Shown: positions 1 to 50,052 of the stretch, one piece after another
Layout: each line of letters opens with the position of its first letter
How positions within the stretch are numbered: position 1 is the stretch's first letter
Source of the DNA: Campylobacterota bacterium
GTDB taxonomy: Bacteria > Campylobacterota > Campylobacteria > Campylobacterales > Nitratiruptoraceae
Direction: 5' to 3'
Assembly: GCA_015494715.1 (NCBI GenBank)
Contig: WGAT01000035.1
Span: 1 to 50,052, forward strand
Length of the DNA stretch: 50,052 nucleotides
Program-made: the position numbers and the translations under genes
The notes under the pieces: generated by a model
Databases searched by the model: none
Told to the model about the DNA's origin: nothing
The model's input: the letters and a program-made list of their open reading frames with translations, nothing else

Positions 1-325
1 CATCTTTATCCAAATATCTTGGAATATGAATGTCTTTATTAAAATTACTTTCTCGTTTTGCTTTTAACAGCGCAAAGAAACTTTTGAAAGCGTTATCTAC
101 CTGTTTCATAGTCTGTTGGCTTGCATTGGAAAGCACTCTTTTGTACTCATCGCTTGCTTTGAGCAGGTGGTAGACTTTTGGATAAGGAAGATACTCTTGA
201 CGCTCAAAAAAGTGTTGTCTAATAGTATAGAGCGCTTTGTTGTACATATCTTTTGAAGCTCTCGTCAAATCTTTTAAGATAGCGAGCTTCGTTTTGTTTC
301 TTGATTTTATCCTGTTATTGGTTGT
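1..325 (-). CDS. TnpB/OrfB-family (IS200/IS605-type) protein, N-terminal part, cut by window edge
   Basis: Reading the minus strand gives an open frame with the segments LKDLTRASKDMYNKALYTIR, YLPYPKVYHLLK, SQQTMKQVDNAFKSFFALLK and HIPRYLDKD. These match the N-terminal part of TnpB (OrfB), the RNA-guided nuclease of IS200/IS605-type transposons. The frame runs off the left edge, so the RuvC catalytic residues and zinc ribbon are not visible. The frame is closed upstream by a TGA at 326-328, and no ATG, GTG or TTG lies between that stop and the conserved residues. The first in-frame ATG is at 245-247 and would remove about 26 residues that look conserved. A one-base shift would join the frame to a TTG just upstream. 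The copy may therefore be decayed, or start at a rare codon. No TnpA gene is visible upstream. The family call is fairly firm; whether it is functional is open. Confidence 0.72.
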
Positions 326-344
326 TCAAAGCACTCTATACCTT

Positions 345-373
345 TTTAGGTAGTTATTATATACCTACCTAAA
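345..373. repeat. 9-bp perfect inverted repeat in the tnpB leader
   Basis: TTTAGGTAG (345-353) and CTACCTAAA (365-373) form a perfect stem with an 11-base loop. It sits between the -10 box and the TnpB reading frame. It could be the subterminal hairpin of the transposon left end that TnpA would recognise, or an operator. The element boundary itself cannot be placed from one copy. Confidence 0.5.
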
Positions 374-403
374 TTATAGCAAGTTTTAAGATTTTTTTGT
401 CAA
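373..403 (-). promoter_or_regulatory. Consensus sigma-70 promoter for the tnpB-like gene
   Basis: On the minus strand a perfect TTGACA (398-403) is followed, after 19 bases, by a perfect TATAAT (373-378) in the context GCTATAAT. Transcription would begin near 366 and read into the TnpB frame after about 40 bases. The spacer is two bases longer than ideal. This is the only place noted in the window where both hexamers are perfect. Confidence 0.55.
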
Positions 404-422
404 GTATAATGGGACAAGAGTT

Positions 423-480
423 TATGCGCAAAGTGCATACCAAATGCATCTCCCTCTCAATCTATGGATTCTAGAGGGAG
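423..480. repeat. Two hairpins between lolA and the TnpB fragment
   Basis: TATGCGC (423-429) and GTGCATA (433-439) pair across a 3-base loop, with one G-T wobble. CTCCCTCT (450-457) and AGAGGGAG (473-480) form a perfect 8-bp stem with a 15-base loop. Neither is followed by a run of T on either strand, so they are not textbook terminators. They could end the lolA transcript by another route, or belong to the transposon end. Confidence 0.4.
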
Positions 481-528
481 TATTCTTTGGTGGATGTTGA
501 TAAAATTTGTTTTGTAGCCGCCTGTACA

Positions 529-1047
529 TTATTGCTCGTATATTACATCCCACGAAGGATTGAAGCGGAATTGAAAGACTTGTTTGTCGATTGAGAGATT
601 TTGCTTTGGATGTAAAAAATCTATTTTTACTTTATTGCCCAACTTGTCTACATAAAAGATTTGCCGCAATATTCCATCTTTTAAAAAGATATCAAAAAGT
701 TTGTCGTTATATTTGGCTTGATAGTGCTTTGGGGTTATTTTTTTGGCGCTTTTGAGCAATTTTTGAAAATCAAAGTTGGGGTCGAGTCTTTTGACAAAGA
801 CTTGTTCTAAAGCTTTGTCGATAATGATGACTTGATGATTTTTAATATAAATCTCTTTTGGCATGGGAGAGCGGTAGATCCATTTGGCCAAATTTGGGGC
901 TTTAAAAAAGAGTTCTCCCTTGTAGTGTAGCGTCTTGTTTTGATCGTTGGTGACGGTTTGGATAAAGTTGGCATGGAAAGTAGTGATTTGTAGTTTGGCA
1001 TAGGTTAGACTGCAAGTAAGTACAAAGGCGTAGAATACTTTTTTCAT
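529..1047 (-). CDS. lolA: LolA, periplasmic lipoprotein carrier
   Basis: LolA takes outer-membrane lipoproteins from the LolCDE transporter in the inner membrane and carries them across the periplasm. The 172-aa product has a signal peptide (about residues 1-17, MKKVFYAFVLTCSLTYA). It then follows the LolA pattern: an N-terminal beta-strand region with THYKG-like and APNLAKW segments, and a C-terminal half with the typical PKHYQAKY, DGILRQI and VKIDFLHPKQNLSID strands. The length suits the short LolA of Campylobacterota. A strong ribosome site (AAGGAAAG) precedes the ATG. It is divergent from secA, and a LolC/E-like permease follows secA, so lipoprotein sorting and protein export genes sit together. 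Confidence 0.9.
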   Translation of the reverse strand: MKKVFYAFVLTCSLTYAKLQITTFHANFIQTVTNDQNKTLHYKGELFFKAPNLAKWIYRSPMPKEIYIKNHQVIIIDKALEQVFVKRLDPNFDFQKLLKSAKKITPKHYQAKYNDKLFDIFLKDGILRQIFYVDKLGNKVKIDFLHPKQNLSIDKQVFQFRFNPSWDVIYEQ

Positions 1048-1059
1048 ACACTTTCCTTC

Positions 1060-1103
1060 AATTGGTAAGAGATATTATATACCAATTTGTGATAAAATGA
1101 CAA
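1060..1103 (-). promoter_or_regulatory. lolA promoter with an 8-bp inverted repeat around the -10
   Basis: On the minus strand TTGTCA (1098-1103), an 18-base spacer and TATAAT (1074-1079) make a good sigma-70 promoter, giving a leader of about 20 bases before the lolA ATG. A perfect inverted repeat, AATTGGTA (1060-1067) and TACCAATT (1080-1087), brackets the -10 box. That placement is typical of a repressor operator, but no regulator can be named. Confidence 0.5.
1093..1098 (+). promoter_or_regulatory. secA -10 element TAAAAT
   Basis: TAAAAT in the context GATAAAAT lies 31 bases before the secA start codon. There is no clear -35 box, which is common in Campylobacterota promoters. The same element recurs before several other genes in the window. 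Confidence 0.4.
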
Positions 1104-1129
1104 AATGAAATCAATAAGGATAGCAAAAA

Positions 1130-3724
1130 ATGATCAAGGGTGTAGTAAAAAAAGTTTTTGGCACAAAAAACGATAGAGAGATTAAACGCTATCAAAAACG
1201 GGTCAAAAAGATCAATGCACTTGAGCCAAAATATGAAAAACTCACGGATGAAGAGCTAAAAAAAGCTTTTGATGCGCTTCGCCAAAAGGTAAAAAGCGGG
1301 GAAGCCACGATGGATGAGGTACTTGAGGACTCCTTTGCCATTACAAGAGAGGCGAGCAAGCGTGTCTTGGGTATGCGTCATTATGATGTACAGCTTATTG
1401 GTGGGATGGTCTTGCATGAGGGTAAGATAGCCGAGATGAAAACGGGCGAGGGTAAGACCCTCGTAGCCACTCTGGCCGTCGCCCTCAACGCCATGACGGG
1501 CGAGGGGGTCCATGTAGTGACCGTCAACGACTATTTGGCCAAGCGGGATGCTACCGAGATGGGTAAGCTGTATGAGTTTTTGGGCTACTCTACGGGGTGT
1601 ATTACCTCCGAGATACAAGACGATCAGGAGCGAAAAAAGCAGTATCAGTGTGATATTACTTATGGAACCAACAATGAGTTTGGATTTGATTATCTAAGAG
1701 ACAATATGAAATATTCACTAGAAGAGGTGGTACAGCGCGGTCACAACTACGCTATCGTAGATGAGGTGGACTCTATCCTCATCGATGAGGCGAGGACGCC
1801 TTTGATTATTTCTGGTCCTACCAACAGAACGCTGGACAACTACGTCAAAGCGGACCAAATAGCCAAGCAACTTCAAAAAGATAAGCATTTTACCGTTGAT
1901 GAGAAAGATCGGGTTATTTTGCTTACTGCAGAAGGAATTGCCAAAGCCGAAGAGCTTTTTGAGGTGGATAATCTTTATAGTCTAGAAAACGCAATTCTTG
2001 CGCACCATCTCGATCAAGCCCTCAAAGCCAATTATCTGTTTCAAAAAGATGTAGATTATGTGGTTAAAAATGGCGAAGTGGTGATCGTCGACGAGTTTAC
2101 CGGGCGGCTGAGCGAAGGGCGACGATTTAGCGAAGGGCTCCATCAAGCACTCGAAGCCAAAGAGGGTGTACAGATCCAAGAGGAGAGCCAGACTTTGGCG
2201 GACATCACATTCCAAAACTACTTTAGGCTTTATAAAAAGCTTGCTGGTATGACGGGGACGGCCCAAACGGAAGCGACGGAGTTTGCCGAGATTTATGGAC
2301 TGGAGGTTATCTCCATTCCTACCAATCGTCCCGTTATTCGTAAAGATATGGAGGATCTGATTTTCAAGAGCGAGAGGGAGAAGTTTGAAGCGGTGGTCAA
2401 AAAGATCAAGGAGCTGCACAAAAAAGGGCAGCCCGTACTCGTAGGTACCACCTCTATTGAGAAGAATGAGCTTTTGCACCAGATGCTCAAAAAAGAGAAG
2501 ATTCCCCATACGATTCTTAATGCCAAACAGCATGAAAAAGAGGCCGAGATCATCGCTCAAGCGGGTAAAAAAGGTGCGGTGACCGTAGCTACCAATATGG
2601 CCGGGCGAGGGGTTGATATCAAGATCGACGATGAGGTGCGAGAACTTGGAGGACTTTTTATTTTAGGAACCGAGCGGCACGAGAGTAGGCGTATAGACAA
2701 TCAGTTGCGGGGTCGATCGGGTCGTCAGGGCGATCCGGGAGCCAGCCAGTTTTTTTTGAGTCTTGATGATAATTTGTTGCGAATTTTTGGCGGTGATCGT
2801 ATCAAAAACATTATGAACCGTTTGGGGATAGAAGAGGGTGAACATATCGAATCGAAAATGGTCACCCGCGCGGTGGAAAAGGCCCAAAAAAAGGTAGAAA
2901 ATCTCCACTTTGAGTCACGAAAGCACATTCTTGAGTATGACGATGTGGCCAACGAACAGCGAAAAACGATCTATAAATTTCGCCAAGAGCTTTTAAATCC
3001 TGAGTACGATATCTCATCTAAAATCAAAGAGAATAGAGCGCAGGTAGTGGAGCGTCTGTTATCCCAGAGCGAGATTTTTCCAGAGGCGCCTAAAGAAGAT
3101 TACGATTTGGAGCGTTTGAGTAAAGTGTTGCAAGAGGAGCTTGGAACCGCTTTTACTCCTGAGGAGCTAGCGGGTAAAGACTATGAAGATCTCAAAGACT
3201 ATATCTTAGGTAAACTCGAAAAAGAGTACGAAGCCAAAATGAATTTGGTAGACGAACAGCAAAGACGAGAGATTGAGCGGATACTTTACTTGCAAGTGCT
3301 TGATAACGCATGGCGGGAGCATCTATATCAGATGGATATCCTCAAAACGGGTATAGGACTGCGAGGCTACAATCAAAAAGATCCTCTTGTGGAGTATAAA
3401 AAAGAGTCGTACAATCTTTTTGTAGAGTTGGTAGAAAAGATCAAAAATGAAGCGATTAAGACGCTGCATCTTGTACAGCTGCGGAATGAAGAGGAAGAGG
3501 AGCATTTACGGCGATTGGAAGCTGAATTAGCCAAAATGGATGAGGAGATACGCTCGCAATCTAAACTTTTACACGGCCAAGAGGAGGAGAAACCAAGCCC
3601 CATCAAATCCGAGCGAAAACCGGCTAGAAACGAGCCATGTCCATGCGGTAGCGGTAAAAAATATAAACATTGCTGTGGCAAAAGCGGTCCTAAAAAAGGG
3701 GTTTTGGCTAAGATGAATGGATAA
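1130..3724 (+). CDS. secA: SecA, preprotein translocase ATPase
   Basis: SecA drives secretory proteins through the SecYEG channel with ATP. The 864-aa product is full length. Visible marks are the Walker A region [13 protein letters not shown] (about residues 103-115), the DEAD-like [15 protein letters not shown] (about 209-223), the second nucleotide-binding domain with [11 protein letters not shown] and [20 protein letters not shown], and the helical scaffold. The C-terminal tail [16 protein letters not shown] carries the zinc-binding cysteines that contact SecB and lipids. A ribosome site (AAGGA) precedes the ATG. The 3' end overlaps the next gene by 8 bases, which suggests translational coupling to the Lol permease. 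Confidence 0.98.
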
Positions 3725-4916
3725 AAAACTCGTCTCTTTCATCGTTCGCAGATATCTGCGTTTTGATACCGATCAGCCTTTTATTTTCCTCTCTGCCCTT
3801 TTGGCCTTTTTGGGCATTACGGTAGGGGTGATGGTGCTCATTATCGCCATGGCCATTATGAATGGGATGGATAAGGAGTTTGAGGAGAAACTCTTTACGA
3901 TGAACTATCCCCTGACCATCTTTCCGAAATTTTCCAACGCCGTGGATGAGAGGCTGCTCAAGGATTTACAAAAGCGTTTTCCCCATCTGCTTTTTAGTCC
4001 TTATATCTCTTCTCAAGTTATTTTTAAAAGGGGGGATAAGCTAGAAGGCGGGATGCTTTTTGGCGTCGATTTTGATAAAGAGCTCGCTATCAATCAAGTA
4101 CTACGTCAATATGTCAAAAAGACTCCTCAAAAGTATGAGGTTATAGTGGGCAAAGGGTTGTACGATGAGCTGTATTTGGTAGATGGGGAGAAAATTTTTA
4201 TCATCTTTCCAAAAAGCGAGCCAAGCGGTTTTTCCATCGTCCCGCTTTTTAAAAGGTTTCGGGTTGTGGGCTATTTCAAATCGGGTCTGATTACGTATGA
4301 CAAAGCCTACGCCTATACTACTCTTGAGTCTTTACAAAAAATTGTAGGTTTGACGAAAGGGGAATTTAGCGGGATTCATGTCTACTCCCCAGATCCAAGA
4401 AAAGATTACCAAAAACTTAAAAAGGTTTTGCCTCAGAGTGTGGGTATCGTTGGCTGGTGGCAGCAAAATGGCAACTTTTTCGCTGCTTTGGCAATGGAGA
4501 AGCGAGCGCTTTTTATCGTTTTGATGCTCATTATTTTAGTGGCTTCTTTGAATATCGTAAGTTCGTTGTTGATGACGGTGATGAATAGGAGAAAAGAGAT
4601 CGCTTTGCTGTTGGCTTTGGGTACGAGCAAAAAAGAGATATGGTCCATCTTTTTTCGTCTTGGCTCCATTATTGGGGGTGTGGGGATAGTGGCCGGTGTA
4701 GCGTTGGGGCTTTTGGGAGTGTATATATTGGCCAATTTTGATATCGTCACTTTGCCAGCTGATGTGTATGGTACCTCTCATCTGCCCGTAGATCTCAATC
4801 CTCTTGATCTTGGGGCGATTATACTGGGCGCTATCGTAATTATTTTGGTTTCTGCTTTGTATCCGGCCAAAAAGTCTTGCGATATCAATGTCATTGGAGT
4901 TTTGCGAAACGAATAA
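3717..4916 (+). CDS. LolC/LolE-like ABC transporter permease
   Basis: The 399-aa protein has the MacB/FtsX permease layout. One membrane helix lies near the N-terminus (about 22-48), then a periplasmic domain of about 210 residues, then three membrane helices (about 264-285, 306-333 and 362-385). The cytoplasmic loop has [19 protein letters not shown], the typical FtsX coupling motif, and the last helix ends in ALYPAKKS. This fits LolC/LolE, which extracts lipoproteins from the inner membrane and hands them to LolA. One gene probably serves both roles as a homodimer; the LolD ATPase is not in the window. The start codon lies inside the secA end. Its stop codon directly abuts the stop of the next, convergent gene. 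Confidence 0.85.
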
Positions 4917-7433
4917 TCAATCAAAGAGTTTAAAAGGAAGTGTTAATGTCCGCTTGATGATGTTAAACGGCGCTTTGATAGTATCTTTGGTAGCGTGGGT
5001 AGTGATAGTGGGATTTTTCAACTCCCCGCTTATTTCTGCCGATATGGCGATAGAGCCATCTTTGCCCAAAAGAATATAGCCGGCAATTGGAATTTTACTA
5101 ACGATATTGGTAATGGATGTGAAAGTTTTTAGCCATACATTCATCTTAATGGTATTTTTGTGTAGATCGATTCCTCCATTTCCCTCGATTTGAAGTGCAT
5201 CGGACTCTAGGTGTAGTCGCTTGATAAGAAGATATCCATTATGATAACTAAATGTGATCGATCCAGTTTTTATAAAAAGTCCTTGAGAGTTAAATCCCGG
5301 ATTGTGTAAAGTGACGAGTGCTGGGATGGCATTGATGGTGGCAAAAAGGTTGTTAAGCAGTTTGAGCTGTGCTATAGTGGTATTTTCTAGACGGATTTTC
5401 CCTTGAAAGTTATCTTTTTTTCCTTTTGCCTCCAGTCCAAAGGAGCCTCCTTGTACTATATTCGTACCTAAAAGTTTGTTGACAAAATCATCGTTTAAAT
5501 CTTTTACTGCAATTTCTATATCGTTGTGTTTTATCCATCCTTTGATGGAGCCCTTGTGCACTTTTCCCGTTAAAGAGATATTTTCTTCTTGGATATTGAG
5601 AATAGCACGCTCAAAAGGGATGAGATGATTGTCTTTAAAAAAGGTCACATGGTTTAATTGAATTGTAACGGGAGTGTGGAAAGTGATGGTTGAATTGGAG
5701 CTGTTGGAGTCCTCTTTGGGTATCTTGATCCAAACATTTTTGATTTTTGCCGTGATGGGATGAGCAAGATGTATCGTTGCGCAGTCGTTGATATGGATGT
5801 TTGGATTGGGTTTGATATTGCCTTGGATAAAAAAAGTGGTGATTGGCTGATGTGATTGAAAACATAATTCGTTTGGCTTTTGTACGGCGGCGAAAAAGTG
5901 GATAGATGGAGTGAGCTTTATTTGTAAAGAGCCGCGCAAAGGGGCTAACTTTTGTAAAAGCGGAGAAAAAGGGATAAGCTTTTTGAGGTGGTGTACCTCG
6001 ATGGTCTTGATACGATCAAAAAAGATGTCCGTATCAAAAAAAAGGAGATGGACTTTGGAGCGGTTGAGGTCTAACTGCATCCGTTCTTTGATATTTTTGG
6101 CTATGAACAAAGGTATGTCTTGTTGAATATGCAGATCGCTGATATCAAGATAAAAATCCCCCTTTGCCTTGGATATATCGATAGTGCCATATATTCTACT
6201 CCGTAAAAGAGGCCGAATTTCTACAAGAGATGGACGGATGAGGATGGTGCCGTTGTAGATTTTAAAAAGAGCCTCTCTAAGATAAAGATCAAGACCTTTG
6301 ATGCTAATAAGAGCGTTTTGTGTTTGAAAAGTGCCTCGCACATCGGTGGAGAAATTTTTAAAGAAAATTTTAATATGAAGATCTGCTTGTACGGCTCCTT
6401 GCTTTTGTACGATAGGGACTGCGATGCGATAGGCATGCAAGAGCTCTTTAATTTTTTGGTCAAAGGGGCTGGATGTCTTTATGTGCAAAAGTGCGTAACT
6501 TCCCTTTTTGCCTACTTGATAGATACGCACTTGTGAGCCTTGGAGGGGTTTGTTGAGATATTTTGGATTAAAAAGGTCAAAATAGAGAATATCCTTAAAA
6601 AAGCGTAAGCTCACTTTTTTGACGATGGCCGGAGGCAGGGAGTCGTTGAAACGAATCGTTACATTTTGTGCCGTAGCGAAAGCTTTGATACTATTCAGAT
6701 CAAAAGGCGAGCCTATGTGCCATGTGCCTTTGAGGTAGTGAAGTTTATAGCGTTTTGCTTTGATACGCTTATAGCTCCACTCTTTGATAAGGGGCTCTAA
6801 AGGGATATGAGTGAAGAGTTTGGCCAAGTTTTGATTGGAGAAAGTACGGCTTCGTAGCGTGAAATAAAGATTTTTTGATGTTTTTTGTAGATCTATCGAT
6901 CCTTTGATCCCCTCTATCTCGTAGACTCCTTTAAAAGTAAAATCGTTATGATCTATCGTGGCATCGCCTTGAAGCCGTGCGTTGTAGCGGGGTACTTGAA
7001 GTTTTTTAATATGAACAAAGAGATCTTTTTGCATCCATAAGGAGAATTTTGCGATTAAATCTTTTGAGAGTAGAGTAAATGTTTTATCTTGATAGTGCAG
7101 TTGCATATGGTATTGTGGAGGCCACGAAATATCTTCGATATCGATCCTTTGAAAGATTTTTGGTATGCCGTTTATAATCCAAAGATAAGGGTCAATGGCC
7201 AGAGGGCTCTTTGTATTCTCTTTGGGTAAGGGGATTTGGACCTTTTTGGCGCGTACAATGAATTTTTTATCAAGTTTAAGATACAATCTTTCTATATGGA
7301 GTCCAAAAGCGTCAAAAGAGTCTATTTCTAGACCCTCAGATAGAAAAAAATAGCCTAAAAGGAGCAATAAGACAGTGGCTAATAGAGTGCTGAGAATGAT
7401 CTCTTCGATGATGGAGATCGTTTTAGTGATCAT
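4917..7433 (-). CDS. AsmA-like / DUF3971-type large envelope protein
   Basis: The 838-aa product has an N-terminal membrane anchor (about residues 8-32, hydrophobic ILSTLLATVLLLLLGYFF) and then a long beta-strand-rich periplasmic part. The C-terminal part resembles the AsmA-like C-terminal domain, with HLESDALQIEGNGGIDLHK and IPIAGYILLGKDGSIAIS segments. Proteins of this superfamily (AsmA, TamB, YhdP) are thought to form hydrophobic grooves that carry phospholipids to the outer membrane. That role is inferred here. The gene is head-to-head with mltG and their 5' ends overlap by 59 bases, so either the annotated start is too long or the promoters lie in each other's coding sequence. The ribosome site before this ATG is weak. 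Confidence 0.75.
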   Translation of the reverse strand: MITKTISIIEEIILSTLLATVLLLLLGYFFLSEGLEIDSFDAFGLHIERLYLKLDKKFIVRAKKVQIPLPKENTKSPLAIDPYLWIINGIPKIFQRIDIEDISWPPQYHMQLHYQDKTFTLLSKDLIAKFSLWMQKDLFVHIKKLQVPRYNARLQGDATIDHNDFTFKGVYEIEGIKGSIDLQKTSKNLYFTLRSRTFSNQNLAKLFTHIPLEPLIKEWSYKRIKAKRYKLHYLKGTWHIGSPFDLNSIKAFATAQNVTIRFNDSLPPAIVKKVSLRFFKDILYFDLFNPKYLNKPLQGSQVRIYQVGKKGSYALLHIKTSSPFDQKIKELLHAYRIAVPIVQKQGAVQADLHIKIFFKNFSTDVRGTFQTQNALISIKGLDLYLREALFKIYNGTILIRPSLVEIRPLLRSRIYGTIDISKAKGDFYLDISDLHIQQDIPLFIAKNIKERMQLDLNRSKVHLLFFDTDIFFDRIKTIEVHHLKKLIPFSPLLQKLAPLRGSLQIKLTPSIHFFAAVQKPNELCFQSHQPITTFFIQGNIKPNPNIHINDCATIHLAHPITAKIKNVWIKIPKEDSNSSNSTITFHTPVTIQLNHVTFFKDNHLIPFERAILNIQEENISLTGKVHKGSIKGWIKHNDIEIAVKDLNDDFVNKLLGTNIVQGGSFGLEAKGKKDNFQGKIRLENTTIAQLKLLNNLFATINAIPALVTLHNPGFNSQGLFIKTGSITFSYHNGYLLIKRLHLESDALQIEGNGGIDLHKNTIKMNVWLKTFTSITNIVSKIPIAGYILLGKDGSIAISAEISGELKNPTITTHATKDTIKAPFNIIKRTLTLPFKLFD

Positions 7434-8340
7434 CGTTGCCGCTCTGTATTATATGGCTATACCCGTACGGCTCGCATCTACTCAAATATATATACCAGCA
7501 GGTAACATTAATCATACGGTATTATATCTAAAGGCGCATACGCTACCCACCACCAAACTCGATGCTTGGCTGCTTGCTTTATTGGGTCAGCCTCAGCGAG
7601 GCTGGATAGACCTTGGGGGTAGGAGTATGAGTAGGCTCGATTTTCTCTATCGTCTCACACACTCAAAAGCGCCCCTCTTTGCCATTAAACTGATACCAGG
7701 GGAAACAACTTACCTCTTTTTAGAGCAGCTTCATAAAAAGTTTGGTTATCCTTTAAATGTGTTACGAAAAGAGTATGACAAGGTGAGTCCCTATCCTGAG
7801 GGAGTGCTTTTTCCAGATACCTATTATCTTCCAAAAGGTATGGGTGCAAAAGAGGTTGTAGATTATTTAGTAGGAGTGAGTCTGCACAAGCATAAAGAGT
7901 TGGCTAAAAAGATCTATCACGGCTATAATCAAAAGATGTGGTTTGAGAAGATGGTGACTATTGCCTCCATCATTCAAAAAGAGGCGGCCAATGCCAAAGA
8001 GATGCCCATTATCGCTTCGGTTATCTATAACAGACTAAAAAAGGATATCCCTTTGCAGATGGATGGGACTCTAAATTATGCCCAATATTCCCATATCAAA
8101 GTCACGCATAAAAGGATTCAAGAAGATACGAGCGCTTTTAACACCTATCGTCACAAAGGGCTTCCTCCCTATCCCGTTTGTACGGTGAGCCTTGAGGCGT
8201 TAAAAGCGGCCGTAGGACCTGCTAAAACCAGATATCTCTACTTTGTCAAGGGGAGGGATGGACATCATATATTTAGCGTTACTTATAAGAACCATTTGAA
8301 AAATATAAAAATTGTGAAAAAAAGAAACAAAAAAGAGTGA
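7375..8340 (+). CDS. mltG: MltG, endolytic murein transglycosylase
   Basis: MltG cuts nascent peptidoglycan strands and sets glycan length. The 321-aa product has an N-terminal membrane helix (about 12-30) and then the YceG/MltG domain. Visible marks are YPEGVLFPDTYYLPKG, the catalytic-site region ASIIQKEAANAKEMPIIASV with the conserved glutamate, YNRLKKDIPLQMDGTLNYA, NTYRHKGLPPYPVC and the closing YFVKGRDGHHIFSVTY. The start is a GTG at 7375. It is supported by AAGGAG ending 10 bases upstream, and an ATG only appears eight codons later. The 5' end overlaps the divergent AsmA-like gene. Confidence 0.93.
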   Translation: MANRVLRMISSMMEIVLVIIVAALYYMAIPVRLASTQIYIPAGNINHTVLYLKAHTLPTTKLDAWLLALLGQPQRGWIDLGGRSMSRLDFLYRLTHSKAPLFAIKLIPGETTYLFLEQLHKKFGYPLNVLRKEYDKVSPYPEGVLFPDTYYLPKGMGAKEVVDYLVGVSLHKHKELAKKIYHGYNQKMWFEKMVTIASIIQKEAANAKEMPIIASVIYNRLKKDIPLQMDGTLNYAQYSHIKVTHKRIQEDTSAFNTYRHKGLPPYPVCTVSLEALKAAVGPAKTRYLYFVKGRDGHHIFSVTYKNHLKNIKIVKKRNKKE

Positions 8341-8377
8341 TCTTTTTAGGGATGGCAATCGTTTGAGAAAAGATAAA

Positions 8378-8425
8378 TTGAGAAGCTGTTACCATATAGG
8401 TGTAATTTACGAGACAAACAAGGAG
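8378..8425 (+). promoter_or_regulatory. Promoter and ribosome site of the icd-led rTCA block
   Basis: TTGAGA (8378-8383), a 17-base spacer and TGTAAT (8401-8406) form a plausible sigma-70 promoter. A strong ribosome site AAGGAG (8420-8425) precedes the icd ATG at 8431. No equally good promoter was seen between icd and oorC, so the genes downstream may be largely co-transcribed. Confidence 0.5.
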
Positions 8426-8430
8426 ATTGG

Positions 8431-10647
8431 ATGGGAAACGCTAGAATAGTTTGGACAAAGATCGACGAGGCACCGGCTTTGGCCACATACTCGCTTTTAC
8501 CGATCGTTCAAGCCTTTACCAAAGATGCTGGAGTGGAGTGGGAGCTAAGAGATATTTCGTTAGCCGGGCGTATCATCGCAGAATTTAGCGATAGATTACC
8601 AGAAGAGAAAAGGTTGCCAGACGAACTGGCTTATCTTGGGGAGTTGGTACTACGACCAGAGGCCAATATCATCAAACTGCCCAATATCTCCGCCTCCGTG
8701 CCCCAGCTCGTAGCGGCTATTAAAGAGCTGCAGACGCAAGGATACGATATTCCAGACTATCCAGAAGAGCCAAAGACCAAAGAGGAAATAGAGCTAAAAA
8801 AGCGGTTTGCCAAACTTTTGGGCAGTGCGGTCAACCCTGTACTTCGACAAGGAAATTCCGATAGACGCCTCAGCGCTGCGGTCAAATCCTACGCCAAAAA
8901 GCACCCTCATAAAATGAAAGATGTCTCGCCCGATAGCAAAAGCTATGTGGCGCATATGGATAAGTGTGATTTTTATCAAACGGAGCAGTCTTTTGTCAGT
9001 GATAAGGATCAAACTATTAAGATAGTTTTTGAGCCAAAAGTTGGGGAGCCCGAGGTGCTCAAAGAGGTTGAGGTAGAAAAAGGCGAAGTTTTTAGTGGAG
9101 CGAGCCTCAATAGAAAAGAGCTGAAAAATTTCTACGCCCAAGTGCTCGAAGACGCTAAACAAAAAGATATCCTTTTTTCACTGCATCTTAAAGCCACTAT
9201 GATGAAAGTTTCAGACCCGGCTATGTTTGGCGATGCGATTCGGGTCTATTTCAAAGAGCTTTTTGAAAAATTTGGTAAAGAGCTTGAAGAGATCGGTTTT
9301 GATCCAAATAACGGACTTGCCGATCTAGAGGCCAAGATGCAAAAATTACCCGAGGGCGTACAAGAAGATATCAAGACTTGTATCCAAGATATCTATAAAA
9401 AACAGCCACGAATGTATATGGTCGACAGCGACGCTGGGATCACCAACTTGCATCGACCAAATGATGTGATTGTGGACGCTTCCATCCCAGCCACCATCAA
9501 AAACGGTCTCAAAGGGTGGGGTCCAAAAGGCGAAGTCGAAGATACCGTCATCACCGTCCCCGATCGTACCTATGCGAGAATGTACAAACAAATTGTTGCC
9601 GATATCGTTAAAAACGGCCAGTTTGATCCCGCAAAAGTGGGGACTGTGCAAAACGTGGGACTCATGGCAAAAAAAGCCGAAGAGTATGGCAGTCACGACA
9701 AGACTTTTTTCCCATATGCCGATGGTGTGATCAAAACGATTGATGAAGATGGCAATACCGTAATGTGCCACGAAGTGGAAGAGGGCGATATCTGGCGAGC
9801 CTATAGTGCCAAAGACGAAGCGATCGTCGACTGGGTGAAACTGGCTGTAAGACGTGCAAAAGAGAGCGGTCTACCAATCGTCTTTTGGCTCGATAGCAAC
9901 AGAGCACATGATGCCAACTTGATCAAAAAGGCCCTCGATACCCTCAAAGATGAAGATTTGGAGGGGGTAGAGTACCACATCATGGCTCCAGAGCAGGCGA
10001 TGAAATATACCCTTAAGCGATTTAGAGCCGGAGAAGATACCATCAGTGTCACTGGAAACGTACTTCGAGACTACTTGACCGACCTTTTCCCAATTATCGA
10101 AGTGGGTACGAGTGCACGGACTCTATCTATCGTGCCGCTTCTTGCCGGTGGTGGCGTATTCGAAACGGGAGCTGGCGGTAGTGCACCCAAACATGTGGAG
10201 CAGTTCTTGAAAGAGTCTCACCTCAGATGGGATAGCTTGGGTGAGTTCATGGCGTTGGTCGAATCTCTCAAACTTGCCGTCAAGCAAGGAGCCAGCGAGA
10301 AAGCCAATATCATCGCAGATGCTCTCGATAGAGCGGTCGGCCAATATCTAGACAAAGACCTCACCCCAAAACGAAAAGTTGGAGAATTGGATAACAGAGG
10401 CAGCCACTACTATCTTGCGCGATTTTGGGCCGAAGAGCTGAGCAAATGTGGCGATAGCGAGCTTGAAGCCAAATTTGCCCCAATAGCTCAAAAACTTGCT
10501 GAAAACGAAGAAAAAATCTTGGCTGAAATAAAAGCCACCGAAGGTAAACCGGCCGATATTGGAGGTTACTATCATCCAGACGAGGAAAAAGTACAAGCCG
10601 CTATGCGGCCAAGCAAGGTCTTTAACGAAATCATTGACAATATCTAA
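8431..10647 (+). CDS. icd: Monomeric NADP-dependent isocitrate dehydrogenase
   Basis: This enzyme interconverts isocitrate and 2-oxoglutarate plus CO2. In an rTCA organism it is expected to run as a reductive carboxylase. The 738-aa length and features such as WTKIDEAPALATYSLLPIVQ at the N-terminus, SDRRLSAAVKSYAKKHPHKM, TNLHRPNDVIVDASIPA, FWLDSNRAHDANLI and GGGVFETGAGGSAPKHV identify the monomeric IDH family. That family is unrelated in length to the roughly 400-aa dimeric enzymes. It has its own promoter and a stem-loop immediately after the stop codon, and mdh follows. Confidence 0.97.
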   Translation: MGNARIVWTKIDEAPALATYSLLPIVQAFTKDAGVEWELRDISLAGRIIAEFSDRLPEEKRLPDELAYLGELVLRPEANIIKLPNISASVPQLVAAIKELQTQGYDIPDYPEEPKTKEEIELKKRFAKLLGSAVNPVLRQGNSDRRLSAAVKSYAKKHPHKMKDVSPDSKSYVAHMDKCDFYQTEQSFVSDKDQTIKIVFEPKVGEPEVLKEVEVEKGEVFSGASLNRKELKNFYAQVLEDAKQKDILFSLHLKATMMKVSDPAMFGDAIRVYFKELFEKFGKELEEIGFDPNNGLADLEAKMQKLPEGVQEDIKTCIQDIYKKQPRMYMVDSDAGITNLHRPNDVIVDASIPATIKNGLKGWGPKGEVEDTVITVPDRTYARMYKQIVADIVKNGQFDPAKVGTVQNVGLMAKKAEEYGSHDKTFFPYADGVIKTIDEDGNTVMCHEVEEGDIWRAYSAKDEAIVDWVKLAVRRAKESGLPIVFWLDSNRAHDANLIKKALDTLKDEDLEGVEYHIMAPEQAMKYTLKRFRAGEDTISVTGNVLRDYLTDLFPIIEVGTSARTLSIVPLLAGGGVFETGAGGSAPKHVEQFLKESHLRWDSLGEFMALVESLKLAVKQGASEKANIIADALDRAVGQYLDKDLTPKRKVGELDNRGSHYYLARFWAEELSKCGDSELEAKFAPIAQKLAENEEKILAEIKATEGKPADIGGYYHPDEEKVQAAMRPSKVFNEIIDNI

Positions 10648-10663
10648 AGATTTTGCAAATTTT

Positions 10664-10678
10664 GGGGGCAAGGCCCCC
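10664..10678 (+). terminator. GC-rich hairpin between icd and mdh
   Basis: GGGGGC and GCCCCC pair perfectly across a 3-base loop, 16 bases after the icd stop codon and before the mdh ribosome site. There is no T-run afterwards, so it is more likely a partial terminator, an mRNA 3' stabiliser or a processing site than a full stop. A hairpin of the same build follows oorB. Confidence 0.45.
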
Positions 10679-10695
10679 GCTATAAAGGAGAGTGA

Positions 10696-11655
10696 ATGGC
10701 AAAAAGTTCAAAAGTCTCTATCGTAGGGGCTGGGGGAAATGTGGGAAGTATCGTGGCCTACTCCATCGCTATGCAAGGATTGGCGCACGAAGTCGTTTTG
10801 GTAGACAGAGACAAAGATAGGGCCCAAGGAAAAGCCTTGGATATGAACCAAGCCGCCGCAGCGGTACGAACGCACTCCATCGTTACCGCCGCTAAAGATT
10901 ATAGCGACATTGAGGGGAGTAAAGTTGTCGTCATAACGGCTGGTTTTCCGAGAAAACCCGGTATGAGTAGGGATGATCTGCTCTTCGCAAATGCCGATAT
11001 CGTGAGCGAAGTGGTAGAAAATATCAAAGAGCACGCTCCTGATTCTATCATCATCGTAGTAACAAATCCACTCGATACGATGACCTATGTGGCTTTGAAA
11101 AAGAGTGGATTTCCAAAAAACAGAGTTATTGGAATGGCTGGGATTTTAGACGGGGCGCGAATGACCCACTTTATTTATGAAAAGCTTGGGTTTGGGGCCG
11201 GACAGATTCGAGCGACCGTTATCGGAGGACACGGCGATTATATGGTACCCTTGCCTAGGTACTCTACAGTCGCAGGCATTCCAATAACTGACCTTTTGAC
11301 TCCAAAAGAGCTAGATGAGGTGGTGGAAGCCACTAAAAAAGGAGGCGCTCAGATTGTCAAATTGATGGGTACGAGTGCTTATTTTGCCCCGGGTAAAGCG
11401 ACGGCCATTATGGTAGAGGCCATTTTGCAAGACTCTAAAAAGATTTATCCTTGTTCAACCCTCTTAGAGGGCGAGTATGGAGTCCACGGCATTCCAAACG
11501 GCGTCCCCGTAACGCTTGGAAGCAATGGAGTCGAAGAGATTATCGAGTTACAGCTGGCTCCTAGGGAGAAAAAAGAGTTTAAACGAAGTCTTGATTCGGT
11601 TAAAGAGTTGATAGATATACTCGAAAACCAAAACTACTTTGGGGATAAAAAATGA
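10696..11655 (+). CDS. mdh: Malate dehydrogenase (LDH-like type)
   Basis: Mdh interconverts oxaloacetate and malate with NAD(P)H. The 319-aa product has the Rossmann dinucleotide motif VGAGGNVGS near residue 10 and the acidic VLVDRDKD that favours NAD. The substrate-loop arginines are in GFPRKPGMSRDDLL, NPLDTMTY is present, and the catalytic histidine lies in IGGHGDYMVPL. Its 3' end overlaps the fumarase alpha-subunit start by an ATGA junction, so the two are translationally coupled. This fits successive steps from oxaloacetate to fumarate in the reductive cycle. Confidence 0.97.
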   Translation: MAKSSKVSIVGAGGNVGSIVAYSIAMQGLAHEVVLVDRDKDRAQGKALDMNQAAAAVRTHSIVTAAKDYSDIEGSKVVVITAGFPRKPGMSRDDLLFANADIVSEVVENIKEHAPDSIIIVVTNPLDTMTYVALKKSGFPKNRVIGMAGILDGARMTHFIYEKLGFGAGQIRATVIGGHGDYMVPLPRYSTVAGIPITDLLTPKELDEVVEATKKGGAQIVKLMGTSAYFAPGKATAIMVEAILQDSKKIYPCSTLLEGEYGVHGIPNGVPVTLGSNGVEEIIELQLAPREKKEFKRSLDSVKELIDILENQNYFGDKK

Positions 11656-12515
11656 GAACAGTCCACTATGATGATATCGTCAAAGCGATACGCGATACCA
11701 TTATCTATTCTACTACCCATTTGAGCGAGGATATGCACAAAGCCTTACAGGAGGCCTTGGAGAAAGAGGAGAGTATCGTCTCCAAAGCGGTACTAGAACA
11801 GCTGCTAGAAAATGCCGAAATAGCGGCAAGTGAAGAGAAGCCTCTGTGTCAAGATACGGGTCTTGCCATCTTTTTTGTCAAAGTGGGAAGCGATGTACAA
11901 GTAGAAGGCGGCACGCTCAAAGAGGCTATTTACGAGGGTACGAGACGAGGCTACGAGGAGGGGTATCTAAGAGCCTCTACTTGCGATTGTTTTACAAGAG
12001 CCAACCTCAAAGATAAAGTAGGCTACAATCTCCCTCCTATTATCTATTTTGATCTCGTAGAAGGCGACAAGATAGATATTGAATTTGCCGCAAAAGGTGG
12101 CGGGAGTGAAAATGGAAGCAGGGCTACCGTTTTGGCGCCAGCACAAGGCAAAGAGGGGATTTTAAATTTCGTTAAGCAAGTAGTCAGTGACGCTGGTCCA
12201 AATGTGTGTCCTCCTATTGTCGTAGGCGTAGGCGTAGGTGGTAGTTTTGATTATGCGGCCGTAATGAGTAAACACGCTCTATTTAGAGATGTAGGTACGT
12301 CAAATCCAGATCCAGAACTCGATGCTTTTGAAAAAGAGATCCAAGAAGAGCTCAATAAATTAGGGATCGGAGCTATGGGCATGGGCGGTACCCAAACGGT
12401 TTTGGGGGTTCATATTGAAACCTATCAGCCGGGTCGTATGTGTCATATTGCCTCTTTACCGGTTGCGGTCAATATCCAGTGCCATAGCTCACGGCACGCA
12501 CATATTACCATATAA
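11652..12515 (+). CDS. fumA: Fumarate hydratase class I, alpha (N-terminal) subunit
   Basis: Class I fumarase is an oxygen-sensitive 4Fe-4S enzyme that dehydrates malate to fumarate. Here it is split into two genes, as in many anaerobes and Campylobacterota. The 287-aa alpha subunit carries the cysteine-containing segments EKPLCQDTGLA, DAGPNVCPPIV and GRMCHIASLPVAVNIQCHS, which include the likely cluster ligands. It also has the AAKGGGSENGSRA loop. It overlaps mdh by four bases and is followed 9 bases later by the beta subunit. Confidence 0.95.
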   Translation: MRTVHYDDIVKAIRDTIIYSTTHLSEDMHKALQEALEKEESIVSKAVLEQLLENAEIAASEEKPLCQDTGLAIFFVKVGSDVQVEGGTLKEAIYEGTRRGYEEGYLRASTCDCFTRANLKDKVGYNLPPIIYFDLVEGDKIDIEFAAKGGGSENGSRATVLAPAQGKEGILNFVKQVVSDAGPNVCPPIVVGVGVGGSFDYAAVMSKHALFRDVGTSNPDPELDAFEKEIQEELNKLGIGAMGMGGTQTVLGVHIETYQPGRMCHIASLPVAVNIQCHSSRHAHITI

Positions 12516-12524
12516 GGACCCAAA

Positions 12525-13079
12525 ATGGCTGAATACAAGCTACAAACTCCACTCAGTGATGAGGATGTAAGTCAACTCAAAGCAGGAGATATCGTCTATC
12601 TTAGCGGTACGCTCTATACTGCTAGAGATGCGGCGCACAAGAGATTGGTAGATTTGATTTTAAACGGTGAGCCTTTGCCTTTTGATCTTCAAGGGGCAGT
12701 GATCTATTATGTAGGTCCCACGCCTCCAAAACCGGGTGAGGTGATCGGAAGTGCCGGGCCGACGACGAGCTATCGGATGGATAGTTATGCGCCGATTTTG
12801 ATCGAACATGGTCTTAAGGGGATGATCGGAAAAGGCAAGCGAAACCAAGATGTCAAAGAGGCTTGCAAAAAATATAAAGCGGTCTACTTTGGAGCCGTAG
12901 GCGGTGCCGGAGCACTTTTGGCCAAACGGATCAAGGATGCCAAAGTGATCGCTTATCCAGAGCTTGGTCCCGAGGCGGTACGAGAAATCGTAGTAGAAGA
13001 TTTTCCCGTGGTGGTGGTCAACGACATTTATGGCAACGACCTCTATGAAGAGGGTAGAAAACTTTGGGCAAAACAATAA
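12525..13079 (+). CDS. fumB: Fumarate hydratase class I, beta (C-terminal) subunit
   Basis: This 184-aa protein is the C-terminal partner of the upstream alpha subunit. Recognisable segments are GDIVYLSGTLYTARDAAHKR, YYVGPTPPKPGEVIGSAGPT followed by TSYRMDSYAP, and the closing EIVVEDFPVVVVNDIYGND. The alpha and beta chains form the active hydratase. The length is normal for the separate beta chain. It ends 11 bases before sucC. Confidence 0.95.
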   Translation: MAEYKLQTPLSDEDVSQLKAGDIVYLSGTLYTARDAAHKRLVDLILNGEPLPFDLQGAVIYYVGPTPPKPGEVIGSAGPTTSYRMDSYAPILIEHGLKGMIGKGKRNQDVKEACKKYKAVYFGAVGGAGALLAKRIKDAKVIAYPELGPEAVREIVVEDFPVVVVNDIYGNDLYEEGRKLWAKQ

Positions 13080-13090
13080 AAGGAGTCTAG

Positions 13091-14266
13091 ATGAATATCC
13101 ATGAGTATCAAGCCAAAGAGATATTTCGAGAGTATGGGGTGCCAGTACCCCGAGGAGAAGTGGCTTTTAGTGGACCTGAAGCCAAAGAGATAGCGCAAAA
13201 GCTTGGTGGCGATCTTTGGGTGGTCAAAGCCCAAATCCATGCGGGAGGTCGTGGTAAAGCCGGTGGTGTAAAATTGGCCAAAAGCCCCGAAGAGGTAGAA
13301 AAGATTGCCGAAGAGATGCTTGGTATGACCCTTGTTACCCACCAAACCGGCCCTGAGGGCAAAAAAGTAGAAAAGGTCTACATCGAAGAGGGAGCCGACA
13401 TTCAAAAAGAGTACTATCTGGGTATGGTGCTCGATCGCAGTAGCGAGATGCCCGTGATGATGGCTTCAACCGAGGGGGGTATGGAGATTGAAGAAGTGGC
13501 GGCCAAAAATCCCGAAAAGATCATCAAAGTGGCCATTGATCCAACGATTGGCTTCCAAGGCTTTCATGGAAGAAAGCTCGCTTTTGGTTTGGGACTATCT
13601 AAAGAGGAGATCCGACCCTTTATCCAGTTTGCCGAGGCGCTTTATAAAGTGTATATGGATAAAGATGCCAACTTAATAGAAATCAACCCTCTTATCAAAA
13701 CGGGGGATGGAAAATTTTTGGCGTTGGATGCAAAGATGGGATTTGACGACAATGCTTTGTTTAGACATCCCGATATCCATGAGATGCGAGACCTGAGCGA
13801 AGAAGATCCAGTGGAGCACGAGGCTGAGAAGTATGGCTTAAGCTATGTCAATCTGGATGGGAACGTTGGCTGTATGGTCAATGGTGCTGGACTTGCGATG
13901 GCTACGATGGATATCATTAAATATGAAGGCGGAGAGCCTGCCAACTTCTTGGATGTGGGCGGCGGCGCAAGCGCTGAGACCGTGGCCAAAGGGTTTGAGC
14001 TGATTTTGCAAGATGAAAATGTCAAGAGTATTTTTGTCAATATCTTTGGTGGAATCGTACGCTGCGATAGGATCGCCAATGGAATATTGCAAGCGACTAA
14101 ACAGGTAGAGGTCAATGTGCCAGTTGTCGTACGACTCGATGGTACAAATGCCGAAGAGGCGGCTGAAATTTTGAAAAACGCCAATATCCCCAATATCATT
14201 CCAGCTACCGATTTGGCTGATGGTGCAAAAAAAGCGGTAGCCGCTGCGAAAGGAGAACTCCAATGA
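13091..14266 (+). CDS. sucC: Succinyl-CoA ligase (ADP/GDP-forming) beta subunit
   Basis: SucC binds the nucleotide and, with SucD, makes succinyl-CoA from succinate; in the reductive cycle this feeds OorDABC. The 391-aa product has the ATP-grasp start [20 protein letters not shown], the nucleotide loop [24 protein letters not shown] for metal binding, and the CoA-ligase domain with [22 protein letters not shown] and [11 protein letters not shown] clear AGGAG precedes the ATG. The stop overlaps the sucD start (ATGA). Confidence 0.97.
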
Positions 14267-15138
14267 GTATTTTGGTCCATAAAGATACAAAAGTAATCGT
14301 TCAAGGTTTTACGGGAAAAGAGGGCACGTTTCACTCCCAGCAATGTATCGACTATGGTACGAAGATCGTAGGAGGCGTGACACCGGGCAAAGGTGGCCAA
14401 ACTCATCTGGATCGCCCAGTCTTCAATACTGTCAAAGAGGCGGTAGACGCTACAGGTGCGACTGTGAGTATGATCTTCGTTCCTCCAGCCTTTACCGCCG
14501 ATGCAGTGATGGAAGCAGCAGATGCTGGGATCGATCTAGCCGTCATTATCACCGAAGGGGCGCCTGTTAAAGATATGATGTATGCCAAGATGTACGCTAC
14601 CAAAAAGGGGATGAAGACCATCGGGCCAAACTGCCCCGGTATCATCACGGCCGAAGAGTGCAAAATCGGTATCATGCCCGGATTTATCTTCAAAAAAGGG
14701 CCTGTGGGTCTTATCTCAAAATCTGGGACTTTGACCTATGAAGCGAGTAACCAGGTGGTCAAAGAGGGGCTTGGTATTACCACGGCCGTGGGTATCGGGG
14801 GCGATCCGATCATAGGACTGAGCTACAAGCAGCTCTTGCCACTTTTTGAAGCGGATCCCGAGACTGAGGCGATCGTTATGATTGGTGAGATTGGCGGAAC
14901 GCTCGAGATCGAAGCGGCAGAATTTATCAAACAAAATATTACCAAGCCAGTAGTAGCTTTTATCGCCGGCCAAACCGCTCCAAAAGGTAAGCGTATGGGG
15001 CATGCTGGAGCGATTATTAGTGGAGGTCAAGGGACTGCTCAAGAGAAGATGGAAGCTTTGCGAAATGCTGGCGTACATGTGGTCGAGTCGCCTGCCGATA
15101 TTGGTAAAACGGTGGCACACGTATTGGGTAAAAAGTGA
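14263..15138 (+). CDS. sucD: Succinyl-CoA ligase alpha subunit
   Basis: SucD carries the CoA-binding domain and the histidine that is phosphorylated during catalysis. The 291-aa product shows [50 protein letters not shown] and [13 protein letters not shown]. The active-site region is [18 protein letters not shown], with the conserved His-Ala-Gly. The gene overlaps sucC by four bases and the next small gene by four bases (GTGA). Confidence 0.97.
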
Positions 15139-15413
15139 AAAAGAGCTTCGAGGTGCTCAATATCCGGTGCGAGGGGTGCGCCAATAGCATTAAAAAAGCC
15201 CTCGCGCCCTTTTTTGATTTTATCGAAGTAGATTTGACAAAAGAGCCTCGAATTGTAACAGTAGATATAAAAAGCGGCGAAGAAGAGGAACGATTTAAAA
15301 ATATTTTACGCTCTTTGGGATATCCTCTTTGTGAGGATGAACTCTCAAGTGCTCAAAATATAGGTTTAAAAACCAAAAGTTTTCTAAGCTGTGCGGTAGG
15401 GAAATTACTTTAG
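15135..15413 (+). CDS. Small heavy-metal-associated (HMA) domain protein
   Basis: The 92-aa protein begins with an HMA-type beta-alpha-beta-beta-alpha-beta domain. The metal-site motif [13 protein letters not shown], with a CxxC pair at about residues 11-14, is followed by [11 protein letters not shown] and RSLGYPL. Such domains bind copper or other soft metals in CopZ-like chaperones and P-type ATPases. Two more cysteines lie in the C-terminal half (LCEDE and LSCAV). The gene starts with GTG overlapping the sucD stop and is 15 bases from oorD, so it is in the operon. It may serve metal or redox handling for the neighbouring iron-sulfur enzymes, but that is only inference. Confidence 0.8.
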
Positions 15414-15428
15414 ATAAAGGAGAATGAT

Positions 15429-15767
15429 ATGGGATTGCTCAAAGCCCCTGAAAATACCCCTGTGTGGGTAGAAGAGAAAAATTGTAAAGCCTGCGATCTG
15501 TGTGTGGCGTATTGTCCTGCGGGCGTACTCGCGATGGTGCCAGAGCCCAAAACGATCCTAGGAGCGATGGTCAAGGTGGTCTATCCTGATAGCTGTATCG
15601 GCTGTAACGATTGCGAGCTGGAGTGTCCGGACTTCGCTATCATGGTAGCCGATAGAAAAGAGTATAAGTTTGCCAAGCTCTCCAAAGAGGCCAAAGAGAG
15701 AGCCGAAGCTATCAAGAAAAATCATTATATGGCACGAGAAGAAGATCTCAAAGCACTTTGCGCATAA
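15429..15767 (+). CDS. oorD: 2-oxoglutarate:ferredoxin oxidoreductase delta subunit (ferredoxin type)
   Basis: OorD carries the electrons of the OOR complex. The 112-aa product has two 4Fe-4S ferredoxin motifs, CKACDLCVAYCPAG (about residues 19-32) and CIGCNDCELECPDF (about 58-71). A charged helical tail of about 40 residues follows. It lies directly before oorA, oorB and oorC with good ribosome sites. In autotrophs the complex fixes CO2 onto succinyl-CoA using reduced ferredoxin. Confidence 0.95.
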   Translation: MGLLKAPENTPVWVEEKNCKACDLCVAYCPAGVLAMVPEPKTILGAMVKVVYPDSCIGCNDCELECPDFAIMVADRKEYKFAKLSKEAKERAEAIKKNHYMAREEDLKALCA

Positions 15768-15776
15768 GGAGAAAGA

Positions 15777-16925
15777 ATGGCAAGAGAAGTAATATCGAGC
15801 GGAAACGAACTGGCCGCAATCGCCGCGATCGATGCGGAGTGTAAATTTTTTGGCGGATATCCTATTACCCCATCGAGTGAGATCGCTCACGAGATGAGCG
15901 TACGCCTGCCAAAAGTTGGCGGAAAGTTTATCCAAATGGAGGATGAGATCGCAGGTATCTCCGTGGCTTTGGGTGCTAGTATGAGCGGCGTGAAGTCCAT
16001 GACCAACACCTCAGGCCCTGGTATCAGTCTCAAGGCTGAGCAGATTGGTTTAGGATTTATGACCGAGACGCCGCTTGTTATCACCAACGTCATGCGAGGC
16101 GGTCCTTCTACCGGTTTGCCTACACGCGTACAACAAGGGGATGTCAATCAGGCAAAAGCCCCCACTCATGGAGACTACAAATCTATCACCTTTTGCCCTG
16201 GAAGCCTCGAGGAGTGCTATACAGAAGTGGTACGAGCGTTCAATGTGGCTGAAGAGCTGATGACGCCTGTGTTTGTCCTTTTGGATGAGACTCTAGGCCA
16301 CATGCATGGTAAAGCGGTGCTGCCAGATCTCGAAGAGGTCAAAGCATCCATTGTCAATCGAGCCACCCCCGATCCGTCCATTCCAAAAGAGGAATTCAAG
16401 CCTTTTGACGTGCCACTGGATAAGCCAGCGGTTATTCCTCCAATGTTTCAAGGGTATCGATTTCACCTAACAGGACTGCATCACGGACCAACAGGCTTTC
16501 CTACCGAGGATGCCGAGATCTGTCAAAATCTAATTGAGCGGCTGCATAGAAAGATCGACTCTAGAAGAAAAGATTTGCTCGATAGCTATGAGGAGTATAT
16601 GCTCGATGACGCCGAATGGCTTATCGTAGCTTATGGTAGCGTAAGCAGAAGTGCGAGAGAAGCGATCAATCGGTTAAGAGCTGAGGGTAAAAAGGTAGGA
16701 ATGTTTCGACCGATCACTCTTTGGCCAAGTCCCGAAGAGAAGATGAAAGAGATAGGAGAGAGATTTCCGGCAGAAAAAATCTTGATGCCAGAGCTTAATA
16801 TGGGTCAGTATATCGATGAGGTAGAGCGAGTGATGAAAAAGCGTCCAGTTGCGCTCAATAAAGCCAACGGTCGACCGATCAGTCCGGCAGAAATTATCGA
16901 CAAACTCAAAGAAATGGGAATCTAA
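15777..16925 (+). CDS. oorA: 2-oxoglutarate:ferredoxin oxidoreductase alpha subunit
   Basis: OorA forms the pyrimidine-binding half of the thiamine-pyrophosphate site and part of the CoA site. The 382-aa length and segments FFGGYPITPSSEIAHEM, FIQMEDEIAGISVALGASM, TNTSGPGISLKAEQIGL, TRVQQGDVNQAKAPTHGD and GMFRPITLWPSPEEKM identify KorA/OorA of the Campylobacter and Helicobacter type. AAGGAG precedes the ATG. A short gap separates it from oorB. Confidence 0.97.
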   Translation: MAREVISSGNELAAIAAIDAECKFFGGYPITPSSEIAHEMSVRLPKVGGKFIQMEDEIAGISVALGASMSGVKSMTNTSGPGISLKAEQIGLGFMTETPLVITNVMRGGPSTGLPTRVQQGDVNQAKAPTHGDYKSITFCPGSLEECYTEVVRAFNVAEELMTPVFVLLDETLGHMHGKAVLPDLEEVKASIVNRATPDPSIPKEEFKPFDVPLDKPAVIPPMFQGYRFHLTGLHHGPTGFPTEDAEICQNLIERLHRKIDSRRKDLLDSYEEYMLDDAEWLIVAYGSVSRSAREAINRLRAEGKKVGMFRPITLWPSPEEKMKEIGERFPAEKILMPELNMGQYIDEVERVMKKRPVALNKANGRPISPAEIIDKLKEMGI

Positions 16926-16935
16926 AGGGGAGATT

Positions 16936-17790
16936 ATGGCATTTAACTATAACGAATATCTACGAACGGATAAGATGCCCACACTTTGGTGTTGGGGTTG
17001 TGGGGATGGAATTATCCTTAAGGCGGTGATTCGAGCCATCGATAAGCTTGGATGGAATATGGACGATGTATGTGTCGTCTCAGGGATTGGATGTAGCGGG
17101 CGATTTAGCTCCTATCTCAACTGCAACACGGTCCATACCACCCACGGGCGAACGGTCGCATACGCCACAGGCATCAAGCTGGCCAATCCAGATAAACATG
17201 TCATCGTCGTCGCAGGGGATGGGGATGGTCTAGCGATTGGTGGAAACCATACGATCCACGGATGTCGTAGAAACATCGATCTCAATTTCATCCTCATCAA
17301 CAACTTTATCTATGGTCTGACCAACTCCCAAGTGAGTCCTACGACGCCAAAAGGGATGTGGTCCGTTACGACCCAATACGGCAACGTCGATCCTACCTTT
17401 GATGCGTGTAAACTGGCCGAGGGTGCTGGAGCTACCTTTATCGCCAGAGAGACCGTTACCGATCCTAAAAAACTTGAGAAAATGTTTGTCAAAGGTTTTG
17501 AACATCGTGGATTTAGCTTCTTCGATGTCTTTAGTAACTGCCATGTCAACCTTGGACGGAAAAATAAAATGGGCGAGGCGATCCAAAACCAAAACTGGCT
17601 CGATGAGATCACATTGCCAAAAGCCAAGTATGAAAAACTTCCAGAAGAGGAGAAGATCAACTATTTTCCAACTGGAATCTTGCATCATGTAGACGATCAG
17701 ATGGAGTATTGCGATGCGTACGATCTCGTGATCGAAGCGGCGCAGAACAAGAAAAAAGTAGATATTCCTATCCAAGTAAAACCATTCTAA
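16936..17790 (+). CDS. oorB: 2-oxoglutarate:ferredoxin oxidoreductase beta subunit
   Basis: OorB binds the pyrophosphate of TPP. The 284-aa product starts MAFNYNEYLRTDKMPTLWCW. The TPP motif is GDGDGLAIGGNHTIHGCRR, closing with ILINNFIYGLTNSQVSPTT. The cysteines in WCWGCGDG and GIGCSGRFSSYLNC are the family's cluster-binding positions. The frame is open further upstream to 16849, but that would overlap oorA by 77 bases. The ATG at 16936 has its own AAAGGGGA ribosome site and matches the family's N-terminus. Two stem-loops follow the stop codon. Confidence 0.96.
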   Translation: MAFNYNEYLRTDKMPTLWCWGCGDGIILKAVIRAIDKLGWNMDDVCVVSGIGCSGRFSSYLNCNTVHTTHGRTVAYATGIKLANPDKHVIVVAGDGDGLAIGGNHTIHGCRRNIDLNFILINNFIYGLTNSQVSPTTPKGMWSVTTQYGNVDPTFDACKLAEGAGATFIARETVTDPKKLEKMFVKGFEHRGFSFFDVFSNCHVNLGRKNKMGEAIQNQNWLDEITLPKAKYEKLPEEEKINYFPTGILHHVDDQMEYCDAYDLVIEAAQNKKKVDIPIQVKPF

Positions 17791-17797
17791 CAAAACC

Positions 17798-17842
17798 GAG
17801 GGCTTGGCCCTCTTGTTGAATCACTACTCATAGTAGTTATTC
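17798..17842 (+). promoter_or_regulatory. Two tandem stem-loops between oorB and oorC
   Basis: The first hairpin pairs GAGGGC (17798-17803) with GCCCTC (17807-17812) over a TTG loop. The second pairs GAAT-c-ACTACT (17818-17828) with AGTAGT-t-ATTC (17832-17842) over a CAT loop, with one mismatch. They fill the 88-base gap before oorC. They may be an attenuator or mRNA stability elements that set the amount of OorC relative to OorDAB. Confidence 0.45.
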
Positions 17843-17878
17843 AAAGAAATAACAAAACGAACTCAAAGGAAGTTGACT

Positions 17879-18499
17879 ATGAGACATCAATTACGATTTA
17901 CCGGTGTGGGTGGACAAGGTGTTTTGCTCGCAGGAGAGATCTTGGCGGCGGCCAAGATAAAAGCGGGCGGTTATGGCGTCAAGGCGGCGACATATACTTC
18001 TCAAGTACGAGGCGGTCCTACCAAGGTAGATATCATCTTAGATGACGAAGAGATCCTCTACCCTTATGCCAACGAGGGTGAGATCGAGTATATGCTCTCT
18101 ACCGCACAAGTGAGTTACAACCAATTCAAAGGTGGTGTGAAAGATGGGGGCATCATCGTCATCGAGCCAAACCTCGTTACTCCAACCGAGGAAGATATCC
18201 AAAAATGGGAGATGTTTGCCATTCCTATCATCTCCATCGCCAAAGAGGAAGTAGGAAACGTGGTGACCCAATCCGTAGTGGCTCTTGGCGTGACCATTGA
18301 GATGACGCAAGTATTGCCAAATGATCTAGTTTATGAGACGATGATCTCAAAAGTGCCTCCCAGATTTATCGAGCTCAATGAAAAAGCTTATGATCTTGGT
18401 GTCAAATATGCCAAAGAGGCTAAAGAGCGAGGAACTATTAAATCTATTGCGGATGTGGAAGCTATGAAAGCAAAAGATATCTGCGAAATGGTTAAATAG
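17879..18499 (+). CDS. oorC: 2-oxoglutarate:ferredoxin oxidoreductase gamma subunit
   Basis: OorC completes the four-subunit complex. The 206-aa product begins MRHQLRFTGVGGQGVLLAGE, with the glycine-rich loop typical of the gamma domain. It continues with TYTSQVRGGPTKVDIILDD and GNVVTQSVVALGVTIEMT. A TTG two codons upstream is possible, but the ATG at 17879 is better spaced (8 bases) from AAAGGA (17865-17870). This is the last protein gene of the rTCA block; the rnpB promoter follows at once. Confidence 0.95.
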   Translation: MRHQLRFTGVGGQGVLLAGEILAAAKIKAGGYGVKAATYTSQVRGGPTKVDIILDDEEILYPYANEGEIEYMLSTAQVSYNQFKGGVKDGGIIVIEPNLVTPTEEDIQKWEMFAIPIISIAKEEVGNVVTQSVVALGVTIEMTQVLPNDLVYETMISKVPPRFIELNEKAYDLGVKYAKEAKERGTIKSIADVEAMKAKDICEMVK

Positions 18500-18504
18500 A
18501 GGAC

Positions 18505-18533
18505 TTGAGTTTCAGGGAAATTTAAGCTATAAT
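18505..18533 (+). promoter_or_regulatory. rnpB promoter
   Basis: TTGAGT (18505-18510), a 17-base spacer and TATAAT (18528-18533) with an upstream GC form a strong sigma-70 promoter. Transcription would start near 18540, at the 5' side of helix P1. It begins only 5 bases after the oorC stop codon. Confidence 0.65.
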
Positions 18534-18536
18534 TGT

Positions 18537-18880
18537 GCCGGCGCAGCGGATAGCAGCTTGGCCAAGGCCAAGAGGAAAGTCCGAGCTGCAGTGAGGCAGG
18601 GTTCCACCTAACCGGTGGCCAGCGAGCCTTTTGGGCGAAGCTGAGGGAAAGTGCAACAGAAAAGAGACCGCCGATGGCCGCAAGGCACAGGCAAGGGTGA
18701 AAAGGTGAGGCAAGAGCTCACCGCCTCTTTGGCGACAAAGAGGGCAGTGTAAACCCAACCCGCAGCAAGTCGCACCAGGTTGGAGCCTCACACTTCGAGT
18801 GCGACGCTAGAGCTCTATGGTGACATAGAGCGTAGATAAATTGCTATCCACGACAGAACTCGGCTTACAGCTGCGCCGAG
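18537..18880 (+). ncRNA. rnpB: RNase P RNA (bacterial type A)
   Basis: RNase P RNA is the catalytic part of the enzyme that trims the 5' ends of tRNA precursors. Hallmarks seen in order are GAGGAAAGTCCGAGC (conserved region I), ACAGAAAAGAGACCGCC, GGCAAGGGTGAAAAGGTG, TGTAAACCC, and the closing ATAAATTGCTATCCACGACA followed by GAACTCGGCTTACA. Helix P1 forms between GGCGCAGC (18540-18547) and GCTGCGCC (18870-18877). That fixes the ends within a few bases and gives about 344 nt. Its 3' end overlaps, antisense, the last codons of the dUTPase gene. Confidence 0.95.
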
Positions 18881-19554
18881 CTACAATCTTTATATCTTAT
18901 GAGCAGTTTTGCTTTAAGCTGATTAAAACTTATATTTGGGTTTTCTTCCAAGATCTTTTGCATCACTTCATTGTCCTCTTTGCCATTCCAGATCTTTTGA
19001 TAGGACCCCTCTTTGTAGCCGTGCTCTTGCCGAAATTGATTGAGAGCGTTTTTGCCAATATAGAGGCGATAGAGCTCATCAAACGACAGCCCTACTGCGT
19101 CACAGGCCTTGAAAAACTGTTCCATTAAAGACTCTTGTAGTATCTCGCTATCGTTTTTGACCAATGAGAGCGCCATCAACTCCTCGAAAATATCCAGATA
19201 CTCATCCACTTTATCGTTTTGCCACTGGGTAATTTTGATATCACTTTTGACATTTTTGAGGTTATCGACCATTCTAGCCGCCTCATCCAAGGAATTGTGC
19301 TGTAAAAGATAGCTCATCACGAAATGCCAGATGTCGACAAGCTCTATTTTTGCATTTTTAAAGTTTGGTTTGGCGTCGATACTCTTCCAGTGCTTCCAAG
19401 GAAAGGAGTCGATCAGTTCGGCCGTCTCCATCGTAATGCAGCGCTTCCAGTTGATCACTTTGCCGTTTTTCGTCCTGCCCTCTCGCCAGTTTGGGCCGTT
19501 GGTATCGGTGTTGAGCTCATTTTGGAGCTGTAACATCTCGTAGATTTTCTCCAT
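18865..19554 (-). CDS. dut: Dimeric dUTP diphosphatase (all-alpha, Campylobacter type)
   Basis: This enzyme hydrolyses dUTP to dUMP, keeping uracil out of DNA. The 229-aa product is of the all-alpha MazG-like dimeric dUTPase family rather than the trimeric type. The metal-binding helices are visible as TMETAELIDSFPWKHWKS and NAKIELVDIWHFVMSY. NGPNWREGRTKNGKVINWKR at the N-terminus fits the Campylobacterota proteins. It begins at the valS stop region (one-base overlap) and ends inside the 3' end of rnpB. It is therefore co-transcribed with valS. Confidence 0.9.
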   Translation of the reverse strand: MEKIYEMLQLQNELNTDTNGPNWREGRTKNGKVINWKRCITMETAELIDSFPWKHWKSIDAKPNFKNAKIELVDIWHFVMSYLLQHNSLDEAARMVDNLKNVKSDIKITQWQNDKVDEYLDIFEELMALSLVKNDSEILQESLMEQFFKACDAVGLSFDELYRLYIGKNALNQFRQEHGYKEGSYQKIWNGKEDNEVMQKILEENPNISFNQLKAKLLIRYKDCSSAQL

Positions 19555-22166
19555 TATCCCAGCCTTGCCAATTCTTCTTCAATCTTGGCTAATTTCTCTT
19601 TGGTCTCTTGGAAAGCTTTTTTATTCTGTTCTACCACCTCTTGGGGAGCATTTTTGACAAAATTCTCGTTACCAAGCATCTTTTGCAGTTTCATCATCTC
19701 TTTTTCCAGTTTTGTTTTTTGTTTGGTGAGGCGGTTTTTTATTGGGCTCAGATCAATGCCCTCAAGTGGTATGAAGACCTCCATTTTTTCACCGATATCG
19801 GCTACCGCTTTTTCGATAGGCTCTTTGGTGGTCTCAATTTTCTCTACTTTGGCCAATTTTTGGATGTAGCTTTTGGCCGCTTCGTCAAGATGGGCTTTGA
19901 CATATGCCAAAGGGATCTTTTTGTTGGCCATATCGATAAGGGCTTTGGCTCGGCGCAAAGTCACTACCGCATCGATGATAGTAGCAAATTTCTCCTCTAT
20001 CTCTTCATCAATGGGTTGTGCTTGAGGATAGGGCTGGATCATGATCGATTCATTCTCTTCCAAGCTCGATCCGCTCAGCTCTTGGTAAAGGTATTCGGTA
20101 ATAAAAGGCATAAAAGGGTGCAAAAGTTTCATCGACTCTTTAAAGATAGCTCCTAGTTCTGGGATACTCGCTTTGTTGGCTTTGGAGAGCTCGATCCCCC
20201 AGTCGCAAAACTCTCCCCACAAAAATCGATAAAGGGTGGTGGCCGCGTCGTTGAAGCGATAGGAGTCGAGATTATGCCGCATCTCTTTGGTCGCTTGGTC
20301 AAAACGGCTTTTGATATAGCGCCCTAGATCGGTAGTGATCTGGATGTTGGCCAAATCCTCAAAATGATCTTGGTGCATTTGCAAAAATCTGGCGGCATTG
20401 TAGAGCTTGTTGGTGAAGTTGCGATAGAGCTCTAGCCGATCTTTTGATAGTTTGATATCTCTTCCTTGGACGGCGAGGGCTGCGAGAGTGAAGCGCAAAG
20501 CATCGGCGCTGTACTCTTTGATCGTATCGATCGGATCGATCACGTTGCCTCTGGATTTGCTCATCTTTTGACCATATTCGTCCCGTACGAGGGCGTGCAA
20601 ATAGACATCTTTGAATGGAAGTTGATGCAAGAAATGCTCACCCATCATCATCATCCGAGCCACCCAGAAAAAGAGGATGTCAAATCCGGTGATGAGCAGA
20701 TCGTTGGGGTAGAATTTTTCCAAGTCCTCCTCGTTCCATTTGATGCCTTTGCCCCAATCGCCATTGCCCCAGCCAAGAGTGGAAAATGGCCAAAGAGCCG
20801 AGCTAAACCAGGTATCGAGGACATCGGGGTCTTGGTAGATATCTGTGCTGCCACATTTTGGACATTTGCTCTCTTTTTCTTGCTTGCTTGCCCACTCGTT
20901 GCCGCAACTCTTGCAGTACCACACGGGAATTCGGTGTCCCCACCATAGCTGTCTGGAGATACACCAGTCTCTTAGCTCACGCATCCAAGCGTTAAAGTTG
21001 TTGAGCCATTGGGGCGGATAGAATTTAGTCTCTCCCGCATTGACTTTTCGTACGGCCTCTTTGGCGATATCGGCCTTGACAAACCACTGGGGAGAGATAT
21101 AGGGCTCTACCACGTTGCCGCAGCGGTAGCAGTGACCCACTTGATGGATATGGGGCTCGATTCTTTCGATAAATCCTTTCTCTTCCAGTCGCTCGACCAC
21201 CTTTTGTCTAGCTTCCAAACGCTCCATCCCGGCAAATTCGCTGGCCTCTTCGTTTAAAATCCCCTTTTCATCGAAAATAGTGATAAAGGGCAGATTGTGC
21301 CGTTTGCCTACTTCATAGTCGTTGGGATCGTGGGCTGGGGTGACTTTGACCGCTCCCGTACCAAACTCCATATCCACATGCTCATCGGCGATGATAGGTA
21401 TTTCTCTGTCGATTAGCGGCAGACGCACCTTTTTGCCAATGAGGTGTTTGTAGCGCTCATCATCTGGATTGACCATCACGGCGGTATCGCCAAAATAGGT
21501 CTCGGGTCTGGTGGTGGCTACTACGAGATATTCCTCGCTTCCAACAATGGGGTACTTGATATGGTAAAGGGCGCCCTCTTTCTCTTCATACTCTACCTCA
21601 ATATCGCTCAGTGCCCCGTCGTGGGTACACCAGTTGACCAGATAATTGCCTTTAACGATGAGTCCCTCGTCATAGAGGCGTACGAAAGCTTCTCGTACGG
21701 CGTTTTTGAGTCCCTCATCCATCGTAAAGCGCTCCCTACTCCAGGCAGGACTCACGCCTAATAGACGCAGCTGCGTAACGATGGCGTTGCCAGACTCTTC
21801 CTTCCATTGCCATACATACTCCAAAAATTTCTCTCTGCCGATATCCTCTTTTTTGATCCCTTTGGCCAAAAGCTGCTTTTCCACAACGTTTTGGGTAGCG
21901 ATACCGGCATGATCGGTACCCGGCTGCCACAAGGTTTCATACCCATCCATCCGTTTGTAACGCACCATGATATCTTGGAGGGTAAAGGTGAGGGCATGAC
22001 CGATATGGAGTCGTCCCGTCACATTTGGAGGTGGCATCATGATACAAAAAGTTTCGCCTTTTTGGATCTTTTTGTTGCCATCAATCTCGAAATATCCTCG
22101 GCTCTCCCAGATTTGGTAAAATTGCTGCTCTATTTTTTGGGGATTGTACTTGGTCGTCTCGCTCAT
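19554..22166 (-). CDS. valS: Valyl-tRNA synthetase
   Basis: ValS charges tRNA-Val. The 870-aa product has the class I signatures PPPNVTGRLHIGHALTF (HIGH) and GQKMSKSRGNVIDP (KMSKS). The editing domain includes TTRPETYFGDTAVMVNP. A four-cysteine insert, CKSCGNEW with KCPKCGS, is likely zinc-binding. An anticodon-binding domain and a C-terminal coiled-coil arm (about 800-870, rich in Lys and Glu) follow. It diverges from the helicase gene across about 70 bases. Confidence 0.97.
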   Translation of the reverse strand: MSETTKYNPQKIEQQFYQIWESRGYFEIDGNKKIQKGETFCIMMPPPNVTGRLHIGHALTFTLQDIMVRYKRMDGYETLWQPGTDHAGIATQNVVEKQLLAKGIKKEDIGREKFLEYVWQWKEESGNAIVTQLRLLGVSPAWSRERFTMDEGLKNAVREAFVRLYDEGLIVKGNYLVNWCTHDGALSDIEVEYEEKEGALYHIKYPIVGSEEYLVVATTRPETYFGDTAVMVNPDDERYKHLIGKKVRLPLIDREIPIIADEHVDMEFGTGAVKVTPAHDPNDYEVGKRHNLPFITIFDEKGILNEEASEFAGMERLEARQKVVERLEEKGFIERIEPHIHQVGHCYRCGNVVEPYISPQWFVKADIAKEAVRKVNAGETKFYPPQWLNNFNAWMRELRDWCISRQLWWGHRIPVWYCKSCGNEWASKQEKESKCPKCGSTDIYQDPDVLDTWFSSALWPFSTLGWGNGDWGKGIKWNEEDLEKFYPNDLLITGFDILFFWVARMMMMGEHFLHQLPFKDVYLHALVRDEYGQKMSKSRGNVIDPIDTIKEYSADALRFTLAALAVQGRDIKLSKDRLELYRNFTNKLYNAARFLQMHQDHFEDLANIQITTDLGRYIKSRFDQATKEMRHNLDSYRFNDAATTLYRFLWGEFCDWGIELSKANKASIPELGAIFKESMKLLHPFMPFITEYLYQELSGSSLEENESIMIQPYPQAQPIDEEIEEKFATIIDAVVTLRRAKALIDMANKKIPLAYVKAHLDEAAKSYIQKLAKVEKIETTKEPIEKAVADIGEKMEVFIPLEGIDLSPIKNRLTKQKTKLEKEMMKLQKMLGNENFVKNAPQEVVEQNKKAFQETKEKLAKIEEELARLG

Positions 22167-22236
22167 TTAAGTAGCCTTTAAGCAAAAAATTTTGCCCAAT
22201 TGTACCAAAAAATTACCCCATACTCCAAGGAGACCG

Positions 22237-24246
22237 ATGCTATCGTCACTCAATCCAGAGCAGCTCCAAGCTGCCACCGCCCCTTTTGGACATAATCTTG
22301 TCATTGCAAGTGCCGGGACGGGTAAAACTTCTACCATTGTAGCGAGGATATCTTATCTTTTAGAGCGAGGAGTGCAGCCTCAAGAGATATTGTTGCTCAC
22401 TTTTACTAACAAAGCGGCTCAAGAGATGATAGGGCGAATACAGAGCCGCTTTGGAAGTTTGGCCAAAAAGATAGAGGCGGGGACATTCCATGCGGTTAGT
22501 TACCGATGGCTCAAAGCTATCGATCCAAAGCTGGTTCTTAAACAGCCAAAGGAGCTAAAACTTTTGTTTAAAAGTATTTACGAGCGCAGAGACTTGAGCC
22601 ATTTTGAGACAAAAGCTTTTGCCGCTTCGACGCTTTTTGATCTTTACTCTTTGTACCAAAACGCCCAGATGGAGCAAGGATTTGGAGCTTGGATGCGAAA
22701 AAAATATCCAGAGCATGAGGAACTCGTTCCTATTTATGAGGATATCACATTAGAGTTTGAGGAGCTAAAAAGCGAATATGGATTTTTGAGCTTCAACGAT
22801 CTTTTACTCAAAGTTATCGAGTACAAAGAGCGATTGCCACATTTTACAGAAGTACTGGTGGATGAATACCAAGATACCAATAATCTACAGGGGCGATTTT
22901 TAGAGGCGCTGCACTACAACTCTTTGTTTTGTGTAGGAGATTACGATCAGAGTATCTATGCGTTTAACGGAGCCAATATCGATATTATCGCTAGCTTTCA
23001 TTACCGATACCCAGATGCAAGGATCTTTAATCTGAGCAAAAACTATCGATCCACAAAGTATATCCTCGATCTTGCCAATAGGGTGATTGCATACAATGAG
23101 CGTATCTATCCCAAAAAATTGGAGGTAATGAATCAAAAAAAGGCGGTGCCTCCAAAGCTACTGGCCTTTTTTGATCTGTATGAGCAGTATGAAAAGATTG
23201 CTAGGCTCATCAAGCTCTCTTCGACCCCAAAAGATCAAATCGCCGTTATATTTCGCAATAATGCCAGTGCCGATGGGATAGAGGCGGCTTTGCGAGATCA
23301 AGGTCTTTCGTGCAAACGAAAAGGAGGGCAGAGTCTTTTTGATATGAAAGAGATCAAAGCTTTATTTGATCTGCTCTCTTTGCTCCTCAACCCCAAGGAT
23401 CTTTTGAGCTTTATCCATATTTTTGAATATGCAAAGGGGATTGGAGCCAATAGTGCCAAAGAGCTGTATGAGGCGTTGATACGATGTGGCGAGGGGGATA
23501 TGGTACGCGGAGTGCAAGAGCCAAAAGATATCAAAAATCCCTTTGCAAAAAAGGAGAGAAGTTATCAGCTAGCCCTCTTTGAAGATACCCTTCAACCAGC
23601 GAGCAAAAGCCGCTTTAGCCATTTGGCTATCGATGAGCGTATCAAAGCCCATCCTCTGCTTACCTATCCCAGAATGAGCGAAGATGCAGTACTCTTTTTG
23701 GAAGATTTGCGAGTATTACAAAAAAAATTTCGGCGTATTAAACGGCCAAGACAGGCGATAGAGGCATTAAGAGGCTCTTTTATTTTAAAGTATATTAAAA
23801 AGATTTTAGCCAAAAATAGAGCGAAGCGAAAAGATGGTTCGATAGACAAGGAGCGGTATTATCAAACAATAGAGCGTATAGAGCGGCGTTTTGCTCTCAT
23901 AGCCCATTTGGCTCATAATTATGATGATCTGTATCGTTTCTATAATGCGATGGTATTGGGCGGCAGCGAGATGAGTCAAGGTGAGGGAGTCAATCTCCTT
24001 ACCGTCCATGCTAGTAAAGGACTTGAGTTTAGCGAGGTGTATGTGGTGGATTTGATGGAGGGGCGTTTTCCAAATCTTAGGCTTGTCTCAAAAGGGGGCT
24101 CCATTGAAGAGGAGCGCAGACTCTTTTATGTGGCCGTTACGAGGGCTAAAGAGCTTTTGTATCTTAGCTATGCCAAATATGATCGAGTCAAAAAGCAAGA
24201 GTTTTTGCCCAGCCGTTTTTTGCAAGAGGCCGGACTCTTGCCCTAA
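22237..24246 (+). CDS. UvrD/Rep-family (SF1A) ATP-dependent DNA helicase
   Basis: The 669-aa product is a 3'-5' helicase of the UvrD/Rep/PcrA family acting in DNA repair or replication restart. Motifs in order are Q-motif LNPEQLQAA, Walker A ASAGTGKTSTIVARI, LLTFTNKAAQEM (Ia), LVDEYQDTNNLQ (II), VGDYDQSIYAFNGA (III), LSKNYRSTKYI (IV), VNLLTVHASKGLEF (V) and RLFYVAVTRAKELLYL (VI). The frame stays open to a TTG at 22192. The ATG at 22237 has CAAGGAGA just before it and starts at the usual MLSSLNPEQ. The 3' end overlaps the convergent mshG by four bases. Which paralogue it is (UvrD, Rep or PcrA) cannot be settled. Confidence 0.9.
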   Translation: MLSSLNPEQLQAATAPFGHNLVIASAGTGKTSTIVARISYLLERGVQPQEILLLTFTNKAAQEMIGRIQSRFGSLAKKIEAGTFHAVSYRWLKAIDPKLVLKQPKELKLLFKSIYERRDLSHFETKAFAASTLFDLYSLYQNAQMEQGFGAWMRKKYPEHEELVPIYEDITLEFEELKSEYGFLSFNDLLLKVIEYKERLPHFTEVLVDEYQDTNNLQGRFLEALHYNSLFCVGDYDQSIYAFNGANIDIIASFHYRYPDARIFNLSKNYRSTKYILDLANRVIAYNERIYPKKLEVMNQKKAVPPKLLAFFDLYEQYEKIARLIKLSSTPKDQIAVIFRNNASADGIEAALRDQGLSCKRKGGQSLFDMKEIKALFDLLSLLLNPKDLLSFIHIFEYAKGIGANSAKELYEALIRCGEGDMVRGVQEPKDIKNPFAKKERSYQLALFEDTLQPASKSRFSHLAIDERIKAHPLLTYPRMSEDAVLFLEDLRVLQKKFRRIKRPRQAIEALRGSFILKYIKKILAKNRAKRKDGSIDKERYYQTIERIERRFALIAHLAHNYDDLYRFYNAMVLGGSEMSQGEGVNLLTVHASKGLEFSEVYVVDLMEGRFPNLRLVSKGGSIEEERRLFYVAVTRAKELLYLSYAKYDRVKKQEFLPSRFLQEAGLLP

Positions 24247-25484
24247 TGGCCTTGGACCACTTTGGCCATATCCCACATCGGTAAAAATATGCCAAGAGCC
24301 AAGAGCAGTACCAAGCCGGCTATGATAGCGAGCATAATGGGCTCGATGTAGCTGGAGAGATTGTCTAAGATGTTGTCAAATTTCATTCCGTAATACTCGG
24401 TGATCTTTTCGATCATCGCATCAAGCTGCCCGCTTGCCTCGCCGGCCGCTAACATCTGCAAAATCATACTTTCAAAAAGTTTTGTCTCGGCAAAAGCTTC
24501 TTCGATGGATGAACCCTTTTCGACCATCGTCTTGACCGTGGCAAGTTTCTCTTTGATCACGCTATTTTCGACCATATTGATGGCGTTGTCTAGACCATCG
24601 ATAATGGGTATGCCCGCTTTTGTCAGTTCGGAAAAGACCATCATAAAGCGATTGAGTTGGGCGTAGTAGATGATATCTTTGAGCAAATAGGTGTGTAAAA
24701 AGAGTGCGTCAAGGCTATATTTGAAGTTTTTATTGGTACGATAAAGATAGACGGAGATGATGATCGTAAGCGTGAGTCCTAGTAGGATATAGAGCCCATA
24801 TGTGTTAAAAGCGTGTTCGAGCCAAAGAAGAATTTTTGTGGGCAGTGGAAGTTCAGCGTGAAATTTGGCAAAGATCGATTTAAATTTTGGCACCACATAT
24901 GTAATGAGGATAGTAAAAGCGATGCCCATGGCTGTTAGAGTGATGAGAGGATAGCGGATTGCTTTTTTGAATTTACGCACATTCTCGTCAATTTTTTCTA
25001 AAATATCGGCGAGCGTGAAGAGGGCGTGGGACATGTCCCCCGTCTGTTCGCCTAGGCGGATCATCGTAATGGTCAAAGAGCCAAGCTGTGGCCTATATTT
25101 TTCTAAAGACTTAGAGAAGCTAATACCTGCGTTGATGCTTTCGGCCAGATCGCTCAAGATGACTTTAAGCTGCTGATTTGTAGTATGGTTGGCTATTTCC
25201 GTGAGGCTGTCGTGGATTGGAATTCCAGCGTTGGCCATGACGGCGAGCTGGCGAATGGCGGCGATGAGGTCTCGGCGTTTGATTTTGCCCTTGCGTAGAT
25301 TTTGGAGCTGTTTTTGGATCTCTTTTAAATGCTCTTCTAGTGGAGGAGAGGTCTCTTCTATTTTGAGGATAATGCCGTTGGTTTTGAGTTTGGCCTTTTT
25401 GAGAGCCTCTTTTTTATTCTCCGACTTCACAAGAATATAATCTTTTTTTCCTTTACTCAGTACTTTGACATTGTAGTATCGCAT
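24243..25484 (-). CDS. mshG: MshG-like / GspF-family inner-membrane platform protein
   Basis: GspF/PilC proteins form the inner-membrane platform on which the extension ATPase acts. The 413-aa product has two T2SSF domains. The first contains QLAVMANAGIPIHDSL and RLGEQTGDMSHALFTLADIL, and the second contains FSELTKAGIPIIDGLDNA and LAAGEASGQLDAMIEKITEYY. Three membrane segments lie near 170-195, 220-242 and 380-405. It directly follows mshE (one-base overlap) and is the last gene of the pilus operon. In Vibrio the pilin genes would follow; here there is a convergent helicase. Confidence 0.88.
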   Translation of the reverse strand: MRYYNVKVLSKGKKDYILVKSENKKEALKKAKLKTNGIILKIEETSPPLEEHLKEIQKQLQNLRKGKIKRRDLIAAIRQLAVMANAGIPIHDSLTEIANHTTNQQLKVILSDLAESINAGISFSKSLEKYRPQLGSLTITMIRLGEQTGDMSHALFTLADILEKIDENVRKFKKAIRYPLITLTAMGIAFTILITYVVPKFKSIFAKFHAELPLPTKILLWLEHAFNTYGLYILLGLTLTIIISVYLYRTNKNFKYSLDALFLHTYLLKDIIYYAQLNRFMMVFSELTKAGIPIIDGLDNAINMVENSVIKEKLATVKTMVEKGSSIEEAFAETKLFESMILQMLAAGEASGQLDAMIEKITEYYGMKFDNILDNLSSYIEPIMLAIIAGLVLLLALGIFLPMWDMAKVVQGH

Positions 25485-27226
25485 TACAACCTCGTTACGC
25501 GCAATACTTCATCGATAGTGGTAGAGCCTTGGATCGCTTTGACTATGCCATCATAGATCATCGGTTTGAAGCCTTTTTTTGTGGCGGCGTTAAAGATGGC
25601 CTCTTTGCTCTCCTCTTTTGCTATCATACGAGAGATATCCTCGTCCACGTTGAGTACCTCGCATATCATCTCTCGTCCACTGTATCCGGTAAAATCGCAA
25701 TGTTTGCACCCTTTGCCTTTGAAAAATCTGTAGTTTGGAGGTAAATACCCTTTAATCTCTTCTAATACTTTTGGTTCTAGCTCTGTTTGGGTTTTGCAAT
25801 GTGGGCAGATACGGCGTACCAGCCGTTGAGCTTCTATGGCGATCAGAGCCCCGCTTACCAAATAAGGTTCAATGCCCATATCGATCATTCGGTTGATGGC
25901 GCTGATGGCGTCGTTGGTATGGAGAGTGGAGAGGACGAGGTGGCCAGTAAGAGCGGCTTGGGTGGCGATACGCATCGTCTCTTGATCACGAATCTCACCG
26001 ATCATGACGATATCTGGGTCTTGACGAAGAATGGAGCGCAGAGCAGAGGCGAAAGTAAATCCGATTTTTGGATTGACTTGGGCTTGTTGTACGAGATTGA
26101 TTTTATACTCTACCGGATCTTCGACGGTAATGATCTTTTTTTCTACGCTTCTTAGCATATTAAGAGCGCCGTACAAAGTAGTTGATTTACCGCTTCCAGT
26201 GGGGCCCGTGACCAAGATGATCCCATATGGGGTTTTAAGGGCCTTGGTAAAAATTTCAAAATTATATTTACTCATTCCCGCTTCTTCAAGCGGGATCATC
26301 GCTTTTGTCTTGTCTAAGATCCGCATAACGATGGATTCTCCAAAGACGATAGGCAGTGTGGAGATACGAAAGTCATACTCTTTGCCTATAATAACTTCTG
26401 AGAAGCGTCCGTCTTGGGGTTTCCTCTTCTCAGCGATATCAAGATTGGCCAAAAGTTTGAGTCTAGAGGACAGAGGTGGGTAGATATCCTTATCGAAAAT
26501 GAACTTTTCAGTGAGCAGCCCATCGATTCTGGCTCGGACGACGCAGTTGTTTTCGGTGGGCTCGATATGGATATCACTGGCACGAGAGAGGATACAAGAC
26601 TTAAGGATTGCCTCAATAAGTTTTAAAATAGCGCTTGACTCTTCTAACTCCTCTTTATCCCCTATGCCGTTTTGTAAGTCTCTTCTGATTTCATCGATAT
26701 ACTCTTTGATGTTTTCATTTAATTCTAATTTATTGAGAAAATTATCTATTTGGTGCTGTTGTGCCAAAACAAGTTTAATCGGTTTTTTGGGAAAAAGACG
26801 TTGGAGAGCGTCTTGCGCTCCGATATCGAGGGGATCGGCAATCGCTACGATAAGCGATAGGTCGCTCTCTTTTACAGGTATGGCGTGATATTTTTTGAGT
26901 TGGTTGAGAGGGATTTTGGAAGCGACTTTTAAGTTGATGTCATAAGAGTCTAAATCGATGTACTCTATACCAAGATTTTTGGCAAAAGATTCGAGGGCTT
27001 TTTCTTGAATGGTGCCAGAGAGTTCTTGTAGGTCTTGAGGGAGAAGCTCCCCGTGTCTGAGACCTTTTGCCAAAATTTGGACTATCTGCTCTTCAGAGAA
27101 GATTTTTTGATTGATCAAGGAGTAGATGGCCTGTTTGGGTGAAGTACTTTCCTTTTGGATCTGTTGTAGTTGAGCCACCTGATTAAGGGGGAGGTGGCGA
27201 AGAATAAAATTTAATATTTTGTCCAT
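25484..27226 (-). CDS. mshE: MshE-like / GspE-family extension ATPase
   Basis: This hexameric ATPase powers assembly of the pilus or pseudopilus. The 580-aa product has an N-terminal MshEN/T2SSE_N region (1-170) and the ATPase core with Walker A VTGPTGSGKSTTLYGAL. The Asp box ILRQDPDIVMIGEIRDQET, the His box TGHLVLSTLHTNDA and the four-cysteine zinc motif (CPHCKTQ, about residue 480, with CKHCDFTGYSG) are all visible. The N-terminal region does not show the usual RLG-containing c-di-GMP motifs of MshE. It follows a gene for a small secreted protein and precedes mshG. Confidence 0.9.
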   Translation of the reverse strand: MDKILNFILRHLPLNQVAQLQQIQKESTSPKQAIYSLINQKIFSEEQIVQILAKGLRHGELLPQDLQELSGTIQEKALESFAKNLGIEYIDLDSYDINLKVASKIPLNQLKKYHAIPVKESDLSLIVAIADPLDIGAQDALQRLFPKKPIKLVLAQQHQIDNFLNKLELNENIKEYIDEIRRDLQNGIGDKEELEESSAILKLIEAILKSCILSRASDIHIEPTENNCVVRARIDGLLTEKFIFDKDIYPPLSSRLKLLANLDIAEKRKPQDGRFSEVIIGKEYDFRISTLPIVFGESIVMRILDKTKAMIPLEEAGMSKYNFEIFTKALKTPYGIILVTGPTGSGKSTTLYGALNMLRSVEKKIITVEDPVEYKINLVQQAQVNPKIGFTFASALRSILRQDPDIVMIGEIRDQETMRIATQAALTGHLVLSTLHTNDAISAINRMIDMGIEPYLVSGALIAIEAQRLVRRICPHCKTQTELEPKVLEEIKGYLPPNYRFFKGKGCKHCDFTGYSGREMICEVLNVDEDISRMIAKEESKEAIFNAATKKGFKPMIYDGIVKAIQGSTTIDEVLRVTRL

Positions 27227-27232
27227 TTTGAT

Positions 27233-27772
27233 TTACCGGTACTGATGGGTAATAATCTTATTTGGTCGTATCTCTTTGATAATAAGTACTTTGCCATATT
27301 TATCTTTCCCAACGCTCATTTTATATGTCGTATTATGCTCTTTATCTTGCATTACATACTCATTATCGGTTTTTTTATACTTTTTTTGAAAATAGAGATG
27401 AAAAACTTTGGAGAGGATGTAGGGGGTTTGTGGAAGATGGATGGGAGGGAAAGTAGTACCGTCAAAAAGAGCCGAAGTCAGCATGTTCTTTTGGGTGAGG
27501 ATCAAAGAGAAATAGGCTCGGTTATATCGAGCTTGCGGCGTTTTGCTCAAAACCAAAATAGGTACGGCTAATCTGTTGATATAGTCGATACGTAAACAGG
27601 AAAAAGCATACATCATAGTGAGATTCTGATCTTTTTGGAGTTTGTCGAAAAGTTTGTATCCTTTATTGCACACATATGCGTACTTTTTATTTTTATAGGC
27701 TTTGATGAGCGAAGAGATATCCGTAGCGTGGGCTATGAGGAGAAAAGATAGAGATATAAGTATCACTCTCAT
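27233..27772 (-). CDS. Secreted protein of unknown function in the MSHA-like operon
   Basis: I do not recognise this 179-aa protein. It has a signal peptide (MRVILISLSFLLIAHA) and no further membrane segment. The mature part starts with a helical region containing two cysteines (YAYVCNKGYKLF and MYAFSCLRIDY), which may form a disulfide. It ends in a strand-rich basic part (TTYKMSVGKDKYGKVLIIKE). It overlaps the MshN-like gene by four bases and sits 6 bases from mshE, so it is part of the operon. It may be a pilotin-like or assembly factor for the machine, but this is only inferred from position. Confidence 0.7.
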   Translation of the reverse strand: MRVILISLSFLLIAHATDISSLIKAYKNKKYAYVCNKGYKLFDKLQKDQNLTMMYAFSCLRIDYINRLAVPILVLSKTPQARYNRAYFSLILTQKNMLTSALFDGTTFPPIHLPQTPYILSKVFHLYFQKKYKKTDNEYVMQDKEHNTTYKMSVGKDKYGKVLIIKEIRPNKIITHQYR

Positions 27773-28545
27773 TGAAATGTTCCCTTTTGCATTTGAAGAT
27801 AGAGTGCTTGGGCCCTAGGACTTGGATGGTGGAGTAAATAGGCGTATAAAGCGTCCAGTGCCCGTCTTTTATCTCCCATTTTATAGGCTGATTTAGCAAA
27901 AATGATCCAGCTTTTTTCATCCGATTTATCAAATTCGTTGGCTTTGATACTCCATTCCAGCGCTTGTGGGTATTTATGAAGCTCGTAAAATTTTTGAGCT
28001 ATTAATAAAGCGATATTTTTGTTTGGATGGTTTGCAAAAGTTTCTTGTAGCGTTTTTATGTCGCTTTTTTGAGTTTGGATGTGAAGTAGTTTTTTATGCT
28101 GCACTGGAGTTGTTGAAGAAGAGGATTTGGTATACGAGGCCTTTTTTGGCTGAGTCTTTAGGGGGTGGCGAGGAATAGCTTTTGTAGGTTTGGTTGGTGC
28201 ACTAAGATACTTTTCAAACTCTAGATTCGGTAATAAAAGAGGAGCTGCCAAAGAGGTGCAAGAATAGGAAGAATCAGAAGAGGATATTGATGATGATAGA
28301 AAGGATATTTCTTGGGAGAGGGCGCTTTTTTGCATCTGTGGCGATGACTTTGGTTGGGGTGTAGAGGTGGAAGAGGTTGAGGCCTTAGTAGAGTATTTAG
28401 TAGTAGGGGTATTGTGATTGGATAAAGAGTAAGAAAGGATAAGATAGGCTCCCGCAAAGACTATCCCAACTGCTCCCAATTTTTTTATGAATTTTTTGAT
28501 TTTGTATCTTTTCCATCTTTTTTCTAAGAGCTCATATTCATGCAT
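27769..28545 (-). CDS. MshN-like membrane-anchored TPR protein
   Basis: The 258-aa product has a cytoplasmic N-terminus with basic residues and one membrane helix (about 24-43, VGIVFAGAYLILSYSL). A long low-complexity Ser/Thr/Pro linker (about 45-140) is followed by a C-terminal TPR-like part (about 165-258) with ALLIAQKFYELHKYPQALEW and KMGDKRRALDALYAYLL. This layout and its place between the MshM-like ATPase and MshE match MshN of the Vibrio MSHA locus. The Ser/Pro linker probably spans the periplasm. Sequence similarity to MshN could not be tested. Confidence 0.65.
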   Translation of the reverse strand: MHEYELLEKRWKRYKIKKFIKKLGAVGIVFAGAYLILSYSLSNHNTPTTKYSTKASTSSTSTPQPKSSPQMQKSALSQEISFLSSSISSSDSSYSCTSLAAPLLLPNLEFEKYLSAPTKPTKAIPRHPLKTQPKKASYTKSSSSTTPVQHKKLLHIQTQKSDIKTLQETFANHPNKNIALLIAQKFYELHKYPQALEWSIKANEFDKSDEKSWIIFAKSAYKMGDKRRALDALYAYLLHHPSPRAQALYLQMQKGTFQ

Positions 28546-29308
28546 CGATATATCCCATATAAATAGCGCACATCTCTAAAAATTTTTTTTGTATCTTTTT
28601 GGATTGGACTTTGGTGGGGTGGTGGATATCGTAAAACTCCAAAATATCAAAAAGATTATATAAAAATTTATTGGTTTGGCGAAAATTCCCTTTTGTATAT
28701 CGGTAGATAAAAGAGGATCTTTTTTGATCAAAGCGTTGGGCTAGGTCTACGAGTCTGGCGTTTAAGAGTTTTTTTTGAATGTATATCTGAAATTCTGGGA
28801 GTTTTGGTTCTTGCATTTTGATCTCTTTGAAAATACGGGTCTTAAAGTGCTCTTTTGCCGTGAGCTCCTCTTCTTCGTTATGATGTAAAGAGAGCAAAAA
28901 ACTTAGCTTTTGCGTGTCGCTGAGTATGCGTATTATCTCCAGCGTATCGCTTGTGTAAAGTTGCGCTTCGTCTAACAAAAAGATATGGTGTTCGTCAAGC
29001 TCTTCGATTGTATCAAGCAGATCCATATCTTTTTGTATTCCTAAACTTTTTTTAATATCTTTTTCAAAAGTAAGAGGAGAAGTAAGCAGATGGACGTTTT
29101 TTTGTTCCGTTGTTTTTGTAAAATGGCGAAGTAAAAAGGTTTTGCCAACGCCCGGTGGTCCATATAAGATGGCTAGCCTAAAAGGTTTTTGTACCAGATC
29201 GTTGAGCTCTTGTAGGTAGCTAAGATTGGATTCAAAAGTGATAAATCCGCTCTCTTGCGTCTCCAAAAAAGCCTCTTTAGCTTCGTGGTAGATACTTTTA
29301 TTTTTCAT
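28538..29308 (-). CDS. mshM: MshM/ExeA-like AAA ATPase
   Basis: ExeA/MshM ATPases help place the secretin in the cell wall. The 256-aa product (from MKNKSIYHEAKEAF) has Walker A LYGPPGVGKTFLLRHF (about 50-65) and Walker B HIFLLDEAQLYT (about 107-118). ExeA-type segments are ILSDTQKLSFLLSLH and YTKGNFRQTNKFLYNL. No peptidoglycan-binding domain is fused. The frame is open to a TTG seven codons upstream without a ribosome site, so I prefer the ATG ending at 29308. It overlaps mshL by 11 bases and the MshN-like gene by 8. Confidence 0.82.
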   Translation of the reverse strand: MKNKSIYHEAKEAFLETQESGFITFESNLSYLQELNDLVQKPFRLAILYGPPGVGKTFLLRHFTKTTEQKNVHLLTSPLTFEKDIKKSLGIQKDMDLLDTIEELDEHHIFLLDEAQLYTSDTLEIIRILSDTQKLSFLLSLHHNEEEELTAKEHFKTRIFKEIKMQEPKLPEFQIYIQKKLLNARLVDLAQRFDQKRSSFIYRYTKGNFRQTNKFLYNLFDILEFYDIHHPTKVQSKKIQKKFLEMCAIYMGYIDA

Positions 29309-30785
29309 TGGGCAATTTTTTATATCCAAAGTCTTTTAGGCTCAAGCTTGAGGTATCTCCATCAACGATACGCGGTCGCAAAATAAATACCAACTCAAAT
29401 CTTTTATTATCGCTCTTTTTACTTTTGAAAAGATTGCCAAAGATAGGGATGTCTTTGAGAATGGGGACGCCGTTGATCATAAAATTTTTAGTGTTTGAGA
29501 TAAGACCTCCAAGGATGAGCGTAGCTCCATTTTTTACTTTTACGACCGTAGATATTTTCTTCTCCGTGGTATCTGGGGCTATTTCACGAAAACCTTTTTG
29601 GTTCATCTTATCCAGTTCCTCTGGATTGCGAAGCTCGGAGATAGATGGATTGATACGCAAGATAATATCGTTGTCTTTCGTGATTTCTGGGGTGATATTG
29701 AGTAAAATCCCAACAAAGATGGAAGAGGGCGTATAAGCGACCTCTCCGGGATTGTTGTTGCTGCTAATAGTGATTTGTGTAGGGACATTATAGTTAAACG
29801 TATCCCCTATCGTGATGATAGCTGGCTGATTGTTCAGAGTGAGTACTTTTGGATTGGAGAGTGTGATGACATTGCCATTTTGCTGTAAAAAGTTGATAAT
29901 GCCGGCAAGATGCAAAGATGTATTGATAATCGCCGTAGCGGTGGAGGTATAGCTAAGATTTTTAAAATTTGTACCCGTCCCTACGCTTTGGTACTGGTAG
30001 AGCGGATTGGTTGGTACAAACTTTCCGGTGCCGTCGTAGTCCCCATTGAGCAACAGATTAAAACGGCTCCAGTCAATGCCTGTAGTAGCATTTTTGTTTA
30101 GTACGACCGCTAAAATGGAGACATCGATCAAAACCTCTTTATGGAGCCTGCTTTCTATACTTTCTATGTAGCGTTTGACCCTATCGATCTGTTTTTTTGT
30201 GGCCGTTACGGTAATAAGACCGGCGTTTGCGTTGACGATAGGGGGAGGTGCTTTGTATTCATCCTCTGGACGGTTGATAATATTGGCAATCTCTTTAGGG
30301 ATTTTGCTCCAAAAATCAAACTCGTCCGTCGCTTGGATTTTATTGATATCCCGTCCTTGGCGAGCTGTTTGGCCATTGCCGTTGTTACCCCCTACGCTCA
30401 CATCCACAGAGGCGTCGGTAGTCGTTTCGCTTTTTCGTTTTGTGATGATATAGTCGAGCCGAAAGGTTTTTGTGATGAGATAGCGTATCTTAAGAATATT
30501 GCCATCAAGTGTGTAGTTGAGGTTGTGTTCATCTAGTAAAATATGTAAAAGATCTGTGAGGGTCACGTTTTTAAGATTGAGTCGGCCAAGGGGGGAGTGG
30601 AGTTTTCTTTTGGCGTATTTGTCTTTGACAAGCACGGTAAAACCGCACTCATCGGCCAAATTATTGATATACTCGCCAATTGTTATCCCGGGGACGCTTT
30701 GGATGGTAAAGAGTTTTGTACGACAATCTTCTTGAGCTATGCTAAAAAGCGCAAGAAGAAGTAGCGTCACGAAAATTTTTTTCAT
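29298..30785 (-). CDS. mshL: MshL-like secretin
   Basis: Secretins form the outer-membrane ring through which a pilus or secreted substrate passes. The 495-aa product has a signal peptide (to about residue 17) and a secretin N-terminal domain with IQSVPGITIGEYINNLADEC and LTDLLHILLDEHNLNYTL. A Gly/Asn-rich linker with QTARQG follows, then a beta domain with ANAGLITVTATKKQIDRVKR. The C-terminal secretin core includes TLSNPKVLTLNNQPAII, GATLILGGLISNTK, GVPILKDIPIFGNLFKS and ELVFILRPRIV. The match to the secretin family is clear. MshL is chosen because of gene order. Confidence 0.92.
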   Translation of the reverse strand: MKKIFVTLLLLALFSIAQEDCRTKLFTIQSVPGITIGEYINNLADECGFTVLVKDKYAKRKLHSPLGRLNLKNVTLTDLLHILLDEHNLNYTLDGNILKIRYLITKTFRLDYIITKRKSETTTDASVDVSVGGNNGNGQTARQGRDINKIQATDEFDFWSKIPKEIANIINRPEDEYKAPPPIVNANAGLITVTATKKQIDRVKRYIESIESRLHKEVLIDVSILAVVLNKNATTGIDWSRFNLLLNGDYDGTGKFVPTNPLYQYQSVGTGTNFKNLSYTSTATAIINTSLHLAGIINFLQQNGNVITLSNPKVLTLNNQPAIITIGDTFNYNVPTQITISSNNNPGEVAYTPSSIFVGILLNITPEITKDNDIILRINPSISELRNPEELDKMNQKGFREIAPDTTEKKISTVVKVKNGATLILGGLISNTKNFMINGVPILKDIPIFGNLFKSKKSDNKRFELVFILRPRIVDGDTSSLSLKDFGYKKLPNEK

Positions 30786-31219
30786 TTTTTTCTCCCCTCA
30801 GATATCTGAAACAAAGAGCGTTTGCGTTTATGTTTATGTAAAAACAATCGAAGCTGTTTGCCCTTGGCCCTCAGTAGGACAAAGGCTCGATTGGGATCGA
30901 TATAGGTGAGCCAGTACGAGCCTATTTTGTCCCCAATTTTATACCATCGACCATTAATTTTAGCTCTATTATCAAAAATAGAAAGCAATCGAAGAGTAAA
31001 TTTTTTTCTTTTCATTTTGATAATTTTTTGTTTAATAACGATTTTTTTGAGAGTTCGTTGGTCGATAAATGGGTTTTTGAGTTTGGCTATTTGCTCTTTT
31101 GTTAGTCCATGGCGGGGTATCTTGATCTTTTCTATGAGTTTGTCGATATCTTCAAATTGGTTGTTTGCCGATAATGTTAAAATACAGCCAAAAAGAGCGA
31201 TTAGTAGTTTATGCCCCAT
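30782..31219 (-). CDS. MshK/PilP-like small secreted protein
   Basis: The 145-aa product has a signal peptide (MGHKLLIALFGCILTLSANN), and the rest is basic. LRLLSIFDNRAKINGRWYKI and KIGSYWLTYIDPNRAFVLLR resemble the short beta fold of MshK/PilP/GspC homology-region proteins, which link the inner-membrane platform to the secretin. It lies between the MshJ-like and mshL genes, overlapping mshJ by 19 bases and mshL by 4. Assignment rests on size, fold hints and position. Confidence 0.65.
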   Translation of the reverse strand: MGHKLLIALFGCILTLSANNQFEDIDKLIEKIKIPRHGLTKEQIAKLKNPFIDQRTLKKIVIKQKIIKMKRKKFTLRLLSIFDNRAKINGRWYKIGDKIGSYWLTYIDPNRAFVLLRAKGKQLRLFLHKHKRKRSLFQISEGRKK

Positions 31220-31833
31220 ACCGATACCTTGAATATTGTTTCTAATGGATTTTTGTTCAAAATAGAGAGCTCGTAGACATCTACTACCAAATCGCTTTGC
31301 TCTATATCGTTGATATAAGAGATCAAATTTTTAAAATCGCCGTTACAAGAGATCTCAACCTCCAAAACATGACCGAAGTTTTTGGTCACATCCAAAAAGT
31401 TATTTAGTATATAGTTGATTTCTACTCTATTTTTTGCCGCTTTTTGTGTCAAAGAGTTTAAAAACTGAGCCCACTTTTTTTTGTTATATAAAAGATAAGA
31501 GAGTTCTCGTATTTTACGATCCAGATACTCCTCTTTTGCTTTGATGTAGTGAAAATGTTTTTTAAGCTCTTGGATCGTTTTGGTGTACTGCTTTATGTAA
31601 TAGGTGGAGTCCCCGTTGAGCGACATAGCGCGAATATAGGCTTTGTCTGCATTGATTTTGTTCTCAATTGCCTCTTTTTTGGCTTTAGCCTCTTTCAGAA
31701 TTCTTTCGCTCCAAGGGAAAAGGTATTGATATACAAGAGCCATAATGCCTAAAAATATGGAGGCGTTGATAAGGAGTATCTCCGTTTTTTGTCTCTTTGC
31801 AAAAAGATCGTCCAGTTTTTTTAAAAGTGTCAT
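31201..31833 (-). CDS. MshJ/PilO-like inner-membrane protein
   Basis: The 210-aa product has one membrane helix (about 21-38, LLINASIFLGIMALVYQYLF), then a coiled coil (about 45-110), and a C-terminal ferredoxin-like half with LEVEISCNGDFKNLISYIND. This is the build of PilO/MshJ, which pairs with the PilN-like part of the neighbouring protein to form the alignment complex. Its start overlaps the MshI-like gene by four bases. Confidence 0.75.
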   Translation of the reverse strand: MTLLKKLDDLFAKRQKTEILLINASIFLGIMALVYQYLFPWSERILKEAKAKKEAIENKINADKAYIRAMSLNGDSTYYIKQYTKTIQELKKHFHYIKAKEEYLDRKIRELSYLLYNKKKWAQFLNSLTQKAAKNRVEINYILNNFLDVTKNFGHVLEVEISCNGDFKNLISYINDIEQSDLVVDVYELSILNKNPLETIFKVSVWGINY

Positions 31834-33347
31834 TTATGTTGGACCTCTATAGTTGAGTAGTAGACACTGCTGTTAGGATCTGTTTTGTTGATCTCCTTGG
31901 TCGATACGTCGTAGATCTTATATTTATTATCGTAAATATATTTAATAAATTTTGTGATCTGTTTCTCATCGACAGCTGTGACATTAAAATCAAAACGTTT
32001 TTGATGATTTGCTATTTGCGTCGTTTTGATCTTGTATTTGACCAAATCTTGGCTCAAGTCGGCGATGGTGACTCCTTTCATTATGTAGTTGACTTTTTTA
32101 TCGTAAATAGCTTGAAGGATTTTTTCCCTTTTTTTTAGACCTTTCTCTTTTTTGGCTATGAGTGTTTGGAGTTTTTGCGTCTCTTTTTTAAGATGATTGA
32201 TCTGTGTTTGTAGGGCCACTCTTTGGGCATGGATTTTAGGATACTCCCTTTGTAAAAGGATTGTATCGTATTTTGTTTTGTACGCTAAAAAGATGTTGTA
32301 CAGAGGGTACAAAGAAGAGAGTATGATACTGCCTAAAAGAGCGATTAAGAATTTACCGCTGGGACGCTCTAAAAAAGGAGGTGGCCGTTGGAAAATGGTA
32401 AGATTTGGGTATTCGATTTTATTTAAAACTATCTCTTTGGCCGCTAAAGCCATAAGAAAGTGGAGATCTTCGATATAAGGATCTTGGGCTTTAATCCCGT
32501 AATCAAAAAGAAAATCGTATGCCTCTTGAGCGAGATATGTTTGAGAATACTCTTCTATACCTTTAATAAAGCCGATTTCTGAGCTTATAAAGATCTTGTC
32601 AATCATATCGATATTGTTTGCCCTCTTGGCATAGATCAAAATATCGTTTATATGCATAAATATTTCACTAAAGACTTGCATATAGTATTGTAATTCATCA
32701 AGATCTTCCAATTTTAATCCACTTTTTGCCAAATTTTGCATCACCTCCTCAACCTTTACCTCTTGACCCTTGAGCTCGCTAAGACGCTGGGCTATGTCGT
32801 TAAAAGAGTATTTCATGGATTTGGCGTAAAGAAGATATCCTTCATTATAAATAGCTAAAAAAGCGTCGTCCTTTTGAAAATAGATAAAAAGATGGATTTC
32901 ATCTTTTGGCAAAATTTCTTGATTGTAGAGTGGTCGGAAAAGAAGGGGAGCGGGAATTATGGTGTCAATATATGGGATTTGGCGTATAGTTTGGGCAAAA
33001 ATCTCTCGGACTAAAGCGGGTTCGGTGACAAATATTTGAAATGTGCGCTCTTTTTTGTGGGCGGGTGAGGGAATTTCGTAGTATCGAATGATATATTCAA
33101 TCGTTTGGTCTAAATCGAGTTCTTCATAAACTCGCAGCTCTATTGTATCAGCAAGATCTTCGGGAGGAATATTTTTACTGATTTCAAGGCTCGTAAAGAT
33201 AAAGTCCTTTGTTTCTAAAAAGGAGATATAATAGTTTCTTGGTGAAAACTTAGGAGAAAATCTTTTGAGGCTTTCATTTTCATAAAGGAAAAAGGTATTA
33301 TTATATGGATTAATTGTGACAAATCTACTAAACTGCTCTTTTTTCAT
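31830..33347 (-). CDS. MshI-like protein (PilM-like plus PilN-like parts)
   Basis: This 505-aa protein is the first gene of the minus-strand pilus operon. Residues 1 to about 300 look like a PilM/actin-like cytoplasmic domain, with FVTEPALVREIFAQTIRQI, IPAPLLFRPLY and FIYFQKDDAFLAIYNEGYLL. A membrane helix lies near 340-358 (IALLGSIILSSLYPLYNIFL). A coiled coil and a PilN-like C-terminal domain follow. In Pseudomonas PilM and PilN are separate genes, while Vibrio MshI is closer to this fused form. A probable -10 (TAAAAT) lies 27 bases upstream. Confidence 0.7.
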   Translation of the reverse strand: MKKEQFSRFVTINPYNNTFFLYENESLKRFSPKFSPRNYYISFLETKDFIFTSLEISKNIPPEDLADTIELRVYEELDLDQTIEYIIRYYEIPSPAHKKERTFQIFVTEPALVREIFAQTIRQIPYIDTIIPAPLLFRPLYNQEILPKDEIHLFIYFQKDDAFLAIYNEGYLLYAKSMKYSFNDIAQRLSELKGQEVKVEEVMQNLAKSGLKLEDLDELQYYMQVFSEIFMHINDILIYAKRANNIDMIDKIFISSEIGFIKGIEEYSQTYLAQEAYDFLFDYGIKAQDPYIEDLHFLMALAAKEIVLNKIEYPNLTIFQRPPPFLERPSGKFLIALLGSIILSSLYPLYNIFLAYKTKYDTILLQREYPKIHAQRVALQTQINHLKKETQKLQTLIAKKEKGLKKREKILQAIYDKKVNYIMKGVTIADLSQDLVKYKIKTTQIANHQKRFDFNVTAVDEKQITKFIKYIYDNKYKIYDVSTKEINKTDPNSSVYYSTIEVQHK

Positions 33348-33374
33348 TGATGACCATTTCCCTAATTTAGAATA

Positions 33375-33380
33375 ATTTTA
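33375..33380 (-). promoter_or_regulatory. -10 element TAAAAT of the MSHA-like operon
   Basis: On the minus strand TAAAAT (context GTTAAAATTATT) ends 27 bases before the MshI-like start codon, in the 70-base gap after era. No clear -35 is present. It is the likely promoter of the nine-gene operon. Confidence 0.4.
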
Positions 33381-33417
33381 ACATACCAATCTTAATTGAT
33401 GCCATGAATTGGCCGAT

Positions 33418-34302
33418 TTAGAAGATATATCCTATTTTTTCCATCTCTTTTTTACTTTTTGTCCATCCTTTTTTGACCACGACGAAAAGATGTAAAAATA
33501 TTTTTTTACCGCTAAACTCTTCTAAAAGTTTTCTGGCATCTTTTCCGATTCGTTTGATGGTTTCGCCTCCTTTGCCTATGATGATCCCTTTTTGTGAGGG
33601 TTTTTCTACTACAATCATTGCATACACTTTGTCCATTGTGGGAGTCTCTTCTATTTTTTCTATAATTACATCCGTTTCGTAAGGAATCTCGTCGCTGAGA
33701 TTTTCAAAAATCGCTTCTCTAATGAGTTCTTTGTAGATATCTCGTATATTTTCGGTAGTAAGCAGTTCGGGGTCGTAATAGTAGGGGTGTTCGGGAAGAT
33801 ATTGGATAATGGCGTCAAGCAGCTCCTCTTTGCCGATGTTTTTCTTTACCGATACGGGTACGAGCTCTAAAAATTTATCTTGATATTTTTGATACTCGGC
33901 AATCTTTTTTAAAAGCTCCTCATTGCTTACCGTATCTATCTTGGTGAGTACCAAAATATGGGGGCGGTTCTTGGCAAGCTGTAAAAATTTTTCATAATGG
34001 GTGATCGGATCGGTCACCGGGGCCAAAAAAAGGATGAGATCGCAATCGCCAATCGCTTTGAGTGCTTCTTCGAGCATAAATTTATTAAGCAGCCGCTCCT
34101 TTTCGTGTAACCCGGGTGTATCGATAAAGATGATTTGGGCGTTTTTGTACATTACGATTGCGTAAAGCCGTTTTCTCGTAGCTTGTGCTTTATGGCTTAC
34201 CATGGCGATCTTTTCGCCAAGGAGCCAGTTGAGTAGGGTGCTTTTACCGGCATTTGGTCGCCCGATGAGGGCCACATATCCGGCTTTAGTGGTGTGAGGC
34301 AT
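33418..34302 (-). CDS. era: GTPase Era
   Basis: Era is an essential GTPase that binds 16S rRNA near its 3' end during 30S assembly. The 294-aa product shows G1 GRPNAGKSTLLN, G3 IFIDTPGLHEKE, G4 VLTKIDTVS and a C-terminal KH domain with GIIIGKGGETIKRIGKDARK. The N-terminus (MPHTTKAGYVALIGRPN) is normal. It lies 8 bases after hslU in the same direction, the end of the argG-rplI-hslV-hslU-era run seen in Campylobacterota. Confidence 0.97.
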   Translation of the reverse strand: MPHTTKAGYVALIGRPNAGKSTLLNWLLGEKIAMVSHKAQATRKRLYAIVMYKNAQIIFIDTPGLHEKERLLNKFMLEEALKAIGDCDLILFLAPVTDPITHYEKFLQLAKNRPHILVLTKIDTVSNEELLKKIAEYQKYQDKFLELVPVSVKKNIGKEELLDAIIQYLPEHPYYYDPELLTTENIRDIYKELIREAIFENLSDEIPYETDVIIEKIEETPTMDKVYAMIVVEKPSQKGIIIGKGGETIKRIGKDARKLLEEFSGKKIFLHLFVVVKKGWTKSKKEMEKIGYIF

Positions 34303-34310
34303 TCGTATCC

Positions 34311-35642
34311 TTATAAGATATATTTGGCCAAATCTTCGTTTTCTATCACTTCTCCTAGGCGTTTATCTACATAGGCTTTATCGATTGTGATAGTCTCACC
34401 TTTATGTTCATCTGCTTCAAAACTTATATCTTCGAGCAGATTTTCCACGACCGTATGCAAACGTCTCGCGCCGATATCTTCGATCTTTTGGTTGGCACTG
34501 TGGGCATATTTGGCGATAGCCCGCAAAGCTTCGTCGCTAAATTCCAATTTGACGCCCTCTACGCCAAGCAGGGCTTGATACTGTTTGATCAGCGAATTTT
34601 TGGTCATCGTAAGGATTTTGTATAAAGCCTCTTCGTCCAAAGAGTCCAGCTCCACCCTAAGAGGAAATCGTCCTTGGAGTTCTGGTATCAAATCGCTTGG
34701 TTTGCTCAGATGAAAAGCGCCGGCGGCAATGAAAAGGATATGGTCAGTTTTAACGGGACCCCATTTTGTGCTGACGGTACTCCCCTCTACGATAGGGAGG
34801 AGATCTCGCTGTACTCCTTCTTTGCTTGGGTCTTGACGACCTTGGGAGGAGCTAGAAACGGCTACCTTATCGATCTCGTCAATAAAAATGATCCCTTCTT
34901 CTTGCGCTTTTTGGAGTGCTTCTTGTTTGATCTGTTCCATATCGAGCAGATTTTCGCTCGCTTCGTTTTTGAGCAGCTCCTTGGCCTCCTTAACTGTGAC
35001 CTCTTTTTTGATCCGCTCTTTGTTCAGACCAAGAGTAAAAATTTTGGTGATGGACTCTTGTGCTTTGGCCAATTCTGGTGGAAGATTGCTATCATCAAGA
35101 CTCAGGCTGTTTTTGGGTAATTCTATTTCGATTTTGAGCTCGTCTAGCTCTCCATCCAAGAGCCGTTTTTTCATCTTCTCAAAACTCTTTTGATACTCCG
35201 CTTTTTTCTCTTCACTGGCCATTTTAGGTAGAGGCGGTAGGAGTTTTTCTAAAATTTTTTTAGTCACATACTCTTCGATCGCCTCTTTGTTACGTTCTTT
35301 ATGGATCTCTTTGACCAAAACCAGTGCGTTAGCTACCAGGTCTCGCACCATCGACTCCACATCTCGTCCTACGAAGCCCACTTCTGTGTATTTGCTCGCC
35401 TCCACTTTGACAAAAGGAAGATCCAAAGATTTGGCCAGCCGCCTGGCGATTTCGGTCTTACCTACTCCTGTACTTCCTATCATCAAGATATTTTTGGGTG
35501 TGATCTCATCTTGAAGCTCTTTTGGTAGTTTCATTCGTCGATATCGGTTACGAAGAGCGATAGCGATCACTTTTTTAGCTTCTTTTTGGCCAATGATATA
35601 CTCATCCAGATACTCCACGATCTGTTTTGGTGTTAGATCCAT
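34311..35642 (-). CDS. hslU: HslU, ATPase subunit of the HslUV protease
   Basis: HslU unfolds substrates and feeds them to HslV. The 443-aa product from [19 protein letters not shown] has the Walker A MIGSTGVGKTEIARRLA, the pore loop region KYTEVGFVGRDVESMVRDL, the intermediate I-domain (about 130-240), Walker B GIIFIDEIDKVA and the sensor region ELQGRFPLRVEL. The frame extends upstream 16 codons. The ATG ending at 35642 overlaps the hslV stop (TGATG), has GGAG nearby, and gives the usual length. Confidence 0.96.
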   Translation of the reverse strand: MDLTPKQIVEYLDEYIIGQKEAKKVIAIALRNRYRRMKLPKELQDEITPKNILMIGSTGVGKTEIARRLAKSLDLPFVKVEASKYTEVGFVGRDVESMVRDLVANALVLVKEIHKERNKEAIEEYVTKKILEKLLPPLPKMASEEKKAEYQKSFEKMKKRLLDGELDELKIEIELPKNSLSLDDSNLPPELAKAQESITKIFTLGLNKERIKKEVTVKEAKELLKNEASENLLDMEQIKQEALQKAQEEGIIFIDEIDKVAVSSSSQGRQDPSKEGVQRDLLPIVEGSTVSTKWGPVKTDHILFIAAGAFHLSKPSDLIPELQGRFPLRVELDSLDEEALYKILTMTKNSLIKQYQALLGVEGVKLEFSDEALRAIAKYAHSANQKIEDIGARRLHTVVENLLEDISFEADEHKGETITIDKAYVDKRLGEVIENEDLAKYIL

Positions 35643-36181
35643 CACTCCTCCAGACTTAAAAGCTTGATATTGTCGTTTGTGTAGATACAAAGTTCCGCAG
35701 CGATTTTTAAAGACTCTTTTACGAGCGATTTTGCGTCGAGATCTGCGTGTTTATTCAAAGCTCTAGCGGCGCTTAAAGCAAAATTTCCGCCACTTCCAAT
35801 AGCCGCTATTTGGCCATCTTCTGGCTCCACTACGTCGCCGTTGCCGCTGAGGATAAAAATATTTTTGGTGTTAAGTACGATCATCATCGCTTCGAGGCGC
35901 CTGAGATAGCGATCCTTTCGCCACTCTTTGGAAAATTCGATGACGCTTTTGAGCAGATCCCCTTTTTTATTCTCCAAAATATTTTCAAACATATCAAAAA
36001 GATTGAAAGCATCGGCGGTACTGCCGGCAAAGCCGGCTAAAATCTTGCCATTGTAAAGGGTCCGGATTTTAGTGGCGTTGCCTTTGAGCACGGTATTGCC
36101 AAATGTTACTTGGCCATCGCCTCCGATGACGGCGATACCATCACCTTTGTAGCCAAGTATCGTGGTAGCTTCGAACATCAT
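35642..36181 (-). CDS. hslV: HslV, peptidase subunit of the HslUV protease
   Basis: HslV is a proteasome-like threonine peptidase. The 179-aa product has [40 protein letters not shown] and [18 protein letters not shown], all family typical. In most HslV the catalytic Thr follows the initiator Met; here the TT pair is preceded by FEA after one or two Met. Activation would therefore need extra N-terminal trimming. Two adjacent ATG codons are possible starts. The gene overlaps both rplI and hslU, so the three are translated as a coupled set. Confidence 0.95.
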
Positions 36182-36621
36182 TCGGCCTCGACGACGAGAT
36201 CTAGCTTGGCGTGTATGCCGTGGCCAAGCTTGACGTCGATCTCATATTCGCCGGTTTGTTTGATGGGTGGGTGGATCTCGATATGCTTTTTATCTATTTC
36301 AATGCCGTGTTTTTTGAGCTCTTCGGCAACCTCTTTGTTGGTAATGGCGCCAAAAAGGGCTCCATTGGCTCCAGCTTTATGCTTGATTACAAGTTTGAGG
36401 TTTTCGATTTTCTCTTTGATTTTTTTGAGTTCTTCAATCTCTTTGGCCTCTTTTTGGGCCCGCTCTTTTTGCTCTTTTTCCCACTGGGCTATGACATCAG
36501 GGGTAGCTAGTTTGGCAAATCCTTTGGCGATAAGGAAATTTTTGCCGTATCCATCTTTGACCTCTTTGACCTCTCCCACTTTTCCCAAATTTGGTACATC
36601 TTTGATGAGTAGTACTTTCAT
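36178..36621 (-). CDS. rplI: Ribosomal protein bL9
   Basis: bL9 binds 23S rRNA through its N-terminal domain, and a long helix connects to the C-terminal domain. The 147-aa product starts [18 protein letters not shown] and has [16 protein letters not shown], the signature of the family. The connecting helix (about 40-75) is rich in Lys and Glu. The C-terminal domain ends [16 protein letters not shown]. It overlaps argG and hslV by four bases each. Confidence 0.97.
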
Positions 36622-37853
36622 TTTTTCTCCTTTTGTTGTTGTTTTCGTACATGGCCTTCGATGATGAATCGAAGGGCGTTGAGTTTGATAAATCCCTCGG
36701 CATCCTTTTGGTTGTAGACCTCGTCCGCTTCGAAAGTGGAGAACTCTGGAGCGAAGAGGCTGTTGGGCGATTTGCGGCCTACGACGAAGACGTTGCCTTT
36801 GTGGAGTTTGAGCCGTACGCTCCCATTGACATTTTGCTGGGTGCGATCGATCGCCGCTTGCATCATCTGCCGCTCTGGACTAAACCAAAATCCGTTATAG
36901 ATGAGCTCGGCGTACTTTGGCATCATCTTATCTTTTTCGTGTGCCTCTTCCCGGTCGAGCGTGATCGATTCGATGGCTCTATGGGCTTTGAGCAAGATCG
37001 TGCCGCCTGGTGTCTCATAACAACCTCGGCTCTTCATCCCCACAAAGCGGTTTTCGACGATATCGATGCGGCCGATGCCGTGGCGATTGCCGTAGTCGTT
37101 GAGAGCTGCCAGGAGTTGGGCTGGACTCATGGGTTCGCCGTTGATGGCTACGGGGTTCCCTTTTTCAAAATCGATCGTAATATATTCTGGTTCGTTTGGA
37201 GCCTCTTCGATGGAGTTGGTCCAGCGCCACATATCCTCTTCTGGCTCACTCCAAGGATCTTCAAGAATACCGCCCTCATAAGAGATATGCAATAGATTGG
37301 CATCCATGGAGTAGGGACTCTTTTTGCCGTGCTTTTCGATGGGAATACCATGCTCTTCGGCAAATTTAAGCAGTTTCTCGCGAGAGTTGAGGTCCCATTC
37401 CCGCCATGGGGCGATGACGGTGATATCGGGATTGAGGGCAAGATAAGCAACCTCAAAGCGTACCTGATCGTTTCCTTTACCAGTTGCACCATGGGCTACG
37501 GCGTCGGCACCCACTTGGCGGGCTATTTCGATCTGGCGTTTGGCGATGAGGGGGCGGGCGATGGAGGTACCTAGCAAATACTCTCCTTCATAGATTGCAT
37601 TGGCACGAAACATAGGAAAAACATAGTCTCGCACAAACTCCTCTTTAAGGTCTTCTATGAATATATTTTCTGGTTTGATACCAAGCTGCAAAGCTTTTTG
37701 GCGGGCAGGCTCCACCTCTTCTCCTTGGCCGATGTCGGCGGTGAAAGTGACCACTTCGCAGTTGTAGGTCTCTTGAAGCCACTTAAGGATCACGGAGGTA
37801 TCAAGTCCTCCGCTATAGGCGAGGACTACTTTATTGACCTTTTTTTTGGACAT
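36618..37853 (-). CDS. argG: Argininosuccinate synthase
   Basis: ArgG joins citrulline and aspartate with ATP in arginine synthesis. The 411-aa product has the PP-loop [16 protein letters not shown] at the N-terminus, [28 protein letters not shown] and [20 protein letters not shown], all diagnostic. Length is normal. It diverges from rsmD and is likely the first gene of a run with rplI, hslV, hslU and era. Confidence 0.97.
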
Positions 37854-37877
37854 TCGTATCCTTTGCTATCAAATTTT

Positions 37878-37887
37878 TATAATTTTA
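37878..37887. promoter_or_regulatory. Overlapping divergent -10 elements between argG and rsmD
   Basis: The decamer TATAATTTTA holds TATAAT on the plus strand (37878-37883, facing rsmD, 45 bases from its start) and TAAAAT on the minus strand (37882-37887, facing argG, 28 bases from its start). The two hexamers share two bases. The identical arrangement occurs between kdsB and the TrmN6-like gene. Confidence 0.4.
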
Positions 37888-37928
37888 TCCAAAAAATCTT
37901 TATGATAAGATTTTATCAAAGGAGAGCT

Positions 37929-38510
37929 ATGAAAAAAGAGCTTACGACTAGAATCATTGGTGGAAAATTCAAAGGCAAAAAGTTGAAGCTTCCAAACAAG
38001 GAAGTCACTCGAAGTTCTAAAAGCATCCTCAAAGAAGCGCTTTTTAATATTTTGCAGTTTGATATCGTGGATAAAAACTTTGTCGAGGTTTTTGGGGGGA
38101 GTGGGAGCGTAGGGTTAGAAGCCTTGAGCCGTGGCGCAAAGCGGGTCTACTTTATAGAAAGAGATAAAAATTCGTACGAAGTGCTGCGTCAAAACGCTCG
38201 AAGCTGTGACAAGGATGCTTGCATACTTTATTATGGAGACGCTTTTGAAAAGTTATGGGATGTGATTGAGGATCTCAAGCATCGGCATGAAAAAGCCTAC
38301 TTCTATTTTGATCCCCCGTTTAGTATCCGAGAGGGGTATGAGGATATCTATAAGCAAGTAGAGCAGATGATCAAAAAAATACCAAAAGAGGTGGTAGAGA
38401 GTATTATAGTAGAGCATATGAGCTCATATGAATTTCCTGAGCGTCTTGGTGGATATGAGCGTTTTAAGAAACGAAAATTTGGTAAAAGTACGCTAAGTTT
38501 TTATCGATGA
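37929..38510 (+). CDS. rsmD: RsmD-type 16S rRNA (guanine-N2) methyltransferase
   Basis: RsmD methylates a guanine (G966 in E. coli numbering) in 16S rRNA. The 193-aa product starts MKKELTTRIIGGKFKGKKLK. It has the SAM motif FVEVFGGSGSVGLEALSRGA, the acidic IERDKNS and the catalytic YFDPPF. The frame is open back to 37698 inside argG. The ATG at 37929 follows AAAGGAGAG and matches the family's start. The stop overlaps the permease gene by four bases. Confidence 0.93.
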   Translation: MKKELTTRIIGGKFKGKKLKLPNKEVTRSSKSILKEALFNILQFDIVDKNFVEVFGGSGSVGLEALSRGAKRVYFIERDKNSYEVLRQNARSCDKDACILYYGDAFEKLWDVIEDLKHRHEKAYFYFDPPFSIREGYEDIYKQVEQMIKKIPKEVVESIIVEHMSSYEFPERLGGYERFKKRKFGKSTLSFYR

Positions 38511-39313
38511 AAAAAAGACCCATTATTAGTATCTATTTATTAGTGGTTATTATAGCTTTGAGTTTTTTTGGTCAAATTTTTTACCATGTATCCCCTTATG
38601 AGCTACACAAAGAGGCAATTTTGATGCCTCCCTCCCTTGCCCATCCTATGGGTACCGATAGACTTGGGCGTGACTTGCTGGCTAGAGTTATAGAGGGTGG
38701 AAAAAATTCTTTGATCATTGGAGTGGGCAGTGCGGTGATCGCTTCGCTTATTGGACTTATTGCTGGAGTGAGTGCCGGTTTTTTTCGAGGAGTTGTAGAT
38801 AAGTTTTTTGTCGTTGTAGTGGATCTTTTCTTGACATTTCCCACCTTTTTTTTACTTTTGGCGCTGGTGAGCTATATACCGGCCTCTTCATTGGTGCTCA
38901 TTATCGTAATCTCCTTAACCGGTTGGATGGGGACGGCTAGGATGATTAGGAGTGAGAGTTACGCTATAGCCAAAAAGCCGTTTATAAAGATTTTGCAAAT
39001 TGCCAAAGTGCCTTCATATAAAATTATTCTCAAATATTTTACGCCACTTCTTGCTCCAATCTTTTTCATCTCCTTTACATTTGGTGTGGGTGGAGCGATT
39101 TTGGCAGAATCGGGTCTTAGTTTTTTGGGGCTTGGCGTTTTGCCTCCTCAGATGAGTTGGGGTTCTATTTTGAGTGAGGGAAAGGAGGTAATAGATATTG
39201 CTTGGTGGGTGAGCTTTTTCCCGGGACTTATGATATTTTTGGTGACTTTTAGTCTGATCAATATTAGCGATTATCTGCAAAATTTGATGAATAAAAAAGA
39301 GAAGATGTTATGA
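38507..39313 (+). CDS. OppC/DppC-type ABC transporter permease
   Basis: The 268-aa protein is the C-type permease of a peptide- or nickel-type ABC importer. Visible are the OppC_N-like start, PMGTDRLGRDLLARVIEGGK, six membrane helices, and the EAA loop SYAIAKKPFIKILQIAKVPS. It closes with AESGLSFLGLGVLPPQMSWG. The usual partners (binding protein, B-type permease, two ATPases) are not next to it; instead rsmD precedes and two small unknown genes follow, all coupled. The substrate cannot be told. Confidence 0.87.
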   Translation: MKKRPIISIYLLVVIIALSFFGQIFYHVSPYELHKEAILMPPSLAHPMGTDRLGRDLLARVIEGGKNSLIIGVGSAVIASLIGLIAGVSAGFFRGVVDKFFVVVVDLFLTFPTFFLLLALVSYIPASSLVLIIVISLTGWMGTARMIRSESYAIAKKPFIKILQIAKVPSYKIILKYFTPLLAPIFFISFTFGVGGAILAESGLSFLGLGVLPPQMSWGSILSEGKEVIDIAWWVSFFPGLMIFLVTFSLINISDYLQNLMNKKEKML

Positions 39314-39555
39314 AAAGATTGTTAAATAGATTTGTCCTACATTCTAAATTGAAACAAAAGATCAAAGAGGCGATAGAAAAAAGAGTGGAGATAAGGGTTC
39401 GGGCCCGACTTGCTCAGCATCATCTAAAAAAAGAGGATTTTACGCCCGAAGAGCTAAAGGTTATTTATGAAGATGAGCGCTTAAAACTTTATGATGATCT
39501 CAAGTCCAAAGGATTAGTGGCGCTTTTGGCAGCTTTGGGACTGAGTCTATTTTAG
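39310..39555 (+). CDS. Small basic protein of unknown function
   Basis: I do not recognise this 81-aa protein. It is highly charged and helical for residues 10-65 (KLKQKIKEAIEKRVEIRVRA, then HHLKKEDFTPEELKVIYEDE). It ends in a short hydrophobic tail, GLVALLAALGLSLF, that could touch the membrane. It overlaps the permease gene by four bases and precedes another small membrane protein by 8 bases with a ribosome site (AGGAG), so it is very probably translated. Confidence 0.7.
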   Translation: MKRLLNRFVLHSKLKQKIKEAIEKRVEIRVRARLAQHHLKKEDFTPEELKVIYEDERLKLYDDLKSKGLVALLAALGLSLF

Positions 39556-39563
39556 GAGCCAAG

Positions 39564-39947
39564 ATGTTTAGACAAATTAAATCGGCGATTATTTGGAGCT
39601 ATATATATCGTTTTCGCTCCCTTTTAGTCAAAATTTTGGCCGCAGTCGTGACCATAGCAATGATAGAATATATTTATGGGGATGTGGTAGAGTATTTTCG
39701 ATTGACTAAAAGGGTAGAGTATTTATGGATCGTACTGATGATCAAATGGATGCTTGTTTTCCTTATCCTCTTGTACATAGGTTATTCTGTTTGGAAAGTC
39801 GGAAAGCCAAAAAATAAAAAAAGCCCACAAAAGGCCGATAACAAAAAACCGAAAAAAAGAGCCCTAGAGCTTGAATCCATGTCAAAAAAAGAGATCAAAA
39901 ATCTAGCTCAAGAAATCATAAATAGCAAAGTAAAAAGAAGACGATGA
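39564..39947 (+). CDS. Small membrane protein with a lysine-rich tail, unknown function
   Basis: This 127-aa protein has two predicted membrane helices (about 22-42 and 55-78). A very basic cytoplasmic tail (about 80-127) follows, with runs such as KPKNKKSPQKADNKKPKKRA and NSKVKRRR at the end. The tail might bind nucleic acid or phospholipid. AGGAG precedes the ATG, and it lies 8 bases after the previous small gene. No family is recognised. Confidence 0.7.
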   Translation: MFRQIKSAIIWSYIYRFRSLLVKILAAVVTIAMIEYIYGDVVEYFRLTKRVEYLWIVLMIKWMLVFLILLYIGYSVWKVGKPKNKKSPQKADNKKPKKRALELESMSKKEIKNLAQEIINSKVKRRR

Positions 39948-40019
39948 TCCAATCATTGACGATGGGGTTTGGTGCGAGGGAATAGCGGGTAATTTTTTAA
40001 TGGCGATGGAGCGATTTTT

Positions 40020-40448
40020 TTGAAAAAGATGGTATTGCTTTTTTTACTTTTTATCTGGGTTGGATTGGCGAGTAATAGCAATTTAATTAAGGCGAGCCTA
40101 TTCTCTTGGATCGTAGAGCTTTTGGAGCGGGATAATCCATATGTGCAAATTTATATAGATTCCAAAGAGTATCAAGATATTCCCAAATATGTAAAAAAAT
40201 ATCACTTTACTAGAAATTGCCTTGATGCAGATCTTCTTTTTGTAGATACGATTAAAGATCTTCCTAAAGAGTGTATTTACGGACATAAAGTTTTTGTGAC
40301 GAAATATATTGATTTTGTTCAAAATAGAGATAAAGTGGTTGGTGCTTTCTTTTTGCAAAAGGGTCGACCTACTCTTATTTTTAATAAAAGACTGCTCAAG
40401 TACTTTGGAATTGTACTCCCACCAAAATATGATAAGTATATAGATTAG
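40020..40448 (+). CDS. Small secreted protein paired with a GGDEF-EAL protein (YfiR-like by layout)
   Basis: The 142-aa product has a signal peptide (MKKMVLLFLLFIWVGLA) and a single compact domain. It contains LIKASLFSWIVELLERDN, DADLLFVDTIKDLPKECIYG with one of two cysteines (the other is in RNCLDAD), and the end KGRPTLIFNKRLLKYFGIVL. Size, location and the closing strand-helix recall YfiR, the periplasmic partner that restrains the cyclase YfiN, but I cannot show homology. The start is TTG at 40020, 8 bases after GGAG; the next ATG is three codons later. The GGDEF-EAL gene follows after 5 bases. Confidence 0.75.
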   Translation: MKKMVLLFLLFIWVGLASNSNLIKASLFSWIVELLERDNPYVQIYIDSKEYQDIPKYVKKYHFTRNCLDADLLFVDTIKDLPKECIYGHKVFVTKYIDFVQNRDKVVGAFFLQKGRPTLIFNKRLLKYFGIVLPPKYDKYID

Positions 40449-40453
40449 CGACT

Positions 40454-42406
40454 ATGCGATATGTGGGGCTAAAAAAATATCTTTATTTTTTGATTCTTAT
40501 TTTTATAATGTTTTTGTTGACCGCTTTTTTATATATCAAATTTGATCAAGTTCTTCAAACTACTTCGGATGAGTTTCAAAATCTTAAAGTCCACGAGATA
40601 GAGCATAATGCTCTTTCTATCTCTCGTATTTTGCGTTTTTTAGTAGGTGATTTGAGTAGTAGCAGTGGCGATATTTTGAAAATTTTGAGAAAAAATGACC
40701 TATTGCGACATACTATCGATACTCTTCTTTCTGCTTTTATTAATGATGAGAATCGTTATGTGTATATTGTTTATGAGGATAAGGGGCACAATTTTCGCTA
40801 TTTGGCCGATGGCTCTATGGATAAAAAAGAGAGAGGTTTTTTTGGCCAAAAATTTTTCCCCTTACAAGAGAAAAAGTGGCAAAAAGCTTTTAATCTGGAT
40901 AGGACTACTATTTTTATGCAAGAAAGCATAGATAATCTTTGGATTACGATGCTCGCGCCTCTGCATATTTTTAAAAATATTAAAAGCTTCTTAGTTATTG
41001 ATCTTTCTACTATGGCTTATAAAAATGTTAAATCTATTTTTTTAAAACTCAAACATTTTTTAAAATATTTGATTATTTTTTTTATTGCTATTTTTTTGCT
41101 TATCGCCACATTGTATTTTTTTCTCTATCGTGAATATCGCCGTACCTTTCTTGATCCTTTAACGGGGGCATACAATAGAGAATTTTTAACCCAGCTGGAG
41201 AAAAATATCGATTTGCAAAAATACATTGTGGCTATGATAGATTTGGATTATTTTAAGTTAATCAACGATCTGTATGGGCACGATGTCGGTGATGAAATGC
41301 TAAAAAAAATAGCAAAAACGATTATAAATACTATTTCGTATAAAGATATTCTCATACGATATGGAGGAGATGAGTTTTTGCTTCTGCTTCAAAAAGATAA
41401 AAAGGAGGATTTTAAGAGCTTTTTTGATCGATTGCATCGAAATATCAATGAGACTGCTCTTTCATTAAGGGATAGCAGTACGCTCAAGACTACATCTTCT
41501 ATTGGTATTAATTTAATGCCCAATTTGGAAGAATCCTTAAGTGATGCCATTAAAAAGGCGGATATGGAACTCTATAGGGCTAAAAATAGTGGACGAAATC
41601 GGTTTAAATTTTATGAGACGCAAGATCGAAAGGTAGGAGGATATATAAGTTTTAATAAAATATCTCAACTTGTAAAAGAAGGAAATATAGAGCTTCATTT
41701 TCAACCTATATACAATTTTCGTACAAAACAAATCGATAGATACGAGGCATTAGCAAGATTGCGAGATGGCGATACGCTCTATTTGCCCCATCAATTTTTA
41801 ATCGCTATTTTTCAAACCAATGTATATCGAGAATTTGCGAAGCAGGTGGTGCGTCAAGCCTTTGAAGTAATCAAAAAAGAGCGTGTGGTCATAAGTATCA
41901 ATTTTAATAAATCGGATTTTTTGGATGAAGAGTATTTTAAAACGATTAAAGAGCTTATAGAGCGCAATAAAAGTTATCGCCAGTTTCTCATTTTAGAGCT
42001 ATTAGAGAATGAAGAGCTTAAGATCGATGATGAAAAGATATTGGATAAAATCAAATATTTTCAACGAATTGGATGTAAAATCGCTCTTGATGATTTTGGT
42101 AGTGGATATTCCAATTTCAACTATTTTTTGACGCTAGAGCCAGATATCATTAAGCTTGATGGCTCTTTAATCAGGCAGCTTGATACCAATCCTAATGCCA
42201 AAAAGTTAATACAAAGCATCGTGCTTTTTGCCAAACATATCGGTATAGAGACTATTGGCGAGTGTGTAGAAGATGAAAAGACGCTTCAAATAATGGAGCG
42301 TCTCAATATAGATGGAGCGCAAGGCTATTTTATAGGGAAACCCATGCCCTACCTACAAAGAGAGCCTTTTGAGGTCTTCGGGCGTATCGATACCGACGCT
42401 GCGTGA
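40454..42406 (+). CDS. Membrane-bound GGDEF-EAL protein (c-di-GMP synthesis and breakdown)
   Basis: The 650-aa protein has a membrane helix (about 8-29), a periplasmic sensor part of about 165 residues, and a second helix (about 203-225). The GGDEF domain (about 233-395) has the intact signature RYGGDEFLLLL. The product-inhibition site RxxD is not present (SYKD instead). The EAL domain (about 405-645) has YEALARLRD, ILELLENEE, DDFGSGYSN, IIKLDGSLI, ETIGECVED and QGYFIGKPMP. These keep the residues expected of an active phosphodiesterase, so it may be bifunctional. It is coupled to the small secreted gene upstream. Its last 54 bases overlap the convergent kdsB. Confidence 0.92.
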   Translation: MRYVGLKKYLYFLILIFIMFLLTAFLYIKFDQVLQTTSDEFQNLKVHEIEHNALSISRILRFLVGDLSSSSGDILKILRKNDLLRHTIDTLLSAFINDENRYVYIVYEDKGHNFRYLADGSMDKKERGFFGQKFFPLQEKKWQKAFNLDRTTIFMQESIDNLWITMLAPLHIFKNIKSFLVIDLSTMAYKNVKSIFLKLKHFLKYLIIFFIAIFLLIATLYFFLYREYRRTFLDPLTGAYNREFLTQLEKNIDLQKYIVAMIDLDYFKLINDLYGHDVGDEMLKKIAKTIINTISYKDILIRYGGDEFLLLLQKDKKEDFKSFFDRLHRNINETALSLRDSSTLKTTSSIGINLMPNLEESLSDAIKKADMELYRAKNSGRNRFKFYETQDRKVGGYISFNKISQLVKEGNIELHFQPIYNFRTKQIDRYEALARLRDGDTLYLPHQFLIAIFQTNVYREFAKQVVRQAFEVIKKERVVISINFNKSDFLDEEYFKTIKELIERNKSYRQFLILELLENEELKIDDEKILDKIKYFQRIGCKIALDDFGSGYSNFNYFLTLEPDIIKLDGSLIRQLDTNPNAKKLIQSIVLFAKHIGIETIGECVEDEKTLQIMERLNIDGAQGYFIGKPMPYLQREPFEVFGRIDTDAA

Positions 42407-43057
42407 GACTACTTCGCTCATAGCTATCTTGTATCCGTGATATAAAGCCCGTAGCTGCTCTAGTTTTTCTATCTCTTCGATATGAGCGATAGGTAAAGAG
42501 CAAAATCTCTCCAACATCTTTTTTGTATATCCATAGATTCCTAGATGGATGTTGATATATGGGAGGCTGTTTTGGGGATAAGGGATTTGACTTCGAGAAA
42601 AGTAAAGAGCGAATTCTCCCCCGTCCAATACTACCTTGACGGCGTGAGGGTCGTTGTTATCTGGTAGATCGACCTTTTTATAAGCACTACAGAGCATCAC
42701 ATCAAGATTGTGACGCATCTTATGTGTTAACGCTTGAACTTTTTGGATTACCTCAGGCTCGATAAAGGGCTCGTCCGCTTGTACATTGATAATAATCTCA
42801 TTCTCATCCAGTCCCAAAATGGCGGTCGCCTCGTTGACTCGCTCCGTTCCGCTTTTATGGTGAGGACTGGTCATAAGCGCTTCAAAGCCATACTGGGCAG
42901 CGATTTGTACAATCGACTCGTCATCCGTGGCTATGACTACTCTGTCTACTTGAGCCGCCTGTTGTGCCGTCTTGATAACCATAGGAAGACCTTGGATTGG
43001 ATGGAGGACTTTGCAAGGAAATCGAGTAGATGCTAAACGAGCTGGAATTATTATCAT
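42353..43057 (-). CDS. kdsB: CMP-KDO synthetase (3-deoxy-manno-octulosonate cytidylyltransferase)
   Basis: KdsB activates KDO with CTP for lipopolysaccharide synthesis. The 234-aa product begins MIIIPARLASTRFPCKVL, the nucleotidyltransferase signature. It also has VVIATDDESIV, SGTERVNEA, IINVQADEPFIEP, YFSRSQIPYP and the closing SVGIDTPEDLKR. Length is slightly short but complete. The 3' end overlaps the convergent GGDEF-EAL gene by 54 bases. Confidence 0.95.
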   Translation of the reverse strand: MIIIPARLASTRFPCKVLHPIQGLPMVIKTAQQAAQVDRVVIATDDESIVQIAAQYGFEALMTSPHHKSGTERVNEATAILGLDENEIIINVQADEPFIEPEVIQKVQALTHKMRHNLDVMLCSAYKKVDLPDNNDPHAVKVVLDGGEFALYFSRSQIPYPQNSLPYINIHLGIYGYTKKMLERFCSLPIAHIEEIEKLEQLRALYHGYKIAMSEVVSRSVGIDTPEDLKRLSL

Positions 43058-43074
43058 AATAGCCCTTTTTTGGG

Positions 43075-43084
43075 TAAAATTATA
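43075..43084. promoter_or_regulatory. Overlapping divergent -10 elements between kdsB and the TrmN6-like gene
   Basis: The decamer TAAAATTATA holds TAAAAT on the plus strand (43075-43080, 21 bases before the methyltransferase ATG) and TATAAT on the minus strand (43079-43084, 21 bases before the kdsB ATG). The gap between the genes is only 44 bases, so both promoters must use this spot. Confidence 0.45.
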
Positions 43085-43101
43085 GCAGATAAAGGAGCAA
43101 G

Positions 43102-43800
43102 ATGGTCATATATCAACCAAAAGAGGGGTATTGCTACAATAGCGACACAATTTTTTTGTACGATTTTTTGACCGATTTTGAATTAAAAGGCGAAGTGCTA
43201 GATATAGGTACGGGTTCGGGCATCCTTGCTCTATTGATCGCTAGAGACTACCCTAAAGCAAAAGTGAGCGCCATTGAGATGCAAGAGCATTTCGTACAAG
43301 TGGCTAACATTAATGCGAAAGCCAATAAAAAAAATATCCATATCTATTTTGGCGATTTTTTACAAATGATTTTTGAGAAGAAATTCGATTATATCGTAAC
43401 GAATCCTCCCTTTTATCATACTGGCGTGATGCGTAGCCAAAATGAGCGTATCGATAAAGCAAGATATTCTGGCCATCTTCCTTTAGAAGATTTTTTGAAA
43501 AAAAGCGCTAAGATACTCAAATCAAGGGGAAGTTTGATTTTTTGTTATGATGCAAAACAGATTCAAAGCGTTTTGAGCAAACTAGAGCGTTATCAGTTTC
43601 AGGCGGAGGTGATGCGCTTTGTGCATCCTAATATCAAAAAAGGGGCATCTTTGGTAATGATTTTGGCCAAAAAAAATTCAAAAGCTATGACTAAGATATT
43701 ACCTCCTCTTATTGTTTTTGGCGAGGATGGTAAATATAAAAAATCAACTCAAGAGATATTTAAAAAGGTAGGAGTCCATAGTATAAAATGTGTGATATGA
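43102..43800 (+). CDS. TrmN6/YfiC-like tRNA1(Val) adenine-N6 methyltransferase
   Basis: The 232-aa product is a SAM-dependent methyltransferase. It has motif I LDIGTGSGILALLIARDY, an acidic motif II (VSAIEMQE) and the N6-adenine motif VTNPPFYHTG. The start MVIYQPKEGYCYNSDTIFLY matches the YfiC/TrmN6 family, which modifies A37 of tRNA1(Val). Related HemK-like or RNA methyltransferases cannot be fully excluded. It has AAAGGAG before its ATG and overlaps the following YkgJ gene by 13 bases. Confidence 0.85.
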   Translation: MVIYQPKEGYCYNSDTIFLYDFLTDFELKGEVLDIGTGSGILALLIARDYPKAKVSAIEMQEHFVQVANINAKANKKNIHIYFGDFLQMIFEKKFDYIVTNPPFYHTGVMRSQNERIDKARYSGHLPLEDFLKKSAKILKSRGSLIFCYDAKQIQSVLSKLERYQFQAEVMRFVHPNIKKGASLVMILAKKNSKAMTKILPPLIVFGEDGKYKKSTQEIFKKVGVHSIKCVI

Positions 43801-44180
43801 TGACTAAAGAAGGGTTTGCGTTTTCTTTTGATCCAGCGGCTTGCCATAGTTGTAATGGTGCTTGTTGTAGGGGAGAGAGCGGGTATGTGTGGGTTTCTAG
43901 GGAAGAAATTGCTCAGATTGCTCATTTTTTAGATATGGATGTCGAGCGATTTAAAAAGGATTGTCTAAAAAAGGAGAATTATCGCTTTAGTATAAAAGAG
44001 ATTAAAAAAAGTGGTGAGTATTTGTGCCTTTTTTTTGATGCGAAGCATAACAGATGTGCAATCTATCCCGTACGGCCAAAGCAGTGTAGAAGTTTTCCTT
44101 TTTGGGATCGATATAAAAATAAAGATAATATTAAAGAGGTATGTAAAGAATGCAAAGGTATTTATCCACACTCCTCATAG
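43788..44180 (+). CDS. YkgJ-family cysteine-cluster protein
   Basis: The 130-aa product has the Fe-S or zinc-type cysteine pattern of the YkgJ (CxxxCxxxCC-like) family. ACHSCNGACCRG lies near residue 17, CLFFDAKHNRCAIYPVRPKQ lies in the middle with another Cys just after (QCRSFPFW), and CKECKGIYP is at the end. The start is likely an early ATG (MCDMMTK); the second or third Met would shorten it by 3-4 residues. Function of the family is unknown. It overlaps the methyltransferase gene by 13 bases and the lipoprotein gene by 31. Confidence 0.85.
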   Translation: MCDMMTKEGFAFSFDPAACHSCNGACCRGESGYVWVSREEIAQIAHFLDMDVERFKKDCLKKENYRFSIKEIKKSGEYLCLFFDAKHNRCAIYPVRPKQCRSFPFWDRYKNKDNIKEVCKECKGIYPHSS

Positions 44181-45415
44181 GGTTGTTTGTAGCAGGATGC
44201 GCTGCTTTGCATCGGCAACCAAAATCTATGGATAAAGAGTCTCAAATAGATGCGTTATTGCTTGAGGCCGTCTATCTTGAATCAAATGGCTATTACTCTA
44301 TAGCCTCTTCTTTATATCAAAAACTTTGTACCCTTACAGGGTCTAAAGAAATATTATATAAATTAATTACAAATCTTATTCATGCTAAGAGATATGCGGA
44401 GGCGATGAAATATATCGACCAAGAGCTGAAAGTTTATCCAGACAAAAAATTATATGAATTGGCTGCCTCCGTTGCTTTGGCCAAAAAAGAGTATAATCAG
44501 GCTGTTCGTTGGATAACCAAAGCATTGCAAATTCAAAAAGATCCAAAAGATTTGGAATTTTTAGGCTCTATTTATCTAGCCCAAAAGCGCTATGAGTTAG
44601 CGTTGAAATACTATAAAAGTGCCTATGCTATGCATCCAACGGATCAATTGGTCAATACCATAGCCTATATTATGTATTTTTATTTGGATAAAAAGAAAGA
44701 AGCGATTGCCTATTTAGAAACCCATATACGAATGTATGGATGCAAAAAATCAACCTGCGCTACTCTTGCCTCCTTTTATAGTCTTCAAAATAAAATAGAT
44801 GGACTTATCTCCATCTATAAAAGACTCTATCAAACATATCATGAAAAGATTTATATTAAAAAGATCATAGAACTTTATATCTATGAGAAAAATTTTCAAG
44901 AAGCAATTAAATGGGCGAAAAAAATAGAGGATAAAAAACTCCTTTTAGATCTTTATAGAGCCATTAGAGATTATGACCATGCCTATCCATTAGCTTTAGA
45001 GCTTTATAAAGAGAAAAAAGATCCAATCTACTTGGCACAAGCGGCAATTTTTGAGTACGAAAAAGCTAAAAAGAAAGATGAAAAATTAGTAAAAGATGTG
45101 GCAAGTAAATTGGAGCAAGCTATAAAAAAACTAGATAATCCTTTGTATGAAAATTATCTAGGTTACTTGTATATAGAACATAACATAAATGTAGCACGAG
45201 GAATAGAGCTGGTTAAAAAGGCTTTGGCCAAAGAGCCAGACTCTCCATATTATCTAGATTCCTTAGCATGGGGATATTACAAACTTCATAAATGTAAAGA
45301 TGCTTGGAAAATTATCCACAGAGTCTATTATGAGCTTGGTTTAAAAGATCCTGAGATACAATCCCATTTACAAAAGATCCAACAATGTCTAAAGGATAAG
45401 CGTGATACTCGATGA
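44150..45415 (+). CDS. TPR-repeat lipoprotein
   Basis: The 421-aa protein has a lipoprotein signal ([20 protein letters not shown]) with lipobox VAGC and Cys 17 as the probable lipid-bearing residue. The rest is a chain of helical TPR-like repeats (about 40-410), such as [58 protein letters not shown] and [20 protein letters not shown]. Such proteins often scaffold outer-membrane complexes. Its start lies within the YkgJ gene and its end overlaps trpC by 14 bases. The specific partner is unknown. Confidence 0.85.
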
Positions 45416-46190
45416 AATTATTAAAAAAACAAAAGAAGATGTGGAACGAAGAAAAAAAGATTTTCCGCTGGAGTGGTTGGGGCGAAGTTTGGCCTATAAT
45501 CCTTTCGTACCTCGTCCAGTTGGGGATGCATTGCGAAGCACTCCCCAAGATCCTTATAAAATAATAGCTGAGGTAAAAAAAGCAAGTCCAAGTAAAGGAG
45601 TAATACGCCAGGATTTTGATCCTATTGCCATTGCCAAAGCTTACCAAAAGGGGGGAGCGAATGCTTTGAGCGTACTTACTGAGCCCCACTTTTTTCAAGG
45701 AAATATAGAGTATCTTACCCAAATACGCCGTTATGTTCCAATGCCTTTGCTTCGTAAAGATTTTATTATAGATAAATATCAATTGGTTGAGGCACTAGTT
45801 TATGGAGCAGATTTTGTATTACTTATAGCAAAAGCTCTAAGCAGAAAGGATCTTAAAGAGCTTTTAGATTATACCTGGCATTTAGGCATGGAGGCATTAG
45901 TTGAGATTCATGATAAAAAAGATCTTGTCAAAGCAATTTTTGCTGGAGCAAACATTATAGGTATCAATCATAGAAATTTAGAAACTTTTGAGGTAGATAT
46001 CAATCTTAGTCACAAACTTGTACCTCTTATTCCAAAAGGTAAGATTATTGTTGCCGAAAGTGGCATCCACTCCCACGAGCAGGTCAAAGAACTGCATGAT
46101 ATCGGCGTAGATGCCTTTTTGATAGGGGAGTATTTTATGCGTCAAGAAAATATTGCTTTGGCGGTTCAAAAGATCAAGGGACTAGCTTAA
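45402..46190 (+). CDS. trpC: Indole-3-glycerol phosphate synthase
   Basis: TrpC closes the indole ring in tryptophan synthesis. The 262-aa TIM barrel shows [19 protein letters not shown] (with the catalytic Lys), [49 protein letters not shown] and [13 protein letters not shown]. It begins inside the TPR gene, so it is coupled to it, although the pathway is unrelated. Other trp genes are absent. The 3' end overlaps the convergent yqeY by 9 bases. Confidence 0.95.
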
Positions 46191-46625
46191 AAGTCCCTTC
46201 GCTATTTGATTAATCCGTTTTCCATCCGCTTTACCTGCGAGTTTTTTTGTAGCTATGCCCATAACTTTACCCATATCTTTCATACTTGTAGCCCCTAATT
46301 CTTTAATAATTTGTTTCACTTGGGCTTTTAGCTCTTCATCATCGAGCTGTCTAGGTAAGTAGCTTTTGAGTAATTCCGCCTCTTTCATCTCTTTTTCATA
46401 AAGATCTTTTCTTCCCCCTTCTTGATATTGTTTAGCTGCTTCTGTGCGCTGTTTAATGCCTTTTTGAATGATTTTAATGATATCTTCATTACTAAGCTCT
46501 TTTCGCGTATCTACTTCTACTTGTTTGATTGTGCTCATTAAAAAACGAATGGTATCTCGTTTGAAAGTATCTTTTTCTTTCATTGCTCTTTTGAGGTCTT
46601 GTTGTAGTTTTTCTTTAAGACTCAT
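46182..46625 (-). CDS. GatB/YqeY-domain protein
   Basis: The 147-aa product is a stand-alone YqeY-type protein, related to the tail domain of GatB. It has [40 protein letters not shown] and [18 protein letters not shown]. The closing [20 protein letters not shown] is also typical. The tail domain contacts tRNA in GatCAB, but the function of the free form is unclear. A good ribosome site (AAGGAG) and a minus-strand TATAAT (46652-46657) lie upstream. Confidence 0.92.
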
Positions 46626-46651
46626 ATCATCTCCTTTGTAATTTTTTTCTT

Positions 46652-46716
46652 ATTATATCCAAATTAAATTTTGGTTATAGCAGTTTAATAATTCAAAAAG
46701 CTTGTTTTGATAAAAT
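46652..46716. promoter_or_regulatory. Divergent promoters of yqeY and the DksA/TraR-like gene
   Basis: In the 125-base gap, TATAAT on the minus strand (46652-46657) lies 26 bases before the yqeY start. TAAAAT on the plus strand (46711-46716, context GATAAAAT) lies 34 bases before the zinc-protein start. No clear -35 boxes are seen. The gap is otherwise A+T-rich without other structure. Confidence 0.4.
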
Positions 46717-46750
46717 TGCACAAAATAAAAATATATTAAGGAAAAGGGAA

Positions 46751-47098
46751 ATGGACATAAAATATTTTAAAGAGCTTTTAATTGAACGCAAAGAACAGAT
46801 TTTGAAAAATTTAGACGCTACAAGATCTGAATTGGCCGATCTGCAAAATACGGAAATTAATGACGATGGGGATTATGCCTCTTTATGTACGGATAATATG
46901 ATAGAGCGAGCCATTCAAGATCAGCAGCAAAAGGAGTTGATAGAGATAGAGGAAGCTTTAAAAAAAATAGACGAGGGTGAATATGGTATTTGTGAAATGT
47001 GTGGAGAACCGATTAAACCTTTACGTCTTAAAATTAAACCTTTTGCTAAGTATTGCATTATTTGTCGTGAAATAGTAGAAAAAGAGCCCAAAAAATAG
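46751..47098 (+). CDS. DksA/TraR-family C4 zinc-finger protein
   Basis: The 115-aa product has an N-terminal helical hairpin (about 1-75) and a C-terminal zinc finger with CEMCGEPIK and AKYCIICREIVE (four cysteines, about residues 80-107). DksA/TraR proteins insert into the RNA polymerase secondary channel and, with ppGpp, tune stable RNA and stress genes. The coiled-coil tip here reads NDDGDYASLCTDN. In DksA the tip has DxxDxA; the acidic residues are partly kept. The next gene follows after 2 bases. Confidence 0.9.
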   Translation: MDIKYFKELLIERKEQILKNLDATRSELADLQNTEINDDGDYASLCTDNMIERAIQDQQQKELIEIEEALKKIDEGEYGICEMCGEPIKPLRLKIKPFAKYCIICREIVEKEPKK

Positions 47099-47100
47099 TA

Positions 47101-47346
47101 ATGCAATATGATGGAATCAAACTTAATAACATTACAAATATTTATCCAAGTGTTTTAGTGCGTCATCAAGATGTGGTTACTACCGTTTCTATTGAATGGT
47201 ATGAGCAAAATAAAGAGGAACTTCAGCTTGAAAGCTATGTCCTCATCTTTTTAGATACTCAAGGAAATCGATTAGAACGCCATTTTCAAAGTTATGAAAA
47301 GATGGTAGAAGCTATAAATAAAGTGATGCAGCTCCTCAAAAAATAG
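47101..47346 (+). CDS. Small protein of unknown function between the zinc protein and motA
   Basis: I do not recognise this 81-aa protein. It has no signal peptide or membrane helix. It is mixed strand and helix, with SVLVRHQDVVTTVSIEWYEQ and SYVLIFLDTQGNRLERHFQS, and it ends in a helix MVEAINKVMQLLKK. It starts directly after the zinc-finger gene, so it is coupled to it. Its 3' end probably carries part of the motA promoter. Confidence 0.7.
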   Translation: MQYDGIKLNNITNIYPSVLVRHQDVVTTVSIEWYEQNKEELQLESYVLIFLDTQGNRLERHFQSYEKMVEAINKVMQLLKK

Positions 47347-47362
47347 TAGACTTGACCGATAA
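47336..47362 (+). promoter_or_regulatory. Possible sigma-28 (FliA) promoter of motA
   Basis: TCAA (47336-47339), 15 bases, then ACCGATAA (47355-47362) compares well with the FliA consensus TAAA-N15-GCCGATAA (three of four and seven of eight bases). Transcription would start near 47369, about 25 bases before the motA ATG, which is preceded by TGAGGAC. Flagellar control of these stator genes is thus likely but not shown. Confidence 0.5.
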
Positions 47363-47393
47363 TCTACGAAACAATCATTTATGAGGACACCCT

Positions 47394-48152
47394 ATGGATT
47401 TAGGTACAATTATAGGTCTAGCTGGCGCATGGCTACTCATTATTATTTCTATTGTAATAGGGGGAAGTCCGGGCGCCTTTATCAATGGTCCTTCTATCTT
47501 AATCGTAATTGGTGGAGGATTCGCCGCTTCTTTAGCTGCATTTCCACTCAAGGAATTTTTAAATGGTGTCAAAGCGATTAAAAAAGTTTTTAAACCGGGC
47601 CTTCCCGATCCTCTAGAACTTATCGATTTTTTAGTAGAAGCAACAAAAAAAGCAAGAAAAGAAGGTATCTTGGCTCTAGAAGCAGATATCGATAAATTTT
47701 ATGAAAAAGATAAAATTCTTGGTAATTTGATGAGAATGCTCATCGATGGTCAAAGTTTAGAAGAAATAGAAGCAAATTTTGAAAATGCCATCTCTAGAGA
47801 AGATCAAGAACTTGATACTGAAATAAAAGTTTGGGATTCTCTAGGGGAGCTTTTCCCGGCTATGGGGATGATAGGGACTTTAATAGGTCTTATTCAGATG
47901 CTTCAAAATCTCTCTGATCCTGCCGCACTTGGACCAGGTATGGCTGTAGCAATGATTACAACTCTTTATGGTGCGATTTTAGCTAATGTACTGTGTATTC
48001 CTGTCGCTAAAAAGCTTAAATATTATAAAGATTTAATTCTCTTGTATAAAGAATCGTACATTATTACTATTAAAAGTATAGAAAAAGGAGTTAATCCAAA
48101 TTCTTTACAGCAACAGCTTTCTGCCCTCTTTGGAGTAGAAGTAGCAGGATAA
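47394..48152 (+). CDS. motA: Flagellar motor stator protein MotA
   Basis: MotA forms the ring of the stator that turns the flagellum. The 252-aa product has four membrane helices and the PomA/MotC-like start MDLGTIIGLAGAWLLIIISI. It also has SILIVIGGGFAASLAAFPLK, the cytoplasmic loop (about 75-150) and LGELFPAMGMIGTLIGLIQM, followed by AVAMITTLYGAILANVLCIP. The glycine-rich first part resembles sodium-type PomA as much as proton-type MotA, so the driving ion is not settled. Two motB-like genes follow, 3 and then 8 bases apart. Confidence 0.94.
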   Translation: MDLGTIIGLAGAWLLIIISIVIGGSPGAFINGPSILIVIGGGFAASLAAFPLKEFLNGVKAIKKVFKPGLPDPLELIDFLVEATKKARKEGILALEADIDKFYEKDKILGNLMRMLIDGQSLEEIEANFENAISREDQELDTEIKVWDSLGELFPAMGMIGTLIGLIQMLQNLSDPAALGPGMAVAMITTLYGAILANVLCIPVAKKLKYYKDLILLYKESYIITIKSIEKGVNPNSLQQQLSALFGVEVAG

Positions 48153-48155
48153 AAA

Positions 48156-48860
48156 ATGGCTAAAAAAAAGAAGCAAGAGTGTGCGAGTGTCCCCGGATGG
48201 TTGGTGAGTTTTGGGGATTTGATGTCACTCCTTTTGACATTTTTTATCCTTTTATACTCCATGAGCACCGTTTCAATGGAGAAATTTTATCAATCTCTTA
48301 GAGGATTAACAGAAGCTTTTGGAGGAAGAAGTATGACCCATACTTCTAAGACTTTGATAAAAAATAAAGTTGATCTTGACTTTAAAAATATGCATCCAAA
48401 GCTTAAAAAGAAAAAGATGATATTAAAAGAATTAAATGAAATTAAAGCATCTTTACAAAAAGCGGGTATTGAAGCAGAGGTCATTGACCATGGTAGTAAA
48501 ATAACTTTACGTGTGGCAAGTGATAAGATCTTTTTGCCTGGAAGCGCTGAGCCAACACAAGAAGCGATGCAATATTTTGAGGTTTTATGTAAACGGCTTA
48601 AAGAGACAGGTTTTCATTTAAGTATTGTAGGGTATACTGATAATACTCCTATCCATTCCAAAAGATTTAAAAATAATTGGGAACTTTCTGCGTATAGAGC
48701 TATTAGTATTTTGCGATATTTTATAAAATGCGGATATGATCCTCGGTTATTGTCTGCCGAAGGAAGAGGAGAATATGATCCCATTGCTCCTAATAATACT
48801 CCTCAAGGAAGAGCAAAAAATAGACGGGTTGAATTTGTAATTGACCTATCTGGAATATGA
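48156..48860 (+). CDS. motB: Flagellar motor stator protein MotB (first copy)
   Basis: MotB is the ion-conducting, wall-anchored stator partner. The 234-aa product has one membrane helix (about 17-37) with the essential Asp in WLVSFGDLMSLLLTFFILLY. An amphipathic plug follows, then an OmpA-like C-terminal domain with LSIVGYTDNTPI, ELSAYRAISILRYFIKCGYD, SAEGRGEYDPIAPN and KNRRVEFVIDL. The Asp of the TD motif and the Arg of NRR, which bind peptidoglycan, are kept. The FGDLMSLLLTFF helix is like sodium-type PomB. Confidence 0.94.
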   Translation: MAKKKKQECASVPGWLVSFGDLMSLLLTFFILLYSMSTVSMEKFYQSLRGLTEAFGGRSMTHTSKTLIKNKVDLDFKNMHPKLKKKKMILKELNEIKASLQKAGIEAEVIDHGSKITLRVASDKIFLPGSAEPTQEAMQYFEVLCKRLKETGFHLSIVGYTDNTPIHSKRFKNNWELSAYRAISILRYFIKCGYDPRLLSAEGRGEYDPIAPNNTPQGRAKNRRVEFVIDLSGI

Positions 48861-48868
48861 GGTAAAAA

Positions 48869-49549
48869 ATGGCCAAAAAGAAGCCTGAAGAGTGTCCCAG
48901 TATTCCTGGATGGCTTGTAAGTTTTGGGGATTTAATGTCTTTATTACTTACATTTTTTATTTTATTATATGCGATGAGTACTGTAGATGTAACGAAAGCG
49001 CTAAAATTTTTATCTTATTTTCAAGGGGAACCAACTTATAAACCACAAAAAATAAGTATTATCCCTCCTATTGTGCCATATTCGACCAATGTAGTTGAAA
49101 AAGTTAAAAAAAGAATTGAACGGCTTTTGCCTTCTTATGCCTTTCAGCTAGCCATAACTACTCGCTATGTAATGATTAGACTTTTTAACGATATTATATT
49201 TCAAGATGATGGATATCTTCTTACACCAAAAGCTAAAAAGACTTTGAAAGAAATAGCTATGGTGCTTAAGAATTTAGGAAAAAAAGAAAAATTTTATATT
49301 AAAGTACAAGGACATGCTATATTGCATAATAAATCCCACCCAAAAGATATTCAGGACGTTTGGGATCTTTCTATTAAAAGAGCTGAAGCAGTAGCATTAT
49401 ATCTAATGCAGCTTGGAGTAGATCCATCACGATTTTTTATATCAGGTTATGGAAATACTAAGCCACTATATACTTGGAATAATCCTATTCTTATTAGAAG
49501 AAATAATAGAGTAGAAATCTATATAGAAATTAGAAAACCGACTTCGTAA
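48869..49549 (+). CDS. Second MotB-like protein with altered OmpA domain
   Basis: The 226-aa product is a paralogue of the preceding MotB. The N-terminus, MAKKKPEECPSIPGWLVSFG followed by DLMSLLLTFFILLYAMSTVD, is nearly the same and keeps the ion-binding Asp. The C-terminal OmpA-like domain diverges. The TD motif is replaced by KVQGHAIL, and an insert with HPKDIQDVWDLSIKRAEAV follows. GYGNTKPLYTWNNP and NNRVEIYIEI are kept. Loss of the Asp suggests weakened or changed peptidoglycan binding. It is 8 bases after motB in the same operon. The product could form mixed stators or a separate one. Confidence 0.88.
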   Translation: MAKKKPEECPSIPGWLVSFGDLMSLLLTFFILLYAMSTVDVTKALKFLSYFQGEPTYKPQKISIIPPIVPYSTNVVEKVKKRIERLLPSYAFQLAITTRYVMIRLFNDIIFQDDGYLLTPKAKKTLKEIAMVLKNLGKKEKFYIKVQGHAILHNKSHPKDIQDVWDLSIKRAEAVALYLMQLGVDPSRFFISGYGNTKPLYTWNNPILIRRNNRVEIYIEIRKPTS

Positions 49550-49563
49550 TTTTGTAATTTTTT

Positions 49564-49857
49564 TTAATAAGCTCCACCATTTTTAAACTCTTCGATTTCC
49601 ATTTCAACCATTTTATCTATCAAAATTTTAAATATATCAGCCACTAAATTTGGAGATATCCCTAAAGTAGCTGCTAAATGACGAACATGATTTAAGACAT
49701 CATCAATTCGTTCATTGCTTTTAATCTCCTCTACACTTTCTTTAAACTTTGCTGCTTGCTTAACATATTTGCTACGTAGAGAAATAAGCTTTACAATCTC
49801 TTCATCAATCTTATCTATTTCTTTTCTAACTTCATCCAAAGAATGACACTCTTTCAT
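49564..49857 (-). CDS. Chorismate mutase (AroQ class)
   Basis: The 97-aa product is a small all-helical AroQ-type mutase that converts chorismate to prephenate for Phe and Tyr synthesis. It shows LDEVRKEIDKIDEEIVKLIS with the first conserved Arg, RSKYVKQAAKFK with the next Arg and Lys, and a final helix VADIFKILIDKMVEMEIEEF. A PchB-like isochorismate lyase has the same fold and cannot be excluded. It stands convergent to the motor operon, 14 bases away. Confidence 0.85.
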   Translation of the reverse strand: MKECHSLDEVRKEIDKIDEEIVKLISLRSKYVKQAAKFKESVEEIKSNERIDDVLNHVRHLAATLGISPNLVADIFKILIDKMVEMEIEEFKNGGAY

Positions 49858-49907
49858 AAATTTAACCTTTAAAAATTTAGCTTTCTGGATATTTCCTTAT
49901 AATAACT

Positions 49908-49939
49908 AAATTAGTCTTAATAATTATTTAAGCTAATTT
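49908..49939. repeat. AT-rich 12-bp hairpin upstream of the chorismate mutase gene
   Basis: AAATTAG-t-CTTAA (49908-49920) pairs with TTAAG-CTAATTT (49928-49939), with a one-base bulge and a 7-base loop. It lies between the edge gene and the chorismate mutase start. It may end the upstream minus-strand transcript or be an operator. No strong T-run follows on either strand. Confidence 0.35.
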
Positions 49940-49970
49940 TGTAACTATAATATATAAAGAGAAATTTTTG

Positions 49971-50052
49971 TTAGCTTTGTTGATAGGGGTGAATATATGT
50001 ACATCTCGCCCATCCAATTCTATCCTCTAATATCTTAGCATAACCTATACAC
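49971..50052 (-). CDS. Probable C-terminal end of a gene cut by the right edge
   Basis: On the minus strand a frame enters from the right edge and ends at a TAA (49971-49973). Its translation, IGYAKILEDRIGWARC then TYIHPYQQS, has the composition of a real protein end. The plus strand here offers only a 13-codon ORF. The family is not recognisable from 26 residues. Confidence 0.35.
   Translation of the reverse strand, partial: CIGYAKILEDRIGWARCTYIHPYQQS

Follow-up and report, generated by a model that had tools for sequence, protein, structure and literature searches.

The window analyzed here, i.e., the whole stretch of 50,052 nucleotides from contig WGAT01000035.1 (assembly GCA_015494715.1), carries nine minus-strand ORFs at 24243-33347, which follow each other in the window ORF list as I-J-K-L-M-N-x-E-G, overlapping or separated by no more than 7 nt. 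For each ORF, the start giving the greatest length was taken. Since all nine ORFs are open, a decayed operon was rejected. The first-pass annotation had described MSHA-type machine genes without a pilin at this place, which is confirmed, and the label holds as far as the parts are concerned. The gene order I-J-K-L-M-N-E-G given there stands for I, J, L, M, E, and G, which fit by fold or family, whereas the sequence support for K and N is weak and x, located between N and E, had been left out. As described before, the operon ends against a convergent helicase: its last gene, G, overlaps by 4 nt a UvrD-like helicase gene (22192..24246, plus strand; PF00580, E 7.8e-56). Upstream lie era and hslU (33418..35690, minus strand; NCBIfam Era and HslU above cut-off), which border the operon in the 12 sampled relatives with full gene order as well. 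ValS of the window was confirmed by NCBIfam.

Components of the predicted machine

ORF I (31830..33347), at the MshI position, has no accepted family match. Its AF2 model (pLDDT 88.8, pTM 0.67) displays a PilM-like actin fold (Foldseek best match PilM, E 7.5e-13) followed by a long helix and a small alpha/beta domain, and I is therefore likely, as judged from the model, a PilM-PilN-type fusion, the C-terminal part of which would be PilN. A PDB sequence search with I returned three matches, all at E 0.15 or more and aligned to the coiled-coil part. J (31201..31833) is PilO-like (PF04350, E 5.1e-05, 23.9 bits, cut-off 22), and K (30782..31219) is PilP/GspC-like by position, a weak assignment with T2SSB below cut-off (E 0.067) as its only match. 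L (29298..30785) is a secretin, probably of the MshL/CtsD type (PF00263, E 2.3e-43), for which NCBIfam MshL (TIGR02519) is the top secretin model at 250.0 bits, 0.2 below the cut-off of 250.2, with GspD second. M (28538..29329) is an AAA ATPase at the MshM/CtsP position (PF13401, AAA_22, E 2.7e-09), which was called MshM by its position, and N (27769..28545) a membrane-anchored TPR-like protein at the MshN/CtsX position (PF12895, ANAPC3, 28.2 bits, cut-off 27.2), showing 31% identity over 87 aa to the Campylobacter jejuni ORF at the corresponding place.

The 179-aa product of x (27233..27772) combines a signal-like N-terminus, TPR-like helices and a beta-sheet (AF2 pLDDT 92) and has no accepted family match in Pfam or NCBIfam. 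No Foldseek match reached E <= 0.001, and the best VIA-align scores (Z 7.8 for 2r5s and 7.3 for the YbgF TPR domain) are too weak for naming. This gene is present in 24 of 80 named loci, with two cysteines invariant among 23 aligned sequences, and is 94% identical to x of a Nitratiruptor MAG (L175). The operon is completed by the assembly ATPase E (25484..27226; PF00437, T2SSE, E 1.2e-129, and PF05157, MshEN, E 3.4e-20) and the inner-membrane platform protein G (24243..25484; PF00482, T2SSF, E 4.5e-52).

Pilins, PilD and a second machine in the source genome

The source genome (1.69 Mb, 102 contigs, 99.87% complete) was searched for pilin leaders and PilD. PF07963 gave 11 matches genome-wide, none of them on the contig of the window; contig C71 holds five, C42 three, C97 two, and C102 one. 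In the relaxed six-frame leader scan these four loci yielded 5, 3, 2, and 1 leaders and the window 0, by which window pilins with another kind of leader were rejected and the earlier statement that the window holds no pilin leader was upheld. The leader and a hydrophobic stretch are present in each of the 11 pilins; in the whole-protein scan, five of these have scores of 18 to 20 bits, which lie below the Pfam cut-off (21.2). The prepilin peptidase missing from the window was found as the single Peptidase_A24 (PilD) match of the genome, on contig C34, and a genome lacking PilD was thus rejected.

The six leader-bearing pilins outside C71 lie at three loci, three by priA, two at proC/hpf/recG and one near argH, and no assembly gene was found among the ORFs of these loci. 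The suggestion that the pilins lie elsewhere was borne out. On C42 the genes form the order pil3-pil2-pil1-priA-ispG-dnaB-comEC, all on the same strand and with 4-nt overlaps at pil1/priA and at dnaB/comEC. At the proC/hpf/recG locus, a giant protein of 1,726 aa with a Calx-beta domain is encoded ahead of the minor pilins. Furthermore, the genome contains ComEC (PF03772, E 4.0e-26), DprA, two secretins, two platform genes (each matched twice) and four T2SSE ATPases, two of which belong to the PilT family. DnaB, IspG, PriA, UvrB, ProC, RecG, and ArgH were confirmed by NCBIfam; ComEC and PilD were named by Pfam, and NCBIfam gave no match for ComEC, Hpf or PilD. Hpf, AclA/AclB, MqnC, Ppk, HslV, and RplI are presumptive labels.

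Contig C71 holds a second, complete MSHA-type machine in the order I-J-K-L-M-N-E-G. Upstream of it lie pilin genes and a gene for a DUF6701 protein, and downstream a convergent pair of pilin genes; five of the 11 pilins of the genome belong there. The gene order of the Vibrio MSHA locus, like the mshQ label, is general background. The secretin on C71 scores 246.0 bits against TIGR02519 (cut-off 250.2). The minor pilins form two clades, proC-type and C71-type, each with 100/100 support. As evidence against its view, the first-pass annotation had named a pilin cluster elsewhere with a full set of assembly genes, combined with the lack of any prepilin for the window machine. Such a cluster does exist, on C71, but six other pilins are available to the window machine, so that only half of this applies.

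The two machines differ in their assembly ATPases. V. cholerae MshE binds c-di-GMP via two 24-residue motifs (PMC5013675), and a relaxed form of the motif from this source was used for scanning. Despite its MshEN domain, the window ATPase E does not contain the relaxed motif, and neither does any of the 16 window-type ATPases (source genome, L032-L043, L049, L055, L057) or any of the 71 ATPases of the titled loci, a set overlapping the former. All seven C71-type ATPases scored, among which the split gene of relative G028 (L056) is not included, have at least one motif, four of them both and three a single one. The motif was likewise absent from seven ATPases belonging to other, non-MSHA machines. 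With its own pilins and the c-di-GMP motifs, the C71 machine is the likelier adhesion pilus.

Distribution among Campylobacterota and likeness to known systems

For comparison, T2SSE ATPases and pilins were located in 16 relatives from ten genera, and loci were fetched, only around T2SSE matches and PF07963 matches at 0.01 or better, and annotated against the source-genome proteins (labels are best blastp matches at 1e-4, or 1e-3 for L110-L191). The I-to-G order was observed in 12 of the 16 relatives (L032-L043), x not being found in one of them and I being split into two ORFs in another, and it is also complete in Campylobacter concisus (L130), hence this order is not due to chance. C71-type machines were seen in the source genome and in G029, G036, G053, G145, and G105, and G028 is mixed, having a C71-type ATPase and a secretin that groups with the window type.

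A single assembly-type ATPase was found in six relatives, namely G247 (C. jejuni), G107, G162, G098, G206, and G252. In each of them, a pilin gene with a leader lies no more than 4.5 kb from priA. Pilins at proC or hpf were seen in the five other than G107, whose proC region lay outside the loci fetched. The secretins of the six are closer to the window type than to the C71 type, and E and G of G162 match the C71 type slightly better than the window type. Judged by sequence, the pilin loci at priA and proC/hpf thus persist in relatives with one such machine. In the whole set of 17 genomes (the source and the 16 relatives, from nine families), pilins are present at proC/hpf in 16 (14 relatives by script, G145 by blastp, and the source genome), G107 being the one not covered. 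ComEC lies inside the priA-pilin locus of 11 of the 16 relatives, on the strand of priA in nine, and was not seen there in G247, G107, G162, G028, and G013.

Across the phylum, the window secretin as query matched 272 of 298 Campylobacterota genomes at 1e-10 and the proC-type minor pilin profile 194 of 298 at 1e-6; this profile also matches C71-type minor pilins (1e-36 in the source genome). Both were tabulated for 292 genomes. The secretin match reached 1e-80 or better in 143. Among these, the minor pilin scored 1e-50 or better in 93, 1e-15 to 1e-49 in 17 and no better than 1e-6 to 1e-14 in 16, and it was absent from 17; the 33 genomes of the last two groups all belong to the genus of C. jejuni (g13). 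Where the secretin was absent or remote (43 genomes), the minor pilin was absent in 37, weak in three and strong in three. The 106 genomes with an intermediate secretin match showed strong (29), middling (11), weak (22) or no minor pilin (44), and the last group consists of 39 members of family f2, four of g13 and one of f6; family f2 as a whole mostly has an intermediate secretin match without a minor pilin. From these counts, the co-occurrence of pilins with the operon is clear in much of the phylum and not universal, within the limits set by the sensitivity of the profiles.

The closest known counterpart is Cts, the Campylobacter transformation system of C. jejuni, with a machine of CtsD, CtsP, CtsX, CtsE, and CtsF and with Cj0683, CtsG, and CtsT encoded elsewhere. 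G247 is C. jejuni 414 or very near, its CtsD being identical, and its CtsE (519 aa) and a 171-aa pilin have the lengths published for CtsE and CtsG. C. jejuni 414 has K-L-M-N-E-G in the order of the window, and its CtsD is 42% identical to the window secretin compared to 28% for the C71 secretin and falls within the window-type clade of the secretin tree (support 95/94). CtsD of G247 scores 330.7 bits against TIGR02519, above the cut-off of 250.2, which shows that the C. jejuni secretin is of the MshL kind. CtsE is 43% identical to the window ATPase and 40% to the C71 type, and the ATPase tree leaves the C. jejuni group unplaced between both types. Moreover, a C. jejuni pilin of 145 aa, the length implied for Cj0683, precedes priA, and another pilin, which we take to be CtsT, lies beside proC. 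The systems differ in that I, J, and x of the window were not seen at the C. jejuni locus, in the number of pilins at priA (three in the source genome and one in C. jejuni), at proC (minor pilins and a giant protein as compared to a single 220-aa pilin), and in the two PilT-family genes of the source genome, whereas C. jejuni 414 has only a second, weaker T2SSE match in a 342-aa frame. Other arrangements exist within Campylobacterota, as the listing of Cts genes for Arcobacter butzleri gives a ctsD relative at only 20.9% identity, no ctsP and no ctsX (PMC8308473).

With Vibrio MSHA, the window operon shares the MshEN-domain ATPase, the PilM-like I and the PilO-like J, and probably the MshL-type secretin and the gene order, and it differs by the lack of pilins at the locus, the ATPase without c-di-GMP motif and the extra gene x. 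MSH systems were detected in Epsilon-proteobacteria, i.e., in the phylum of the window machine, with a multi-locus model in which mshA is a loner (Denise et al., 2019; PMC6668835); in the text available from that study they are not linked with Cts or with comEC-linked pilins. The window operon corresponds to Cts of C. jejuni, in which pilins are normally encoded at a distance from the machine genes, and the absence of pilins beside it is real but ordinary for Campylobacterota.

Proposed role in DNA uptake

At the sequence level, the source genome contains a machine operon with no pilins beside it, pilin genes at further loci, and genes for PilD, ComEC, DprA, and two PilT-family proteins. We consider it probable that the operon encodes a Cts-type (MSHA-class) DNA-uptake pilus machine of a Nitratiruptor-like vent bacterium, the pilins of which are encoded elsewhere. 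This reading is favored by the scattered pilin loci kept in relatives with a single assembly ATPase, the gene train with comEC, the secretin clade shared with CtsD and the two minor-pilin clades. Against it speak the placement of the C. jejuni group in the ATPase tree, E and G of G162, the lack of I, J, and x at the C. jejuni locus, the five relatives in which comEC was not seen by priA, the pattern in family f2 and the five pilins scoring below cut-off. The scattered pilins would assemble on the window machine, and the job of the latter would be DNA uptake. In C. jejuni, DNA uptake is almost lost when Cj0683 is missing, and a yeast two-hybrid assay showed an interaction of this protein with CtsE (PMC10046745). 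Following this model, prepilins from the priA-comEC train, the proC/hpf cluster and the argH-linked locus would be cut by the single PilD and polymerized by E and the platform protein G, with the giant protein of the proC/hpf cluster perhaps acting as tip protein. I, J, K, N, and x would form the inner-membrane and periplasmic parts and M would be an accessory ATPase. The fiber would exit through the secretin L, a PilT-family ATPase encoded elsewhere would retract it with bound DNA, and ComEC would move the DNA across the inner membrane.

The same machine and scattered pilins might instead build a surface pilus for attachment as in Vibrio MSHA, with DNA uptake absent or secondary. The probably MshL-type secretin, the MshEN-domain ATPase and the Calx-beta protein ahead of the minor pilins would be in line with this, but the ATPase lacks the c-di-GMP motif, pilins share one train with comEC and Cts, the counterpart in C. 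jejuni, serves transformation, which makes an adhesion pilus unlikely here. It is less probable still that the window machine uses the C71 pilins, or that both machines share all pilins: although one PilD serves all of them and their leaders are closely alike, the scattered loci are kept in the six relatives without a second assembly ATPase and the minor pilins fall into separate clades.

The first-pass annotation had also considered that the machine handles another substrate, which is not needed given the pilins and PilD found elsewhere in the genome. A pilus-less machine secreting in the manner of type II secretion would fit the absence of pilins from the window and the matches of the GspE and GspF models to E and G. 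However, GspD (163.9 bits, cut-off 351.35), GspE (552.3 bits, cut-off 630.25) and GspF (247.3 bits, cut-off 424) all stay below their cut-offs and six leader-bearing pilins are encoded outside the C71 cluster together with PilD, so that we regard such a role as highly improbable. The DNA-uptake pilus remains the preferred reading, and it provides a candidate parts list, pilins included, for the window machine.

With regard to the phylum, the chances seem evenly balanced that in Campylobacterota an MSHA-class machine became a standing DNA-uptake pilus, with a priA-comEC train, a proC/hpf tip cluster with giant protein and a motor without c-di-GMP gating, and that some lineages, that of the source genome among them, keep a second machine, with c-di-GMP motif and pilins in place, for attachment. 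On the basis of BLAST, Cj0683 has been described as unique to Campylobacter (PMC10046745, section 3.5), whereas here, judged by position, a pilin was found near priA in 17 of 17 genomes, often with comEC close; the open-licence literature searched yielded no account of a pilin-priA-comEC train outside Campylobacter. Where the second machine is kept, one genome would hold a gated and an ungated copy, and the two related machines of the source genome, differing in the c-di-GMP motif of the motor, offer a testable pair.

Additional filament machines in relatives

An additional filament machine that is not of the MSHA type was found in seven of the 16 sampled Campylobacterota relatives (L030, L031, L044, L045, L052, L054 and L058); its ATPase and secretin are weakly related. 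Pilin-like leaders were detected at five of the seven loci, with two each in L045 and L052, and no pilin-like leader was detected in L044.

Scattered pilin loci and split genes

At the proC locus L019, a 1,726-aa protein (L019:7014-12191) with matches to Calx-beta and DUF7305 is flanked by proC on one side and minor pilins on the other; it partially resembles the DUF6701 protein from the cluster on C71, the contig with the second MSHA-type machine. In genome G105, one set of proC-locus pilin genes is present on both contigs C6 and C26 (L098 and L099), which is probably an assembly duplicate. The priA gene of the C. jejuni 414-like genome appears as two overlapping ORFs (L059:9586-11440), possibly owing to a sequencing or assembly error. 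Among the relatives, G028 has its window-type ATPase encoded by a pair of overlapping ORFs of 318 and 245 aa (L056:9522-11160), a split of the gene, and the PilM-like gene I is broken into two ORFs of 281 and 221 aa in G145 (L036:15974-17517).

Other genes in the window

At 40020-42406, a small, secreted-looking protein of 142 aa is followed by a protein that we take to be of the GGDEF-EAL type; c-di-GMP signalling would be relevant to the C71 machine. Positions 47394-49549 presumably encode a MotA-like protein followed by two MotB/OmpA-like proteins in tandem.
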